From: Cellulophaga sp. L1A9
Lineage (GTDB): Bacteria > Bacteroidota > Bacteroidia > Flavobacteriales > Flavobacteriaceae
Assembly (NCBI RefSeq): GCF_009797025.1
Contig: NZ_CP047027.1
Location: 1,116,001 to 1,180,000, forward strand
Direction: 5' to 3'
Length of the DNA stretch: 64,000 bases
The position numbers were made by a program, and so were the translations under genes. Each line of letters begins with the position of its first letter. Positions within the stretch are counted from its first letter, which is position 1. The notes under the pieces are model-generated. The model saw only the letters and a list, made by a program, of their open reading frames with translations. It did no database searches and was not told where the DNA came from. This document shows, one piece after another, positions 1 through 64,000 of the stretch.

Positions 1-73
1 ATGAGGGTCACTGTGGAAAACCGCAGTCTAGATTAAAATTTTGATCTTAATTTTCTGGCATCAATTAAAAAAC

Positions 74-1570
74 ATGGAAATAATAAAAAATAACCCATAC
101 CGTATTGCTGGTATTCTGTCAAATGCTTCTGAAAGAGAATTACAAAAGCAAAAAACCAAAATTAGAGCATTCTCAAAGGTTGGAAAAGAAATTAAATCTG
201 ATTTTGATTTTGATGTTCTTGGAAATATAACAAGAACAGAAGATTTAATTGATAAGGCATTTTCAAATGTGGAACAAAACCAAGATAAAGTAAACTTCTC
301 CTTGTTTTGGTTTTTAAATGCAAGTCCTTTTGATAATACGGCATTTGAATATCTTAAGAATGGTAATGACGAAAAAGCAGATGAAATATGGAAAAAAGTA
401 ACCCAAAATAAAGAAGTAAATTCTAAAAATTTCTCGGCCTTCAGTAATTTAGGAACTTATAAATTATTGAGCGAATCTCAAGATGATATAAAGGACGGTA
501 TTAACGCTAAAGTAAAACTGATTGAATCAGATTTTTTTAAAAACTTTGTCCATACCGTTGCTGATGAAACTTTTACAATTGATAGTGAAAAACAAATAGA
601 AAAATTGATTGATGAATTACTAATGCAATTCAAAAACCAATATTCAAGCACGGAAACATTACAATTATTTAGTAATTGTAATGATTTAATACAAAAATAT
701 CTTTCAAAAAAATTTACAGAAGAACCAATCCACAATATTGAGAGCCTAATTGAAAGCACAAAAAACAAAAGAAAGAAAAACAAAAGTGATGCATATCAAT
801 ACGGATTAAATTTAGCTAATAAATGTAAAGCTGAATTAATTCTTCTACACTCTTTAATAGGAAGGACAGACTTAAAATATAAAACAGTTGCGGACCAGTT
901 AGCAAATGAAATAATGCAATGTGGAATTGATTATTTCAATAAAAGTAAAGAAGATAATGCAAGTAACAATTATCTCCAATCAGCGCAAAAGTTAACTAAA
1001 ATTGCAGATAGCATAGCGGTTGGTAAGTTAACTAAAGAAAGAGCCCAAGACAGTCTAGCTACACTTGAAGAAATGAAAGACAGGGAACTTTCACAAGCGA
1101 TTGATGTATTGGAATCTATAAAATCTGCTTATGAAAACAATGCTGTGCAATTAATGGCACAAGTAAAAAAACAAGAGGCTTCTATGGGGTATGGTCAATC
1201 AATAAATTGGTCTAAAGTAACAGAAATGATTATGAATTCTATTGATTGGGATAAAGCAACAGAATTAATTATCGATGTAATACCAAAAGAGAATATCGTA
1301 AAAATCAAGAACAGTCAAAATACTTCTAAAATCAACGATTACAAAAAATTAGTTGACTTTATACTCGGAAAATTGGGTTATTCACACAAAATCAAAGTTA
1401 AATATCTACAATATTGGGAATCTACAAGAATAGCAACAACTGCTACTAGAACATCATCTACAAGAACAGCATCTACTCCACAATCAACAGAAAATGAAGG
1501 AATACCAGATTGGTTGAAATGGGTTGGTGGAATAATATTATTTATCCTTTTACTTAAAGCTTGTAATTAA
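74..1570 (+). CDS. J-like, tail-anchored protein of an Hsp70 cluster (unknown function)
   Basis: No named family recognised. The first ~110 residues begin NPYRIAGILSNASERE followed by a basic helix and a tryptophan-rich stretch (FSLFWFLNASPFD). This pattern resembles the degenerate DnaJ-like N-termini found beside divergent Hsp70 genes, but there is no HPD tripeptide, so Hsp70 stimulation is an inference. The middle is helical and Lys/Glu-rich. A Ser/Thr-rich linker near residues 455-475 leads to a single C-terminal hydrophobic helix (about 482-496), suggesting a tail anchor. I prefer the ATG at 74; the frame is open back to a TTG at 41. It is the first gene of a + strand operon and ends 7 bp before the next gene. 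Confidence 0.7.
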   Translation: MEIIKNNPYRIAGILSNASERELQKQKTKIRAFSKVGKEIKSDFDFDVLGNITRTEDLIDKAFSNVEQNQDKVNFSLFWFLNASPFDNTAFEYLKNGNDEKADEIWKKVTQNKEVNSKNFSAFSNLGTYKLLSESQDDIKDGINAKVKLIESDFFKNFVHTVADETFTIDSEKQIEKLIDELLMQFKNQYSSTETLQLFSNCNDLIQKYLSKKFTEEPIHNIESLIESTKNKRKKNKSDAYQYGLNLANKCKAELILLHSLIGRTDLKYKTVADQLANEIMQCGIDYFNKSKEDNASNNYLQSAQKLTKIADSIAVGKLTKERAQDSLATLEEMKDRELSQAIDVLESIKSAYENNAVQLMAQVKKQEASMGYGQSINWSKVTEMIMNSIDWDKATELIIDVIPKENIVKIKNSQNTSKINDYKKLVDFILGKLGYSHKIKVKYLQYWESTRIATTATRTSSTRTASTPQSTENEGIPDWLKWVGGIILFILLLKACN

Positions 1571-1577
1571 ATTAATT

Positions 1578-2519
1578 ATGAAAAAAACACTACTAATAAT
1601 TGCTCTTGTAGCAGTATCTAATCTTTTTGCGCAACAGCAACAAGATTCTATTTTGGTAAAAGAAATACCAATAATAAAAAACAATGTCTTTCAACAAAGA
1701 CAAGAAATAAATGCTTTGACAAAAAAGCTGAACAACCAACGATACCTTTTTAACCAACATAAAAAGGGCTTGGAAACATTAAATCTCAAATCCCAAAAAC
1801 AAGAATATATCATTGACAGTTTAAATCAACTGATAAAAAACAACAGTCAAAATATTGTAACCAATTCAACAGAATTAGGAACAAAAATTAAACAAACAGA
1901 CGAAAATGCAAATTCCAAAATTTCAGAATTAGATAGTAGTTTAGGCAAAAATCGATTGTATTGGATAATTGCAACTTTAACAACACTTTTATTAGGTGGT
2001 TTGGTTTATTGGCTATTAGGCAAACGTATTCAATCGAGTAAAACAGATGTTGAAACTCAAATAAAGAATACCAAAACCGCTTTAGAAGAAAAAAGCGTGA
2101 AATTAGACAACAAATTGGTAGAAGTCTTAGAAACACAATTGAAATTAAAACTAGAAGAAACCAAAGTACAACCTACAACTTCAAACGAAAAAGCAGACCA
2201 TTCTCTAGCGTTAAAAGTAGCAGATGAAGTTATAAGGATTCAAAAGAATTTAAGCCGAATGGACGAGAGCACAAAAGGATTAAAACAATTAGGTTCTTCT
2301 GTTCAACGCATTCAAGACAACTTTGCATCAAACGGTTATGAATTAGTTGAAATGCTAGGTAAAGAATATAATGAAGGGATGAAAGTAACTGCAAACTTCA
2401 CACCTAACGAAGATTTAGAAACAGGGAAACAAATTATATCAAGAATAATAAAACCACAAGTAAACTTCAAAGGCGAAATGATACAAGCTGCACAAATAGA
2501 AGTTAGCGTAGGCGAATAA
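1578..2519 (+). CDS. Membrane-anchored coiled-coil protein of the Hsp70 cluster
   Basis: A 313-residue protein of unknown function. It starts with a signal-peptide-like segment (MKKTLLIIALVAVSNLFAQ). Residues ~30-120 are predicted coiled coil rich in Gln, Asn and Lys. A transmembrane helix lies at about 128-147 (LYWIIATLTTLLLGGLVYWL), and a second charged coiled coil plus a small C-terminal domain follow. If the signal peptide is cleaved, the first coiled coil is periplasmic and the second part cytoplasmic, where the Hsp70 and kinase-AAA products should be. That would make it a plausible envelope sensor or scaffold (inference). Spacing is 7 bp upstream and 10 bp downstream. Confidence 0.7.
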   Translation: MKKTLLIIALVAVSNLFAQQQQDSILVKEIPIIKNNVFQQRQEINALTKKLNNQRYLFNQHKKGLETLNLKSQKQEYIIDSLNQLIKNNSQNIVTNSTELGTKIKQTDENANSKISELDSSLGKNRLYWIIATLTTLLLGGLVYWLLGKRIQSSKTDVETQIKNTKTALEEKSVKLDNKLVEVLETQLKLKLEETKVQPTTSNEKADHSLALKVADEVIRIQKNLSRMDESTKGLKQLGSSVQRIQDNFASNGYELVEMLGKEYNEGMKVTANFTPNEDLETGKQIISRIIKPQVNFKGEMIQAAQIEVSVGE

Positions 2520-2529
2520 AAAAAATCAA

Positions 2530-5055
2530 ATGGCAAGAACAAAAATTGACTACGGAATTGATTTAGGAACTACTAATTCCGCAATTTCAAGAATGGAAAA
2601 TGGAGAAGCAACCATAAAAAAAACTGACACCTTAAAAGACACCATGCCTTCTTCAGTTTACATAAACAAAAAGAAAGCGATACAAGTTGGCGATAGTGCT
2701 TACAATGCTCTAAAACGAGATAAGCTAAAAGCTATGAAAACTTGGAATGATTCTGATTCCAATTCATATATAGAATTTAAAAGAACAATGGGAAGTGATA
2801 AATCCTATTCAAGTTCAAATCTTGGAAGAGATTTAACATCTGAAGAATTATCGGCAGAAGTTTTAAAAACTTTAAAATCTTTTGTAAAAGATGAAAATGT
2901 TAATTCTATCGTCATTACAGTTCCAGCGGCTTTTAAAAACAATCAAAAAGAAGCAACAAGAGAAGCTGCTAAATTAGCTGGCTTTGACCATATAGAGTTA
3001 TTACAAGAACCCGTTGCAGCATCAATGGCCTATGGATTAGATTCCGATAAAAAGGATGGATTTTGGCTCGTTTTTGATTTTGGTGGGGGAACTTTTGATG
3101 CAGCACTTTTAAAAGTTGAGGAAGGTATTATGAAAGTGATTGATACCGAAGGAGATAATTATCTTGGAGGTAAAAATTTAGATTTTGCTATTGTTGATGA
3201 AATAATATTGCCATACATACAAGAAAATTTTGCAATTGATTCCATATTAGGAGATGATTCTAAAAAACAAATTTTAAGAAATGCAATGAAATTTTATGCA
3301 GAAGAAACCAAAATAAAACTTTCATTCAATGATACACACAATATACTTTCAGATTTAGGAGACATTCCCGGAGAAGATGATGAAGGAGAAGAATTTGAAT
3401 TAGATATAACTGTTACACAAACTGACATATCAAATGCCCTTTCACCTGTTTTTCAAAAAGCAATTGATGTTAGCAAAAACCTTTTAGAAAGAAATAATTT
3501 AAAAGGCTCGTCATTAGATTCGCTAATACTTGTTGGTGGCCCAACTTTTTCGCCTGTTTTGCGAAAAATGTTAGAAACACAAATTTGTAAACCTGATACA
3601 AGTGCAGACCCAATGACAGTAGTTTCAAAAGGTGCAGCATTGTATGCTTCAACAGTTGACGTTTCAGAAGAAGTAAGAGAACAAACAAGAGATAAAACTA
3701 AAATTCAGTTAGATATAGCGAATGAATCTTCTACAGTAGAAACAGAAGAGTATGTGCCAATCAAAATTTTGGCTGATAAAACAGAAGGCGAAATCCCTGA
3801 AAAAGTATTTGCAGAAGTTACTAGAGGAGATAAAGCTTGGTCTAGTGGAAAAATTGAAATAAACACTATTGGCGAAATTGTCGAAATTCAGCTAAATGAA
3901 GGAAAAACGAATATTTTTGATGTTGTTTTATATGACGACAAAGGAGATATTTTAGAAAGTGAACCTTCATCTTTTAGTGTAATACAAGGCTCTAAAATTG
4001 GAAGCGCTACGCTTCCTTACAATTTTGGAATAGAATTGAAAGATAAGATAACGGGAAAAGTTAGATTCAAAACTATTAAAGGTTTAGAAAAAAATCAATC
4101 CATACCCGCAGTAGGAACATTAAATGGATTGAAAACACAAAATCAAATTCGTCCAGGAATGGACTCCGATTTCATAAAAATCCCAGTCTATGAAGGTGAG
4201 TATGCATCAGAAGGCACAAGGGCTATTTATAATGAACACGTAACAGATATTTTGATTAGCGGAGCAGATTTACCGACACTATTACCAGAAAATCAAGATG
4301 TTGATTTAACCGTAAATATTGATAGGTCTGAAAAAATAACGGTTACGGCATATTTCCCTTACTTAGACTATACAGCAGAAATAGAGGTGGATAGCACAAA
4401 AACTTCAATTGAAACTTCTTGGTTAGCCAATGAAATAAGAAAAGCTAAAGGAAGTGTTACAGAATTAAAACAAGATGGTAATTCTAATGATATAAAACTT
4501 CAAAAAATTGAATCTGAATTAGAGCAACTTGACAAATCGTTTGAAAATAACAAAAATGATGTTGATGGCAAACAAGAAATTTTAACCAATTTAAGAAAGA
4601 CACTAAAAACAATTGATGAATTGTACGAAACCACTGAATGGCCAAAATTAGAAGAACAATTGAAAGAAGACTTTTACAAGTTAGAAGAAGCCAATACTGA
4701 TTTAGGAAATAATAAATCCACTCAATTGGTTCTTCAATTACGATCACAATTGGATGAAATTATTAAAGCTAAAGATGTAAAAATTGGAAACGTTCTTTTG
4801 GAAGAAATTAATAGTCTCTTCTTTGATCTCACATATATTTATCAACTTATTGGGTTATTACAAAGCTTCAATGATAATTTTGGAAGCTACCATTGGAAAG
4901 ATTCAAATAGAGCTAGACAATTAATAAATAGTGGACTTAGTAAAATATCTGCAAATCCTGATGCAGAAGAATTAAGACAAATATTAATTTCATTATTTAA
5001 TTTATTGCCACAAGATGAAGTGCCTAGTGGAGATAACAATGTTTTAGTAGGTTAA
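2530..5055 (+). CDS. Divergent Hsp70 (DnaK-like) chaperone with long C-terminal extension
   Basis: Hsp70-superfamily ATPase of 841 residues, against about 640 for canonical DnaK. The nucleotide-binding domain is well preserved: phosphate-1 loop GIDLGTTNS (9-17), the EPVAASMAYG region (160-169), phosphate-2 VFDFGGGTFD (181-190) and adenosine loop ILVGGPTF (333-340). After residue ~380 the similarity to the DnaK substrate-binding domain fades. Residues ~400-620 look beta-rich and the last ~200 residues are helical. It is not the housekeeping dnaK: it has no grpE or dnaJ beside it and sits between a membrane coiled-coil gene and a kinase-AAA gene. Substrate specificity cannot be read from the sequence. 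Confidence 0.9.
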   Translation: MARTKIDYGIDLGTTNSAISRMENGEATIKKTDTLKDTMPSSVYINKKKAIQVGDSAYNALKRDKLKAMKTWNDSDSNSYIEFKRTMGSDKSYSSSNLGRDLTSEELSAEVLKTLKSFVKDENVNSIVITVPAAFKNNQKEATREAAKLAGFDHIELLQEPVAASMAYGLDSDKKDGFWLVFDFGGGTFDAALLKVEEGIMKVIDTEGDNYLGGKNLDFAIVDEIILPYIQENFAIDSILGDDSKKQILRNAMKFYAEETKIKLSFNDTHNILSDLGDIPGEDDEGEEFELDITVTQTDISNALSPVFQKAIDVSKNLLERNNLKGSSLDSLILVGGPTFSPVLRKMLETQICKPDTSADPMTVVSKGAALYASTVDVSEEVREQTRDKTKIQLDIANESSTVETEEYVPIKILADKTEGEIPEKVFAEVTRGDKAWSSGKIEINTIGEIVEIQLNEGKTNIFDVVLYDDKGDILESEPSSFSVIQGSKIGSATLPYNFGIELKDKITGKVRFKTIKGLEKNQSIPAVGTLNGLKTQNQIRPGMDSDFIKIPVYEGEYASEGTRAIYNEHVTDILISGADLPTLLPENQDVDLTVNIDRSEKITVTAYFPYLDYTAEIEVDSTKTSIETSWLANEIRKAKGSVTELKQDGNSNDIKLQKIESELEQLDKSFENNKNDVDGKQEILTNLRKTLKTIDELYETTEWPKLEEQLKEDFYKLEEANTDLGNNKSTQLVLQLRSQLDEIIKAKDVKIGNVLLEEINSLFFDLTYIYQLIGLLQSFNDNFGSYHWKDSNRARQLINSGLSKISANPDAEELRQILISLFNLLPQDEVPSGDNNVLVG

Positions 5056-5060
5056 TACAA

Positions 5061-6833
5061 ATGAATAAACCAAATTACATATTATCCAAAGGGCAACGTA
5101 TTGCAAATAAATACACAGTCTCCTTTTTTTTAAAAAAAGGAAATTACGCAGAAACCTATCGTGTAAAAGACCAAGGTGGCAAAACAAAATTATTAAAACT
5201 GTTTGTTTATTCTAAATTAGACAGAACACAATTTAATGACAATGGTGACATTTTAGAAATTGAGATTTTAAAACAAATTAAACATCCTAATTTGGTCAAG
5301 TATTGTGATAAAGGCGAATTGCTTTTAGAAAAGCAAAAATATGCTTTTGTAATTCTCGACTTTATTAGTGGCGAAACGCTAGCCGATAAAATGAAGCGAG
5401 AGCAAACATTCAATCCTTATGGTGCAAAAGATATAGTTTCAGGCGTCTTAAATGGTTTAAACTATTTGCATAATCTCGAGAAGCCAATAATTCATAATGA
5501 TATTACGAACCTAAATATTATGACTGACTTATCTGGTAAAGTGGAAATTCCAAAGATCATTGATTTTGGTTATGCGAGATATTTAAGCCAGTCAAACAAA
5601 GATTTTTTAAAAGATGGTTTAAACCCATTTTATCAAGCCAACGAAAATTTCAACAAAGTATTTTCTGTGCAAAGTGATGTGTTTTCAGTTGGTGTTTTAT
5701 ATTATCATTTACTTTTTGGTTTGCCACCTTGGTTTGTGGAAATTTCAAAATACAAATCAGATAAAATAAAACTAGAAGATGCTGTTTTAGAAGAGCGTAA
5801 GAAACCTTTAAAGTTTGCAAAAAATATAGATGAACAAATACAAAATATCATAAGTAAGGCATTACAACCAAATACTGAAAATCGCTTTAAAAATATAAAA
5901 GAATTTATCCAAGCGATTAATGGAGAATTAGAAATTAAGCAAATTGCTAGTTCAGAAGAGCCAATCATGCCAAAATTAAAAAATATAAAGAGCGGTCAAG
6001 GGTTCAAAGCCATTGCAGGAATGCAAGAACTCAAAGAAACCATACAATTAGATGTAATTGATGCGTTAAATGATAAAGAAAAGTATGCAGAATATGGGTT
6101 AACTATTCCTAACGGAATGTTACTTTATGGGCCACCAGGTTGTGGAAAAACATTTTTTGCGGAACGAATGGCAGAGGAAATTGGTTTTAATTTTTATCAA
6201 ATAAAACCTTCTGATATACAAAGTAAATTTGTAAATCAATCGCAAGAAAATATTAAGAATCTCTTTGATGAAGCTCGTGAAAATGCACCAAGCATCATTT
6301 TTATAGACGAATTAGATGCTTTAGTTCCTAATCGTGATAATTCAAGCGTAAATCACATGAATACGAGTGCTGTAAATGAATTTTTAGCACAAATGAATAA
6401 TTGCGGTGATGACGGTGTCTTTATTATTGGAGCGACAAACAGGCCTAATTCGATTGATCCAGCAATTTTAAGAGCAGGTCGTTTAGATAAAGTAATTTAT
6501 TTACCACCACCAGATTTTGAAGCTCGTGAATTAATGTTCAAACTCTATTTAGAAAAACGACCTAGAGAGGTTGGATTAGATTATTCAGTTTTAGCCAAAG
6601 CAACAGAAAACTATGTCTCAAGTGACATAAAGTTCCTTTGTGATGAAGCTTCAAGAAAAGCTTTAAAAATTAAATCTAGAATTTCAAAAGAAATACTACT
6701 AGAAACAATTAATAGCAATAGACCTTCAATCCCACTAAAAGAATTAAATAGCTACGTAGCTATTAAAACTAAAATGGAAGGTTTAGCGAAAAACACTAAC
6801 GACCGACCTACAATTGGTTTTAAAAACAATTAA
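5061..6833 (+). CDS. Ser/Thr protein kinase - AAA+ ATPase fusion
   Basis: A two-domain protein of 590 residues. The N-terminal ~290 residues are a eukaryotic-type kinase: glycine-rich loop LKKGNYAETYRV (24-35), probable ATP lysine K46, helix-C glutamate around 66-68, catalytic loop HNDITNLN (145-152) and DFG (168-170). The usual catalytic-loop lysine of HRDLKPxN is a threonine here, so activity is likely but not certain. The C-terminal half is a Cdc48/FtsH-type AAA+ module: Walker A GPPGCGKT (357-364), Walker B IIFIDE (412-417), sensor ATN (458-460), and arginines in ILRAGRLD that match the arginine-finger region. There is no protease domain. It starts 5 bp after the Hsp70 gene, suggesting joint action in substrate handling plus signalling (inference). 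Confidence 0.9.
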   Translation: MNKPNYILSKGQRIANKYTVSFFLKKGNYAETYRVKDQGGKTKLLKLFVYSKLDRTQFNDNGDILEIEILKQIKHPNLVKYCDKGELLLEKQKYAFVILDFISGETLADKMKREQTFNPYGAKDIVSGVLNGLNYLHNLEKPIIHNDITNLNIMTDLSGKVEIPKIIDFGYARYLSQSNKDFLKDGLNPFYQANENFNKVFSVQSDVFSVGVLYYHLLFGLPPWFVEISKYKSDKIKLEDAVLEERKKPLKFAKNIDEQIQNIISKALQPNTENRFKNIKEFIQAINGELEIKQIASSEEPIMPKLKNIKSGQGFKAIAGMQELKETIQLDVIDALNDKEKYAEYGLTIPNGMLLYGPPGCGKTFFAERMAEEIGFNFYQIKPSDIQSKFVNQSQENIKNLFDEARENAPSIIFIDELDALVPNRDNSSVNHMNTSAVNEFLAQMNNCGDDGVFIIGATNRPNSIDPAILRAGRLDKVIYLPPPDFEARELMFKLYLEKRPREVGLDYSVLAKATENYVSSDIKFLCDEASRKALKIKSRISKEILLETINSNRPSIPLKELNSYVAIKTKMEGLAKNTNDRPTIGFKNN

Positions 6834-6834
6834 T

Positions 6835-7374
6835 ATGGAAACAATAAATTTCAACAAACTTTTACTTAAAACGGCGTTTTCATGTATGGCCTGTGACGGA
6901 GTTATTGACAAGCGTGAAGTAAAATTGATTCAACAATTACATAAAGAAAATAAAATTTTTGGTGAGATTGATATTAACTCTGAATTTGATACTTTATTAC
7001 TTGCTATAAATAAGGATAATCAACATTTTCTAAAAAATTACTTCAATGAACTTAAATCATCTGAGCTATCAGAATCCAATGAATTAAAATTAATTGAAGT
7101 TGCAATTGCGACCATTAAAGCAGATGATATAATTGAATATAGCGAAATCAAGTTTTTCAAAATTATCCGTTCTAAATTAAAAATTGACAATGAATCAATT
7201 CTTGAAAAACATCCTGACTTTGAAGATTACCTAGAACAAGACATTATTAGTGATTCATATTTGAAACGAATCCAAGATGATTTTTTTGACACTCATACTT
7301 CAAATGAATTTGAATTATTTAATAAAATAGATGACACCATAGATATTATTACATCTAAAAATTCAAAAAAATAA
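6835..7374 (+). CDS. TerB-like domain protein
   Basis: A 179-residue cytoplasmic protein with no signal peptide or membrane helix. It has two TerB-type half-motifs, CMACDGVIDKREVKLI near the N-terminus and IKADDIIEYSEIKFF in the middle, matching the A-x-x-D-G/D-x-I-x-x-x-E pattern of tellurite-resistance TerB domains. TerB domains are metal-binding helical modules common in stress and phage-defence gene sets. The ATG at 6835 lies one base after the stop of the kinase-AAA gene; an upstream in-frame codon inside that gene is possible but less likely. It is the last gene of the compact Hsp70 operon. Confidence 0.7.
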   Translation: METINFNKLLLKTAFSCMACDGVIDKREVKLIQQLHKENKIFGEIDINSEFDTLLLAINKDNQHFLKNYFNELKSSELSESNELKLIEVAIATIKADDIIEYSEIKFFKIIRSKLKIDNESILEKHPDFEDYLEQDIISDSYLKRIQDDFFDTHTSNEFELFNKIDDTIDIITSKNSKK

Positions 7375-7417
7375 CCTCTTTTGTATTGTACCAAGCACAA
7401 ACCATTTAAATAATCAA

Positions 7418-7996
7418 ATGACTATGAAACTACCAAGCTTTTTTATTGATGATTATGACTCCATGAAATATGAAGAAACCATAGATTTTTTTATGTCATG
7501 GACCATTCACTGTGCCGATGAAATTTATAAAGATGTAAATGCTAACGTACATGAATCTGCCCGAAAAATTCTCACACAACTTTTAGCTTACAATAATGCC
7601 AATAATTTAGTCTTTACAGATATTAAAGTTTCAAAACAGTTAAAAAATATTGATCTATGGATTGAGTTAAAGGTTGATAAAAAAGAGAGAATTTTGATTA
7701 TCGAAGATAAAATGTACTCTAATATTCATAACAATCAATTACAACGAAATAAAGAAATAATCGTAGAACACTATGGAGTCGAGAGATCAAAGGATGTTAA
7801 ATATGCATTAATACGACCAGATCACACCTTTGAAGTTCGAGATGAACCAATTCTTAAAAAGTCAAACTTTGTTTATTTCAACCTAGAACAATTAGCAGAC
7901 TGTTTAGAAGAAAAAAGAACAGGACATGATCTGTTTGATGAATTCTGGTTTAACTGGACACTGGACAGTGAAGAAAAACGAGAGAAAAAAATATAA
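7418..7996 (+). CDS. PD-(D/E)XK nuclease superfamily protein
   Basis: A 192-residue protein whose central part carries a PD-(D/E)XK core: IDLWIEL (Asp79), then after a short hairpin ILIIEDKMYS (Glu96-Asp97-Lys98), and a downstream Gln-rich helix (NNQLQRNKE). This arrangement is typical of the PDDEXK_4-like nuclease group found in defence islands. An in-frame ATG two codons later is an alternative start. The 43-bp gap from the TerB gene and 92 bp to hsdM leave it open whether it belongs to the Hsp70 operon, the restriction locus or neither. Confidence 0.7.
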   Translation: MTMKLPSFFIDDYDSMKYEETIDFFMSWTIHCADEIYKDVNANVHESARKILTQLLAYNNANNLVFTDIKVSKQLKNIDLWIELKVDKKERILIIEDKMYSNIHNNQLQRNKEIIVEHYGVERSKDVKYALIRPDHTFEVRDEPILKKSNFVYFNLEQLADCLEEKRTGHDLFDEFWFNWTLDSEEKREKKI

Positions 7997-8088
7997 CTAA
8001 TTAGTATCGTATTTCATTCACAATTACCCTAATTTTTAATCTAAACTGCTATCTTTAAACTCTAATTTAAGTACAACAAACCAAATTA

Positions 8089-9669
8089 ATGACAGCACAA
8101 AAAGCACAGCTAGAACAGCAACTCTGGAATATTGCCAACACCCTACGTGGCAAGATGGATGCCGATGATTTTAGAGACTATATATTAGGTTTCATTTTCT
8201 ACAAATACCTGAGTAAGAAAATGGAGTTATATGCCAATATTATTTTAAAACCAGATCAGTTAACTTTTGATGATATAGAAGGTCATGAAAGTGAAGAAAT
8301 TCTTATCAAAGAAATAAAAAGTGCGGCTTTAGATAAATTAGGGTACTTCTTAAAACCCTCAGAATTGTTTAGCGAGCTTGCTCGCAGAGGAAATGCTGGC
8401 GGTAAAAGTCAGTTTATATTGGGTGATCTTGCCAAGGTATTGAGCCATATTGAGCAAAGTACTATGGGTACCGAAAGCGAAGACGATTTTGGTAACCTTT
8501 TTGAAGATTTAGATTTAACAAGCTCTAAACTGGGGAAATCTGAGAATGATAAAAATGAGCTGATTGTAAAAGTATTGACCCATTTAGATGAGATAGATTT
8601 TGACCTAGAAAATACGGAGAGTGATGTTTTGGGCGATGCCTATGAATACCTTATTGGGCAATTTGCTAGTGGTGCAGGTAAAAAAGCAGGCGAGTTTTAT
8701 ACCCCACAACAAGTATCAAACATTTTAGCACAACTGGTAACCGTAGGGAAAGACAAACTTAAATCTGTTTATGACCCTACCTGTGGTTCTGGTTCTTTAT
8801 TATTACGTGTAGCCAAACAAGTAAAAGAGGTTAGTGCTTTTTATGGGCAAGAAATGAATCCTACTACCTATAACTTGTGTAGAATGAACATGATTATGCA
8901 TGATGTGCATTACAAAAAGTTTGATATTAAAAACGAAGATACCCTAGAACGCCCTCAACATTTAGACGAGCGTTTTGAAGCTATTGTAGCCAACCCACCT
9001 TTTTCTGCAAAGTGGAGCGCTAGCCCACTGTTTATGACCGATGATCGTTTTTCTAACTACGGAAAACTAGCGCCGAGTAGTAAGGCCGATTTTGCTTTTG
9101 TACAACACATGGTGCACCAATTGGCAGATAATGGTACTATGGCATTGGTATTACCACACGGGGTTTTATTCCGTGGTGCTGCAGAAGGGCATATACGTAA
9201 GTACTTAATTAAAGATTGTAATTATTTAGATGCGGTGATTGGCTTACCGGCAAACATATTTTATGGCACCAGTATCCCTACGTGTATTTTGGTGTTGAAA
9301 AAGCAAAGAACAAATAAAAAGGAAGTCTTATTTATTGATGCCAGCCAACATTTTGAAAAAGTAAAAACACAAAATGTATTGCGTGAAGAAGATATAGCGA
9401 AATTACTTACCACGTATAAAGACTATACAAACGGACAGTTTGATACTGCTAATATAGAAAAGTACAGCCATGTAGCACAGCTATCTGAAATTGCTGAAAA
9501 CGATTACAACCTAAATATACCAAGGTATGTAGATACGTTTGAAGAAGAAGAACCTATTGATCTTGAAACGGTAAGCATAGAACTGCAAGCAATTGCAGAG
9601 CAAAGCCAAGCCACAGATGCCACCATCGCCAGTTTCTGTAAAGAATTGGGCATAAACACTCCGTTTTAA
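8089..9669 (+). CDS. hsdM: Type I restriction-modification methyltransferase subunit (HsdM)
   Basis: N6-adenine DNA methyltransferase subunit of 526 residues, a normal length. The N-terminal helical HsdM domain covers about 1-150. The SAM-binding motif is DPTCGSGS (229-236) and the catalytic motif is NPPF (302-305). It forms the modification complex with HsdS and the restriction complex when HsdR joins. Its stop codon overlaps the hsdS start by one base (TAATG), indicating translational coupling. A TATCTTTA sequence near 8050-8057 could be the -7 box of its promoter, but the match is weak. Confidence 0.95.
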   Translation: MTAQKAQLEQQLWNIANTLRGKMDADDFRDYILGFIFYKYLSKKMELYANIILKPDQLTFDDIEGHESEEILIKEIKSAALDKLGYFLKPSELFSELARRGNAGGKSQFILGDLAKVLSHIEQSTMGTESEDDFGNLFEDLDLTSSKLGKSENDKNELIVKVLTHLDEIDFDLENTESDVLGDAYEYLIGQFASGAGKKAGEFYTPQQVSNILAQLVTVGKDKLKSVYDPTCGSGSLLLRVAKQVKEVSAFYGQEMNPTTYNLCRMNMIMHDVHYKKFDIKNEDTLERPQHLDERFEAIVANPPFSAKWSASPLFMTDDRFSNYGKLAPSSKADFAFVQHMVHQLADNGTMALVLPHGVLFRGAAEGHIRKYLIKDCNYLDAVIGLPANIFYGTSIPTCILVLKKQRTNKKEVLFIDASQHFEKVKTQNVLREEDIAKLLTTYKDYTNGQFDTANIEKYSHVAQLSEIAENDYNLNIPRYVDTFEEEEPIDLETVSIELQAIAEQSQATDATIASFCKELGINTPF

Positions 9670-11018
9670 TGGCAGCGCATACAGACAAACCAACGCCGTC
9701 ATTGCGAGGAGGAACGACGAAGCAATCTGTTGAAACCAAACAGTCACTGCGCATGGAACGCAGTGAAGCGAAGCACTCTGTTGATGCTACACGCACGCTT
9801 GTACCAAAACTCCGTTTCAAAGAGTTTGATGGGGATATAGTTAAATACTTATTCAGTGATATATTTCTTTTTTCTACAGGAAAAAATATAAAACAAAATG
9901 AAGCGTCACCTGAATTTGAAACTCCCTGTGTCCGATATGGCGAATTATATCATATGTATAATGAGGTGATTAATGATGTAATTAATAAAACAAATCTTGA
10001 TAAATCAGAACTACTGTTTAGCAAAGGTGATGAAATATTACTTCCTTCAGCAGGTGAAGACCCATTAGATATTGGTTCGGCTTCTGCCTTAACTCTAGAA
10101 AATATTGCTATAGGAAGAACAATAAACGTTTTAAGACCTTTAAACAAGAATATTTATTCTCAAATCTACGCTTCTTATTATATTAATCAAAAATTAAGAA
10201 AAAAGATATCAACTTTAGCTAAAGGTTCAAGTATTAGTAATGTATATAATTCTGACTTAAAGACATTAAAAATCAATCTTCCTTCCCTCCCCGAACAACA
10301 AAAAATAGCTTCTTTTTTAAGTGCGGTAGATGAAAAAATACAACAACTCACCAAAAAGAAAGCCCTTTTAGAGCAATACAAAAAAGGGGTCATGCAACAA
10401 TTGTTTTCTGGTAAACTAAGGTTTAAAGATGAAAATGGGAAGGCGTATCCGGATTGGGAGGAGAAACGATTGGGGGAAATAGCTTCCTTTTTAAAAGGAA
10501 AAGGAATCTCAAAAGCAGACCTTTCATTGAATGGCAAGCTAAAGTGTATAAGATATGGCGAATTATATACTGTTTACGGAGAAACTATAGATAAGGTTTT
10601 CTCTAAAACGAATGTCGCAGAAAAGGAATTAGTAATGAGTGAAAAGGGTGATGTTATTATTCCTGCGTCTGGAGAAACTCAAATTGATATCGCAACGGCT
10701 TCCTGTGTTATAAATGCCAATATTGCACTTGGAGGGGATTTAAATATAATACGAAGTGCAAATAATGGCATTTTCTTAGCTTACTATTTAAATAGTGCTT
10801 TGAAATTTGATATAGCTCGCTTATCACAAGGTGTTTCTGTTGTGCATCTATATTCAAGCCAACTCAAAACATTAAAAATAGGTGTTCCACAAATTGAAGA
10901 ACAACAAAAAATCGCTACTTACTTATCTAATATCGATACCAAAATAGAAAGCGTAAACAACCAAATAACCAAAACCCAAAGCTTTAAAAAAGGGCTGTTG
11001 CAGGGAATGTTTGTTTAG
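9669..11018 (+). CDS. hsdS: Type I restriction specificity subunit (HsdS) with repeat-derived N-terminus
   Basis: DNA-recognition subunit, 449 residues. Target-recognition domain 1 is ~55-206, a conserved helical spacer is ~207-258 (LPEQQKIASFL...), TRD2 is ~262-415 and the C-terminal spacer is ~416-449 (IEEQQKIATYL...). The two TRDs are clearly homologous: VRYGELY (88-94) and IRYGELY (294-300); SAGEDPLDIGSAS and ASGETQIDIATAS. Residues ~10-39 are not HsdS sequence. They are the translation of two REP-like repeat units that read through in frame, so the ancestral protein probably began near VPKLRFKEF (45-53). The start overlaps the hsdM stop by one base. No ATG occurs between the repeats and residue 45 in this frame except the one encoding Met29. 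Confidence 0.93.
   Translation: MAAHTDKPTPSLRGGTTKQSVETKQSLRMERSEAKHSVDATRTLVPKLRFKEFDGDIVKYLFSDIFLFSTGKNIKQNEASPEFETPCVRYGELYHMYNEVINDVINKTNLDKSELLFSKGDEILLPSAGEDPLDIGSASALTLENIAIGRTINVLRPLNKNIYSQIYASYYINQKLRKKISTLAKGSSISNVYNSDLKTLKINLPSLPEQQKIASFLSAVDEKIQQLTKKKALLEQYKKGVMQQLFSGKLRFKDENGKAYPDWEEKRLGEIASFLKGKGISKADLSLNGKLKCIRYGELYTVYGETIDKVFSKTNVAEKELVMSEKGDVIIPASGETQIDIATASCVINANIALGGDLNIIRSANNGIFLAYYLNSALKFDIARLSQGVSVVHLYSSQLKTLKIGVPQIEEQQKIATYLSNIDTKIESVNNQITKTQSFKKGLLQGMFV
9698..9784 (+). repeat. REP-like repeat pair inside hsdS
   Basis: Two tandem same-orientation units. The first starts GTCATTGCGAGGAGGAACGA and ends AAGCAATCTGTTGA; the second starts GTCACTGCGCATGGAACGC and ends AAGCACTCTGTTGA. 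They belong to the same family as the copies at 18012-18057 and 18346-18431. The insertion keeps the reading frame of hsdS open and contributes about 30 residues. Confidence 0.85.
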
Positions 11019-11036
11019 AAAACATGAAAGACTATT

Positions 11037-11176
11037 GCGCATGCTTTTTGTATTATATTTTGTTTTGCGCACGTTTTTTTAGTCTAGCGCACGTTTTTAA
11101 TTAAAATTTTTGCGCACGTTTTTTTTTAAAAAATAATAATGCGCACGTTTTTTTTATTTTGCGCACGCTTTTTTAG
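11037..11176 (+). repeat. Six direct repeats GCGCAyGyTTTTT between hsdS and fic
   Basis: Copies begin at 11037, 11067, 11087, 11112, 11141 and 11161, giving spacings of 30, 20, 25, 29 and 20 bp. Each is GCGCACG or GCGCATG followed by C/T and a T-tract of 5 to 9 bases. The array fills the hsdS-fic gap, and the last copy lies where the -33 element of the predicted fic promoter should be. An operator array or a curved-DNA element is likely. Spacers are A/T-only filler rather than unique 30-mers, so it is not CRISPR. Confidence 0.85.
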
Positions 11177-11185
11177 TTATATTTG
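11158..11185 (+). promoter_or_regulatory. Candidate Bacteroidota promoter for fic-hsdR
   Basis: TATATTTG (11178-11185) matches the -7 consensus TAnnTTTG. TTTG at 11158-11161 could be the -33 element with a 16-bp spacer, slightly short of the usual ~19. The fic ATG is 25 bp downstream. The promoter overlaps the last GCGCACG repeat. Confidence 0.45.
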
Positions 11186-11210
11186 AGTATAACGTATAGA
11201 ATACTAAACC

Positions 11211-12752
11211 ATGGAAATAGAGATACCTTCAATTAAAACATCCGTATTCCAAGGTAACACCACACCTGAAAACGGGAAAATAGTGGGTTATGGTGCCATT
11301 ATAGAAAAATTGAAGTTACCCATACCATTTCCAAATACATTATCTCTAATTACTGAAAAAAGTAAAAAATACAATACCGATTATTGGAAAGTTTTTCCAG
11401 CTTCATACCAACCAGAAGAAACCTTATACAAACAACTAGTATTTGCAATTAAATATGAGGGCATTAACCTTTTAGTGTTTAAATCGTTATTTAATACCAT
11501 TTCTAAAAATGAAATAGAGACCATTTTAAATATAGAGCCAATGGGCCAATACAGCCGAAAAATTTGGTTTTTATATGAATGGCTGCAACAAGAGGAAATT
11601 AATGTAGCGGTTGATTTAAAAAAACGCAAATACATTCCTCTATTAGATACTAAAATACAATACGCAATAAAAGGAGAGGAATCCGTAAGACAAAAAATTA
11701 TAAACAACCTTCCCGGAACAAAAGACTTTTGCCCATTAATATTTAAAACCAAAAAATTAGAAAATCATATTAATGCTAATGTATCTGGCAAAAAAAATGC
11801 ATTGCTAAATAGTATCCATAAAGATGTCTTACAAAGAGCATCTTCTTTTTTATTGTTAAAAGATTCTAAAGCTTCATTTACCATAGAAGGCGAAAATCCG
11901 GGAAATAATAGGGCAATGCGTTGGGGAAAGGCCATTGGTCAGGCAGGTCAAAAAACATTAAGCATTGAAGAATTAATTCGCTTACAGCAAATAGTAATAG
12001 AAAACAGTAGGTTTATAGCTATGGGGCTACGAAAAAAAGGAGGATTTGTTGGTGAACATGACCGCGTAACAGGCGAACCTATTCCGGACCATATTTCCGC
12101 CAAAGAAGATACTATTGAACAATTATTAAATGGATTAATTGCTACCAATGAAGCATTGCAGGACGATACCTATGATGCCGTGTTAGCAGCAGCTACCATA
12201 GCATTTGGCTTTGTTTTTATTCACCCCTTTGTTGATGGGAATGGCCGTTTACATCGGTATATTATTCATCATATTTTGGCAAAAAAGGCCTTTACACAAC
12301 AAGGTATTATTTTTCCTGTGTCGTCATCCATACTGGACCATATTGATGATTATAAAAACGTTTTAGAATCGTATTCACATCCCTTATTGGACCATATTGA
12401 GTGGAATGAAACCGAAGATCATAATGTAGAGGTTACAAATGACACTATAGATCTTTACCGTTACTTTGATGCCACTAAACAAGCGGAATTTTTATATGAT
12501 TGTGTGGAAGATACTTTAAAACGTGTTATTCCGGAAGAAGTAACCTATTTGCAAAACTATGATGATTTTAAAAAATATATAGATAACCATTTTGAAATGC
12601 CGGATAAAATGGTTGCTATTCTGGTTCGTTTTTTAGAGCAAAATGATGGGGTATTATCAAAAAGAGCTTTAAAAAAGGAATTTTCAGCGTTAAAAGAGAA
12701 AGAAATTGAGGAAATCGAAACGAATTATAATAGCATTTTTTTAGAAGCATAA
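11211..12752 (+). CDS. Fic family protein within type I RM locus
   Basis: Fic-domain protein of 513 residues, probably an AMP- or other NMP-transferase acting on a hydroxyl side chain of an unknown target. The catalytic motif HPFVDGNGRLHR is intact (338-349). A likely inhibitory motif S-x-x-x-E-G (SFTIEG, 222-227) lies N-terminal to the Fic core. This is the class II arrangement, in which the glutamate blocks ATP binding, so the enzyme is probably autoinhibited at rest. The N-terminal ~200 residues and C-terminal ~100 residues are unassigned. The gene abuts hsdR with no gap (TAA then ATG), so the two are co-translated. Fic genes inside hsd loci are common, but their role is unsettled. Confidence 0.92.
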   Translation: MEIEIPSIKTSVFQGNTTPENGKIVGYGAIIEKLKLPIPFPNTLSLITEKSKKYNTDYWKVFPASYQPEETLYKQLVFAIKYEGINLLVFKSLFNTISKNEIETILNIEPMGQYSRKIWFLYEWLQQEEINVAVDLKKRKYIPLLDTKIQYAIKGEESVRQKIINNLPGTKDFCPLIFKTKKLENHINANVSGKKNALLNSIHKDVLQRASSFLLLKDSKASFTIEGENPGNNRAMRWGKAIGQAGQKTLSIEELIRLQQIVIENSRFIAMGLRKKGGFVGEHDRVTGEPIPDHISAKEDTIEQLLNGLIATNEALQDDTYDAVLAAATIAFGFVFIHPFVDGNGRLHRYIIHHILAKKAFTQQGIIFPVSSSILDHIDDYKNVLESYSHPLLDHIEWNETEDHNVEVTNDTIDLYRYFDATKQAEFLYDCVEDTLKRVIPEEVTYLQNYDDFKKYIDNHFEMPDKMVAILVRFLEQNDGVLSKRALKKEFSALKEKEIEEIETNYNSIFLEA

Positions 12753-15656
12753 ATGAGCCATCAATCCGAAACCATACTAGAAAACAACCTAATCCAACAA
12801 TTGGTTGGTTTGGGTTACACCGCTGTAAAAGTACCAGATGCTACTGCACTTGTTGCTAATTTAAAAAGTCAGCTTGAGGCATTTAATAAAACCTCCTATT
12901 CTAATAAGGAATTTGATGGGATCTTAAATCATTTAGAAAAAGGTAAGGTGTTTGAAAAAGCCAAAACCTTACGGGATAGGTTTAGTTTTATCAGAGAAAA
13001 TGGCGAGGTGTGTTATGTGCGCTTTTTTGATTCAGAAAATTCGAATAACAACTTGTTTCAAGTTACCAACCAAATAAGCTTAGAGGGTTCTTATAAAAAC
13101 AGGTATGATGTAACGCTGTTAGTAAATGGCTTGCCTTTGGTGCAATTAGAATTAAAGCGTAGAGGTATTGAAATTAAAGAAGCTTTTAATCAAATAAACA
13201 GGTACCAATTACATAGTTTCTGGAGTACTCATGGCTTGTTTCAATATGTTCAATTATTTGTAATTAGTAATGGTGGTAACACAAAATATTTGGCAAATAA
13301 TGAGTTACAGTCGGTTTTACAGACCTTCTTTTGGGCAGACAAAAACAATAAACGTATTACGGAGCTGCCTGAATTTGCAGATGCATTTTTAAATATTGAT
13401 CATTTAGGTAAAATGATTGCGCAATACGTGGTCATTAACGAAACCTACAAAAACATGATGGTCTTGCGCCCGTATCAATACTACGCTACTGAGGCTATCA
13501 TTCATCAAGTAAAGAACACTACTGAAAACGGCTATATTTGGCACACTACAGGTTCAGGAAAAACATTAACCTCATTTAAAGCAAGCCAAATTTTAATGGA
13601 TTTGCCAGAGGTGTACAAAGTAGTTTTTGTGGTAGATCGTAAAGATCTAGATTACCAAACCATGAAAGAGTTTAATGCTTTTAAAGAGGGCAGTGTAGAT
13701 ACTACAGAGAACACCACGAGTTTGGTGCATCAATTTCTAGGGAAATTTAAAGATAAAAAAGGCGTTCGTAAAGATTCCGATTTAATCATTACCACCATTC
13801 AAAAATTAAACAATGCTATTTCTGGGCATAACAAAACCAAATTAGCGCCTTTAAAAAACGAACGTTTCGTATTTATTTTTGACGAATGTCACCGTAGTCA
13901 GTTTGGTGACACCCATGCAAGAATTACAGAATTTTTTAGCAACAGCCAATTATTTGGTTTTACAGGGACCCCAATTTTTGCAGATAATGCTTCTAAAAAC
14001 GACTTAGGGAAGCGTACCACCAAAGATTTATTTGGCAATTGCCTTCATAAATATGTGATAACAGATGCTATCCGCGATGAAAATGTATTGCGCTTTGCCA
14101 TAGAGTATATTGGTAAATACAAAAACAAGAGTAAGACTTTTATAGATATAGAAGTAGAAGATATTGATAAGAAAGAAGTGCTAGATTCCCCAAAGCGATT
14201 AACTAAAATTGCAGATTACATTATAGCACATCACGATCAAAAAACTTTCAGCAAGGCATATTCTGCTTTGTTTGCTGTAAGTAGCATTGATAATCTTATC
14301 AAGTATTATGATATTTTTCAGCAGAAAAAAGAAGCTGGCGAACATAATTTGCGCATAGCTACCATATTTACCTATGGCACCAATGAAGATAGTACTGACG
14401 CTCAAGATTTCTTGCCTGATGATGCAGAGCTCTCTATGGCAGCAGAACCCCAAGAAACGTACAAACGAAGCCATTCAAGAGATAAGCTAGAAAAGTATAT
14501 TGGTGATTACAATGCCATGTACAGCACCAGCTACACTACAAAAGACCAACAACAATTTGAAAACTATTTTAAAAACATTAGCAAGCGTTTAAAAGAACGT
14601 GAAAAAATAACGTTTAATGATGAAAAAGACCGTTTAGATATTGTTATTGTAGTGAACATGATGCTTACCGGTTTTGATGCTAAAAAGGTAAACACATTGT
14701 ATGTTGATAAAAATTTAAAGCAGCATGGCTTAATACAAGCTTTCTCTAGAACTAATAGAATTTTAGGAGACCAAAAATCTCAAGGAAATATTTTGTGTTT
14801 TAGAAATCTAAAAAAGGCTACTGACGATGCCATTACCTTATTTTCAAACAAAGATGCTATTGAAGTGGTAACCATGCCAGATTATGAGGTAATTGCAGAA
14901 AAGTTTGATGAAGCGCTAAAAAACCTACGAGAAATAACACCCACTTACCAAAGCGTTAATGACTTAGCTACGGAAAATGATGAAGCTGCTTTTGTACAAA
15001 CATTCAGAAGACTTTTAAGAAACATGAATGTATTACAGTCCTACTCAGATTTTGATTGGGATGATTTACCAATAAGTGAGCAAGAATTTACAGGTTACCA
15101 AGGAAAATACAGAGATTTATATGATAAAGTAAGGCGGGCTAACGCAAAACAAAAAACATCAATCTTAGCAGATATAGATTTTGAGTTAGAGTTGATACAC
15201 AGCGATACTATAAATGTAGCTTATATTTTTATGCTATTAGCGAAACTTAAAAATGCAAAGTCGTCTGAAGCAAAGGCACAGAAAAAAGCAATACTAGATC
15301 TTTTGGGGGGCGATACCATGTTGCGTAGCAAACGTGAACTTATCGAAAAATTTATAGATGAAAATCTACCAAAAATTGATGACACAGATACTATTCAAGA
15401 TGAATTTGAAACCTATTGGCAAGAGCAAAAAGTACTAGCACTGGGTAAACTTTGTGACGAAGAGAATTTAGATAAAGCACAGTTTAAAGCCTTAATTGAC
15501 ACGTATATCTATAGTGGACAAGAACCTATAAAAGATGACGTTTTTAAATGCTTAGACAATAGACCAAGTATTTTAAAAGCACGTGAAATAGGTGAACGCA
15601 TTTTATCTAAAATGAAAGAGTTTGTACAAGTTTTTATAGAAGGTATGACGGGGTAA
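12753..15656 (+). CDS. hsdR: Type I restriction endonuclease subunit (HsdR)
   Basis: ATP-dependent translocase/nuclease subunit, 967 residues. The nuclease core is Asp119 in RYDVTLLV and Glu133-x-Lys135 in LVQLELKRRG. SF2 helicase motifs are Walker A TTGSGKT (265-271), DECH (377-380) and FTGTP (403-407), with the second RecA-like domain carrying MLTGFDAKKVNTLYVDK. A C-terminal helical region for binding the HsdM/HsdS core follows. All key residues are present, so the system looks intact. It starts directly after the fic stop codon, although hsdM and hsdS lie upstream of the fic promoter, so restriction may be expressed separately from modification. Confidence 0.95.
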   Translation: MSHQSETILENNLIQQLVGLGYTAVKVPDATALVANLKSQLEAFNKTSYSNKEFDGILNHLEKGKVFEKAKTLRDRFSFIRENGEVCYVRFFDSENSNNNLFQVTNQISLEGSYKNRYDVTLLVNGLPLVQLELKRRGIEIKEAFNQINRYQLHSFWSTHGLFQYVQLFVISNGGNTKYLANNELQSVLQTFFWADKNNKRITELPEFADAFLNIDHLGKMIAQYVVINETYKNMMVLRPYQYYATEAIIHQVKNTTENGYIWHTTGSGKTLTSFKASQILMDLPEVYKVVFVVDRKDLDYQTMKEFNAFKEGSVDTTENTTSLVHQFLGKFKDKKGVRKDSDLIITTIQKLNNAISGHNKTKLAPLKNERFVFIFDECHRSQFGDTHARITEFFSNSQLFGFTGTPIFADNASKNDLGKRTTKDLFGNCLHKYVITDAIRDENVLRFAIEYIGKYKNKSKTFIDIEVEDIDKKEVLDSPKRLTKIADYIIAHHDQKTFSKAYSALFAVSSIDNLIKYYDIFQQKKEAGEHNLRIATIFTYGTNEDSTDAQDFLPDDAELSMAAEPQETYKRSHSRDKLEKYIGDYNAMYSTSYTTKDQQQFENYFKNISKRLKEREKITFNDEKDRLDIVIVVNMMLTGFDAKKVNTLYVDKNLKQHGLIQAFSRTNRILGDQKSQGNILCFRNLKKATDDAITLFSNKDAIEVVTMPDYEVIAEKFDEALKNLREITPTYQSVNDLATENDEAAFVQTFRRLLRNMNVLQSYSDFDWDDLPISEQEFTGYQGKYRDLYDKVRRANAKQKTSILADIDFELELIHSDTINVAYIFMLLAKLKNAKSSEAKAQKKAILDLLGGDTMLRSKRELIEKFIDENLPKIDDTDTIQDEFETYWQEQKVLALGKLCDEENLDKAQFKALIDTYIYSGQEPIKDDVFKCLDNRPSILKAREIGERILSKMKEFVQVFIEGMTG

Positions 15657-15730
15657 TATAATTAGCGCTATCATCTATAGCCTTCCGGAAAATTGTAGTA
15701 TCAGATCATATAAATGAAAAGCCTTGCAAA

Positions 15731-16171
15731 TTGGATATAAATTTAATCTTAAATAAGATAAACTTTGTTAGTAGATATAAAGAAATCTGTCTGGATTATA
15801 ATGATTATGAAAATAGACTCCGTGGTAGGAATACAAAGCGGTATCTCGCTATTCTAAAAACATTGGATGAAAATTTCTCATATGTATCAAAAGATAAATT
15901 CTTTACCTTAAAATATGAATATGAAGCATTTGAACTAAATTTAGGATTAGTTGTAAATGACGGTCTTGTTGAGCCTAGTCTATATGTAATCCGAAATGAG
16001 GATTGGATACTTTACAATAGATTTGATTTTATTTCAGAAAAGTTACATCCTGGCTTTCGAGAAAATTTTAATCTTCCAAAATACAAAACAGAAGCCGAAC
16101 TTGAGGCGCTACTAACTGAAATTCTTAAACTTTATAAAGATATTAGGGTAGCGTTTGTGAAAGATTTTTGA
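15731..16171 (+). CDS. Hypothetical protein, TTG start
   Basis: A 146-residue soluble protein of unknown function, rich in Tyr, Lys and Leu. No motif is recognised, and there is no signal peptide or TM helix. No ATG is available in frame, so TTG at 15731 is the probable start; this lowers confidence in the exact N-terminus. It lies 74 bp after hsdR and 237 bp before the hipB gene, and could be cargo of the defence island. Confidence 0.5.
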   Translation: MDINLILNKINFVSRYKEICLDYNDYENRLRGRNTKRYLAILKTLDENFSYVSKDKFFTLKYEYEAFELNLGLVVNDGLVEPSLYVIRNEDWILYNRFDFISEKLHPGFRENFNLPKYKTEAELEALLTEILKLYKDIRVAFVKDF

Positions 16172-16272
16172 TAATGATAAATGGAATTGGAGTAATTGTA
16201 GACAGCATAGAAGAAAAATGATAGAATTGTTTGTTAAGCATTTAGAAAATATTTCTTAAATATTCAAACACA

Positions 16273-16298
16273 TAATAGTGCAATAAAAAGCACTATTA
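16273..16298. promoter_or_regulatory. HipB-type operator 1
   Basis: A perfect inverted repeat, TAATAGTGC - 8 bp (AATAAAAA) - GCACTATTA. It lies 111 bp before hipB. A second copy of the same design starts 60 bp downstream, which puts both on the same face of the helix. HipB-type HTH proteins repress their own operon through paired palindromes, so this is the likely target. Confidence 0.65.
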
Positions 16299-16333
16299 AC
16301 AAATTAAGTATTCTGAAAATTCAAAAAACCACA

Positions 16334-16354
16334 AATAGTGCTTTAAAAAGCACT
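16334..16354. promoter_or_regulatory. HipB-type operator 2
   Basis: AATAGTGC - 8 bp (TTTAAAAA) - GCACT. The left arm and spacer length are the same as in operator 1; the right arm is shorter. It ends 54 bp before the hipB ATG. Confidence 0.6.
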
Positions 16355-16408
16355 TACCCTAGGTTTAAATTATAAAAAGGCATATTTTTATATAAAAAGA
16401 GCCATATA

Positions 16409-16618
16409 ATGCACTCAAAAGATTTAATAGAAGCTATAAAAACACGTAGAGACAATCTAGATGTAACACAAGAACTACTTGCAGACCTTTCTGGTGTAGG
16501 TTTGCGTACGCTTAAACAATTTGAAAGCGGTAAAGGAAATCCAACCCTAGAAACGTTACAAAAATTGGGTAATGCATTAGGTATGGAATTAACATTTACG
16601 ATTAAAGAACTTAAATAA
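16409..16618 (+). CDS. hipB: HipB-like antitoxin / HTH regulator
   Basis: A 69-residue Cro/CI-type helix-turn-helix protein. The HTH is TQELLADLSGVGLRTLKQFE with the typical following GKGNPTLETLQKLGNALG segment. It is the first gene of a three-gene operon whose stop/start codons overlap by one base each. It should act as DNA-binding repressor of the operon and possibly as part of the antitoxin complex. Two palindromes upstream are the probable operators. Confidence 0.88.
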   Translation: MHSKDLIEAIKTRRDNLDVTQELLADLSGVGLRTLKQFESGKGNPTLETLQKLGNALGMELTFTIKELK

Positions 16619-16944
16619 TGAGACAAGCTGAGGTTCTATATAAAAAAGAAAAGGCAGGCATGTTGACACAGTTAGACGATGCCAGTTTTGTATTTACGTA
16701 TCAAGATAGTTGGTTTAACGATATTAATAAACCAGCAATTAGTTTAACCTTACCTAAAACACAACAAAAATATACGTCTAAACATTTGTTTTCTTTTTTT
16801 TATAATATGTTACCAGAAGGCTCTAACAAGCAAACGGTTTGTTTTCAAAACCGTATAGATACCAAAGATCATTTTGGCATCTTGTTAACGACAGCAAAAC
16901 AAGATACTATTGGTGCAGTAACTATTAAAAAACTAGACAAATAA
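16618..16944 (+). CDS. hipS: HipS-like protein (HipA N-terminal subdomain as a separate gene)
   Basis: A 108-residue protein equivalent to the N-terminal subdomain of HipA. It has the pattern AGMLTQLDDASFVFTYQDSW followed by ISLTLP and FSFFYNMLPEGSNK. In the tripartite HipBST systems this piece (HipS) is a separate protein that neutralises the HipT kinase, whereas in HipBA it is fused. Its ATG overlaps the hipB stop, and its stop overlaps the next start (ATAATG). Confidence 0.85.
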   Translation: MRQAEVLYKKEKAGMLTQLDDASFVFTYQDSWFNDINKPAISLTLPKTQQKYTSKHLFSFFYNMLPEGSNKQTVCFQNRIDTKDHFGILLTTAKQDTIGAVTIKKLDK

Positions 16945-17930
16945 TGGCAATACCACAAATTACAGTTTGCCCAAGTACACTTGCTAAAGAGAATGATTCT
17001 TATAGTAACACTGCTTTAAGACGTGTATTTAATGGTAAAAAAGTAAGTCCTCTTTTACCTTACGATTCCCCAACAAGCAACGACATTACAGATGCGCTGT
17101 TTACAGAAAACAGAAAACGCATGTCTATTTCTGGTGTGCAAGAAAAATTTTCGGTCCTATTAGAAAAAAACAAGTTACGTTTAGTAGAAGAAAACGAACA
17201 AGGACAATACATATTAAAACCAATACCTAAGGTTGGTAAAAACGCCAATCAAATGCCAGCAAACGAGCATCTAACTATGCAAATAGCAAGACAAGTATTT
17301 AATATAGAAACTGCCGAAAATGCACTCATCTTCTTTAAAAATGGTAATCCTGCATATATTACAAAACGGTTTGATGTAAAAGAAGATGGTCATAAATGGG
17401 CACAAGAAGATTTTGCATCTTTAGCACTACGAACACCACAAACACATGGCGAAGATTTTAAATATAGAGGTAATTATATAGAGCTGTTTACTATTTTAAA
17501 AAAGAATGTTCCAGCCTATGCTGTAGAATCGATTAAACTATTTAAGCTTATTCTTTTTAATTATTTGTTTTCTAATGGCGATGCGCATTTTAAAAACTTC
17601 TCACTAATAGAAACACCTTTAGGCGATTTTAAATTAAGTCCGGCTTACGATTTACTAAACAGTAGATTACATATAGACGATAAAGATTTTGCTTTAGAAG
17701 ATGGTTTATTACCACCTAATTTAAAACAAGGTAAGTTTACAGAACAGTTTTATGTGTTAGGCGAACAAGCAGGGATTTCAAAAAAACAAATATATAACGT
17801 ATTTAAATCTCTAATGGCTAAAAGTGATGCCGTATTAAAATTAATTGAAGCTTCTTTTTTAGATGAAAAAGCGAAACGAAATTACAGCCAAGCCTACCAA
17901 ACCCGATTAAAAAAATTACAACGTCCATGA
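16944..17930 (+). CDS. hipT: HipT-like Ser/Thr kinase toxin
   Basis: A 328-residue HipA-like kinase lacking the N-terminal subdomain. The Ser-containing loop SISGVQ (61-66) keeps both serines of the S-x-S-x-x-Q autophosphorylation motif described for HipT. The catalytic motif NGDAHFKN (211-218, Asp213) and the metal-binding SPAYD (232-236) are intact. HipT of enteropathogenic E. coli phosphorylates tryptophanyl-tRNA synthetase; the target here is unknown. The gene order B-S-T and the split make HipBST the best class. A typical intact HipA is about 440 residues, so 108 + 328 accounts for it. Confidence 0.88.
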   Translation: MAIPQITVCPSTLAKENDSYSNTALRRVFNGKKVSPLLPYDSPTSNDITDALFTENRKRMSISGVQEKFSVLLEKNKLRLVEENEQGQYILKPIPKVGKNANQMPANEHLTMQIARQVFNIETAENALIFFKNGNPAYITKRFDVKEDGHKWAQEDFASLALRTPQTHGEDFKYRGNYIELFTILKKNVPAYAVESIKLFKLILFNYLFSNGDAHFKNFSLIETPLGDFKLSPAYDLLNSRLHIDDKDFALEDGLLPPNLKQGKFTEQFYVLGEQAGISKKQIYNVFKSLMAKSDAVLKLIEASFLDEKAKRNYSQAYQTRLKKLQRP

Positions 17931-17998
17931 GTTACGAATATTCAGAAAATGGATTAAAGCTAGCGCAATACAATAGAATAAATCCATCTGTTACCTAA
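17927..17998 (+). pseudogene. Short ORF, possible truncated hsdR-type start
   Basis: An ATG overlaps the hipT stop (ATGA) and opens 23 codons, MSYEYSENGLKLAQYNRINP..., before a stop just ahead of the REP-like repeat. The first nine residues resemble the start of many type I restriction R subunits, so this may be the stump of a gene cut by the repeat/GIY-YIG insertion. The match is short, so this is tentative. Confidence 0.25.
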
Positions 17999-18011
17999 GA
18001 ATATCAATTAG

Positions 18012-18057
18012 ACAGATTGCTTCCGCAAATTGCCGTGTCGTCCCTCCTCGCAATAAC
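18012..18057 (-). repeat. REP-like repeat, left of the GIY-YIG gene
   Basis: Read on + it starts ACAGATTGCTTCC and ends CCTCCTCGCAATAAC; it is the reverse-oriented form of the unit found in hsdS. It ends 3 bp before the GIY-YIG start codon. A same-orientation copy starts at 18346, so the gene is flanked by direct repeats. Confidence 0.75.
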
Positions 18058-18060
18058 ACC

Positions 18061-18324
18061 ATGAAACTAGGTTTTGTATACATTCTCGCTAATAAAAACA
18101 ATACCACACTCTATGTTGGGGTGACTAGTAATTTGCTACAGCGTATGGAACGGCATAAAACAAAGTTTTATCCAAAATCATTTTCTGCTCGGTATAACAC
18201 AAACAAATTAGTGTATTATGAAGCCTTTCAAAACATAGGTGATGCTATTGCCAGAGAGAAACAATTAAAAGCAGGAAGTAGAGTCAAAAAAATAGCCTTG
18301 ATAGAAAAAGAAAATCCTGATTAG
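18061..18324 (+). CDS. Small GIY-YIG nuclease (YhbQ/UvrC-N family)
   Basis: An 87-residue single-domain GIY-YIG nuclease. FVYILANKNNTTLYVGVTSN has VYIL and YVG in the GIY-YIG positions. Next come the LLQRMERHK helix with the conserved Arg, and the metal-binding Glu in AIAREKQLK. Small GIY-YIG proteins of this type are often multicopy in Flavobacteriaceae. The gene sits between copies of a REP-like repeat, with the start codon 3 bp from the left copy, which suggests the gene and repeat travel or spread together (inference). Confidence 0.88.
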   Translation: MKLGFVYILANKNNTTLYVGVTSNLLQRMERHKTKFYPKSFSARYNTNKLVYYEAFQNIGDAIAREKQLKAGSRVKKIALIEKENPD

Positions 18325-18345
18325 GAAGACTTAATCAAACAAGTA

Positions 18346-18431
18346 ACAGATTTCTTCGGCGAAAGTGCCTCGCAATGACGAACACAACTGTCATTGCGAG
18401 CGTAACATAGTGTAGCGCGGCAATCCGTTGA
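18346..18431. repeat. REP-like inverted repeat pair (BIME-like) right of the GIY-YIG gene
   Basis: Two units in opposite orientation, meeting at their TCATTGCGAG ends with 8 bp between. The first, ACAGATTTCTTCGG to CTCGCAATGACG, runs 18346-18380. The second, TGTCATTGCGAG to CGGCAATCCGTTGA, runs 18389-18431. The first is in direct orientation relative to the copy at 18012. The rest of the 18325-18598 gap is A/T-rich with no gene seen. Confidence 0.8.
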
Positions 18432-18598
18432 ATTATTAATTCCCAAGACAAAATTTCAATATTTTTTCTAACTAAATAGCACTATATAATCACCTAATTT
18501 TTATGCCCTACGGAAAACCGCAAGGTTATTTTGTTTTATGATTTTATGTTTGTTAGGAACTTTGAAGCACCAAGCTTTTCTAACACCGCTACCAACAC

Positions 18599-18994
18599 AT
18601 GGAATGGATTCTTAAACTTGTTTTTCTAGGCATTGTGATTGGTATTGTTAGAAAATACCCTAAGATTAGTATTGCACTAGCATTATTAGGCTTGCTCATC
18701 TACAGTCAAAAGCAAGATGCTGTTGAGGAACAGCGCACAGCTCCTACAGAAATTTATTCCAACAAAACGTATACGTCTCCTGAAGCACCAACAAGCTACC
18801 GCTCTAAGGCTTCCCTTAAAAGTATAGAAACGGAATTAGGAATCTCCCAACCCGTTACAACAAAACCCCATAAAAAGGCTGTACCTACAACAGTTAGAGT
18901 GGGCGCTATTTGTAATGATGGCACTTCTTCTAAAGCTACAGGCAGAGGCGCTTGCTCTCACCATGGCGGCGTAGCCTATTGGCTTTATGAATGA
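18599..18994 (+). CDS. DUF3761-like membrane protein
   Basis: A 131-residue protein with one or two N-terminal hydrophobic segments (about 3-17 and 25-36), a Ser/Thr/Pro-rich linker and a C-terminal domain with CNDGTSSKATGRGACSHHGG. That pattern is typical of DUF3761, a small Cys/His-rich domain of unknown function. The two Cys and the two His could bind metal. It converges with the next gene (stop codons 26 bp apart). Confidence 0.7.
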   Translation: MEWILKLVFLGIVIGIVRKYPKISIALALLGLLIYSQKQDAVEEQRTAPTEIYSNKTYTSPEAPTSYRSKASLKSIETELGISQPVTTKPHKKAVPTTVRVGAICNDGTSSKATGRGACSHHGGVAYWLYE

Positions 18995-19020
18995 GGTCTA
19001 TGTTTAACGCCTAACTACTT

Positions 19021-19761
19021 TTACTGCTCCAACTTATCTAAGACATAGGTCTTATACATATAGTCTGTAACTTCATGTAGGCCTTTATGATATATAGGAT
19101 GTACATTATAATAGGTAAAGAACTCTACCTCCCCACCTTTTTTTACATACCAAAGTTCTTGGTGTTGCTCCCGTCTGCTTTTTACTTCGTGCAAATCTTC
19201 TATTTTCCTAAAATTTTGCAATAGCAGTTCTTGATACGGTTCTTCAAGAGGCGCTCCAGTACATGCCGATTTTATATAATGGTTTTCTTGCCATACCATA
19301 CAATTCTGCTCTTCCTTTACAAAACCAAAATAGGTTAATGCGCCTATAACAAGTACCGATATAAGCATAATAATTTTGTTGCTTCCCTGATTAAAGAAAT
19401 CAAGTGAAGTACTCCTTCCTGAATCGGATGCTTCTGGCGCTGGGTCTTTTGTTACGACTGGTTCTTTTATAACCTTTGACTCTTCAAGTTCTGACGGATG
19501 AGACGTAACAAATTCCGCATAATTTTTATAGCCCAAATAGTTACACAAATATTCAATTACTTGAGGTTTGATAGGCTCAAGATTTTCCTCATTCTTCTCT
19601 ACCAACTTACTGTAATAGTCCCTAAGTGTTCTTTCGTTTATCTGAAATTTAAAATCCTCCAAAAGTACCTCTGAGATATGCTGTGCTCTTTGAGTTTTCT
19701 TAGAAGGCCCTATTTCCTTCTCCGCTTTTGCGAAGACTAATGCTATTATTTTTTTGGACAT
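19021..19761 (-). CDS. Hypothetical single-pass membrane protein
   Basis: A 246-residue protein. The first ~90 residues are basic and helical with a possible HTH-like arrangement (HISEVLLEDFKFQINERTLR...). An acidic linker follows, then one TM helix at about 129-147 (KIIMLISVLVIGALTYFGF) and a C-terminal domain with two Cys. A cytoplasmic helical domain joined to a periplasmic tail recalls membrane-bound one-component regulators. No family is recognised and no function is proposed. Confidence 0.7.
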   Translation of the reverse strand: MSKKIIALVFAKAEKEIGPSKKTQRAQHISEVLLEDFKFQINERTLRDYYSKLVEKNEENLEPIKPQVIEYLCNYLGYKNYAEFVTSHPSELEESKVIKEPVVTKDPAPEASDSGRSTSLDFFNQGSNKIIMLISVLVIGALTYFGFVKEEQNCMVWQENHYIKSACTGAPLEEPYQELLLQNFRKIEDLHEVKSRREQHQELWYVKKGGEVEFFTYYNVHPIYHKGLHEVTDYMYKTYVLDKLEQ

Positions 19762-20117
19762 TTTGGTTGGTCTGGTTGTACCCTAAAACTACTACATTTT
19801 TGGAAATTATATGGAAAAAACCTGCTTGAAATTCTTTTCCATACACTTTCCATCATCTCTCCATTCCGTAGAAAACCTAAGCCCTTACTTTGCCTTGTGA
19901 TTGATTAGGTATTCATGATAACCGCCCTATCATCATTAGGAAAACACCTAGAACAAACCAATAGTTTATTGGGAAGTAACTAAAAGTTTCGACAGGTGTT
20001 TTTCACTTCCCAACCAATAAAAGAGGAGTACTCCCAACACCTTTTACAATGTGGTGCAAATAACATTCGGAATACTCCGAACAGCCACCCTTATGTCAAA
20101 TTTTTAAAACTCATAAC
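19762..20117. other. 356-bp intergenic region with nested inverted repeats
   Basis: No gene seen. TTTATT-GGGAAGT (19966-19978) pairs with ACTTCCCAACCAATAAA (about 20004-20021), and GGAAAACACCT (from 19939) pairs with AGGTGTTTTTC (from 19994). Two short palindromes, GGAGTACTCC and TCGGAATACTCCGA, follow before the small lipoprotein gene. The region could hold a structured 5' leader or a terminator. Confidence 0.4.
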
Positions 20118-20294
20118 ATGAAAAAAATAACTTTATTAATCGTAATACTAAGTGCCAACCTATCTTTAATTTCTTGTGATGCTACAACTACTGCAGACCA
20201 AGATACGGTCTATGAAAACCTCAACGCCACAGAAGGTGATGATGGGGTTATTGTAAAAGATCCGGATGCAGAAGAAGAGGATGGTGATAATTAA
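20118..20294 (+). CDS. Small lipoprotein, 58 residues
   Basis: Opens with MKKITLLIVILSANLSLISC, a clear lipoprotein signal with the lipobox LISC (Cys20). The mature part is only 38 residues and strongly acidic (GDDG, DPDAEEEDGD). It has its own stem-loop terminator 39 bp downstream. No function recognised; acidic mini-lipoproteins like this are frequent in Flavobacteriaceae. Confidence 0.65.
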   Translation: MKKITLLIVILSANLSLISCDATTTADQDTVYENLNATEGDDGVIVKDPDAEEEDGDN

Positions 20295-20332
20295 CCGGTA
20301 TCCCTAACTAGGACGTAACAAACTAAGTAGGA

Positions 20333-20367
20333 AAGCAGGATGAAATCGATTGTATTTCGTCCTGCTT
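20333..20367 (+). terminator. Stem-loop terminator after the small lipoprotein
   Basis: AAGCAGGATGAAAT (20333-20346), a 7-base loop, then ATTTCGTCCTGCTT (20354-20367); 13 of 14 pairs are Watson-Crick and one is G-T. The downstream sequence is only moderately T-rich. Confidence 0.7.
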
Positions 20368-20380
20368 GTATATTTTCATA

Positions 20381-20417
20381 AAAAAAGAGCTGCATGATAC
20401 AATCACACAGCTCTTTT
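20381..20417 (-). terminator. Bidirectional-type terminator of the YD-type lipoprotein gene
   Basis: AAAAGAGCTG (20383-20392) pairs with CAGCTCTTTT (20408-20417), with an A-run on one side and a T-run on the other. It serves the minus-strand gene ending at 20442. Confidence 0.75.
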
Positions 20418-20441
20418 CTAGTATTATTTTTTTAGTATAAA

Positions 20442-21206
20442 TTATTCTACATAGGTAAATTGAACCGTAAACGAACCATCAACCTCTCCATTTGCGGCAG
20501 AAGAAATAACTCCTGAAGTTGCATAGTTATCTGCATCATACACATAATTTGCAGTCATCGTATATTCTATCTCTCCTTCTTCATTTTTGTACACAATTTT
20601 AGAAAGGTTATTTACTGGAAAAAGCATTCTTGCTTTTATGATCTCAGTAGCTTGAGGATTCATACTAAAATTTAATTGTACACCATCTAAAACATCAATA
20701 ATTCCGCCTGCTTCTAAGGTATAGAAAAAAGGATTTTGAGCCTCATCGTAGGTTACCTCAGCAGTATACACATAAGAAAGGTACGAATCAGTCTCCCAAT
20801 CATATTCCTCTTCAAAAAATTCAATGATTTTAGGATTTCCATTTGCATCATACTCTAATACATTTCCTGTTTCAAAAGCATCATAAGGAGATTCATAAAG
20901 TTTTTCAATAGATAGGCTAGTGTCTTCATCACCTGTAACATTCGTCAATTCATCACCATCGTAAAGAAAGTCACTAGAACCTTCGCCATTAGACACGCTA
21001 CTTAACGCTCCGTCTGCCGTATAAGAAAATTCTAACATACCCTCATCTTCACCAGTTTCTCCTGAAGTTAATGCAACTGTTTTAATTAACTTTTGTACCA
21101 CGTCGCCATTAGCTTCATCAAATTCTTCACTTACTGAATCACTTGAACAACTAACCGCTAAAATTGATCCGCAAAAAAGGCCTAAAATGTAATTTGTTTT
21201 TCTCAT
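20442..21206 (-). CDS. Hypothetical lipoprotein with Tyr-Asp repeats
   Basis: A 254-residue predicted outer-membrane-directed lipoprotein. MRKTNYILGLFCGSILAVSC gives the signal and lipobox (AVSC). The mature chain is acidic and has short repeating segments of the type ...YDEAQNP/YDANGNP, similar to flavobacterial lipoproteins with RHS-like beta repeats (DUF4595-like). I chose the ATG at 21206 because only it gives a signal peptide at the N-terminus; the frame is open further upstream. No enzyme motif is seen. Confidence 0.75.
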   Translation of the reverse strand: MRKTNYILGLFCGSILAVSCSSDSVSEEFDEANGDVVQKLIKTVALTSGETGEDEGMLEFSYTADGALSSVSNGEGSSDFLYDGDELTNVTGDEDTSLSIEKLYESPYDAFETGNVLEYDANGNPKIIEFFEEEYDWETDSYLSYVYTAEVTYDEAQNPFFYTLEAGGIIDVLDGVQLNFSMNPQATEIIKARMLFPVNNLSKIVYKNEEGEIEYTMTANYVYDADNYATSGVISSAANGEVDGSFTVQFTYVE

Positions 21207-21467
21207 AATTGTTTTAATTGGTTTTGTTTGTTTTGATTTTTCTTTGGTTAAAAAAATAGTAGCATACCTATTCCTCACGTTTTTCTTCCGTGAGAACATT
21301 TAAATCATGCCATGAAGAGAAAAAACGAAAACAAAACCGAGTTAGTATAAAATCTACAGGATAAAATGATAGCGCTTAAGAATGCTGAGAAAGTTAAGAA
21401 TGATAATTATTTATTTCCAAGTTAAAATAGGCTCCTTTTGTGTAAACTCTTTTTGTATTTTCGAAGG

Positions 21468-23342
21468 ATGAATAACAAGTTTCTACTACTTTCCTTTATT
21501 ACCCTCTTTCTCGCTTGCTATTCATCTGTTTTTGCCATTGATTTTTTAAAATTTGAAAATAAAAACAGTACTACTCCTCCTATTGAGAATACTATTGATT
21601 CCCTGAAGCAAATCAAAAAAAAAATAAGCGCTTTTGTCAAAAAGAAAGAATATTCAAACGCTATTATTTATTCTAAAAAATTGCTCCACGAAGCGAAGCT
21701 AAAGTCCGACTCCAGCACAATTGATAATGCCTATTTCCGCCAAGCCTTTTATTTTGACAAATTAAACCAGGTAGATTCTTCCTATTTTTATTATGATAAG
21801 TCTTACACGTATAATTTAGCCTTAAAAGATACCGTCGTTGCAGGAGAACGTCTACTGGGTATGGCAAACATTCAAAAAAGCTTAGGTGATTATACGGGTG
21901 CAATGATCACAGCCATTGACGGATTAAAATATTTAGAAAATACTGAGGAGCTAGAATCTACGATTGGACTTTACCAAACCATTGCCGTGGCTCAAAAAGA
22001 ATTGGGACACCCCCAAGAGGCCCTCCGTTGGAATACAAAAGCTTTTAACATCCTAAAAAATAACCCAAAGGCAGAAATTTTACCCTCTAGTATTCATATC
22101 ATTACTATTACCAGAGCTAATATCCTAGCCGAAAAAAAAGAATACAGCGCAAGCATTCATATTTTAGATAGCATTGCCCAAGAAACAACGGGTAAAAACC
22201 TCTTTGAATTTTCTAGAGCTATTTGCAATATGGGCCATTTTAAATGGCTAGAAGATGCCAATAACCCCGAAAGTGAAACGCTGCTTTTAGAATCTTTAAG
22301 AATCCGGACTTCTTTGAATACCGCTAGCGGCTTGTTCTCTAGCTACATTCATTTAGCCGAGTTTTATTTTGATACTAAAAAAGCTAAAGCTTTGCGGTAT
22401 GCGCAACAAGCCTATACGTACTCTGAAAAATTAAATAATCCGGTAGCTAGTCTAGAAGCTCTAGATCTAATTCTGCCTTTAAAAAGAGATTTGCGCCAAG
22501 CTATTTCTAACGAAGCAATTACCTATTCCCAACTACAAAATCAACTAGAAAAATCTAGACAAACTATTCGCGCCATCTATGCGGCCACCAAATATGATAA
22601 CGATGCCTTAGAGAAGGAAAATCTTAAGCTGCTAACGCAAGTAGCAATCAAAGAAAAACAAAAAATTTTGGCGCTGGCTGCTGCCGTATTTCTTTTAGGT
22701 GTTATTGGTTTTGTGATCTATTACAAAAACCATCAAAAACAAAAAGAGCAGCTAGAAATGTCATACAAAACGGAGCTACGCCTATCTAAAAAATTACATG
22801 ATGAATTAGGAAATGATATTTTCTATTTAATGACGCAGGTACAACAAGACACACCCGCTCCTACCGATACTAAAAATGCTCTCATTTTAAATGGATTAGA
22901 TAGTATTTACCAAAGAGTAAGAGATATTTCTAAAGAATTTACAGCGATTGATACCGGGAAAAATTTTGGAAAAGAATTTTTTGCACTTCTAAATTCCTAC
23001 AGTTCTGCCAGCACAAAATTAATCACCAAAGAATTACCCCTGAGTTTTTGGGATGATATAGCCCCTAAAACAAAAATTGAACTCTATAGAGTATTGCAAG
23101 AACTACTCGTAAATATGAAAAAACATAGTGAAGCTACTTTTGTAGCAATTACCTGTGTAAAAAATGCCAAAGAGATATTAATAAAGTATGTAGATAATGG
23201 GGTAGGATTTGATATAAATGAAAAAATTTCAGGAAATGGACTCAAGAATGTGGAAAACCGCATAGCTAGTATAAAAGGAAGTATTAATTTCGAATCCAAA
23301 CCAAAGGAAGGGGTTACCGTAACCCTGACGTTTGCTATTTAA
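21468..23342 (+). CDS. TPR-containing sensor histidine kinase
   Basis: A 624-residue sensor. It has a signal sequence (NNKFLLLSFITLFLACYSSV), a periplasmic region of TPR-like helices to about residue 370, a TM helix at about 401-419 (ILALAAAVFLLGVIGFVIYY) and a cytoplasmic kinase core. The phospho-acceptor is in KKLHDELGND (His ~444). The ATPase shows N-box ELLVNMKKHSE, G1 DNGVGFD and G2 GNGLKNVENRIASIKG. This is the NarX/LytS-like layout common in Bacteroidota. The start is taken at ATG 21468. It is followed after 9 bp by its response regulator. Confidence 0.92.
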   Translation: MNNKFLLLSFITLFLACYSSVFAIDFLKFENKNSTTPPIENTIDSLKQIKKKISAFVKKKEYSNAIIYSKKLLHEAKLKSDSSTIDNAYFRQAFYFDKLNQVDSSYFYYDKSYTYNLALKDTVVAGERLLGMANIQKSLGDYTGAMITAIDGLKYLENTEELESTIGLYQTIAVAQKELGHPQEALRWNTKAFNILKNNPKAEILPSSIHIITITRANILAEKKEYSASIHILDSIAQETTGKNLFEFSRAICNMGHFKWLEDANNPESETLLLESLRIRTSLNTASGLFSSYIHLAEFYFDTKKAKALRYAQQAYTYSEKLNNPVASLEALDLILPLKRDLRQAISNEAITYSQLQNQLEKSRQTIRAIYAATKYDNDALEKENLKLLTQVAIKEKQKILALAAAVFLLGVIGFVIYYKNHQKQKEQLEMSYKTELRLSKKLHDELGNDIFYLMTQVQQDTPAPTDTKNALILNGLDSIYQRVRDISKEFTAIDTGKNFGKEFFALLNSYSSASTKLITKELPLSFWDDIAPKTKIELYRVLQELLVNMKKHSEATFVAITCVKNAKEILIKYVDNGVGFDINEKISGNGLKNVENRIASIKGSINFESKPKEGVTVTLTFAI

Positions 23343-23351
23343 TAAAAGGAT

Positions 23352-24020
23352 ATGCAATTGGATAGAATTTTTGTTTCTGAAGATATAGACAGTAATAACT
23401 TAGGGGTTACTACGACCCTCCAAAATATGGGCTATGCCCAAATTGGCCATTCTCAATATTGTGATGATGCGCTTCTAAAACTCAAAAAGGCACTAAAAGA
23501 TGGGACTCCTTATGATCTTCTGATTAGCGATTTGTCTTTTGAAAACCCTAGGACTAAGAAAAACATCCAAAACGGACAAGAGCTCATTACCGCGATAAAA
23601 GTCATACAGCCTACTTTAAAAGTGATTGTTTTTTCTGTGGAAGACGATCACCATACCATCACTACCTTATTCTCCGACCAACAAATTGATGCCTATGTAT
23701 GTAAGGGCTTAAATGGCCTTAGTGAGCTTCAAAATAGTATAGAGGCCATCATTCTCAATGAGCAATACACGTGCCCTGTAGCTACTGCAGTGCTACAGCA
23801 AAAAAATGTTTTAGCCTTAGATGCCTACGAACAGCAACTCTTAGCATATTTAGCCAAAGGATATACCCAGCATGAAATAAGCACACAACTTAAAGAACAA
23901 GGAATAAGTCCAAATAGTGTGCGCTCTATTGAAGCCAACATCAGTAAATTAAAAGACTATTTTAATGCGACAAATACCACGCATTTAGTGTATGTAGCGT
24001 CTAGCTTGGGACTTATATAA
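23352..24020 (+). CDS. LuxR/NarL-type response regulator
   Basis: A 222-residue two-domain regulator. The receiver has the acidic pair Glu10-Asp11, phospho-acceptor Asp60 (LLISDLSF), Ser95 in VIVFSVED and the conserved Lys118 (YVCKG), so it should be phosphorylatable. The C-terminal HTH is LLAYLAKGYTQHEISTQLKE with the recognition helix around PNSVRSIEANISKLK. It is the partner of the upstream kinase (same operon, 9-bp gap). The target genes are unknown. Confidence 0.9.
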   Translation: MQLDRIFVSEDIDSNNLGVTTTLQNMGYAQIGHSQYCDDALLKLKKALKDGTPYDLLISDLSFENPRTKKNIQNGQELITAIKVIQPTLKVIVFSVEDDHHTITTLFSDQQIDAYVCKGLNGLSELQNSIEAIILNEQYTCPVATAVLQQKNVLALDAYEQQLLAYLAKGYTQHEISTQLKEQGISPNSVRSIEANISKLKDYFNATNTTHLVYVASSLGLI

Positions 24021-24377
24021 GTACTGAAATTGTGCTTTTACCGTCTGCTACCCCTTCATCTTGTTGCTAGATAAGTGTCTCAATTCTTAAAAAATGATGC
24101 GTATCGTACTTCTAAAAAGTACTGGAGCGAGGTTGCAAATAGCAAAAATCGGTCAATCTATATGATTTTTGTTGCCTTTGACTTAGATTCAAGAATACCT
24201 CATCTTCACTGCTATTGCTTCTTATTATATTTACCGCACTAAGCCAAGTAACTTCAACTTTGGGTTTTAAAACTTATACGTCACTCTTTATTAATCAATT
24301 TATAAATCAGCATGTTATAGAGTATAGTGCTACTATATGCATTATTCCCCGTGAACAATAGAAGCAAAATAATTCCA
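24021..24377. other. 357-bp intergenic region
   Basis: No gene seen between the response regulator and the converging AraC gene. An imperfect stem AGCAAAAATC (24141-24150) / GATTTTTGTT (24164-24173) with flanking GCAA/TTGC could form a terminator-like hairpin; it lies about 120 bp after the regulator stop. Confidence 0.35.
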
Positions 24378-25250
24378 CTAGCTTTCTGATCTAAGGCGTG
24401 CTCTAAATTTTGAAGGAACGGTTTGGGTGTATTTTTTAAATAGTCTTGAGAAATAAGAATAATTTTCAAAGCCTAGCTCTTGGGCTATCTCTCCAACAGA
24501 CTTGGTACTAAAAGTTAACATACGTTTGCTTTCTATAACCACTTTCTCAGCAATAAGAATAGTCACGGTTTTATCTAAAACATATTTACAAATTCTATTT
24601 AAATGCTTTAGGCTTATATTCATTTTAGAAGCATAAAAAGAAGGCGCCTTTTCTGTATTATAATACTGATCTAAAAGCGTATTAAATTGTTCTAGTTTCT
24701 GATTGTAAGAATGTAAATCTACGTTGTTCTCCTGTAAATGCTTTCGGGAAATTTCAATATGGATAATATCAATTAGATTTAAAAGCTTATCTAATTTCCG
24801 GGTATTCGATGCTAGATTTTCCTTGATTAAAAGCTTAAAATAGACTTCAAGAGAAAACAGTTCGGGTTCGTTTAAACGTACCTCCGAAATATTTTTTGAG
24901 GCTTGATAAAAAGGATACTCCTCTACCCTCTTGGCTCCAAAATACAGATTATACAAATCCTTTGTGTAAAATAAGATATAGCCTTCTATGTCCTTAGACA
25001 ACTTCCAACTATGCACTTGACCCGGTTGGATAAGATATATACATCCTGGATTAATGGTAAACGTATTAAAATCTATTTTATGAATTCCGGAACCTTTGGT
25101 AAAAAGTACGAGCAGATAAAAATTATGCCCATGTGAGCGCTCTATAAAGCTATTATTAATTAAATGATTGCTAAAGGTATTGATGTAAAGATCTTCATGA
25201 ATTAAATTCCGCTTAAAATTCTGAATATCATAAACAGGATACGTTTTCAT
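24378..25250 (-). CDS. AraC-family transcriptional regulator
   Basis: A 290-residue regulator. The N-terminal cupin-like domain includes RSHGHNFYLLVLFTKGSG and PGCIYLIQPGQVHSW. The C-terminal double HTH includes MNISLKHLNRICKYVLDKT and the second helix pair with VGEIAQELGFENYSYFSRLF. It probably binds a small effector through the cupin. It is divergent from the DUF983 gene across a 151-bp gap, so it may control that gene (inference). Confidence 0.92.
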   Translation of the reverse strand: MKTYPVYDIQNFKRNLIHEDLYINTFSNHLINNSFIERSHGHNFYLLVLFTKGSGIHKIDFNTFTINPGCIYLIQPGQVHSWKLSKDIEGYILFYTKDLYNLYFGAKRVEEYPFYQASKNISEVRLNEPELFSLEVYFKLLIKENLASNTRKLDKLLNLIDIIHIEISRKHLQENNVDLHSYNQKLEQFNTLLDQYYNTEKAPSFYASKMNISLKHLNRICKYVLDKTVTILIAEKVVIESKRMLTFSTKSVGEIAQELGFENYSYFSRLFKKYTQTVPSKFRARLRSES

Positions 25251-25313
25251 TACAATGTCTTTTTTGTGCTAATATATGCGCTTTTACTAATCTCAAAGAG
25301 AAGATAAATATAC

Positions 25314-25321
25314 TAATTTTG
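25314..25321 (+). promoter_or_regulatory. Candidate -7 box for DUF983 gene
   Basis: TAATTTTG matches TAnnTTTG and lies 80 bp before the ATG, in the gap shared with the divergent AraC gene. The -33 element is not clear. Confidence 0.35.
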
Positions 25322-25401
25322 CGAAGTAATAAGGAGGTACAAGTTACTAACCGGTAATTAATTTAAATGTCTTTTTTATTATCATAAAAATTATAACTAC
25401 T

Positions 25402-25791
25402 ATGACGATTCTAAAAGTAACAAAAGTATATAGCATCTTAACGGGCAGTTGCCCTGTGTGCCAAGAAGAAAGCATGTATATAGAAGCGAACCCATTTAAA
25501 GTGATGTCTACCCTAAAAATGCATGAACGTTGCAGCCATTGTCATACAAAGTACAAAATGGAGCCCTCGTTTTTCTTTGGAGCGATGTATGTGAGTTACC
25601 CTGTAGGTATAGGCTTTGCCACAATTGCATTTGTACTCTCTTACTTTGTATTTAATATCGCTATAGTACCTAGCTTTTTTATCATTTGCGCTGTCATGTT
25701 TCTTATGTTACCTATAATACTACGTTTATCTAGAAATATTTGGATCAACCTCTTCAAGCATTACCAAAAGCAAAAAAATGTGAAGGCATAA
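25402..25791 (+). CDS. DUF983 family membrane protein (copy 1)
   Basis: A 129-residue protein with a zinc-ribbon-like head (CPVCQEESMY ... CSHCHTKYK) followed by the EPSFFFGAMYVSY signature and two TM helices (about 56-80 and 85-105). The family is conserved in Bacteroidota and Alphaproteobacteria, with function unknown. A close paralogue is at 38333-38737. An inverted-repeat terminator follows. Confidence 0.88.
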   Translation: MTILKVTKVYSILTGSCPVCQEESMYIEANPFKVMSTLKMHERCSHCHTKYKMEPSFFFGAMYVSYPVGIGFATIAFVLSYFVFNIAIVPSFFIICAVMFLMLPIILRLSRNIWINLFKHYQKQKNVKA

Positions 25792-25795
25792 AAAA

Positions 25796-25822
25796 AGGTT
25801 CCAAACAAAATGTTTAGAACCT
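25796..25822. terminator. Terminator between DUF983 and the small membrane ORF
   Basis: AGGTTCCAAACA - AAA - TGTTTAGAACCT forms a 12-bp stem with one mismatch. An A-run precedes it, so it could also end the convergent minus-strand ORF at 25852. Confidence 0.7.
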
Positions 25823-25851
25823 GCATATCATATTGTAATTACACGTTTTAC

Positions 25852-25998
25852 TTATAATTCCTTATTGATTGTTCTTTTCCCGTAATTATTTTTAATTTCT
25901 ATATACAATAGCACTAGTGCCACTATAGCACTTAATACTATAAATACAATAGGATTACCATCGATAACTTCTAAACATAAATTAAATAAATTCTTCAT
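25852..25998 (-). CDS. Small membrane protein, 48 residues
   Basis: Translates as MKNLFNLCLEVIDGNPIVFI..., with one TM helix (about 17-34, PIVFIVLSAIVALVLLYI) and a basic tail. It is followed in its own direction by the shared stem-loop terminator. No family recognised; the size and single helix fit the small membrane proteins typical of this group. Support comes only from the open frame, the helix and the terminator. Confidence 0.4.
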   Translation of the reverse strand: MKNLFNLCLEVIDGNPIVFIVLSAIVALVLLYIEIKNNYGKRTINKEL

Positions 25999-26290
25999 CG
26001 TACTACTTCTTACTTTTATTTAGTTTTCTACTAGATACATGATAAACGTAATAGTTGCTTTTTTAGTTCTAAAAAAGAATAGAAAAATTTCTTAGTAGTA
26101 AACGAAATCTAAAGCTCCCGATTAACGACGCATTCTCTCGATAAAGAGTTTTTGAGCCAAATGTCAGTTAACGAGCATTTTATACGCTTCATCTATCATT
26201 TTGTCAGTGACCGAAAAAATGACCCTTTAACCGAAGGATAACTACCTAAAGCATACATAATCACGTTCTTGTAATCCCAAATCGAATGAA

Positions 26291-26512
26291 ATGAAATCTA
26301 TTTTAACAACTTTAGTATTTATATGTATCGGATTAAGCGCTCAAGCTAACGACGGTCAAATAAAAGATGTTAAAGCAACTACGGTTACCAAAACAGTAGT
26401 AACATTCACTACTTACAAAACTTCAACTGCAGGTATTTACTTAGATAAAAATCATAAGATTAAGAAAGAACTTTCTTTTATTACGAAAGCAAGCAAAGCC
26501 AAATTAGCTTAA
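26291..26512 (+). CDS. Small secreted protein
   Basis: A 73-residue protein with a cleavable signal peptide (MKSILTTLVFICIGLSAQA) and a basic, Thr/Lys-rich mature part of ~54 residues. Function unknown; similar short periplasmic proteins occur widely in Flavobacteriaceae. The 290 bp upstream hold no other gene that I can support. Confidence 0.65.
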   Translation: MKSILTTLVFICIGLSAQANDGQIKDVKATTVTKTVVTFTTYKTSTAGIYLDKNHKIKKELSFITKASKAKLA

Positions 26513-26611
26513 TTCTAAACTATTATATTCTCTTAAATGCATTAAACAAGTATTTGTTTACGGCAGTCTTCTTTCCATATATCCCGTAATTTTACCTTCT
26601 AAAATAACGTT

Positions 26612-27241
26612 ATGGAAAATATATTAGTAGCTGGAGCCAATGGTACCACTGGAAAAAAAATAGTTGACTTACTACAACAATCTCAATACTTTAATCCTAT
26701 TGCCATGGTTCGCAAAGAATCTCAGATGCAACAATTTAAAGCTAAAAACATAGAAGTGTTATTAGGCGATTTAGAACAAGATATAAGCAATAGCACTCAA
26801 AACATTGATAAAGTAATATTTGCGGCTGGATCTGGTGGTAAAAAAGTGGTTGAAGTAGATCAAGAGGGCGCTAAGAAACTTGTAGACGCTTCAAAAGCAA
26901 GCAACGTAAAGAAGTTTGTGATGCTAAGTTCTATGGGCGCTGATCAACCAGAAAAAGCTGAAAAATTAAAAGACTACCTAAAAGCAAAACACAATGCTGA
27001 TGTCTACCTAAAAGATAGCGGCTTAAATTTTGCGATTGTACGCCCAGGGAGCCTTACAGACAATAAAGGCATAGGCAAAATAGCGCTCTCGGAACATTTA
27101 TCTCAAGAAGGAAGTATTAGTAGAGATGATGTAGCACAAACACTAGTTCGTGCCTTACACGATGACGTGGCCAATAATAAAACATTTGAAATACTAGAAG
27201 GCGAAACCTTAATTGGACAAGCCTTAGATACAGTAGCATAA
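26612..27241 (+). CDS. NAD(P)-binding SDR-like protein (NmrA/YwnB type)
   Basis: A 209-residue Rossmann-fold protein. The dinucleotide loop is VAGANGTTGKKIV at the N-terminus. MLSSMGADQPEK and the FAIVRPGSLTDN segment match atypical short-chain dehydrogenases (NAD(P)H-binding, NmrA-like). It lacks a classical YxxxK catalytic pair, so a redox-sensing or reductase role is uncertain. Its stop is 3 bp from the stop of the convergent CPXCG gene. Confidence 0.88.
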   Translation: MENILVAGANGTTGKKIVDLLQQSQYFNPIAMVRKESQMQQFKAKNIEVLLGDLEQDISNSTQNIDKVIFAAGSGGKKVVEVDQEGAKKLVDASKASNVKKFVMLSSMGADQPEKAEKLKDYLKAKHNADVYLKDSGLNFAIVRPGSLTDNKGIGKIALSEHLSQEGSISRDDVAQTLVRALHDDVANNKTFEILEGETLIGQALDTVA

Positions 27242-27244
27242 GCA

Positions 27245-27427
27245 CTACTGTTCAATATCATTTGCAGAAAACCCTACGAGCTCATGGTCCTGAAATTCAG
27301 GCGTGAGCTCTATTGGATTGCAACAAACTTCACAATCTTCTATGTAGGTCTGTTGCCTTACCGATGTATCTAATAACATGGAGATTTCTTCCCAACAATA
27401 CGGACATTGAAAAAAATGCTCGAACAT
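27245..27427 (-). CDS. CPXCG-motif cysteine-rich protein
   Basis: A 60-residue probable zinc-binding protein: CPYCWEEI near the N-terminus and CEVCCNPIEL further on give two CxxC pairs. It matches the small CPXCG family. It starts one base after the tolC stop, so it is the last gene of the RND efflux operon. Its role there is unknown. Confidence 0.82.
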   Translation of the reverse strand: MFEHFFQCPYCWEEISMLLDTSVRQQTYIEDCEVCCNPIELTPEFQDHELVGFSANDIEQ

Positions 27428-27428
27428 C

Positions 27429-28772
27429 TTAGAAACTTATATTTAAAAGCTGCCCCGTCAATTGTAAAAGCTGCAACTCTGCTAATTTAGCATCGTATTT
27501 TGCTAAATTTTTATTGGTCTCCGCATTCAATAAGTTAATTTGAGCCTGTCTAAATTCTATCGAGGTGATTCTTCCCAACTGAAACTGTTCTTTGGAGCGC
27601 GCAAAATTATTTTCATTGGTTATTACAGCCTGCCCTTGAATTTTATAAATATTTAGTAAATTTTTATATACAGTATGTGCATTCTGGATATCTCTTTCTA
27701 CTTCTAAAGCTACTTGCTGCTTTACCAATTCTTGATTTTGATAGGTAATCTTCGCATTTCTTACTGCAACTGTAGTTGTACCTCCATCAAACAAATTCCA
27801 TGATAAACTCGCGCCCAGACCTAAATTGTACGTGGTATTATTTGTTCCTGGAAAGAAGGCTGACGCTGCACTCTGGTTTAAATTCCACCCGTAAGAACCC
27901 GTAAGACCTACTGTTGGTAAATAGCCAGATTTACTCACCTTTATATCATATTCATTAATCTTTAGATTTCTTTCCGTTTGCAATAAAGAAACGTTGTTCT
28001 CTATGGACTGCTCTAAATATGCTTCTAACTTAAGTGAAGGAATAAATATAAGGGTAGTATCTACTTGAAATTTCTCTTCTAATTTCTGATTTAGAACAAC
28101 ATTCAAATCGCGTTTCGCATTAATTAACTGTTGTTCCACATTTAAAAGTGCAATACTATCATTGGTCACATCTACCTGAGCATTTAAAATATCTAATTTG
28201 GTATTCTGACCGTATTCAAAAGAATATTCTGCCCTAGTACTTCGGTCTTTAGAGATATTCAAAGCTTGTTTTAAGACATTACTATTCTCTGTTAATCTAG
28301 CCACATCAAAATAAACACTAAACAATTGCAGAATAGTATTCTCAATAGTCTCTCTAGCTTGTAATTCACTTAATTGATACTGTTCTTTAAGACGCTTGTA
28401 ATTGTATAAACGCCCCATTCCATCGAACAAAGTATAATTTAGATTCAGTGCAGAACTGTAACGCTGCGCTTCCGCTTTATCTATATTCACATCTTCACGC
28501 ACAGAATTATCATCATTAAATTGCCCTGGAAACTCAATAGTAGAGTCATCACGGTTATAACTAGCATCTGCTGTGCCTGTAAGTGTTGGTAGGTAACCAG
28601 AATTTAATATCCCTTGGTTATTCTCTGCAATCGCCACTTGATTCACTGCGATTTTTATTCCAAAGTTATTTTCAAGAGCCACCTTCATAGCTTCCTCTCT
28701 AGTTAAAAGCTTTTCTTGGGCAAAAAGTCCACCATAAAAGCCAAAAAATAATATAATATATAGTTTCTTCAT
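27429..28772 (-). CDS. TolC-family outer-membrane efflux protein
   Basis: Outer-membrane channel of a tripartite pump, 447 residues, normal for the family. It has a signal peptide (MKKLYIILFFGFYGGLFAQ) and two internally repeated OEP halves with long helices (TREEAMKVALENNFGIKIA; LAYLEQ...NEYDIKVSKSGYLPTVGL). It lies 20 bp after the permease gene, so channel, permease and adaptor form one operon. Confidence 0.92.
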   Translation of the reverse strand: MKKLYIILFFGFYGGLFAQEKLLTREEAMKVALENNFGIKIAVNQVAIAENNQGILNSGYLPTLTGTADASYNRDDSTIEFPGQFNDDNSVREDVNIDKAEAQRYSSALNLNYTLFDGMGRLYNYKRLKEQYQLSELQARETIENTILQLFSVYFDVARLTENSNVLKQALNISKDRSTRAEYSFEYGQNTKLDILNAQVDVTNDSIALLNVEQQLINAKRDLNVVLNQKLEEKFQVDTTLIFIPSLKLEAYLEQSIENNVSLLQTERNLKINEYDIKVSKSGYLPTVGLTGSYGWNLNQSAASAFFPGTNNTTYNLGLGASLSWNLFDGGTTTVAVRNAKITYQNQELVKQQVALEVERDIQNAHTVYKNLLNIYKIQGQAVITNENNFARSKEQFQLGRITSIEFRQAQINLLNAETNKNLAKYDAKLAELQLLQLTGQLLNISF

Positions 28773-28792
28773 TACTACTTATAGTTTGTTCG

Positions 28793-31700
28793 CTATTTTA
28801 AATGTTCTTCCTCTTCTTGTTCTTTGATGGCTCTTTCTACCTCTTCCTTAGTAATATTACGCCCCGTGATTAACCATTTTGTGGTTACTTTAAGCTTATT
28901 GCTAAAGGCTAAAAATAAGGGCAGCATTAGCAATGTTAATATTGTTGCAAAAGCAATTCCGTAAGCTATGGAAATAGCCATTGGTTTTAAAAATTGAGCC
29001 TGTCTACTTTTTTCTAAAAGAAGTGGCGCTAAACCTGCAATGGTTGTTATTGATGTTAGGAATATAGCTCTAAAACGCGACCTCCCCGCCTCAAAAATAG
29101 CATCATCAAACTTCATTCCTTCTTTCAAGTTGGTATTAAACTTCCCAATCAGAACCAGTCCATCGTTCACCATAATCCCAATCAACGCGATAATCCCTAA
29201 TAATGAAAGTATGTTTACAGGAAAACCATGGATCCAATGCCCCCAAGAAACTGCTGGCAAACAAAACGGAATTAATAACAACAGCATTAGCGGCTGACTA
29301 AAACTACGGAACGTAAATGCTATCGTAATATATATTAAGGCCAATACCGTTAACCCAACTAAGCGCAAGGAATCTGAAAACTTTTTTGCCTCCCTATTTT
29401 GTCCTTCATAAGAAGCAGATACAGAAGAGTATTTAGACTGAATCTCAGGCATAATAGTATTCTGAATATCTAACATTACGTCAGTAGCACTTGTTTCTTT
29501 ACTATTTTTAAGATCTGCAGTGACCTGTATTTCTCTTTGTCCTTCTAAGTGATTTATAGACACATCACCACGTTCAATGATGTAACTAGCAATCTCTTTT
29601 AAAGGCACTCTGCTACCATCTGGAGTATTAATTCTCATTTCATCTAAATCCGTAATAGATGATCTGTTTTCCCTGTCGTAACGCACCCATACTCTTATCT
29701 CATCTTCTCCACGTTGAAAACGTTGTGCTTGCACACCAAAGAATCCTGATCTAATCTGAGTCATCACCGTTTGTAAGTCTAAGCCTAACAAATACGCATT
29801 TTCTTTTAACTCTAGCTTTATTTCTTTAATACCTGCTGGATCATTATCGGCAACATCTTTTAAAAGTGCATTATTTTCTAATGCTGCTTTTAATTCTTTT
29901 TTAGCCTGTTTTAATTCAACGATATTATTACTTAATAAAGAAACTGCGATAGGATCACCTCCAAAATTACCACCTGAGCCATAAATTAAGCTCTCTACAC
30001 CAATTACGGGACCTACCAGTTCTTGCAATCTATTGGTAACTAGTTCTGAACTTATCACATCTGGTCTTTCTTCACCTGGTAAAAGATTAATGGCCAATGA
30101 AGCAGTTGATGTTCCCGGACCTACTCTTTTAATCAAATTATCAAACAAAACCTTATCAGTTCCTTTTAAATACTTTTCTGTGAATTCTTCATTTATAATT
30201 TTTGCCTTACTTTCTATAAGGCTTATAATAGAATCTGTAATAACTTCATTAGTTCCGTTAGGCATTTCTAAACTCACTGAAACACGATCACTAGCTACAT
30301 TCGGAAAAAAAGCAGTTCTAATTATTCCTGCTCCTACAGAACCTATTGTTAACGATAAAGCAATAGCAAAGAATGAAAAACTAAGTATCTTATATTTTAA
30401 AATAAATTTTAAAACTGGAGCATAAAAATCATCACGCATCCAATTCATAAAACGATCTCCCGCTTGATTAATGACGCGTAATTTTGCAAAAGCCTGACCT
30501 AATTTAGACTTCGGTTTATCTTCAATAGTTTGCAATGCTTTAGAATGGGCTAAATGGGCAGGTAAAATGATTAACGCCTCTACTAAAGAGACCACTAATG
30601 TTAACAGTACAATCACGGAGACTTCACTAAAGACATCGCCAATCCTACCATCTAAAAACAAAAACATGGAAAAAGCCAATAGTGTTGTTATAATTGCGGA
30701 TACAATAGGCGGGACTACTTCCAAAGTTCCATCAATAGCAGCTTGTATTGGAGATTTCCCTTTTTCGTAATGTTGGTATATATTTTCTGCGATTACAATT
30801 CCGTCATCAACTAAAATACCAATAACAATAATCATCCCAAATAGCGAAAGAATATTTATAGTGACATCAAAATATCCTGCAAAAATAAACATTCCTAAAA
30901 AAGATATAGGCAAACCAAAAGCTACCCAGAATGCTAAACGTGTATTTAAAAATAAAGACAAGAAAATAAGCACTAACAACATTCCTTGCCAAGCATTGGT
31001 AATTAGAAGTTGCGTACGTTGATTTAGAGTTATTGATTGATCTCTAATAACATCTAAGTGTACATTATTATATTTCTGATTAAAATCTACAATATATTCA
31101 TTAACCCTTTCTGCCGACGTAGTTAAATCTTCAGAATTTGTATTCGTAATCGCTACTGATACCGATAAGTTTCCGTTATAATAAGATGCATTTGGCGATT
31201 CTTCAAAACGATCTCTAATAATAGCGACATCTTTTAGTCTAATTATCTGGCCAGAAGGACTCGCCTTAATTATCAAATTAGTTATTTCATCACCATAATA
31301 TGATCGGTTATTGGCTCTAATTAAAAACTCTTCAGTATCGGTTTTAATATTTCCACCCGTTACTAAAATGTTTGCATTTGAAACTGCTGCAGAAACATCA
31401 CTAAATGAAATACTATAGGCTAATAAACTATTTTCATTTACGGCTATTTCTATTTCCTCATCAGGGAAGCCAGAAACTTCAATCTGAGAAATGCCTTCTA
31501 TAGCCCTAATATCATTTTCAATTTGCCTTCCTATTTGCTTTAATGTTACTAACGGAATATTTTCCCCGCTAATCGCAAAACTAATAGTCTCTCTAATATT
31601 TTCATTTTTAGCTACAACCAAAGGTTCCATACCTGTGGGAAAAGATGGGACTCTATCTACCGCATTTTTAACTTCCAAAAGCATAAAATCGATATTCTCA

Positions 31701-31996
31701 CCTTTTTGAATCTCAACACTTATAGAACCACTATTCTCACTAGATTTAGACGTAACTCTATCAACTCCTTCGAGTCCTTTTAAATTATCTTCAATTTTTA
31801 AAACAATACCTTCTTCAATTTCTTGAGGTGATGCTCCTGGATAAGCAATAGCTATTGATATTATCTTAGAATCTACTAATGGAAAGTATGACGACTTTAA
31901 GGACATTACTCCTACAATACCAAATACTGTAATTGCTAAAAGAAAAACCGAAACAGCAACATGGTACTTAATGAAATATGCTATAATTTTTTTCAT
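28793..31996 (-). CDS. RND efflux permease (AcrB/MdtC-like)
   Basis: Inner-membrane proton/drug antiporter of 1067 residues with 12 predicted TM helices in two repeats and two large periplasmic loops. It begins MKKIIAYFIKYHVAVSVFLL. TM4-type sequence LFGMIIVIGILVDDGIVIAENIY carries the proton-relay acidic pair. The C-terminal half has the matching LLGIIALIGIMVNDGLVLIG with Asn-Asp. It is likely a hydrophobic/amphiphilic (HAE-type) exporter. The start overlaps the adaptor stop by one base. Confidence 0.93.
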   Translation of the reverse strand: MKKIIAYFIKYHVAVSVFLLAITVFGIVGVMSLKSSYFPLVDSKIISIAIAYPGASPQEIEEGIVLKIEDNLKGLEGVDRVTSKSSENSGSISVEIQKGENIDFMLLEVKNAVDRVPSFPTGMEPLVVAKNENIRETISFAISGENIPLVTLKQIGRQIENDIRAIEGISQIEVSGFPDEEIEIAVNENSLLAYSISFSDVSAAVSNANILVTGGNIKTDTEEFLIRANNRSYYGDEITNLIIKASPSGQIIRLKDVAIIRDRFEESPNASYYNGNLSVSVAITNTNSEDLTTSAERVNEYIVDFNQKYNNVHLDVIRDQSITLNQRTQLLITNAWQGMLLVLIFLSLFLNTRLAFWVAFGLPISFLGMFIFAGYFDVTINILSLFGMIIVIGILVDDGIVIAENIYQHYEKGKSPIQAAIDGTLEVVPPIVSAIITTLLAFSMFLFLDGRIGDVFSEVSVIVLLTLVVSLVEALIILPAHLAHSKALQTIEDKPKSKLGQAFAKLRVINQAGDRFMNWMRDDFYAPVLKFILKYKILSFSFFAIALSLTIGSVGAGIIRTAFFPNVASDRVSVSLEMPNGTNEVITDSIISLIESKAKIINEEFTEKYLKGTDKVLFDNLIKRVGPGTSTASLAINLLPGEERPDVISSELVTNRLQELVGPVIGVESLIYGSGGNFGGDPIAVSLLSNNIVELKQAKKELKAALENNALLKDVADNDPAGIKEIKLELKENAYLLGLDLQTVMTQIRSGFFGVQAQRFQRGEDEIRVWVRYDRENRSSITDLDEMRINTPDGSRVPLKEIASYIIERGDVSINHLEGQREIQVTADLKNSKETSATDVMLDIQNTIMPEIQSKYSSVSASYEGQNREAKKFSDSLRLVGLTVLALIYITIAFTFRSFSQPLMLLLLIPFCLPAVSWGHWIHGFPVNILSLLGIIALIGIMVNDGLVLIGKFNTNLKEGMKFDDAIFEAGRSRFRAIFLTSITTIAGLAPLLLEKSRQAQFLKPMAISIAYGIAFATILTLLMLPLFLAFSNKLKVTTKWLITGRNITKEEVERAIKEQEEEEHLK

Positions 31997-33126
31997 TAGT
32001 TCCCTGATTTTGCTTGGTTATCATCTATTTTTTTAACCAGCATTCCCGCGTAAGCACCTACAACAGGTTTAGAAACAATAGTTTCTCCTTCAGGAACATT
32101 TTTTAAAATAACTGTTCTATCTGAAAAATATATAGGAGTTACATCTATAACATCTAATATACTATCATGGATTACAAAAATTTGATCATTTTCTAAAAGT
32201 AAGCCTCGATCTACTTCTATTGCATTTTCTTCCTTTTTCGCATTTAGTTTTGCTTCTAAATACATTCCTTCTTTTAAGTCTTTATTTTTTATCTCTATAA
32301 AGGCCTTTATAGTTTGAGAAGCCTGATCAACGTTTCCATTTATTCTTGTTACAACTCCATTATACTCAACCGTCTTATCTAGATTTATTAAACGTACTGT
32401 TTCGCCTATTCTTAATAAATCACTATACGTTTTTGGTATGGAAACTTCTAACTCATATACATCCGTGTTAATAAACTCTCCCAATTTTTGTCCAGTTCTC
32501 ACGAGCGTCCCTTCATTAACTAGTGCCTCGGTTAAAATACCATTGAAAGGAGCTGAGATTCTATATTTAGCTAAACGTTGTTCAAGAGTTTTAACATCAT
32601 AATAGCTCGTTAGTATTCCCCGCCCTGTAATAAAGTATTTTTCTTTATCCGTTGTCATTTCTGGCAAAGCAGCTACGGTTGCGTTCATATCAAACGCACT
32701 TAAATAAGCCTGCCATTTACTGTATATTTCAGGGTAGTCTAACCTTAAATCAGGCATTATAGACGTTAAGAGATTATATAAGTTACTTTTTGCTGATTGC
32801 ACTGTGGCGCTATATTCTGAAGCGTCGATACGTATTATTGTCTCTCCGCTTTTATAACTCTCGCCTGTTTTAAAAAGTTTACTCCCTCTTTTAAAAACAC
32901 CTTGTACTTCGGCGTAAAGTTCTACACGTCTCTTTGCGACAACATTACCGTGTGCAGAAATTACAATGGGAACTGTACCATTAACAACTTTTGAAGCAAA
33001 AACTGTTTTTATTATTTTTTCAGGTTTAGGTTTTTTTTCGTTTTTATTGTTTACTAATGCTATCGCAGCAAAAACAGAAAGAGCAATTAGGACAATGCCT
33101 AGAATAGATAATACTATTTTTCTCAT
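31996..33126 (-). CDS. RND periplasmic adaptor (membrane fusion protein)
   Basis: HlyD/AcrA-type adaptor, 376 residues. It has one N-terminal TM/signal segment (MRKIVLSILGIVLIALSVFA). The lipoyl/barrel-sandwich halves are around GNVVAKRRVELYAEVQGV and YRISAPFNGILTEALVNEG, followed by a beta-barrel domain. It is the first gene of the operon adaptor - permease - channel - CPXCG and is preceded by a -7 box and a palindromic operator candidate. Confidence 0.92.
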   Translation of the reverse strand: MRKIVLSILGIVLIALSVFAAIALVNNKNEKKPKPEKIIKTVFASKVVNGTVPIVISAHGNVVAKRRVELYAEVQGVFKRGSKLFKTGESYKSGETIIRIDASEYSATVQSAKSNLYNLLTSIMPDLRLDYPEIYSKWQAYLSAFDMNATVAALPEMTTDKEKYFITGRGILTSYYDVKTLEQRLAKYRISAPFNGILTEALVNEGTLVRTGQKLGEFINTDVYELEVSIPKTYSDLLRIGETVRLINLDKTVEYNGVVTRINGNVDQASQTIKAFIEIKNKDLKEGMYLEAKLNAKKEENAIEVDRGLLLENDQIFVIHDSILDVIDVTPIYFSDRTVILKNVPEGETIVSKPVVGAYAGMLVKKIDDNQAKSGN

Positions 33127-33160
33127 AATTAAATTAGTGGCTTGGAATGGTATAAGACGA

Positions 33161-33199
33161 CAAAACTATCCAATAGTTTAAGTATGTTTAGTTAAACAT
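33161..33199 (-). promoter_or_regulatory. RND operon promoter with palindromic operator
   Basis: On the minus strand TAGTTTTG (33161-33168) matches TAnnTTTG, 34 bp before the adaptor ATG. ATGTTTA-GT-TAAACAT (33184-33199) is a palindrome with perfect 7-bp arms lying over the -33 region. The size and position suit a TetR-type repressor; none is encoded next to the operon. Confidence 0.6.
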
Positions 33200-33240
33200 T
33201 TCTTAAAAAAACAGCCAAGAAGCCTTTTGTAATGATATCA

Positions 33241-33267
33241 AAAAAAAAGGATGCTATAATAGCATCC
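33241..33267 (-). terminator. Terminator of LRR gene 1
   Basis: GGATGCTAT-A-ATAGCATCC (33249-33267) is a perfect 9-bp stem followed on the minus strand by eight T residues: a textbook intrinsic terminator. Confidence 0.9.
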
Positions 33268-33294
33268 CGCATAATAATTCTTTATTTTTTTATC

Positions 33295-34179
33295 TTATTC
33301 TAATTTCAACAGCTGTGTTTTAGAATTTACGACAGGTACAAGTTCTACTTCTAATAGTTCCGCACCTTTCTGAAACCCAATACTATCTGTATTTAACGTA
33401 ATTAACAGCGCTCTATTCAGATTTCTTAAACCCTCAAAAGAATTAAAATTATTCCCTTGAAGCTGTAAGTATTTTAAATCTCCTAAACCTTCTAAACCGT
33501 TAGGAACAGGGCCATTAAATTTATTATAAGCTAAAGTAAGTTCATATAAGTTGGGAAGTTTGTTAAAATTTAGCGCGATGACACCACTTAATTTATTACC
33601 AAACAATCCTAAAACCTCTAAATTACTTAAACCCTCAAATGATAAGGGAATAGTGCCTTCTAGATAATTGCCTGAAAGATTTATCACTTTAAGACTCTTA
33701 ATGGTACCAAGACTCTCTGGAATTGGCCCTATAAAAGCGTTATTGTATAAAGAGAGAATTTCTAAATTTTGCAAGGAACCAAATTCAGCAGGGATCTGAT
33801 TTTTAAAATTATTCATTTCAAGACTAATTTCCTTTAATTCTCGAAGACTTAAAATCTCTTTTGGAAAATTACCACTCAAGTTATTTAATGATAAATTTAA
33901 AACTTCTAGCTTTTCTAATGCTGAAATTTCTTTAGGTAGGCAACCCGACAAATTATTCCTTCCTAGCTCTATTGACACTACATGATTGTCTCTGATTTTT
34001 ACTCCATACCAATAGTCTACTGGTTCTGAAAGATTCCATGGTACGTTCCAATGAGTGCCTTTGGTTGTGGTAAACAATGATAATAATGCGTTCTTTTCAT
34101 CTTCAGGAATTTGTGCTTTCAAGATGAAGCAATACGAACACAAGAAAACAAATAATAACTGTTTGTTTATTGGTCTCAT
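33295..34179 (-). CDS. Secreted plant-type leucine-rich-repeat protein 1
   Basis: A 294-residue exported protein: signal peptide (NKQLLFVFLCSYCFILKAQ), an LRRNT-like segment (EKNALLSLFTTTKG..W..W) and about eight 23-24-residue repeats of the plant type L-x-x-L-x-L-x-x-N-x-L-x-G-x-I-P. The tail differs from the two neighbouring paralogues. It lies last in a row of three related genes, separated from the next by a terminator. Such proteins usually mediate protein contacts; the ligand here is unknown. Confidence 0.88.
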   Translation of the reverse strand: MRPINKQLLFVFLCSYCFILKAQIPEDEKNALLSLFTTTKGTHWNVPWNLSEPVDYWYGVKIRDNHVVSIELGRNNLSGCLPKEISALEKLEVLNLSLNNLSGNFPKEILSLRELKEISLEMNNFKNQIPAEFGSLQNLEILSLYNNAFIGPIPESLGTIKSLKVINLSGNYLEGTIPLSFEGLSNLEVLGLFGNKLSGVIALNFNKLPNLYELTLAYNKFNGPVPNGLEGLGDLKYLQLQGNNFNSFEGLRNLNRALLITLNTDSIGFQKGAELLEVELVPVVNSKTQLLKLE

Positions 34180-34298
34180 GATTTGGTCAATACATTTAAA
34201 CGATAGGTTGGTTGTAAAATTCCTTTCATTTATGGTTTATAAAATAGGTTACGTTCTACTAATAACGCAAAATCTATATATTTATGATAAATGTATAA

Positions 34299-34327
34299 AA
34301 AAAGAGGTACTATACAGTACCTCTTTT
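34299..34327 (-). terminator. Terminator of LRR gene 2
   Basis: AAAGAGGTAC - TATACA - GTACCTCTTT is a perfect stem with an A-run on the low-coordinate side (a T-run on the minus strand). It lies between LRR genes 2 and 1. Confidence 0.85.
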
Positions 34328-34348
34328 ATATAACTTAATGTATTAAAC

Positions 34349-35236
34349 CTAATTATCGGTATCATCTTCAAATTTGGTATCTGCCATTCTTGTTGTATAT
34401 TTTTTAATGTCTTTGAAATCCATAGTGGTTTCAATTTTTTCTTCATCAAAATCAAACACCAATAGGCTATTTCCTTTAAAAGTATTGATGTCTTCAAAAG
34501 AATCGAATCCATTATTTTGTATTTGAAAAATTTCTAAGCTAGCCAATTGCCCTACTTCTTTAGGTATTGCGCCTTTTAAATGATTATTGGCTAATACTAA
34601 TTCTTTTAATTTTACCAAATTCCCTAATTCTGATGGCATCGCACCCTCTAAACCATTTTCAAATAAACCAAGAGATTCTAGTTGATCTAACTTGCCTAAA
34701 GAAGAAGGTATCGCTCCTTTAAAGTTATTACTAGATAAATTTAATGTTTTTAGCATTTTCAATGCTCCAATACTATTCGGTATTTCACCAGATAAAAAAT
34801 TATTGAAAGCCGTTAATTCTTGCAAAGCAGTCATATTTCCTAAATTTTCGGGTAAAGAACCTTTCAATCTATTCATTTCCAGCTTTAAAATCACGAGGTT
34901 TTGTAAACCACTAATTTCAGATGGCAGTTCTCCTGTCAATTGATTGAAGGCTAAATTTAGTACCATTAAATTTTTCAATTCACCGATACTCGAAGGTAAA
35001 ACTCCTTTCAAATTGTTATGAAATAAATTAAGCTTTACAACCCTATCATTCTTTACAGTAATCCCATACCAAGTACTTACAGGGGTGTTTAAATCCCATG
35101 AATTGTTCCACTCTTCCCCATCAGTCTGGGTATACAAATCAATCAAGGCTTCTTTTTCCGCTGTAGAAATTTCAGCATAGGAATTAAAGCTTATAAGCCC
35201 TGCAATCATCAAAAATGTTTTTATCATCCTTTTCAT
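34349..35236 (-). CDS. Secreted plant-type leucine-rich-repeat protein 2
   Basis: A 295-residue paralogue of its neighbours: signal peptide (MIKTFLMIAGLISFNSYA), the EKEALIDLYTQTDGEEW cap and plant-type LRRs such as LKNLMVLNLAFNQLTGELP. The C-terminal tail ends KFEDDTDN, close to the tail of LRR 3 (KFEDDEEN). The gap to LRR 3 is 21 bp with no terminator, so these two are probably co-transcribed. A second in-frame Met lies three codons in. Confidence 0.88.
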   Translation of the reverse strand: MKRMIKTFLMIAGLISFNSYAEISTAEKEALIDLYTQTDGEEWNNSWDLNTPVSTWYGITVKNDRVVKLNLFHNNLKGVLPSSIGELKNLMVLNLAFNQLTGELPSEISGLQNLVILKLEMNRLKGSLPENLGNMTALQELTAFNNFLSGEIPNSIGALKMLKTLNLSSNNFKGAIPSSLGKLDQLESLGLFENGLEGAMPSELGNLVKLKELVLANNHLKGAIPKEVGQLASLEIFQIQNNGFDSFEDINTFKGNSLLVFDFDEEKIETTMDFKDIKKYTTRMADTKFEDDTDN

Positions 35237-35257
35237 ATTTATGATATTTAAACTTAA

Positions 35258-36154
35258 TTAATTTTCTTCATCATCTTCAAACTTCGTTTTCACAGTACGC
35301 GTATTCGAGTCTAAATAAAGGTCTTTCAAATCTCTTTTATTATACGATGTATTTGTATTTCCATCAAAATCAAAAACCACCAAGCTTGTCTCTACTGAAG
35401 CGATATCTTCAGAAAACCTTATATCAAAGTTATTTTTCTGGATTTGCAATACTTCTAAGTTTTGCATTTTTAAAATTTCGGACGGAAATTTATTAGAAAA
35501 ATAATTATCTGCAATTATCAATGTTTTTAAGCCTTGTAAAGTACTTATATTTTCAGGAATGTCTCCCCTTAATTTATTTTCCGAAAGCTCTAAACGCTCT
35601 AATTTTGATAAGTTGCTAATAGATACCGGAAGCTCTCCTTCTAATTGATTATTAGAAAGTGATACTACTTTTAAATTTTCTAAAGAACCTATATTTTCAG
35701 GTAAATTCCCTGACATGTTATTATTGAAGAGATCTAAATGCACTAATTTTTTCAGCGCTCCTATTTCATTAGAAATAGTTCCTTGCAACTTATTTTTACC
35801 TAATCGCAACACTTCTAAATTAGTGAGTTGAAACAACCCTTCAGGCAAACTCCCCTCTACATTGTTAAAAGCTAAATTTAGTATTCTTAAGTTTTGAAAA
35901 TTTCCTATACTCGCTGGAAGACTTCCCGATAGATTGTTATTAAATAACGTAATCGCAGTTACATGATTATTCTCTATAAGTACACCAGACCATTTGGATA
36001 CGTTTTTAGACAAATCCCAAGAAACTTTCCAATGCTCACCATTGGTACTTTCATATAAATCTATAAGTGCTTTTTTTTCTGCTTTAGGAATGGCAAATGC
36101 TGCCGTTGTAAAAAACAAAATTACCAATAAGGATCTCCAAATTTTTATGGTCAT
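35258..36154 (-). CDS. Secreted plant-type leucine-rich-repeat protein 3
   Basis: A 298-residue exported LRR protein: signal peptide (WRSLLVILFFTTAAFAIP), the cap KKALIDLYESTNGEHW and repeats such as FQNLRILNLAFNNVEGSLP. It is the first gene of the tandem LRR group. Same overall design as LRR 2 and an acidic C-terminal tail of the same type, so the pair arose by duplication. Confidence 0.88.
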   Translation of the reverse strand: MTIKIWRSLLVILFFTTAAFAIPKAEKKALIDLYESTNGEHWKVSWDLSKNVSKWSGVLIENNHVTAITLFNNNLSGSLPASIGNFQNLRILNLAFNNVEGSLPEGLFQLTNLEVLRLGKNKLQGTISNEIGALKKLVHLDLFNNNMSGNLPENIGSLENLKVVSLSNNQLEGELPVSISNLSKLERLELSENKLRGDIPENISTLQGLKTLIIADNYFSNKFPSEILKMQNLEVLQIQKNNFDIRFSEDIASVETSLVVFDFDGNTNTSYNKRDLKDLYLDSNTRTVKTKFEDDEEN

Positions 36155-36260
36155 ACGTTAGATTTAAAAACGTATTCTCGTAACAACTATAAGAATACTC
36201 CTACAAATTTAGGATATTATGTCATACACCGCCTAAGAATTCGATGAACGACATATAAAT

Positions 36261-36306
36261 CTTCCATTTACGTTGTGAAAACACGATAATGTGTAGTAAA
36301 TGGAAG
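36261..36306 (-). terminator. Inverted repeat after the ABC-F gene
   Basis: CTTCCATTTAC (36261-36271) and GTAAATGGAAG (36296-36306) form a perfect 11-bp stem with a 24-base loop, just downstream of the ABC-F stop. There is no clear T-run, so a terminator role is only likely. Confidence 0.45.
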
Positions 36307-36324
36307 TTAAGCTGCATGTATACT

Positions 36325-38241
36325 TTAAGAAAATTCTTCTAATTTTATGGTAATGTCTTCCCACTGCTCCATTAATTCTTTTAATGTCTTCTTCTTTTTC
36401 TCGTAAGAATTAAAGAAATCTGGTTTTGCAATAGTAGCATCATAGTGGTTTACTAAGTCTTTGTCTATTTGTTTTATTTCCTTTTCTAATTTCGAAATAT
36501 TACTTTCAACAGTACTTAGTTTATTGTTAAGTGATTTAAGCTTTTTTTGATCTTCATAGCTCACTTCTTTTTTTACGGTCTTTTTTTCCTTTTTAGAAAC
36601 TTTGACCTGCTTTTTTTCAATTTCTCTAAAATCTTCAACCTTTCGCTGTTCTAAGTAAAAATCTATATCACCTAAATACTCTTTAATAGCACCATCTTTA
36701 AACTCATACACATTACTCGTAAGTCCTTGTAAAAAATCTCTATCGTGCGAAACTAGAATTAGAGTTCCTTCAAAACTCTGAAGGGCTTGCTTTAAAACAT
36801 TTTTAGATTTTATATCTAAGTGGTTGGTCGGCTCATCCATCACCAACACATTAAAAGGCTGTAATAACATTTTAGCAAGCGCTAAGCGGTTTCTTTCACC
36901 TCCTGATAACACTTTCACATATTTATCAACCTCATCACCTCTAAAGAGAAAAGAACCCAAGATATCACGAACCTTACTCCTATTGGTTTCATTAGCTGCA
37001 TCAATCATAGTATTTAGAATAGTTTTGTTCCCATCTAAATATTCTGCCTGATTTTGAGCGAAATACCCTATTTGCACATTATGCCCTAGTTTAAGATGCC
37101 CTTGATGCTCAAGATCTCCAACAATAATTTTAGCTAAAGTTGATTTCCCTTGTCCGTTTTGCCCAACGAAAGCTGTTTTAATATCACGCTCTATGAGTAA
37201 ATCGATATTATTAAGCACTTCTTTTTCACCATAGTGCTTTGATAAATCTTCAATTTCTATCACAACCCTTCCTGGAACAACAGAGATTGGAAATTTTAAA
37301 TTCATCACACTATTATCATCCTCATCTACTTCAATACGGTCTAGCTTATCTAATTTTTTTATTAAAGATTGTGCCATTGTTGCTTTAGAGGCCTTAGCTC
37401 TAAACTTCTCAATTAACTTCTCCGTCTGTTGTATTTGCTTTTCCTGATTTCTTTGTGCACTTAATTGTTGTTCTTGTATTTCTTTACGAAGCACTAAAAA
37501 CTCTGAATACGGCTTATTATAATCGTAAATCCTTCCTAAAGAAATCTCTATAGTTCTGTTGGTAACATTATCTAAGAACATTTTATCATGCGATACAATG
37601 GCCACGGCACTTGAACTACCTCTTAAAAATTGTTCTAGCCAAATAATAGACTCAATATCTAAGTGGTTGGTAGGCTCATCTAAAAGCAAAACATCGTTAT
37701 TTTGAAGTAATAATTTTGCCAACTCGATACGCATACGCCATCCACCAGAAAATGTATCGGTATGTTTATTAAAATCTTCTCGCTTAAAACCTAAGCCTTG
37801 TAATATTTTTTCTGTTTCGCCTTGGTAGTTATATCCCCCTAGAATCTCATAATGATGGGTAATATCACTCAAATCCTCAATAAGCTTGGTATACCCATCA
37901 CTTTCGTAATCGGTACGTTCTGCCAATTGCTGATTGGTATACTCCAATTGCTTTTCTAAGGCTATAATTTCTTCAAATGCTTGATAGGCTTCTTCTAAAA
38001 CTGTTCTCCCTTGTTCAAAATCTAAATCTTGCTTTAAAAAACCAATACGAACTTCTTTATCTGAAGCGATAATACCAGTATCTGGTTGCATTTCTTTAGA
38101 CAACAGTTTTAATAAGGTAGATTTTCCTGCCCCGTTTTTACCAATTAGGCCAACTCTATCACCAGTATTTAATCGAAATGAAATTTCCTCAAATAAATAT
38201 TCGCCAGCGAATGAAACAGAAAGATTATGAATATTAAGCAT
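36325..38241 (-). CDS. ABC-F family ATPase
   Basis: A soluble protein with two ABC ATPase domains, 638 residues. Walker A: GKNGAGKST and GQNGQGKST. Signatures: FSGGWRMRIELA and LSGGERNRLALA. Walker B plus D-loop: LLLDEPTNHLD and LVMDEPTNHLD. The linker between domains is long and charged, and the C-terminal ~90 residues form a Lys/Glu coiled coil. ABC-F proteins of the YdiF/Uup group act on the ribosome or on DNA; which applies cannot be read here. Confidence 0.93.
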   Translation of the reverse strand: MLNIHNLSVSFAGEYLFEEISFRLNTGDRVGLIGKNGAGKSTLLKLLSKEMQPDTGIIASDKEVRIGFLKQDLDFEQGRTVLEEAYQAFEEIIALEKQLEYTNQQLAERTDYESDGYTKLIEDLSDITHHYEILGGYNYQGETEKILQGLGFKREDFNKHTDTFSGGWRMRIELAKLLLQNNDVLLLDEPTNHLDIESIIWLEQFLRGSSSAVAIVSHDKMFLDNVTNRTIEISLGRIYDYNKPYSEFLVLRKEIQEQQLSAQRNQEKQIQQTEKLIEKFRAKASKATMAQSLIKKLDKLDRIEVDEDDNSVMNLKFPISVVPGRVVIEIEDLSKHYGEKEVLNNIDLLIERDIKTAFVGQNGQGKSTLAKIIVGDLEHQGHLKLGHNVQIGYFAQNQAEYLDGNKTILNTMIDAANETNRSKVRDILGSFLFRGDEVDKYVKVLSGGERNRLALAKMLLQPFNVLVMDEPTNHLDIKSKNVLKQALQSFEGTLILVSHDRDFLQGLTSNVYEFKDGAIKEYLGDIDFYLEQRKVEDFREIEKKQVKVSKKEKKTVKKEVSYEDQKKLKSLNNKLSTVESNISKLEKEIKQIDKDLVNHYDATIAKPDFFNSYEKKKKTLKELMEQWEDITIKLEEFS

Positions 38242-38332
38242 TTATAGTTTTTATTTTTCTTTGTTAGTTTTTTGTGACTTTAGTTACATAAGAAGACTCC
38301 CTAAAATCTTATTTTTGCTAAAACTTTTGCAA

Positions 38333-38737
38333 ATGTTAAAAAAAGGAAACAAACTCTACAGTATTTTAACAGGAACTTGTCCCAAATGCCAAAATGAAAG
38401 CATGTATATGGACAAAAACCCGTTTCATCTGACCAAAATTTTCAAAATGCACGAGCGTTGTTCCCATTGTGGTACTAAATATAAAATAGAACCTTCTTTT
38501 TTTTATGGTGCAATGTATGTAAGTTATGCGGTTGGAATTGCTTTTGCTGTAGCAGCTTTTGTTATTACATTTTTATTTATTGGTACTGGTTTAAAAACTA
38601 GTTTTTTTGCGATTACAGGTACTCTAATTGTATTCATGCCTATTATTATGCGTTTATCCCGTAATATTTGGATCAATATGTTTATTAGTTATGATCCCAA
38701 GGCCGTTGAAAAGTACACTAAAAAGGTATCCCCGTAG
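38333..38737 (+). CDS. DUF983 family membrane protein (copy 2)
   Basis: A 134-residue paralogue of the protein at 25402: CPKCQNESMY ... CSHCGTKYK, then EPSFFYGAMYVSY and two TM helices. The ATG at 38333 gives an N-terminus that aligns with copy 1; the open frame upstream has no homology to it. It is divergent from the ABC-F gene and ends 5 bp before the stop of the convergent oxidoreductase gene. Confidence 0.88.
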   Translation: MLKKGNKLYSILTGTCPKCQNESMYMDKNPFHLTKIFKMHERCSHCGTKYKIEPSFFYGAMYVSYAVGIAFAVAAFVITFLFIGTGLKTSFFAITGTLIVFMPIIMRLSRNIWINMFISYDPKAVEKYTKKVSP

Positions 38738-38742
38738 TTATA

Positions 38743-39801
38743 CTATTTTTTTTTGTAATATTTTTTAGTAAAACGAGAGATATCCATCTCAGAATCTATA
38801 GCCTCATTGTGCTCTATAAATTGATATAAAGATGCTGCTGCTGTTGGGCCAATCAATACCCCTCTAGACCCAAAACCATTTAAAATAAATAATTTTGTCT
38901 CAGTTGGGTGTTGCCCAACTAAAGGTCTTCGGTCTGCAACCGTTGGCCTTATTCCCGCAACATGGTCTACTACCTCATAGTCACAGTTTAAAAAAGTATT
39001 TAGTTTCTCTAAAAGCTCAAGCTTAGATTCTTCTGTAGGCAAATTGGTTTTATCCTTCCATTTATACGTTGCCCCCACCCTATACAGATCGGCACCCATA
39101 GGAATAACAAAAACCGAAGATTTTATCACTTTTTCTTCTTTTAGTTCTGGAGCTTTTATGGTGAGCAACTCCCCTTTGGTACCATTTAATGGTAGATAAT
39201 TAAAAAATGGATTGTCTTGCATGCCAAAACCTGTAGCGAAGATAACTCTCCTAGCAGGTACACCCTTATACACAACATGATCTTCTTTTAGTTCAAGACA
39301 AGCGTAATCAAAAGTTTCTTGCGTTAATAATTCATTCTTGAGAAGATACTTTTCATAATTTACCAATAATACCTTAGTTGCTATTCTTCCGGTATGGAGT
39401 ACTTCTCCATAACCAAAAGGAGCATCAATACTTTTATTTTCGTTTTTTTGAATTTTAGTAGATAAAAAATAATTAAGCTGTGGTTTATCTGAAGCCTCAA
39501 ACCACATGTTTTGTTCCTCTATAGATGCAAATCTTCGCAATACCGGAACTTTAAAATCTAATTGAACTTGAAGCTTTTCTGATAATTTATCATAGAAAGG
39601 CAATGCCTTTTCTAATTGTTCTTTTGCATTCCAAGCCAAGGTAAAACGTTTTAAAATTACAGGGTTATACATACCACCTGCAACAACGGACGATGTTTGC
39701 GATTTATCTGCGATGACCCGGTAGCTACGCTTATGTTCTTCTAGTTGTTCGCAAAATGAAATACCCGCCAGCCCAAGGCCTACGATTAAATAATCTATCA
39801 T
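38743..39801 (-). CDS. FAD-dependent oxidoreductase (DAO family)
   Basis: A 352-residue flavoprotein. It opens MIDYLIVGLGLAGISFCEQ, the dinucleotide-binding loop. The middle has the substrate-domain pattern, and GIRPTVADRRPLVGQHP and LNGFGSRGVLIGP near the C-terminus match D-amino-acid-oxidase-like proteins (compare the MnmC C-domain and glycine oxidase). The substrate is unknown. I chose ATG 39801 because it puts the FAD loop at the N-terminus. Confidence 0.87.
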   Translation of the reverse strand: MIDYLIVGLGLAGISFCEQLEEHKRSYRVIADKSQTSSVVAGGMYNPVILKRFTLAWNAKEQLEKALPFYDKLSEKLQVQLDFKVPVLRRFASIEEQNMWFEASDKPQLNYFLSTKIQKNENKSIDAPFGYGEVLHTGRIATKVLLVNYEKYLLKNELLTQETFDYACLELKEDHVVYKGVPARRVIFATGFGMQDNPFFNYLPLNGTKGELLTIKAPELKEEKVIKSSVFVIPMGADLYRVGATYKWKDKTNLPTEESKLELLEKLNTFLNCDYEVVDHVAGIRPTVADRRPLVGQHPTETKLFILNGFGSRGVLIGPTAAASLYQFIEHNEAIDSEMDISRFTKKYYKKK

Positions 39802-39824
39802 AGCGCAAAGGTAGCTAATTGGCA

Positions 39825-39857
39825 TAAAAAAAAGCCTTAACCAATGGCTAAGACTTT
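39825..39857 (-). terminator. Terminator of the gldKLMN block
   Basis: On the minus strand AAGTCTTAGCC - ATT - GGTTAAGGCTT is followed by a T-run. It lies 30 bp after the gldN stop. Confidence 0.85.
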
Positions 39858-39887
39858 CTTGTTTTATATTGAATTGGAATTTTTAAA

Positions 39888-40790
39888 TTAGTAACTCCAC
39901 ATATCCTGTTCCTTATCTCTAATTGTTTCTTTAATACGATTAGATTCTAGCAATTGGAATAAAGAGTTATCAGAAATATAATCTTTAATGGCACGATCAC
40001 CATATACATTATCTTCTTTATAAATTGTAGCATTAAATCTTCTTGCATTTAACAACATATCAAAAGATATAGGTTGCGCAGAGTTTCTTTGATTAAATAC
40101 TTTGGCTTCATGAAGAATTTGCCTTGCACTTGGGTACCATACCCAAAATAACGCAACCTTATTCTCTTCTTGATCCATAGATTCATCATCGATAAAGTTA
40201 ACATCTGGAGCTCTTGGAGCAATACCTAAAAGTCTGTATTTTAATTCACCTTGACGTTTATCAAAATACCAAATACCTTTAATTAAATACTCTTCTAAAT
40301 CTGCTGCTGCTAAATCTCTTCTGTTAACGTATTCTGGAGACACTTGCTCACCTGCATTATATTGCTCGTAACCATAATCGGTCGTATCAACTTTTTGCAT
40401 GGTAGCTTGTAAGTCTGAGAATTCTCTTTTTTCAGTAAAATAAGAATCTGCGTAGATATCTTTAATTTTACCGTTTTTAATGTTTTTAATTAAAACATCA
40501 TACAAAGATCTTCTATCAGAACCAATATCTACAGTATCAACTGGATAGTATAACGGAAAGTTAACTCTCTCATCTAAATCAATAACTTCCCATACTGTTT
40601 TTGACCATAGAATATCTCTATCATCAACATAACCATATTGCAGAGGAGCGTCATTATCAATCTCTATTTGAGCTTCAGTTTTCTTACCTATCTCTTCGGG
40701 TTTTTTGGCATTTAATATATTTGCCTGAGCCACCATTGATATTGGTAATAAAGTTACCGCACCAATTAATAAAACATTTTTCCAATTCAT
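39888..40790 (-). CDS. gldN: Type IX secretion / gliding protein GldN
   Basis: A 300-residue periplasmic protein (signal peptide NWKNVLLIGAVTLLPISMVA) of the GldN/PorN family, which with GldK forms the ring under the outer membrane in the type IX secretion system. Family features are VDDRDILWSKTVWEVIDLDER and FWVWYPSARQILHEAKVFN. It is the last gene of the gldK-L-M-N order typical of Flavobacteriaceae. Confidence 0.94.
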   Translation of the reverse strand: MNWKNVLLIGAVTLLPISMVAQANILNAKKPEEIGKKTEAQIEIDNDAPLQYGYVDDRDILWSKTVWEVIDLDERVNFPLYYPVDTVDIGSDRRSLYDVLIKNIKNGKIKDIYADSYFTEKREFSDLQATMQKVDTTDYGYEQYNAGEQVSPEYVNRRDLAAADLEEYLIKGIWYFDKRQGELKYRLLGIAPRAPDVNFIDDESMDQEENKVALFWVWYPSARQILHEAKVFNQRNSAQPISFDMLLNARRFNATIYKEDNVYGDRAIKDYISDNSLFQLLESNRIKETIRDKEQDMWSY

Positions 40791-40893
40791 TTTTAAAAAT
40801 TTATTTGTTTTTACACCTTTACTGAAATTCGTTATAAGTTGTTTAAAAACTACGTCCTTATAAACTTATAACGCTTTTCAATAAATTTTATTA

Positions 40894-42453
40894 CTAGTTT
40901 GTAAGTTCAACCACTACTGGTGATACTTTTTTCAACCTGTAAGACTTGTTATTTGTTATATAAGCTTCAATATCAAATATCTGAACAGCATCTCCACGAC
41001 CAGCTCTTTTCAAAGCAGATTTAGCAGCACCATTTAATTTGTTACCTCTAACTACTACAGTAGGCTGACCTGGAACTTTAAATTTGAACCCACTTACAGC
41101 AAGATTTAAATCGAAATCGAAATCTTCTAATAATGCACCAACAGTAGATATTTCTAAGTTCGTTCTAGGCATTTTAGCTGAGTTAGTTTCTCCTCTAATA
41201 GATCCATTAGGTCTTGGAATATCTTTAATTCTGAATTTAGCTGGTGTATTTATTCTTGAACCATCTGGTAACACACCAGAAGCCATAATAGTTACTTCTC
41301 TACCAGTACTAGGATTCATCACATATTGACTACCAGATCTCTTAGATAATCCAGGAGCAGAAGCATTAACTTTGTTATCAGGAATACCTGGTATAGAGAT
41401 GGTCATTGGGTTAGCAACACCACGATACACAACATTCATTTTGTCTGCTGCAATTAATGCCGCATTTGGCTTAGAAATTGTTGCGAATGAATTATTTACT
41501 TCTACAGGAACTTCCGTACCATCTTGCATAAAGAAAATTGTACCTGCAACTACGTGATCTCCAGGATTACCAGTATTAATTAACATTTTAACGCCTCCAG
41601 CTTCAAGCTTGTAATCTGTATCCGCTGTCAACTTTTTACCATCAAGAGTTAATTCTGCTCTAACAGGTGTAGAAGAGTTATCTGTTTTACTAATGATAAT
41701 TTTACCATCATATTTTTCTCCAGCATAAAAAGCAGATTTAGATCCGAAAAGAGAAGTTTTAAAGTTTGTTAAAGAAACTTGATCTGTTAAGTTACCTTCT
41801 AACATAGATTTTAAAGCATCTTCTTCTGTTGACTTAATATCAGCTTGTAACGCTGTGATTTTAGTTAAAGAAGCAATTAAAGGAAAGCCTTCATAATGGT
41901 AATTTAACCAATCTTGCTTTGTTTTATCTTTCTTTTCTACTTTACCATTAGCATCACCAGTTTCAAATCTAGCAATAACCGATGATTTTAATTTCGCTGG
42001 CACTAATACAGAAACTTTAGTACGGTAGTCTTCAATTTTTTTCATGAATTCTTTACCGCCTGCTGCTAAATTATCTCCTGCGAAGAATTTTTGATCTAAA
42101 AAGTCAGATTTATCCATTACTTGGTAATCTTTTGGATCTTCAACACCTTTAGTCATACCTTCTTTAAGAGCTTCTAAATAATCATAATACTCTTGAGATA
42201 ATTTTTGTACTGTTTGTGCTTTTTTGAAATCTTCAGCATATTTAGCTGCATCTTCCGAAGCCTTTGTTTCAAGACCTTCTAAGAATGCTAAATTATTATC
42301 TGATGTTTTCTGGTTAGAAACTTCCATCTTCTCATTCATAAGACCGAATGCCGCTAGAACTTCTTTACTCATATTCAGGGCTAACATACAAATGAACACT
42401 AAGTACATTAAGTTAACCATTTTCTGACGTGGTGACTGTTTTCCTCCTGCCAT
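40894..42453 (-). CDS. gldM: Type IX secretion / gliding motor protein GldM
   Basis: A 519-residue inner-membrane protein with one TM helix near the N-terminus (MVNLMYLVFICMLALNMS) and a long periplasmic part made of several domains. With GldL it forms the proton-driven motor of the type IX system. The N-terminus AGGKQSPRQKMVNLMYLVF is characteristic of the family. The length is normal. Confidence 0.95.
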   Translation of the reverse strand: MAGGKQSPRQKMVNLMYLVFICMLALNMSKEVLAAFGLMNEKMEVSNQKTSDNNLAFLEGLETKASEDAAKYAEDFKKAQTVQKLSQEYYDYLEALKEGMTKGVEDPKDYQVMDKSDFLDQKFFAGDNLAAGGKEFMKKIEDYRTKVSVLVPAKLKSSVIARFETGDANGKVEKKDKTKQDWLNYHYEGFPLIASLTKITALQADIKSTEEDALKSMLEGNLTDQVSLTNFKTSLFGSKSAFYAGEKYDGKIIISKTDNSSTPVRAELTLDGKKLTADTDYKLEAGGVKMLINTGNPGDHVVAGTIFFMQDGTEVPVEVNNSFATISKPNAALIAADKMNVVYRGVANPMTISIPGIPDNKVNASAPGLSKRSGSQYVMNPSTGREVTIMASGVLPDGSRINTPAKFRIKDIPRPNGSIRGETNSAKMPRTNLEISTVGALLEDFDFDLNLAVSGFKFKVPGQPTVVVRGNKLNGAAKSALKRAGRGDAVQIFDIEAYITNNKSYRLKKVSPVVVELTN

Positions 42454-42510
42454 GTTTTTTTCTAATTAAATTTTAGTTAATTTTTGGGGTTTGATTATTA
42501 CTAAAACTAA

Positions 42511-43164
42511 TTAGTTTCTTGTCATTGCAGATAACATACCTCCGTATACTCCGTTAAGAGACGATAAGTTTGTAGATAACGATGCCATTTGATCTTTTAA
42601 AGCAGTAGAGTTCTGAACAACTTCTTCATTGATTGAAGCTTGTTTGCTAGCACTTTCTAACTGTACTTTATATAAACTATTTAATGATTCCATTTGAGAA
42701 GCAGCTTGCACCATTTCATCAGAATACTTACGAGTAGATTCCATAGCATCTACTGTAGGAGCGATACCTTTAGCAGCACCTTCAAAATTTCTAATGCTAG
42801 TTCCTAAGCTTTCCATTAAGCTTGCATCTACACCAGCTTCTTTTAATAAATCATCTAATTTTTTAGATAAAGAAGCTTCTGATTCTTGTACTTCAGCAGC
42901 AACACTATTTGCTTTTGCAACACCTTCACCACCTACTAATTCAGGATACACTAATGCCCAATCATATTCGTCATCTAAAGGCTCAAATGCACTAATGGCA
43001 AAAATAAGCGCCTCTGTAATAAGACCGATTGCAAGTAGAATACCACCATTCAATGGTCCTAATTCCCAGTGTAAAATTTTGAATAATGCACCTATAATAA
43101 CGATTGATGCTCCAAGCCCATAGGCCATGTTAAATAATTTCTTTGTTGCTTTTGACTGTGCCAT
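42511..43164 (-). CDS. gldL: Type IX secretion / gliding motor protein GldL
   Basis: A 217-residue inner-membrane protein with two N-terminal TM helices (about 13-30 and 38-60) and a long cytoplasmic helical tail. The second helix has the buried acidic residue Glu51 (GLITEALIFA), matching the TM glutamate needed for proton coupling in this family. It lies between gldK and gldM. Confidence 0.95.
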   Translation of the reverse strand: MAQSKATKKLFNMAYGLGASIVIIGALFKILHWELGPLNGGILLAIGLITEALIFAISAFEPLDDEYDWALVYPELVGGEGVAKANSVAAEVQESEASLSKKLDDLLKEAGVDASLMESLGTSIRNFEGAAKGIAPTVDAMESTRKYSDEMVQAASQMESLNSLYKVQLESASKQASINEEVVQNSTALKDQMASLSTNLSSLNGVYGGMLSAMTRN

Positions 43165-43242
43165 AATTTTAATTTAATTTCAGGTTAATGTTAATAATAA
43201 CGATTTGGTTTAATTTAATTCGACTTTATGTATAAACTTGTA

Positions 43243-44610
43243 TTACTTATTTAAGGGTTTGTTTTCTTCAACGCCCATGTAATCTTGTACTGTTCTAAAT
43301 CCGATATAACTACGTGCTGAATCTTGGTATTCGTAATCTCTGGTACTTACCTGTAGGAAATAAGCAACATCTTTCCAAGATCCTCCACGGATAACTTTTC
43401 TTGCATTTTGTGATGAACCAGCATTTGGGTTCATTGTTGAAACATACTCGTAAGAGTTAGGATCATAACTAGAATCTGTCCATTCAGATACGTTACCCGC
43501 CATGTTATATAAGTTATAATCATTAGGCTCAAAAGATTTTGCTTCTACTGTATACAAAGCTGTATCTGCTGCATAATCTCCTCGCTGCGGTTTAAAGTTT
43601 GCCATAAAACAACCTGTGTCGCTTATAACATATGGACCACCCCATGGGTATGTCCCACTTTCAATACCACCTCTTGCAGCATATTCCCATTCTGCTTCTG
43701 TTGGCAATCTAAATTGATTTACAAACTGAGCTCCTTTAGATTTTTGATCATCGTTCTTAAGCTTAGTTCTCCAGTTACAAAACGCTTTAGCTTGCTTCCA
43801 ACTCACTCCTACTACAGGGTATTCACTGTAGGCATCATGCCAAAAGTAATCGTTATGCATTGGTTCGTTATACGAGTATTCAAAATCTCTAATCCAAACT
43901 GTTGTATCAGGATATATTTCTAATTCTTCTTGTTTAATGAAGTCTTTTCTACTGCCTTTACCCTTTGCACGTGCAGCAGCTTCAATATCCATCCAAGAAT
44001 ATTTATACTTCAATTGTGTAACGTCTATAGTACGTTCTCCATTATAAGCTTCCTCTTCAGAAATATATAATTTGTCCATTACCTCAACATAGTATTCATC
44101 TGGGTATTCCGAAGTATCCCAAACTAAATCTTGATCAAGGTTTAACCCTCTACCTTCATATCCGGTATCACCCATTCCTGAGTAATTATCAAGCATATAC
44201 TTGTCATAAGATGATAACTTAGTGGTATCTGCATCTTTAAATGCATAGTCACCAATGCCTCCATCATCTGGACCTAAACCTAATTCATCTGCTAGGATAG
44301 CCAGTTTAGTTCTTACGATAGAGTCTCGTACCCACTCAACAAATTGTCGGTATTCGCTGTTCGTAATTTCTGTGTCGTCCATATAGAAAGAGCGTACAGT
44401 AACTGTTTTGGTTGGCGCGTTGAGAACTTTAGCCTGATCTTCTTCACTCTTCCCCATAATATAGGATCCCTGAGGGATCAATTCCATACCATGAGGCTTT
44501 TCTGGATACCATTTTTTTCCTTGGACTCCAACTAGTTCTCCTTTTGTTTTAGACCCACAACTGCTGAGTAAAACAACAAACGCTATAGATGATAACAATA
44601 GCTTCTTCAT
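43243..44610 (-). CDS. gldK: Type IX secretion / gliding lipoprotein GldK
   Basis: A 455-residue lipoprotein: signal KKLLLSSIAFVVLLSSC with lipobox LSSC, then a formylglycine-generating-enzyme-like (SUMF1) fold: MDDTEITNSEYRQFVEWV, FRLPTEAEWEYAARGG, NVSEWTDSSYDPNSYEY, and RKVIRGGSWKD. It forms the outer-membrane-side ring with GldN and is not expected to be an enzyme. First gene of the block. Confidence 0.95.
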   Translation of the reverse strand: MKKLLLSSIAFVVLLSSCGSKTKGELVGVQGKKWYPEKPHGMELIPQGSYIMGKSEEDQAKVLNAPTKTVTVRSFYMDDTEITNSEYRQFVEWVRDSIVRTKLAILADELGLGPDDGGIGDYAFKDADTTKLSSYDKYMLDNYSGMGDTGYEGRGLNLDQDLVWDTSEYPDEYYVEVMDKLYISEEEAYNGERTIDVTQLKYKYSWMDIEAAARAKGKGSRKDFIKQEELEIYPDTTVWIRDFEYSYNEPMHNDYFWHDAYSEYPVVGVSWKQAKAFCNWRTKLKNDDQKSKGAQFVNQFRLPTEAEWEYAARGGIESGTYPWGGPYVISDTGCFMANFKPQRGDYAADTALYTVEAKSFEPNDYNLYNMAGNVSEWTDSSYDPNSYEYVSTMNPNAGSSQNARKVIRGGSWKDVAYFLQVSTRDYEYQDSARSYIGFRTVQDYMGVEENKPLNK

Positions 44611-44664
44611 ACTTAGGTTAAATTTCGATTAAGACTGTAAATTAAAAACACTTTTATTATTCTC

Positions 44665-44697
44665 TAAAACTACGTTTTAATTAAAATATTGTGTCAA
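44665..44697 (-). promoter_or_regulatory. Candidate promoter of gldKLMN
   Basis: On the minus strand TTGACA (44692-44697), 19 bp, then TAGTTTTA (44665-44672). This is one base short of the Bacteroidota TTG...TAnnTTTG consensus and lies about 55 bp before gldK. Confidence 0.45.
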
Positions 44698-44725
44698 TGT
44701 GTATTATCCTTTACTTTTTTTTATT

Positions 44726-45883
44726 TTAATTAAAGCCCTTTTTATAAGCTTTAAACCATCGCTCAGGAATAATTTGATTGCAAGCATCAAAATAGTCCTG
44801 CTCCATGCAAGATAATAACGCTGGTATATTTGATTTATTATGTGCCGTTAAAATTGTTGGCACCTCTACCCACCATCTATTCGTAAGATTACTTTTATGA
44901 AATATTAAATCTTCATCATCCGTAGGCACTATAAACTTTGTAAAGTCCTCACTTTTCACAAAAGGAGATTCCTTCACTCTATAATTATGACCTTCAATAA
45001 AATACCAAATAATTTGTGCTGTAAGCTGATAAGACTGTGGTGTATTTTCTCCTTCATAGACTCCAAAAATAGTTACCTTATCACTAATACCTGCATAACG
45101 AGCAATTGCACAAATTTCTTTTCCATTAAAACCATTGGGTGAAAAATTCTCAGACATAGAGATTTCACTAGCTTTAATTGCGCGTAAATCTACGCTCACA
45201 ATATTGGCATTACGTAATATAGGCTCTGCTAATGTAATGTTAGCTGAGATTTCTCCTAAACGATAAGCATCAAAGAAAAGATGTTCCATTAAATCTATTT
45301 CTTCTTGCGCGCAAAAATAACTTTGATAGCCTATATTAGAAAAATTAAATAGATTGTTTGGCTTATCTGTTATAATCTTACTCATATAAGAGTGTGATGA
45401 AATAAGCTCATCAGCATCTCCAAAATCAAAACGACTATCTACCGCCACTAAGTTTACCATACTCCGTAAACCATCAAAAGCTCTATATGCAGGATAGGTA
45501 ATATCTTGTGTTGCACCAATGATTATGGCGATTACATCTTCTTCAAGAAGCCCTGCTACAATTTCTTTGACAACAAAATAGGTATCTGCAACGGCTTCTC
45601 CCTGGTTAATATCTCCTAAATCTACTATGGTACTATCCCAGTTACCAATCATCAATTTATAAAGTTGACGACGAACTTCAAACAACTCTAGGTCTTCGGA
45701 TTTCTTTTCAAAGGCATTTCTAGATTCATTGACTCCAATAATTGCAAAGGAAGCATTAGCGAGCACGGGCAACCCATTTCGCTGTGTGTGCTTATGAATT
45801 TTATTCCCTAATGCTTGTGCCGGAAGTAATTTACAAGATGCTACTAATTTATCATCAACAGGAACTAAAAAATCAAATGCCAT
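44726..45883 (-). CDS. Arginase/formimidoylglutamase-fold protein with degenerate metal site
   Basis: A 385-residue protein with the ureohydrolase (arginase-like) fold, often labelled formimidoylglutamase in this group. The three metal-ligand motifs are altered: GGDHS-type is IGATQD (122-127), DAHxD-type is VDSRFDFGD (148-156), and SxDxDxxDP-type is SVDLRAIKAS (230-239). Loss of the His and of two Asp positions suggests it does not hold the usual manganese pair. It sits between topA and gldK, so a link with the type IX system or its expression is possible but unproven. Confidence 0.75.
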   Translation of the reverse strand: MAFDFLVPVDDKLVASCKLLPAQALGNKIHKHTQRNGLPVLANASFAIIGVNESRNAFEKKSEDLELFEVRRQLYKLMIGNWDSTIVDLGDINQGEAVADTYFVVKEIVAGLLEEDVIAIIIGATQDITYPAYRAFDGLRSMVNLVAVDSRFDFGDADELISSHSYMSKIITDKPNNLFNFSNIGYQSYFCAQEEIDLMEHLFFDAYRLGEISANITLAEPILRNANIVSVDLRAIKASEISMSENFSPNGFNGKEICAIARYAGISDKVTIFGVYEGENTPQSYQLTAQIIWYFIEGHNYRVKESPFVKSEDFTKFIVPTDDEDLIFHKSNLTNRWWVEVPTILTAHNKSNIPALLSCMEQDYFDACNQIIPERWFKAYKKGFN

Positions 45884-45932
45884 TAAAAATTGAATGTTTT
45901 GAGGATTACTATAAACTTATTGACTCAAATAT

Positions 45933-45985
45933 AATACACCTTCTTGAATTGGCGCAATAAAAGTACGTTTCAAGAAGGTGTATTG
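45933..45985. repeat. Perfect 16-bp inverted repeat between topA and the arginase-like gene
   Basis: AATACACCTTCTTGAA (45933-45948) and TTCAAGAAGGTGTATT (45970-45985) with a 21-base loop. It lies 22 bp after the topA stop and 50 bp before the next start. A hairpin terminator for topA is the simple reading, although no T-run follows on the minus strand. Confidence 0.8.
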
Positions 45986-46007
45986 GTAAAAAATTATAAA
46001 TGTATAT

Positions 46008-48518
46008 TTATTTTGCCTTTTTCTTTGGCGCAGCTTTTTTCTTTGGTGCAGCTTTTGCCTTTTTCTTCGGCGTTTTCTTTTCTATCATAGCTTTTGCTTG
46101 CTCAAGAGTAATTTTAGTAGCATCAACTTCTTTTGATAATTCTACTTTTATTTTCCCCTTAAGCACATTATGCCTACCCCAACGTGCTTTTTCTACACGA
46201 ATGCCTTCTTCTTTCCAATCATGTATAACCTTATCAATCTCCTTCTGTTTCTTTGTTTCGATAAGTTCAATAATATCATCATTAGACAAATTATCAAAAT
46301 CATATTTTTTATTGACATTGATAAACATTCCGTCCCACTTTATAAAGGGACCAAAGCGACCTGTACCTTTGGTCACCTCTTTATCTTCATAATGAGCTAC
46401 GGGAGCATCTGCTTTTTCTTTTGCTATAATAAGTTCTACTGCTCTTTCAAAAACTACATCAAAAGCACTTTCTCCTTTATCTAATGAAATAAATTTCTCT
46501 CCGAATTTTACATAAGGACCAAATCTACCCACGTTTGCTAAAACTTCTTGTCCTTTGTACTCTCCTAGTGTTCTAGGTAGGGTAAAAAGTTCCATAGCTT
46601 CATCAAATGTTATGGTGTTTAAAGATTGTTCCGGCAATAAACTAGCGAATACTGGCTTTTCTTCTTCTTCAGATGATCCAATTTGAACCATAGGACCAAA
46701 GCGACCTAAGCGCACCAATACTTGTCTTCCAGATTTTGGATCTGTACCTAAAATACGTTCTCCACTAGCCCTGTCCGCATTCTCTTCTACATCAATTACT
46801 TTAGGGTGAAAATCTTTATAAAAGTTCTTCATCACTTTTTTCCAATCCTCTTTCCCTTCCGCTATTTCATCAAAATCTTCTTCTACTTTAGCGGTGAAAT
46901 TATACTCCATAATTCCAGAAAAGTGACTTACTAAAAAGTCCGTAACAATCATACCAATATCTGTTGGTACTAATTTTCCTTTATCAGATCCTACGTTTTC
47001 TGTTAGATTGTTCGTTGCTACAGCGTTGTTTTCAAGAACTAACTGCACATACTTACGCTCTACACCTTCGATAGTTCCTTTTTCGACATAGCCTCTATTT
47101 TGAACTGTAGAAATTGTTGGCGCATAGGTAGATGGTCTACCAATACCTAATTCCTCTAACTTCTTAACTAAAGATGCTTCTGTAAAACGATATGGAGGTC
47201 TGCTAAAACGTTCTGTAGCAGTAATATAATTATTAGTCAATGCCTCCCCTTTTTTCATTGCAGGAAGCATTCCTTCTTGCTCTTCAGATGCATCTTCATC
47301 ATCAACATCTTCCATATAAACTTTAAGGAAACCATCAAATTTAATAACCTCTCCGTTTGCAGTGAACTCTTGATTATGACCAGAACAACTAATTTTTACA
47401 TTAGTTCGCTCTAATTGGGCATCACTCATTTGAGAAGCAAGTGTACGCTTCCAAATAAGTTCATATAATTTTTCTTGATCGCGCTCTAATGAAACGTTTT
47501 GAAGTTTCATATCCGTAGGTCTAATAGCCTCATGCGCCTCTTGAGCTCCTTTACTTTTTCCTTTAAAATTACGAGAATTGCTATATTCTTTTCCGTAATT
47601 TTCTACAATTGCTTCTTTCGCGGCATCTAGTGCTTCTTTTGATAAGTTTACACTATCCGTTCTCATATAGGTAATTAAACCTGCTTCGTACAAACGTTGT
47701 GCTACTTGCATGGTTCTTCCTACTGAAAAATATAATTTACGTGATGCTTCTTGTTGTAAGGTAGATGTAGTAAATGGTGCTGCCGGAGATTTTTTTGCTG
47801 GTTTTTTATCTAAACTTGCTACCGCAAATTTACCATTCATATTCTCCTTTAAAAAAGCCTCTGCCTCTTCTTTCGTTGCAAAAGTTTTATTAAGTTTCGC
47901 TGAAAATATACTGCCTTCATTTGTTTTAAATTGGGCTGTAATCTTAAAAGATGCCTCTGGAGTAAACCCTTCAATATCTCTTTCACGCTCTACAATTAAA
48001 CGCACTGCTACAGATTGAACTCTACCCGCAGAAAGACCTGGTTTTATTTTTTTCCATAGGACAGGAGATAGTTCATATCCCACTAGTCTATCTAAAACCC
48101 TTCTTGCCTGTTGTGCATTTACAAGATCATAATTAATCTCTCTAGGGTTTTCAATTGCTTTTTGTATTGCAGACTTTGTAATACTATTAAAAACAATACG
48201 TTTGGTTTTACTTTTATCTAATTTTAGTTCCTGTTCTAGGTGCCATGAAATAGCTTCCCCTTCTCGATCCTCATCACTTGCTAACCATATAGTGTCTGCT
48301 TTCTTCGCTAAATCTTTAAGTTTTTTAACTAAAGCTTCTTTGTCTTTACTTACTATATATTTTGCTTCAAAATCATTTTCAACATCTACTCCTAATTCCT
48401 TAGAAGGTAAGTCGGCTATATGACCAAAACTGGATTCTACCTTGAAGTCCTTTCCTAAAAATTTCTCTATTGTTTTTGCTTTTGCAGGAGACTCTACGAT
48501 TACTAAATTCTTTGCCAT
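46008..48518 (-). CDS. topA: DNA topoisomerase I
   Basis: Type IA topoisomerase, 836 residues. The TOPRIM domain starts LVIVESPAKAKTIEKFLG, with DEDREGE (82-88) for metal binding. The active-site tyrosine is Tyr284 (ITYMRTDSVNLS). The C-terminal part has repeated topoisomerase C-terminal modules (GRFGPMVQIG, GRFGPYVKFG, GRFGPFIKWD), replacing zinc ribbons, and a Lys/Ala/Pro-rich tail. It relaxes negative supercoils. It is the first gene upstream of the arginase-like gene on the minus strand. Confidence 0.97.
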   Translation of the reverse strand: MAKNLVIVESPAKAKTIEKFLGKDFKVESSFGHIADLPSKELGVDVENDFEAKYIVSKDKEALVKKLKDLAKKADTIWLASDEDREGEAISWHLEQELKLDKSKTKRIVFNSITKSAIQKAIENPREINYDLVNAQQARRVLDRLVGYELSPVLWKKIKPGLSAGRVQSVAVRLIVERERDIEGFTPEASFKITAQFKTNEGSIFSAKLNKTFATKEEAEAFLKENMNGKFAVASLDKKPAKKSPAAPFTTSTLQQEASRKLYFSVGRTMQVAQRLYEAGLITYMRTDSVNLSKEALDAAKEAIVENYGKEYSNSRNFKGKSKGAQEAHEAIRPTDMKLQNVSLERDQEKLYELIWKRTLASQMSDAQLERTNVKISCSGHNQEFTANGEVIKFDGFLKVYMEDVDDEDASEEQEGMLPAMKKGEALTNNYITATERFSRPPYRFTEASLVKKLEELGIGRPSTYAPTISTVQNRGYVEKGTIEGVERKYVQLVLENNAVATNNLTENVGSDKGKLVPTDIGMIVTDFLVSHFSGIMEYNFTAKVEEDFDEIAEGKEDWKKVMKNFYKDFHPKVIDVEENADRASGERILGTDPKSGRQVLVRLGRFGPMVQIGSSEEEEKPVFASLLPEQSLNTITFDEAMELFTLPRTLGEYKGQEVLANVGRFGPYVKFGEKFISLDKGESAFDVVFERAVELIIAKEKADAPVAHYEDKEVTKGTGRFGPFIKWDGMFINVNKKYDFDNLSNDDIIELIETKKQKEIDKVIHDWKEEGIRVEKARWGRHNVLKGKIKVELSKEVDATKITLEQAKAMIEKKTPKKKAKAAPKKKAAPKKKAK

Positions 48519-48670
48519 TGACTAGTTTTTGGTCTTACAAAAGTATACCAATTTTTTAATTTTACGCTGTATCCTTACTATATAGGTGATATTTAGTATT
48601 ATAAATGCAACTAAAAACTCTTTTTAGGCGTCCTATATTTAATAAAAAAAAAGAAGGTTTTTATTACCTA

Positions 48671-49908
48671 TTATTGCAAAGAAAGTGTGCTTAGCAAAGC
48701 TATAGAACGCTCTTCATATTGATACTGATACAACACGTCATCTCCAACCATTAAAAGGCTATTTTTCAGCGGAATAACATCAAAAGTTATGATGTTTTCA
48801 AAGTGATTTAGTGCTTCTAAATTTTCAACATCTGTTTTATCATACACCTTTAATCCTGCCTTCCCGTCACACACAAAAATCAGGTTATCTTTTAAGCCTA
48901 AACCATAAGGTTCTTCCATCTCATAAGATTTTAAAAGTGTCGGATTTTTAATATCCTGAATATCGATAACAAACAATCCGCTTTCTGTTGCCCCACAAGA
49001 ATTTCCTCCACGAAGGGTTACATAAGCATATTTATCATCTACCACTACAGGATCACAAGCAGTACCATGTTGAAATTCTGAAACAAATTGCGGAGTACTA
49101 GGGGAAGAAATATCATAGATATACATTCCACTCTTGCTTCCTAAAAATAAATATTGATTGCGATTAAAAATGGTCTCAATATCAAAACCTGCGTAAACAT
49201 CGTCTAGATCTTTCGGGTTTTCTAAATTTGAAATATCAAAAACATTAATATTATGACTGTCTACTGCATACAAATAATCGTTAACAATTTTAAAGCGGGC
49301 TAAAGAACCGCCTTGCCCTACAGATGCGCTATTTGTTACCGCATCTAACATAATACCACCACCAAAACGCTCTTCATATTCTGATATCAGTCTTGGCTCC
49401 GATGCTGTCTCCCATCCTATTATAATTTCATTTTCAGAATCTACACCATCATAGTCATAAAAATCGGCCATAGGCCAAATAACATTCCCTCTCAAAACGT
49501 CTTCTAATCTATTTACCACTTGAATATTATCAAGATTTGAAATATCAATGATCACTAAGTCCGTCAAACTATCCGCAAACAAATAGTTATCCTTGACAGA
49601 AATATCAACATTACCAGGAATTTTTATATATGCTATTCTCTCAGGAGCCTCGGGGTTTTTATTATCAATCACATGAACACCCTGATGCTTGTCATTTATA
49701 AAAATATAGTTTTCATACGCATAGATTTTCCCAGATTCCTCTATAAATTGAGGGAGGTAAAACTGTTACTCCGTTTTTAAAATCTTCTTTTGAAATAATC
49801 AAAGGCTTCGCAACTATGTAATCTGCATACTTATCATCATCTTTTGGTTTCACAAGAAACAAATCCTATCGTTGAGATAAAAAGTAAGGCTATAAAAAAA
49901 TATTTCAT
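48671..49908 (-). pseudogene. LVIVD-repeat lipoprotein gene, two frameshifts
   Basis: The long intact part (48671-49672, opening at a GTG) encodes ~333 residues of LVIVD-type beta-propeller repeats (LVIIDISNLDNIQVV, VFDISNLENPKDL, FVIDIQDIKNPTLL). The true start appears to be ATG 49908: MKYFFIALLFISTIGFVSC gives a lipoprotein signal, which then hits a stop because of an extra base in an A-run (49842-49845 region). After shifting frame, DDDKYADYIVAKPLII and NGVTVLP continue, then a second extra base in the run at 49752-49754 shifts into the main frame. Either a recent pseudogene or two base-call errors. Confidence 0.75.
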
Positions 49909-49973
49909 GAGTTGTTCGTTTTTCAATTGATTATTTATCAGATGCTTAATGATCTAATTGGTTGCGAAAAAAA

Positions 49974-50642
49974 CTAAAAATTCTGATAAACCATAGTCTG
50001 AATACTGCTTTCATCATCTAAAACAATTCTCAATAATTCATAAGAAGCAATAGGTTTAAAATTAAAAGGGTGCGCCATAATAGCCACGCCACTTTTTTTC
50101 TTTACCCTATTCCCCATACCAGTAACCATATCTATATTTGGCTCATAATCACCATTAGGTATATGTTCTGTTACAATACAATAGGGATAATTCTTAAGTT
50201 GAGATAAAAAAGATTGAATCTCTGCATTTGAAAGATGCTGTAATACTTGCCGAACAAAAATACAATCTGCCTTTGGCAAGTCTGCTTCACAAATATCTAA
50301 GCACAAAAACTCTAAATTATCATTCTTAAATCTTGCTTTGTTCCTTTCAATTAAGGCTGGGACAATATCTACCGCAAAATATTTCTCAGAAAAGCCTATT
50401 AACTGATTTCCAATATTAAAATCGCCACAACCAACATCACAAACAACGAGCGGACTTTCAAAAGACTTTAAAAAAGCAGACACCTCCTTTATATAAGGTT
50501 CAGTAATGGCATCTACATGTGAACCATCTCCTGAATAAAAATCAAACTCAGCTCCTCCCCATAAATGATTCTCATAAATTTGATGCATCACATCTTTAGT
50601 TGCCCACCGTTTTTTCGGGGATTGATTTTTACTTTTTTTCAT
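49974..50642 (-). CDS. Class I SAM-dependent methyltransferase
   Basis: A 222-residue methyltransferase. SAM motif I is VVCDVGCGDFNIGNQL and motif II is around NLEFLCLDI. The post-motif ADCIFVRQVLQHLS matches small-molecule class I enzymes. The substrate is unknown. Start at ATG 50642; an in-frame GTG four codons upstream (50654) is an alternative. It is divergent from miaB. Confidence 0.85.
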   Translation of the reverse strand: MKKSKNQSPKKRWATKDVMHQIYENHLWGGAEFDFYSGDGSHVDAITEPYIKEVSAFLKSFESPLVVCDVGCGDFNIGNQLIGFSEKYFAVDIVPALIERNKARFKNDNLEFLCLDICEADLPKADCIFVRQVLQHLSNAEIQSFLSQLKNYPYCIVTEHIPNGDYEPNIDMVTGMGNRVKKKSGVAIMAHPFNFKPIASYELLRIVLDDESSIQTMVYQNF

Positions 50643-50722
50643 TTTAGAACACACTGCTTTTCAAGGAGTAAATTTGATAAATTTAATCTAGACTACAAAT
50701 TTCACTAATTTTTAACTGCCAA

Positions 50723-50755
50723 TTTGACAGAACACTTCTAAAAATCATATCTTTG
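50723..50755 (+). promoter_or_regulatory. Promoter of the miaB-secG operon
   Basis: TTTGACA (50723-50729) and TATCTTTG (50748-50755) give a good Bacteroidota -33/-7 pair. The miaB ATG follows 37 bp later. The -33 element is half of an imperfect palindrome, CTGCCAA-T-TTGACAG (50716-50730). Confidence 0.65.
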
Positions 50756-50792
50756 CAGTCCTAATAAAACATTCTGTTGATTATCATAGTAC

Positions 50793-52235
50793 ATGGAGAA
50801 AATTATTAATGAAGAAAACCAAGGTCAACCTGTTGCTCTTGATAAAATTTCTGGAAATGGCCGCAAACTATATATTGAAAGTTACGGGTGCGCCATGAAT
50901 TTTTCGGATAGTGAGGTTGTTGCTTCTATTCTTGCTAAAGAAGGATTTAATACCACACAAATTTTAGAAGAAGCAGATCTTGTTTTGGTAAACACATGTT
51001 CTATTCGAGAAAAAGCAGAACTAACCGTGCGTAAACGTTTGGAGAAATTCAATGCCGTAAAAAAAACTCGCCCTCACATGAAGGTTGGTGTTTTGGGTTG
51101 TATGGCCGAACGTTTAAAGAGCAAATTTCTTGAAGAAGAAAAAATAGTAGATATGGTTGTAGGCCCAGATGCCTATAAAGATTTACCTAATCTAATTCAA
51201 GAGATTGACGAAGGTAGAGATGCCGTGAATGTTATTTTATCTAAAGAAGAAACTTACGGAGACATTAGTCCTGTTCGTTTACAAAGTAATGGCGTTAGTG
51301 CATTTGTTTCTATTACCAGAGGTTGCGACAATATGTGTACCTTTTGTGTGGTACCTTTTACTCGCGGGCGTGAACGGAGCCGCGAACCACAATCTATTCT
51401 AAAAGAAATTCAAGACCTTCACGATAGCAACTTTAAAGAAATTACCCTTTTAGGACAAAACGTAGACAGCTATTTATGGTATGGTGGTGGCTTAAAAAAA
51501 GAGTTTGAAAAAGCTTCTGATATGCAAAAAGCAACAGCGGTAAATTTTTCATCGTTACTTGATACCGTTGCCAAGAAATTTCCTAAAATGAGAATTCGCT
51601 TTTCTACCTCTAACCCTCAAGATATGACTCTTGATGTTATTGAAACGGTAGCAAAGCATAAAAATATCTGCAATCATATACACCTGCCTGTCCAAAGTGG
51701 CAGTAATCGCATTTTAAAAGAAATGAATCGATTACATACCATTGAAGAATACATTACCCTTATTGACAATATCAGAAGAATTTTACCCGATTGTGCTATA
51801 TCTCAAGATATGATTTCCGGTTTCCCAACAGAAACAGAAGAAGACCACCAAGCTACGCTTGATGTCCTAAAACGCGTTCAATACGACTTTGGATACATGT
51901 ATTCCTACTCGGAGCGACCAGGAACTATGGCAGCAAGAAAACTAGAAGATAATGTTCCTGAGGAAACAAAAAAGAGACGTCTTGCCGAAATAATAGCAGT
52001 ACAAAGAGAAAACGGGCATATTAAAACTAGAGAACATTTAGGTAAGATTGAAGAAGTTTTAATTGAAGGTTCCTCAAAAAAATCGGATCAAGATTGGATG
52101 GGAAGAAATTCTCAGAATGCCGTTGTAATTTTCGCAAAAGAAAATTATAATATAGGCGATTTAGTACGCGTAAAAATAACAGATTGCACCTCAGCAACTT
52201 TACTTGGTGAGGCTATTGAACTAGCAGATAATTAA
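50793..52235 (+). CDS. miaB: tRNA-2-methylthio-N6-isopentenyladenosine synthase MiaB
   Basis: Radical-SAM methylthiotransferase of 480 residues. The N-terminal UPF0004 domain holds the auxiliary cluster cysteines (SYGCAMNFSD, NTCSIREKAE, LGCMAERL). The radical SAM motif is GCDNMCTFCVVP. A C-terminal TRAM domain follows. It modifies A37 of tRNAs reading U-starting codons. It is the first gene of the conserved miaB - sigma-54 activator - lptE - TPR - secG run. Confidence 0.97.
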   Translation: MEKIINEENQGQPVALDKISGNGRKLYIESYGCAMNFSDSEVVASILAKEGFNTTQILEEADLVLVNTCSIREKAELTVRKRLEKFNAVKKTRPHMKVGVLGCMAERLKSKFLEEEKIVDMVVGPDAYKDLPNLIQEIDEGRDAVNVILSKEETYGDISPVRLQSNGVSAFVSITRGCDNMCTFCVVPFTRGRERSREPQSILKEIQDLHDSNFKEITLLGQNVDSYLWYGGGLKKEFEKASDMQKATAVNFSSLLDTVAKKFPKMRIRFSTSNPQDMTLDVIETVAKHKNICNHIHLPVQSGSNRILKEMNRLHTIEEYITLIDNIRRILPDCAISQDMISGFPTETEEDHQATLDVLKRVQYDFGYMYSYSERPGTMAARKLEDNVPEETKKRRLAEIIAVQRENGHIKTREHLGKIEEVLIEGSSKKSDQDWMGRNSQNAVVIFAKENYNIGDLVRVKITDCTSATLLGEAIELADN

Positions 52236-52244
52236 GATTTTAAC

Positions 52245-53516
52245 ATGGAATCAGTACAAGCAACAAAACAGCGATTTGAAATCATTGGTAACGATTTAAA
52301 ACTTAATCGTGCCATAGAAAAGGCAATTCAAGTGGCTCCAACAGATATTTCAGTATTGGTAACTGGTGAAAGTGGTGTTGGTAAAGAAGCTATTCCAAAA
52401 ATCATCCATTCATTATCACACAGGAAACATGCAAAATATATTGCGGTTAACTGTGGTGCCATACCTGAAGGAACTATTGATAGTGAACTTTTTGGTCATG
52501 AAAAAGGGGCTTTCACCGGTGCAACAGCAGCCCGTAGTGGGTATTTTGAAGTTGCCGATGGCGGAACTATTTTCTTAGATGAAGTTGGCGAACTTCCTTT
52601 AACTACCCAAGTGCGTTTACTGCGTGTCCTAGAAAATGGCGAATTCTTAAAAGTAGGATCCTCGCAAGTACAAAAAACAAATGTTAGAATTGTAGCCGCA
52701 ACAAATGTTAATATGTTTGAGGCGATAAAAAAAGAAAAATTTCGTGAAGATTTATATTATCGTTTGAGTACGGTTGAAATTGCATTGCCCCCACTTAGAG
52801 AGCGAAAAGAAGATATTCATTTGCTTTTTAGAAAATTTGCTTCAGATTTTGGTCAGAAGTATAAGATGCCAACCATTCGTTTAGAAGATAATGCTGTAGA
52901 TGTATTATTAAAATACCGTTGGCCTGGAAACATCCGTCAATTACGAAATATTGCAGAACAGACTTCCGTCCTTGAAGAAAACAGAAATATATCGGCAGCA
53001 ACATTAAGTGGTTATTTGCCAAATTTTGGCGGTTCTAACCTCCCTGCTATAGTAGATAAGCAGAAAAAAGATGGCGATTTTAGTAACGAACGCGAAATAC
53101 TATACAAAGTATTGTTTGATATGAAGGCCGATTTGAATGATCTTAAGAAACTGACCTTAGAATTACTTAAAAATAACGATAGCGAAGAAGTCCAAAAAGA
53201 TAACGAAAACCTTATTCGTAAAATATACGGTGGCAAGCATGAAGAGGATTATTCTCATGAGAATGAAGAAGAGAATGAAATGCTTCACCTTCCCGAACCC
53301 CAAACGGAAAATCCCTATTCAAAACCTAATGCAGAAGACAAATATCACTTCGCTGAGGAAATTGAAGTAGAGGAAACGCTATCTTTACAAGAAAAAGAGA
53401 TAGAGTTAATTACAAAATCTTTAGAACGAAACAAAGGTAAAAGAAAAGCCGCCGCTGCTGAATTAGGAATTTCTGAACGCACCTTGTATCGTAAAATAAA
53501 GCAGTACGATTTATAA
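52245..53516 (+). CDS. Sigma-54 interacting transcriptional activator
   Basis: A 423-residue bacterial enhancer-binding protein without a receiver or sensor domain; the AAA+ module begins at about residue 12. Walker A is GESGVGKE (41-48). The sigma-54 contact loop GAFTGA (88-93) is intact. Walker B is IFLDE. A Fis-type HTH closes the protein (KRKAAAAELGISERTLYRKI), preceded by an acidic linker. It acts without an obvious N-terminal control domain, so control may be by level or a partner. It lies in the miaB operon, 9 bp after miaB and overlapping lptE by one base. Confidence 0.95.
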   Translation: MESVQATKQRFEIIGNDLKLNRAIEKAIQVAPTDISVLVTGESGVGKEAIPKIIHSLSHRKHAKYIAVNCGAIPEGTIDSELFGHEKGAFTGATAARSGYFEVADGGTIFLDEVGELPLTTQVRLLRVLENGEFLKVGSSQVQKTNVRIVAATNVNMFEAIKKEKFREDLYYRLSTVEIALPPLRERKEDIHLLFRKFASDFGQKYKMPTIRLEDNAVDVLLKYRWPGNIRQLRNIAEQTSVLEENRNISAATLSGYLPNFGGSNLPAIVDKQKKDGDFSNEREILYKVLFDMKADLNDLKKLTLELLKNNDSEEVQKDNENLIRKIYGGKHEEDYSHENEEENEMLHLPEPQTENPYSKPNAEDKYHFAEEIEVEETLSLQEKEIELITKSLERNKGKRKAAAAELGISERTLYRKIKQYDL

Positions 53517-54064
53517 TGAGTCAATTAAAACTTAAATCAAATACATTGAAAAAAACAATCTATTTCCTTGCATTAATCTTCACAGCCTTGAGCTTAAATG
53601 GATGTGGCGTATACAATTTTACAGGTGGAGATGTTGGAGAAGCAAAAACTTATGAAGTACGTTTATTTCAAAATTATGCCGCTCAAAGCCCCGGATCTAC
53701 TTTTGAACCAGGCTTAGATCGTGATTTCACAAGAGAATTACAAGATTTAATTTTAAACCAAACAAGCTTAGATTTAGTTTCTTCTGGGGGCGATTTGGTG
53801 TATGAGGGAGAGATTACAGAGTTTAGAATTACACCTATGACCGCTACGGCCAATCAGACTTCTGCACAAAACAGATTAACCATGACGGTAACCGTGCGAT
53901 TTTTTAATAATAAAAAAGAGGATGTAGATTTTGATCAACGCTTCTCTTTCTTTTATGATTACGGAGCAACGACAAGCTATAGCTCTATAAAGTCAACAGC
54001 ACTAGATGCAATTTTTGAGCGTATTACACAAGATATTTTCAACGCATCATTAGCAGATTGGTAA
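53516..54064 (+). CDS. lptE: LPS-assembly lipoprotein LptE-like
   Basis: A 182-residue lipoprotein: signal TIYFLALIFTALSLNGC, lipobox LNGC, and the mature start GVYNFTGGDVGEAKTYEV. FITQDIFNASLADW-type ends (here ITQDIFNASLADW) and the compact size match the Bacteroidota LptE family that plugs LptD for LPS transport to the outer membrane. Start overlaps the stop of the sigma-54 gene (TAATG). Confidence 0.88.
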   Translation: MSQLKLKSNTLKKTIYFLALIFTALSLNGCGVYNFTGGDVGEAKTYEVRLFQNYAAQSPGSTFEPGLDRDFTRELQDLILNQTSLDLVSSGGDLVYEGEITEFRITPMTATANQTSAQNRLTMTVTVRFFNNKKEDVDFDQRFSFFYDYGATTSYSSIKSTALDAIFERITQDIFNASLADW

Positions 54065-54068
54065 CCCT

Positions 54069-55004
54069 ATGAACGTATCAGACTTCACATATCTTTTGCA
54101 ACATCCTGAAAAATTGGTTTCACCAGTACAAACCAACCAATTGGATGATATTCTTGATGAATTTCCATATTTTCAAGCTGCGCGTGCCTTGCAATTAAAA
54201 GGGCTAAAAAATTTAAATAGCTTTAAATACAATAGCGCTTTAAAAGTAACCGCGGCTTATACCACTGATCGTGATGTTTTATTTGATTTTATTACATCTA
54301 AGGAATTTTTACAAAACGGAATTGCAGATCGTATTTCAGGGAGACAAGCACCATTAGAAGAAAAAGAAATTGAGTTTGAAACCATTACTTCTGAAGAAGT
54401 TAAAAAACCATTGCTTGACGAAAACGATGAAGACAAAGCACTTCCGCAGAGCGCTAAAGATGCAGATCAGATATTAGACCCTGCTTTATTTGCTTCAAAA
54501 GATCCTAATATTGATATTGAGATCGCGGAAGCTAAAAAAAAAGAAGAGGAACTAACGATTGGTGAGCCACTTCCCTTTACAAAAAAAGAAAAATATTCTT
54601 TCACAGAATGGATGCAATTAGCATCTAAAAAACCTATTGAAAGAGAAAAAATTGCCTCATTTGACAAAAAAGAGGAAATAACACTAGAAAAAGAACCCCT
54701 AAAAACCACTACAAAAAAGGTTTTAAGAAAAAAGAAATTCGATTTAATAGATCAATTTATAGAGAATAAACCTAAAATAATTCCAAAAGAAAAAAATTCT
54801 GTTCCAGTACCTATCGATGATCCAATGAAAATTGATAAAACAGAGTTAATGACCGCTACTTTAGCTAAAGTATACCTTGAACAAAAAAAGTATAAAAAAG
54901 CTATTCAAGCCTATAAAATTTTAAGTTTGAAATATCCAGAAAAAAGTAGTTTCTTTGCAAGCCAAATAAAATTAGTACAAAAAATACAAAAAGAAAATAA
55001 ATGA
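54069..55004 (+). CDS. Tetratricopeptide-type protein of the secG operon
   Basis: A 311-residue soluble protein. The N-terminal ~90 residues form a conserved flavobacterial helical domain (LLQHPEKLVSPVQTNQLDDI...YFQAARALQLKGL). The middle is low-complexity Lys/Glu. The C-terminal TPR is LAKVYLEQKKYKKAIQAYKI with LKYPEKSSFFASQI. Overlaps secG by 4 bases (ATGA). It probably supports envelope assembly with its neighbours, but this rests on synteny only. Confidence 0.8.
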   Translation: MNVSDFTYLLQHPEKLVSPVQTNQLDDILDEFPYFQAARALQLKGLKNLNSFKYNSALKVTAAYTTDRDVLFDFITSKEFLQNGIADRISGRQAPLEEKEIEFETITSEEVKKPLLDENDEDKALPQSAKDADQILDPALFASKDPNIDIEIAEAKKKEEELTIGEPLPFTKKEKYSFTEWMQLASKKPIEREKIASFDKKEEITLEKEPLKTTTKKVLRKKKFDLIDQFIENKPKIIPKEKNSVPVPIDDPMKIDKTELMTATLAKVYLEQKKYKKAIQAYKILSLKYPEKSSFFASQIKLVQKIQKENK

Positions 55005-55336
55005 GCACGTTTACAATATTCTTAATCCTTATAATCATTGTGAGTCTTTTATTGATGTTGGTTATAATGGTACAAAACCCAAAGGGTGGAGGCCTATCTT
55101 CAAGTTTAGGTGGTGGCGGTAGTCAAGTAGTTGGTGGAGTAAAAAAAACAGGTGACTTTTTAGATAAAAGTACTTGGACTCTTGCAACCATACTTATCGT
55201 ACTAATTCTTTTATCGAATATTTCTTTGAAAGACAATTACGCACAAGCAGATTCTAAGCTTTTACAAGGCGATGAGATCGAAAATACAGTTCCTGATTCA
55301 TTACCAGATCCTATTACGACTCCTGATTCAGAATAA
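55001..55336 (+). CDS. secG: Preprotein translocase subunit SecG
   Basis: A 111-residue Sec translocon subunit with two TM helices (about 4-23 and 60-76) and the loop QNPKGGGLSSSLGGGGSQ, the SecG signature. The acidic tail is typical of Bacteroidota. Last gene of the miaB operon; a strong terminator follows. Confidence 0.95.
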   Translation: MSTFTIFLILIIIVSLLLMLVIMVQNPKGGGLSSSLGGGGSQVVGGVKKTGDFLDKSTWTLATILIVLILLSNISLKDNYAQADSKLLQGDEIENTVPDSLPDPITTPDSE

Positions 55337-55360
55337 ACAATACGACACTATATATTTTAA

Positions 55361-55397
55361 AAATGCCAGCTTGGATGACAAGCTGGCATTTTTTTTT
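55361..55397 (+). terminator. Terminator after secG
   Basis: AAATGCCAGCTTG (55361-55373), a 5-base loop, CAAGCTGGCATTT (55379-55391) and a run of T residues to 55397. Confidence 0.92.
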
Positions 55398-55420
55398 ACA
55401 AACTGTCAGTTATTAAGCAA

Positions 55421-55436
55421 TGGCATAATTTCTGCC
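55421..55436 (+). promoter_or_regulatory. Candidate sigma-54 (-24/-12) promoter of groESL
   Basis: TGGCATAATTTCTGCC has GG and GC separated by exactly 10 bases and the TGGCA / TGC elements of the sigma-54 consensus. The groES ATG is 48 bp downstream. The site also forms a small palindrome ATGGCA - 7 bp - TGCCAT. No CIRCE element is seen in this gap. AACTGTCAGTT (55401-55411), a palindrome, lies just upstream. Confidence 0.55.
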
Positions 55437-55483
55437 ATCCATAACGTAACAAAACTAAAATCAATTTAATAAAATTTAATCAT

Positions 55484-55762
55484 ATGGCTAAAGTTAATAT
55501 TAAACCATTGGCAGATAGAGTTCTTATTGAACCAATGGCAGCTGAAACAAAAACTGCTTCTGGACTTTACATTCCAGATACTGCAAAAGAAAAACCTCAA
55601 AAAGGAAAAGTAGTAGCAGTTGGTCCTGGAACCAAAGATGAGCTAGTTACCGTTAAAGTTGGTGATACTGTTCTTTATGGTAAGTATGCAGGTACCGAGC
55701 TAAAATTAGAAGGTACTGACTTTTTAATGATGCGTGAAAGCGACATTTTAGCAATTATATAA
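55484..55762 (+). CDS. groES: Co-chaperonin GroES
   Basis: A 92-residue 10-kDa chaperonin: [19 protein letters not shown] at the start, the mobile loop ([20 protein letters not shown]), the roof region (VGPGTKDE) and [14 protein letters not shown]. It caps the GroEL ring. Upstream of groEL in the usual order, with a 104-bp gap and its own candidate sigma-54 promoter. Confidence 0.98.
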
Positions 55763-55848
55763 ATTATTTTTTTATTTCCGAATCCTCGGAAATCTTCTAA
55801 ATTAAATTATACGATTAATTAAACAAATTCTCAATCTTTTGAGAATGA

Positions 55849-57495
<1,647 letters not shown>

Positions 57496-57520
57496 TAATG
57501 AACCACTACAAGTAAATAAA

Positions 57521-57557
57521 AAAACGCTCCAATGAAAATTGGAGCGTTTTGCTTTTT
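57521..57557 (+). terminator. Terminator after groEL
   Basis: AAAACGCTCCAAT - GAAA - ATTGGAGCGTTTT, a perfect 13-bp stem (57521-57550) with a short T-rich tail. Confidence 0.9.
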
Positions 57558-57620
57558 AATAGTTTTGTGTTAGATTAAATCAACTAGAGCGTTGAGGAAA
57601 TTAGTTTTAAGTTATTTTAT

Positions 57621-59108
57621 TTATTTCAATAACATTAAACTCTTTTCTGTTCCTCTAGCATTCATCATTATAAATGTTTCATTCTTAATTGTGCCTCCTG
57701 AAGGTAAATAAAAATTTACTCCTTTATTATCTTGAATCTTATTGTATTCTACTTCTCCGTTTTGTGCGAAAGAAATATCATATAACGCAGTAGACTCAAA
57801 AAGCCTTTTAGAAACCTTAGTCCGCCCATCAATTTTATCTTTTAAATTTTTACCAGAATTTAAAATTACATGTAATTGGTTGCCCTTTAAAAAGGCATTA
57901 TACGAAGGTGAAGTTGACCTTTTGAAGATACTTCTACCCCACTCCAAAATTCCAGAAGAATTAAACTTTAATATAATAATATCATCAAAATGAGTTGTTG
58001 TAGTCATATATCCCCCAAATTGACCCGTATTAACATAGTTACTTGTTACATAAAATTCCTCCGCCAACATATACGTATTGCCTAAGGAATCTTCTAAGGC
58101 ATAATCTACATAAAAATTACTAAGCTCTGTGTCTTTTTTATTTTCCGCTCTTTCATTTCCATATAAATCTTCAAAAACAGTAAGCGGTAACGGCGATAAT
58201 TTCTTATCCTCAACAAGCAAAGAAATTGGGTCTAATTGAAAATCACAACCTCCCTTTATTCTATCAACATTTTGTTCAGAATAAAATCCTAGAAGATGTA
58301 ATTTTCCCTTTTTAAAACTAATATTCAAAGATTTTATTTGCTCCTGATCTAAACCAATACTTTGCACATGAATACCCTCACTATTTACCCTATTTATTAC
58401 AAACTCATAATTTGCTTTATCATTGCGCTTATTGGATCGGCCCTTAAAAAATAATTTACCCAATACAAAAACATTAGCATTATCATCTACCATTAAATCA
58501 TTCAACTCAAAGTGTTTTTCAACATCCTCTTGGTAAGACTTTTCAAAAATTAGTTCTAATGAATTTGCATCAAATAAATGAATACTATAGGCATTACTCT
58601 TCTTTTTAATATTATCAGATGTCATTGCCAAATATTTTCCATTAGTGGACTGTACAAAATTCGTTTGCCTCTTATTCTCGCCAGAAAACAGAACAGAATT
58701 ACCTTCTAATGTCTTTTCAAACAATTGCTTTTTTGAATAAGACTTATCCTTAATATTAAAAGTATAACAAAATACGATTCGTTCTTTCTTTCTAGGGGAA
58801 TACAACGTAATCACCTTAATTTCATTGTCAAAATAAAGTGAAGCTTTAAATTCCTCTTTACGCTCAATACTTATAATTTCGTTATTTATTCTTTCTAATG
58901 AATTGTTGAAAACATCGAAGATAATTCGACCTTTATTAAATCTAATTACTCCAGTTTCCTGAATATCATTAATATGCATAGCAACTACGTCGGTAGCTTC
59001 AACCTTATCTACAAATGGCACACTCTCTATTACCTGAAGTTTTGATTCTGATTGGGCACTCAAAGCGATTTGACTCAATAGCATTGAAAATAATAAAAAT
59101 CTTTTCAT
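57621..59108 (-). CDS. Secreted protein of unknown function
   Basis: A 495-residue exported protein with signal peptide MKRFLLFSMLLSQIALSAQ. The rest is beta-rich with Lys/Asn-rich segments and no motif that I can assign. Segments such as FDANSLELIFEKSY and VNRVNSEGIHVQSI look like beta-propeller or RHS-free repeat strands, so a propeller fold is possible. Converges on groEL; no operon partner. Confidence 0.75.
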   Translation of the reverse strand: MKRFLLFSMLLSQIALSAQSESKLQVIESVPFVDKVEATDVVAMHINDIQETGVIRFNKGRIIFDVFNNSLERINNEIISIERKEEFKASLYFDNEIKVITLYSPRKKERIVFCYTFNIKDKSYSKKQLFEKTLEGNSVLFSGENKRQTNFVQSTNGKYLAMTSDNIKKKSNAYSIHLFDANSLELIFEKSYQEDVEKHFELNDLMVDDNANVFVLGKLFFKGRSNKRNDKANYEFVINRVNSEGIHVQSIGLDQEQIKSLNISFKKGKLHLLGFYSEQNVDRIKGGCDFQLDPISLLVEDKKLSPLPLTVFEDLYGNERAENKKDTELSNFYVDYALEDSLGNTYMLAEEFYVTSNYVNTGQFGGYMTTTTHFDDIIILKFNSSGILEWGRSIFKRSTSPSYNAFLKGNQLHVILNSGKNLKDKIDGRTKVSKRLFESTALYDISFAQNGEVEYNKIQDNKGVNFYLPSGGTIKNETFIMMNARGTEKSLMLLK

Positions 59109-59190
59109 AAGATACTTAGTATATATTTTTAGGGTAAATATAGAAATTTAACACCCCTTATCAATTATAATAAATTACTCTAAAAATCAA

Positions 59191-59222
59191 AGAAGCCATT
59201 TGAAAAAATTCAAATGGCTTCT
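59191..59222 (-). terminator. Terminator of the metal-related module
   Basis: AGAAGCCATTTGAA (59191-59204) - AAAA - TTCAAATGGCTTCT (59209-59222), perfect. A T-rich stretch follows on the minus strand. Confidence 0.85.
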
Positions 59223-59242
59223 AAATTACTCTTGGAGTTTAT

Positions 59243-59599
59243 TTAATGATGACCAGAATCATCAGAATTATCTTCGCGATACAAACAACAAGGATGTACG
59301 CTATTGTAAGCCTCATCCGTTGCTTTCAATTCTTTAGTATCATGGCCAACAGCTATAATTGCTGTTTTTATCTTCATAGCATCAGTTTTACGCTCATCAA
59401 TAATTAAAGATAATTGATGCGATGGAATATCCCAAGCAGCAAACTTTACTCCTTTTACACTTAATGCAGCCTGCTCAATACGCTCTTTGCACATTCCACA
59501 TTTTCCATTTACGTCAAATGTCATTTTTTTGTTCTTGTCTTGAGCATAACTAATCGTAGCCATCAAAACCACAACTGCTGTTAAAATTATTTTTTTCAT
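59243..59599 (-). CDS. Secreted heavy-metal-associated (HMA) domain protein
   Basis: A 118-residue exported protein: signal peptide (KKIILTAVVVLMATISYA), then an HMA ferredoxin-like domain with CGMCKERIE (CxxC metal site) and VKGVKFAAWD. The C-terminal tail has HPCCLYRE and SGHH. It probably carries or senses Cu(I) or a similar soft metal in the periplasm. It lies 29 bp after the TonB receptor gene in the same direction. Confidence 0.87.
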   Translation of the reverse strand: MKKIILTAVVVLMATISYAQDKNKKMTFDVNGKCGMCKERIEQAALSVKGVKFAAWDIPSHQLSLIIDERKTDAMKIKTAIIAVGHDTKELKATDEAYNSVHPCCLYREDNSDDSGHH

Positions 59600-59628
59600 A
59601 GTAATAGGTATTAGTATATAATATTATT

Positions 59629-61869
59629 TTAAAGTTTAAATCTAAATCCCGCATAAAACATACGTCCCATGATCGGTGCATACACAATACTGGTATCAAA
59701 ATTTGAGCCAAACGGATCATCTGCACTTAGCACTGGATTATCTTGCGTATAGTCTGTTAAATTTTCTCCACCGACGTAAACTTCAAAAGATTTTGAAAAT
59801 ACTCTAGTTATTTGAGCATTCATTAAACTATAAGCCGCTGCGTAATCGCCTAATTGATTCGCTAGCTCATTTGTTGAAGTATTAGGCAAGCGCTGTTTTC
59901 CTAACGCATGCACCGTGTAATCTGCGCGCCATTGTGTTCCATTTTCTTTCGCTACACTAGAATACCCTAAGTTAGCAAAATATCTGTGTTGCGCTTGCAG
60001 CGGTTTTTGCAAATTACCACTTTGATAATCTGTGTTTACATCATAATACTTATAAGCAGTTCTAACTTCTAAATTTGGTAAAATTCTATGCCCCAATTCT
60101 ACCTGAAAGCTACTTGCACTACTCTTCCCTTCTAAGTTATAAAAAGAAATTTCACGAGGATTTTCCCAATCTACTACAATTTGGTTTTTAAAATCGGTTT
60201 TATAAAAATCTATACTGAAATTTCCTGGTCTATCTAAAAATGTGAAGCCTTGCAAAAAACTTACGCCATAATTCCAAGCATCTTCTGGGTCCAAACCATA
60301 AATATCGCCCCCAGCATTTGATATATTTATTGTTCTTGAAGAACCAAAAAGTTGCTGATTTTCAGCAAAAATATTTGCCGCTCTTTTACCCCTACCAAAT
60401 GATCCTTTCAAACTTCCTTTGTCCCAAGGAGTATAGCGAATATGAAACCTTGGTGTTACAAAAGTACCCAACCTATTATGCGTATCTACACGCAGGCCTG
60501 CCGTTAAATTTACCTTATTTAAATTATCATAATTATATTCAAAAAATGCCCCAACAGAAGCGTCTACCCTTGAAAAATCATCCGCCAACACCAGTTCATC
60601 ATACCCATCATACGCAAAAGCCAATCCCGTCTTAAACTTATTCTGAGTATCGCCAATAATAGAGTTAAACATTAAATTAGAGTAGATGCTTTCATGGTCA
60701 ATATCATAGGTGTTAAATCCAAAATATGAATCTTGCTTATGAACACTATACGAAGTTTGTAAACTTATATTTTGAAAAGGTAAATCTGGAAAAATATAAG
60801 CCAACTTCATAGAAGCATCAAAACGACGTGTTTTCACTTCACTACCCCAAGAATTTGTTGTAAACTTATCTAGAGATGGCTCAAAATTTGTTTGCCCTAA
60901 TTGCTTATTATCATTTAAAAATCGAACATTTAAGAAACTTATCCATCCATTTTCCGGATCTTGGTATTGCCAACGATTCATTATATTAATCTGATCCGCC
61001 AATGGAGCGTCTAAAAAGCCATCGCCATTATTGTCCTCTTTTTGCGTACGTTTATTACCATGAATGTATAGTCCTGTACTCCATTTCTCGGTTAACTTCT
61101 TGTTCAAATGCGTGTTTAACTCGTAACGTCCATTTTGGTTGGCATAGCCATTTACAAAAACAGCGTTATCCGTAAGTGGTTTTACAAGTTCTGTATTAAT
61201 TTGCCCAGAAATACTCTCATAGCCATTAACAACACTCCCTGCTCCTTTTGTTATTTGAATACTTTCTACCCACGTACCTGGCGTAAATGTTAATCCGTAG
61301 GCCTGAGACGCACCACGAACCATAGGAATATTCTCCTGAGTAATTAATAAATAAGGACTGGTAAGCCCTAACATTTGTATTTGCTTTGTACCAGTTAATG
61401 CGTCAGAATAATTTACATCTATTGCAGGATTGGTCTCAAAACTTTCAGATAAGTTGCAGCAAGCCGCCTTCAATAACTCCGCACTATTAATAGTTACCAC
61501 ATTCTGTGAGCTGAAATAAGCTTTCTGTACCGCATCTCGTTTTTGATTTACCACCACTTCATTAAGAGTGTTTGATGGATTTAATGTGTGTTTAATTTTT
61601 CTTGGTTGATCTACAGTTAAGGTATCAGATTCAAAACCCACATAACTGATGATCAACTTATGGTATTGCGCATCATAAGGAATTGAGAAATTCCCATCAA
61701 AATCTGTCACCACACCTATTTGAGAATTCATCCAATAGACATTAGCCCCCGGCAAGCCTAAAGTAGCATTAATAGCACCTCCATCAACCACTACTCCTTC
61801 TATTTTATCTTGAGAAAGCGCTGCAAAAGGCAATAATACTGCAATAAGTAGTTTTATATATGTATTCAT
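59629..61869 (-). CDS. TonB-dependent receptor (probable metal/chelate uptake)
   Basis: A 746-residue outer-membrane receptor. Signal peptide (NTYIKLLIAVLLPFAALS), an N-terminal carboxypeptidase-regulatory-like beta domain (KIEGVVVDGGAINATLG), a plug (AACCNLSESFETNPAIDV, IQMLGLTSPYLLI) and a beta-barrel ending YAGFRFKL. The neighbouring HMA and HYC_CC_PP genes point to a metal ligand. Whether uptake or sensing is the role is not shown by the sequence. Confidence 0.9.
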   Translation of the reverse strand: MNTYIKLLIAVLLPFAALSQDKIEGVVVDGGAINATLGLPGANVYWMNSQIGVVTDFDGNFSIPYDAQYHKLIISYVGFESDTLTVDQPRKIKHTLNPSNTLNEVVVNQKRDAVQKAYFSSQNVVTINSAELLKAACCNLSESFETNPAIDVNYSDALTGTKQIQMLGLTSPYLLITQENIPMVRGASQAYGLTFTPGTWVESIQITKGAGSVVNGYESISGQINTELVKPLTDNAVFVNGYANQNGRYELNTHLNKKLTEKWSTGLYIHGNKRTQKEDNNGDGFLDAPLADQINIMNRWQYQDPENGWISFLNVRFLNDNKQLGQTNFEPSLDKFTTNSWGSEVKTRRFDASMKLAYIFPDLPFQNISLQTSYSVHKQDSYFGFNTYDIDHESIYSNLMFNSIIGDTQNKFKTGLAFAYDGYDELVLADDFSRVDASVGAFFEYNYDNLNKVNLTAGLRVDTHNRLGTFVTPRFHIRYTPWDKGSLKGSFGRGKRAANIFAENQQLFGSSRTINISNAGGDIYGLDPEDAWNYGVSFLQGFTFLDRPGNFSIDFYKTDFKNQIVVDWENPREISFYNLEGKSSASSFQVELGHRILPNLEVRTAYKYYDVNTDYQSGNLQKPLQAQHRYFANLGYSSVAKENGTQWRADYTVHALGKQRLPNTSTNELANQLGDYAAAYSLMNAQITRVFSKSFEVYVGGENLTDYTQDNPVLSADDPFGSNFDTSIVYAPIMGRMFYAGFRFKL

Positions 61870-62009
61870 TTGTAATTTAAATTTGAAAAATTATTTAAGT
61901 AAGAGTTATTCAGTGTCATACCAAAAACAGGAAAGCACGAAATGGCATACAGAAAATCACGTTTAAAAAAACAAGATTCAACGGCATGCTGTCAACTATA
62001 AATAAAAAA

Positions 62010-62429
62010 TCAAATTAAATAAACCTCGTCTAATACGTGTATATCTTTGACGATAATTGTTGGCGGATAGTTGTCAAAAGAACGTTCCAGTTCAAAACCA
62101 TTGCCAAATAAGTTAAAATAAGAATATGCATAAGCGACTACAAAGAACTGCTGCGCTAGATCAAAATCATTATCATGGAATACCAAATCATCTTGCCCTT
62201 CTGTAATGATTATTTCATCATCGCAGCAAGAATTTGAATCTTCAACATGTTCGCCATTGCCATCAGACTGCGAAACCATATTCATACCACAATCTTGCGA
62301 AGAAGTAAACAATGCAATATCCATAAGATGCCCTAAACAATAGTGCTTTTCTACCTTCCACGAAATCGTGGAAGCCAATAGCAAAATTGCCATGGTTACA
62401 GATAAAATATTGAAAAGTCCTTTTTTCAT
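62010..62429 (-). CDS. HYC_CC_PP family protein
   Basis: A 139-residue exported protein with the family landmarks: a signal/TM segment (LFNILSVTMAILLLASTIS), HYCLG (His-Tyr-Cys), SCCDDE (Cys-Cys) and NYPPTI (Pro-Pro). The family is found in Bacteroidota beside metal-linked TonB receptors. It is the first gene of this module, 140 bp before the receptor. Function unknown; metal binding through the Cys and His is plausible. Confidence 0.85.
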   Translation of the reverse strand: MKKGLFNILSVTMAILLLASTISWKVEKHYCLGHLMDIALFTSSQDCGMNMVSQSDGNGEHVEDSNSCCDDEIIITEGQDDLVFHDNDFDLAQQFFVVAYAYSYFNLFGNGFELERSFDNYPPTIIVKDIHVLDEVYLI

Positions 62430-62560
62430 TCCTGCAAAATTACAAAATATTCATACGCTACCTTAGAATAGTTATGAAGATTAACGAATATTTATTGCAT
62501 TTGTTCTGTAATTTTTAAATAAAATATTCGACTTTTGGAGCAAATATCAACAGATAAAAA

Positions 62561-63013
62561 ATGTTTGACACTTTAAAGGAACAAATCCTAGCTATAACTA
62601 GCAATTCTGTAACTAATACTGATTTGCAATTACAACAAATTTGCGACTTACTTAAAGAGCGTGTACCTCACTATGACTGGGTAGGCTTCTATTTTAAAAA
62701 TGGAGATAAGAACGAATTAAAATTAGGCCCCTATGCAGGTGCACCCACAGACCATATTATTATTCCTTTTGGAAAGGGTATCTGTGGACAAGTTGCTGTA
62801 AGCAATGAAAACTTTATTGTCCCTGATGTAAAAGCTCAAGATAATTACATTGCATGTAGCATTACCGTAAAGGCTGAAATTGTAATTCCGCTATTCGTAA
62901 ACGGCGAAAACGTTGGTCAAATAGATATTGATTCTAACACGCCAGATCCTTTTACAAAGGCTGATGAGCACTTTTTAGAGTTCATAAATGCAGAAGTAGC
63001 TAAAATTCTTTAA
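62561..63013 (+). CDS. GAF-domain free methionine-R-sulfoxide reductase
   Basis: A 150-residue single GAF domain protein. YDWVGFYFKNGDKNELKLGP, PFGKGICGQVAV and NYIACSITVKAEIVIPL match fRMsr (E. coli MsrC/YebR). The two cysteines in GKGICG and YIAC correspond to the resolving and catalytic cysteines; the third family cysteine is not seen. It would reduce free Met-R-sulfoxide in the cytoplasm. Divergent from the HYC_CC_PP gene. Confidence 0.88.
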   Translation: MFDTLKEQILAITSNSVTNTDLQLQQICDLLKERVPHYDWVGFYFKNGDKNELKLGPYAGAPTDHIIIPFGKGICGQVAVSNENFIVPDVKAQDNYIACSITVKAEIVIPLFVNGENVGQIDIDSNTPDPFTKADEHFLEFINAEVAKIL

Positions 63014-63065
63014 AATTTTATATTTTTTATTGATAAAATCGATGCTTTTTTAACTTCAAAAAAAT

Positions 63066-63073
63066 TACTTTTG
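63066..63073 (+). promoter_or_regulatory. Candidate -7 box of purH
   Basis: TACTTTTG matches TAnnTTTG, 33 bp before the purH ATG. No clear -33 element. Confidence 0.4.
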
Positions 63074-63106
63074 CGTGCTTAAGATATTAATCATAAGCAC
63101 ATAAAA

Positions 63107-64000
63107 ATGAGCACCACCAAAAAAGCTACATCAGCATTAATTTCAGTATTTCATAAAGATGGCTTAGCGCCAATCGTTAAAAAATTTCAAGAACTAGGTA
63201 TTACCATATATTCTACTGGTGGTACAGAAAAATTTGTTCGTGATTTAGGCATAGATGTAGTCCCTGTTGAAGATGTAACAAGTTATCCTTCTATTTTAGG
63301 TGGCCGTGTAAAAACCTTACACCCAAAAGTATTCGGAGGTATTTTGAATCGTCAAGACAATGAAAATGACCAAAAACAATTGGCTGAATTTGAAATTCCG
63401 CAAATAGATATTGTTATTGTTGATTTATACCCTTTTGAAAAAACAGTAGCTAGTGGTGCATCAGAGCAAGATATTATAGAAAAAATTGATATTGGTGGTA
63501 TTTCTTTAATTCGTGCAGCTGCTAAAAACTTTAAGGATGTACTTTGTGTTTCTTCTATGGAAGATTATACTGAAGTTTTAGAATTGATTTCTGCAAATAA
63601 TGGCACTACAACACTTGAAGATCGTAAGCGTTTTGCTGCTAAATCTTTTAATGTTTCTTCTCATTATGATACTGCAATTTTCAATTATTTTAATAAAGAT
63701 AAGCAAGAAACAGTTTTAAAAATTAGCGAAACGAATGGTCAAGTTTTACGTTACGGCGAAAACCCACACCAAAAAGGTTTTTTCTTTGGTGATTTCGATG
63801 CGATGTTTGACAAGCTTCATGGAAAAGAATTATCATACAACAATCTTTTAGATGTTGATGCTGCCGTGAATTTAATGGGAGAGTTTAAAAATGACGAACC
63901 TACATTTGCTATCTTAAAACACAACAACGCTTGTGGTTTAGCATCAAGAAGCAGCCTACACCAAGCTTATGTAGATGCTTTAGCAGGAGATCCTGTTTCT
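63107..64000 (+). CDS. purH: AICAR formyltransferase/IMP cyclohydrolase PurH (partial, 5' part)
   Basis: The first 298 codons, open to the last base of the window. ALISVFHKDGLAPIVKKF, YSTGGTEKFVRDLGIDV, LGGRVKTLHPKVFGGIL and IDLYP-type VIVDLYPFEKTVAS mark the IMP cyclohydrolase domain. EKIDIGGISLIRAAAKNF follows, and then the start of the formyltransferase domain (LRYGENPHQKG). It catalyses the last two steps of purine synthesis. The gene should continue for about 210 codons beyond the window. Confidence 0.97.
   Translation, partial: MSTTKKATSALISVFHKDGLAPIVKKFQELGITIYSTGGTEKFVRDLGIDVVPVEDVTSYPSILGGRVKTLHPKVFGGILNRQDNENDQKQLAEFEIPQIDIVIVDLYPFEKTVASGASEQDIIEKIDIGGISLIRAAAKNFKDVLCVSSMEDYTEVLELISANNGTTTLEDRKRFAAKSFNVSSHYDTAIFNYFNKDKQETVLKISETNGQVLRYGENPHQKGFFFGDFDAMFDKLHGKELSYNNLLDVDAAVNLMGEFKNDEPTFAILKHNNACGLASRSSLHQAYVDALAGDPVS

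Follow-up and report, generated by a model that had tools for sequence, protein, structure and literature searches.

What is the role of a compact operon in which a divergent Hsp70 is encoded beside a kinase fused to an AAA+ ATPase, a TerB-domain protein and two proteins carrying hydrophobic segments? We addressed this question for the five genes at positions 74-7374 of a 64,000-nucleotide stretch of Cellulophaga sp. L1A9 DNA, referred to below as the window. The initial annotation had described a tight five-gene operon, and its coordinates are correct: all five genes are co-directional on the + strand, all begin with ATG, and the successive intergenic gaps are 7, 10, 5 and 1 bp, confirming the range of 1-10 bp (Table 1). 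Among the five proteins, Pfam recognised HSP70 (1.1e-59), Pkinase (2.5e-35) and AAA (2.6e-39), and the J-like, coiled-coil and TerB proteins matched no family above the curated cut-off. Following the operon are a PDDEXK_4 nuclease gene at 7418, a type I restriction-modification locus (8089-15656) with a Fic gene inside, and HipA_C at 16944. The nuclease and restriction-modification locus previously named as neighbours are thus present, and of the proposed HipBST the HipA_C part is recovered.

Table 1. Features of the operon (positions in the window)
Feature	Coordinates	Strand	Evidence
J-like protein, 498 aa, hydrophobic C-terminal tail	74..1570	+	weak J-domain profile match
J-domain-like helix I-II (NPYRIxGI...), no HPD behind	92..163	+	hhalign
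Hydrophobic tail of J-like protein, residues 476-494	1499..1555	+	
Coiled-coil membrane protein with GrpE-like C-terminus	1578..2519	+	
Transmembrane segment of coiled-coil protein, residues 130-148	1965..2021	+	hydrophobic segment
GrpE-like domain, two helices and six strands	2190..2516	+	
Divergent Hsp70, 841 aa	2530..5055	+	Pfam HSP70, PDB DnaK
Hsp70 ATPase domain, nucleotide motifs intact, residues 8-371	2551..3642	+	PDB DnaK 2v7y, E 1.4e-84
Inserted block, ~140 aa, between ATPase and peptide-binding parts	3643..4065	+	unaligned between two DnaK-matching stretches
Stretch resembling peptide-binding domain, residues 513-650	4066..4479	+	second DnaK stretch
Ser/Thr kinase fused to AAA+ ATPase, 590 aa	5061..6833	+	Pfam
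Kinase domain, catalytic residues mostly conserved	5136..5891	+	Pfam Pkinase
AAA+ domain: Walker A/B, arginine fingers, aromatic pore residue	6117..6506	+	Pfam AAA
TerB-domain protein, 179 aa	6835..7374	+	via homologue and acidic residues

In the Hsp70, 33 aligned rows agree at the positions of the phosphate 1, phosphate 2 and adenosine motifs with only one or two exceptions, gaps counted. The second stretch matching DnaK is not significant alone (7.9 bits, i-Evalue 6.9) and is collinear. A further C-terminal tail extends beyond this peptide-binding-like stretch. The long extra C-terminal region first attributed to the protein therefore stands as regards this tail; the rest is the block of about 140 residues, which is internal and not C-terminal.

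The second gene had been read as a signal-anchored coiled coil. Its membrane segment is present and its N-terminal leader was judged by eye; the GrpE-like end of the protein had been overlooked. The C-terminus consists of helices and a six-stranded beta domain collinear with GrpE in both profile and fold. A plain sequence search of the protein found no GrpE match in Pfam or PDB, and we therefore label the domain GrpE-like, not GrpE, and regard it as a putative exchange factor. Such an end would provide the operon with most of a membrane-tethered Hsp70 cycle, in which the J-like protein is without HPD.

The similarity of the J-like protein to J domains is weak. Alignment of its residues 7-30 with 27 DnaJ J-domains by hhalign gave an E-value of 5.5e-4 and a score of 24.8 over 24 columns only; 100 column shuffles scored at most 17.1 and the reversed control 12.7. 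The HPD motif was found neither in the 26 J-like sequences from the loci described below nor in the first 120 residues of the 120 homologues listed. Because this motif is missing, the protein, if derived from a J domain, is probably unable to stimulate Hsp70 in the canonical way. Among the same 120 homologues, 54 end in a hydrophobic tail, 60 in a CFI-box-like C-terminus (a motif defined in this analysis) and 6 in neither; tail anchoring is therefore not universal. The proposal of a J-like, tail-anchored protein thus keeps its hydrophobic tail and a weak J match, and loses the HPD.

The fusion of a kinase to an AAA+ protein named at the outset is confirmed by the domains found. Of 30 rows, 29 keep K46 (the other has a gap), 28 keep D168 and 26 keep D147. 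Walker A, Walker B, R474 and an aromatic pore residue (F/Y/W) are conserved in 30 of 30, and R471 in 29. This pattern would be expected of an unfoldase that threads its substrates and whose kinase is active in most cases. The last protein of the operon gave no direct Pfam TerB match. Its TerB domain is borne out by a homologue (L013/L044) which is 35% identical to it (E 5.8e-16) and itself matches Pfam TerB (2.3e-6), and by an acidic signature (D21, G22, E28, D97, E104) that does not vary among the 17 sequences compared.

Do the five genes form one unit? A contig scan recovered 23 loci from at least 15 named genera, mostly of Flavobacteriaceae type, with outlying records in Chryseobacterium, Epilithonimonas, Lunatimonas, Saprospiraceae and Cryomorphaceae. 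All five genes occur in the same order in 15 of the 23, including L024, where a second Hsp70 stands in between, and L025, where the J-like gene is split. Inspection of the loci did not find TerB in L030, L032 and L034. In L016 a transposase gene (Pfam rve) overlies the 5′ end of the Hsp70 gene, and there is no J-like or coiled-coil gene; contig ends truncate L027, L031, L034, L035 and L036. A set of 35 loci was then composed of 22 of these loci (L020 was left out because it shares a contig with L046), 11 from further genomes, one plasmid and the window. The Hsp70 is present in 35, the kinase-AAA protein in 32, TerB in 28, and the J-like protein and the coiled coil in 27 each, while every cluster outside this set and its accessories is present in three loci at most. 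The loci L043, L044 and L045, which have no kinase-AAA gene, carry distant Hsp70s; L044 is adjoined by TerB and DUF6804. Gene order is kept down to about 43% Hsp70 identity (L041), and is different in L042 (36%). These data support one conserved unit.

The operon is rare, patchy and of mobile type in its occurrence. The Hsp70 was found in 4 of 149 genomes of the family, the own genome included. In one draw of 395 Bacteroidota genomes, again including the own genome, nine had the Hsp70 tail, seven the J-like gene and six the coiled coil, and all six coiled-coil genomes also had the Hsp70 and J-like genes. The co-occurrence of coiled coil and Hsp70 has a hypergeometric probability of 1.7e-11, or 7.3e-10 without the own genome, both uncorrected for relatedness. 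The seventh J-like genome (G499) gave no Hsp70 match, and its locus ends at a contig edge; in G357 the coiled-coil match lies on a separate contig. The recurrence over Bacteroidota that a five-gene system would predict was thus observed, in variable and often defence-rich surroundings; the genes are not rarely together, and no constant housekeeping neighbourhood surrounds them.

Relatives of the operon frequently contain additional genes. DUF6804, a small membrane protein, occurs in 24 of the 35 loci, usually after TerB. A gene for an exported lipoprotein or for a secreted protein with bacterial SH3 (SH3_3, 5.5e-7), the leaders being read by eye, is present in 20 of the 35 (14 lipoprotein, 7 SH3, both in L037). 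In 18 loci this gene stands between the Hsp70 and kinase-AAA genes (12 lipoproteins, 6 SH3); located elsewhere are the lipoprotein in L032 and L037 and the SH3 protein in L040. A second Hsp70 and a KilA-N protein were each found in two loci of this set. A search of the window genome revealed neither the lipoprotein nor DUF6804.

The insertion site was compared with a complete genome of the same genus (G540). A block of 92.5% identity ends at window position 26, the operon begins 48 bp later, and similarity resumes at 15409 (97%), with about 20 kb of other content between the two flanks in G540. There, a cassette encodes TerY (1e-53), PP2C (4.5e-26), two kinases matching STK_OB (1.4e-56 and 1.2e-49), a PLD protein, DUF4407, DUF6804 (3e-32) and a type I methylase; no Hsp70, GrpE-like or AAA+ protein was recognised in it. 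Both kinases match the kinase part of STK_OB only (about residues 2-294 of 562), leaving the OB part uncovered. PMC11090510 names the OB-fold kind of TerY-P as antiphage; the kinases of G540 are without that OB coverage. Since the content between matching flanks differs, the operon occupies a variable, defence-type site at which it is swapped for a TerY-P-like cassette. An SNase gene directly upstream of the operon is retained in G540 beside the other cassette, and in Cellulophaga it is therefore tied to the site and not to the operon.

The flanks of the other loci show an excess of defence families. At 1e-20, 120 test proteins matched 75 PADLOC families and 120 controls matched 2, figures which count families, not proteins. 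The test proteins were drawn at random from the 156 proteins of 150 aa or longer that lie no more than 6 kb from 30 loci, the window excluded; the controls were drawn at random from 211 proteins taken at a single fixed coordinate in 20 genomes, mostly not those of the test loci. The 25 matches listed trace back, as we infer, to about ten distinct proteins in the flanks, namely two AbiEii, one AbiEi, a pair of type I methylases, a specificity subunit, PglZ, BrxL, DrmD and Cas9. Defence genes adjoin at least 10 of the 35 loci (the window, L015, L016, L022, L109, L030, L036, L039, L041 and L047), a lower bound since the scan by name covered only part of the neighbours, with the attribution for L016 and L022 made indirectly. 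The plasmid copy (L109) is followed directly by BREX brxL and pglZ and has a SIR2 gene on its upstream side. Neighbours at other loci include a type I methylase with ThsB, a type I restriction enzyme, a type IIG enzyme and a NACHT protein.

We favour the reading, with a probability of roughly 0.57, that the operon is a mobile, envelope-linked chaperone and unfoldase conflict system, most likely anti-phage, built around a private Hsp70 cycle. The membrane-bound chaperone, unfoldase and kinase machine suggested by the initial annotation fits the anatomy, and fits it more closely with the GrpE-like domain and the exported accessories. The topology, the transfer of clients, the signal and the outcome we infer as follows. 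The coiled-coil protein would span the inner membrane with its GrpE-like exchange domain on the cytoplasmic side, and the J-like protein would be held by its tail at the membrane, where the Hsp70 would be recruited. The periplasmic coiled coil might read an infection signal in the envelope, as might the exported lipoprotein or SH3 protein of many relatives. Altered exchange or recruitment would then lead the Hsp70 to pass phage proteins, or proteins altered by infection, to the kinase-AAA+ protein, which could thread and unfold them, and the kinase and TerB would turn the response on.

The main rival is that the operon is a cargo serving envelope stress or proteostasis, its clients being damaged inner-membrane or envelope proteins, and that it spreads as a mobile fitness module resembling the DjlA-DnaK-GrpE/Rcs pathway. 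According to PMC11709261, DjlA consists of a transmembrane helix joined to TerB-like and J domains, and it depends on DnaK and GrpE to activate Rcs. The exported lipoprotein and SH3 partners, the lack of a recognisable effector toxin and the 25 of 35 loci without a recognised defence gene would all suit such a module; however, its rarity and patchiness, the defence families enriched in the flanks and the exchange with a TerY-P-like cassette at one site argue against it, and we consider it unlikely, though a serious competitor.

It is more improbable still that the genes assist a mobile element, by exclusion or by stabilising or assembling conjugation or phage envelope complexes. An integrase and TraG at L016, an integrase and a VapE-like protein at L040, a BT4734-like protein at L027, a VanY/M15 peptidase adjoining the operon copy at L048 and the plasmid location of L109 are consistent with this view; a resolvase was also found at L017, and an integrase match below the cut-off at L025. 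However, most loci are without a recognised element, the mobile genes differ from one locus to another, and neither 50,697 phage records nor a scan of viral contigs yielded a relative of the Hsp70 tail. That unrelated genes stand together here by chance, or that they belong to a constant housekeeping neighbourhood, is refuted by the gene order kept to such divergence, by the six-of-six co-occurrence and by the variable neighbours.

Returning to the conflict-system reading, we put forward more tentatively, at somewhat under even odds, that the operon represents a new class of immune machine: a self-contained, membrane-tethered Hsp70 cycle coupled to a kinase-gated AAA+ unfoldase would capture viral proteins, or proteins altered by infection, at the inner membrane and take them apart. 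Its exported sensors would be swappable, and it would have DUF6804 in common with other Ter-type cassettes. If true, a private Hsp70 cycle with an unfoldase would serve as an immune or envelope-stress device whose weapon is protein remodelling and not the cutting of nucleic acids. This would help to explain the recurrence of TerB, Hsp70 and J-type proteins in conflict loci, and would offer a role for DUF6804 that can be put to the test. One homologue of the window's J-like protein, with 97% identity, is named Cellulophaga baltica, so tests may be feasible in that species, which is described in PMC13288928 as marine, with characterised phages.

No description of the five-gene set was found in the collection of papers searched. 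Several known systems resemble it in part. TerY-P is likewise Ter-linked and kinase-containing, and the TerY-P-like cassette at the same site in G540 has DUF6804 in common with relatives of the operon; no PADLOC match to TerY or PP2C was obtained in the six proteins scanned, the kinase-AAA protein being judged from the best 25 of 39 matches. The kinase-AAA protein also scores against PADLOC IetA (3.5e-36), as in IetAS, but its AAA domain is fused to a kinase, and the six proteins scanned gave no IetS match. The GAP1-N2 GTPase systems of PMC7159879 are predicted conflict systems with a dedicated HSP70, GrpE and DnaJ set; the five window proteins, in contrast, contain no GTPase domain above cut-off, and have the kinase-AAA+ protein and TerB instead. 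CnuD of Type III CoCoNuT is an Hsp70-like ATPase within predicted defence operons, and its Walker A-like motifs are called degenerate in PMC11090510, whereas the nucleotide motifs of the window Hsp70 are intact. No McrB-type GTPase was found above the Pfam cut-off in the five proteins. Judged by these features, the operon does not belong to TerY-P, IetAS, CoCoNuT or GAP1-N2. Precedents for chaperones in immunity are bNACHT25, which requires DnaJ according to PMC12169576, and the predicted GAP1-N2 systems.

The nearest working parallel is DjlA. In the DjlA-DnaK-GrpE/Rcs pathway, as PMC11709261 describes it, a J-type protein anchored in the inner membrane likewise works there with a TerB-like domain, an Hsp70 and GrpE. 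DjlA fuses TerB to a true J domain and uses the housekeeping DnaK and GrpE; unlike DjlA, the window operon has separate genes, a private Hsp70, a membrane-bound GrpE-like protein and a kinase-AAA+ protein, and no HPD. The outer-membrane lipoprotein RcsF is the sensor in that account, and the lipoprotein encoded by relatives of the operon might play the same part.

Some relatives of the operon carry extra genes. The gene for a KilA-N protein was inserted before the kinase-AAA gene at two loci (L015 and L035), and at two (L024 and L035) the operon encodes an additional Hsp70, a diverged member of the same family. At L025, where the J-like gene is split, the hydrophobic tail and the CFI-box-like C-terminus look as if they were interchangeable anchors. 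The short conserved proteins that precede the distant Hsp70s of L044 and L045 appeared GrpE-like by eye; Pfam gave no support for this resemblance.

Features of the operon relatives and their surroundings (L-numbers, loci mostly from other genomes, in their own coordinates)
Feature	Position	Context
Short conserved protein	L044:2041-2388	immediately before distant Hsp70
Short conserved protein	L045:1982-2269	immediately before distant Hsp70
Second Hsp70	L024:12076-14691	within operon
Second Hsp70	L035:3260-5887	within operon
KilA-N gene	L015:12065-12895	directly 5′ of kinase-AAA gene
KilA-N gene	L035:5826-6710	directly 5′ of kinase-AAA gene
Fic-domain protein	window 11211-12752	inside type I RM locus, between specificity and restriction subunits
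SNase gene, lipoprotein-like leader	L002:17331-17978 (window -669 to -22)	adjoins operon site
SNase gene	L037:17033-17590	separate cluster with DUF6804 and lipoprotein gene
Split J-like gene	L025:2485-3338	separate tail with hydrophobic end, then protein with CFI-box-like motif
Two-gene pair	window 21438-24020	histidine kinase gene plus response regulator gene, assigned by eye
TerY-P-like cassette including DUF6804	L131:10007-16721	same-genus genome G540, same chromosomal site as window operon

The histidine kinase/response regulator pair, recognized by eye, was found close to the operon at three loci (the window, L022 and L047), and its recurrence looks as if it marked a common insertion hotspot. 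By eye, the same pair also lies close to DUF6804, the small membrane protein, in L153-L158. A further recurring operon, read by eye in L153-L157 and L159, combines DUF6804 with three other proteins: a small one that looks TerB-like, one of ~420 aa and one with the look of a vWA protein. At L153, genes for a Cas9-like protein and an SNase are also present.

DUF6804 is common to two different Ter-type cassettes, the window-operon kind and the TerY-P-like kind.
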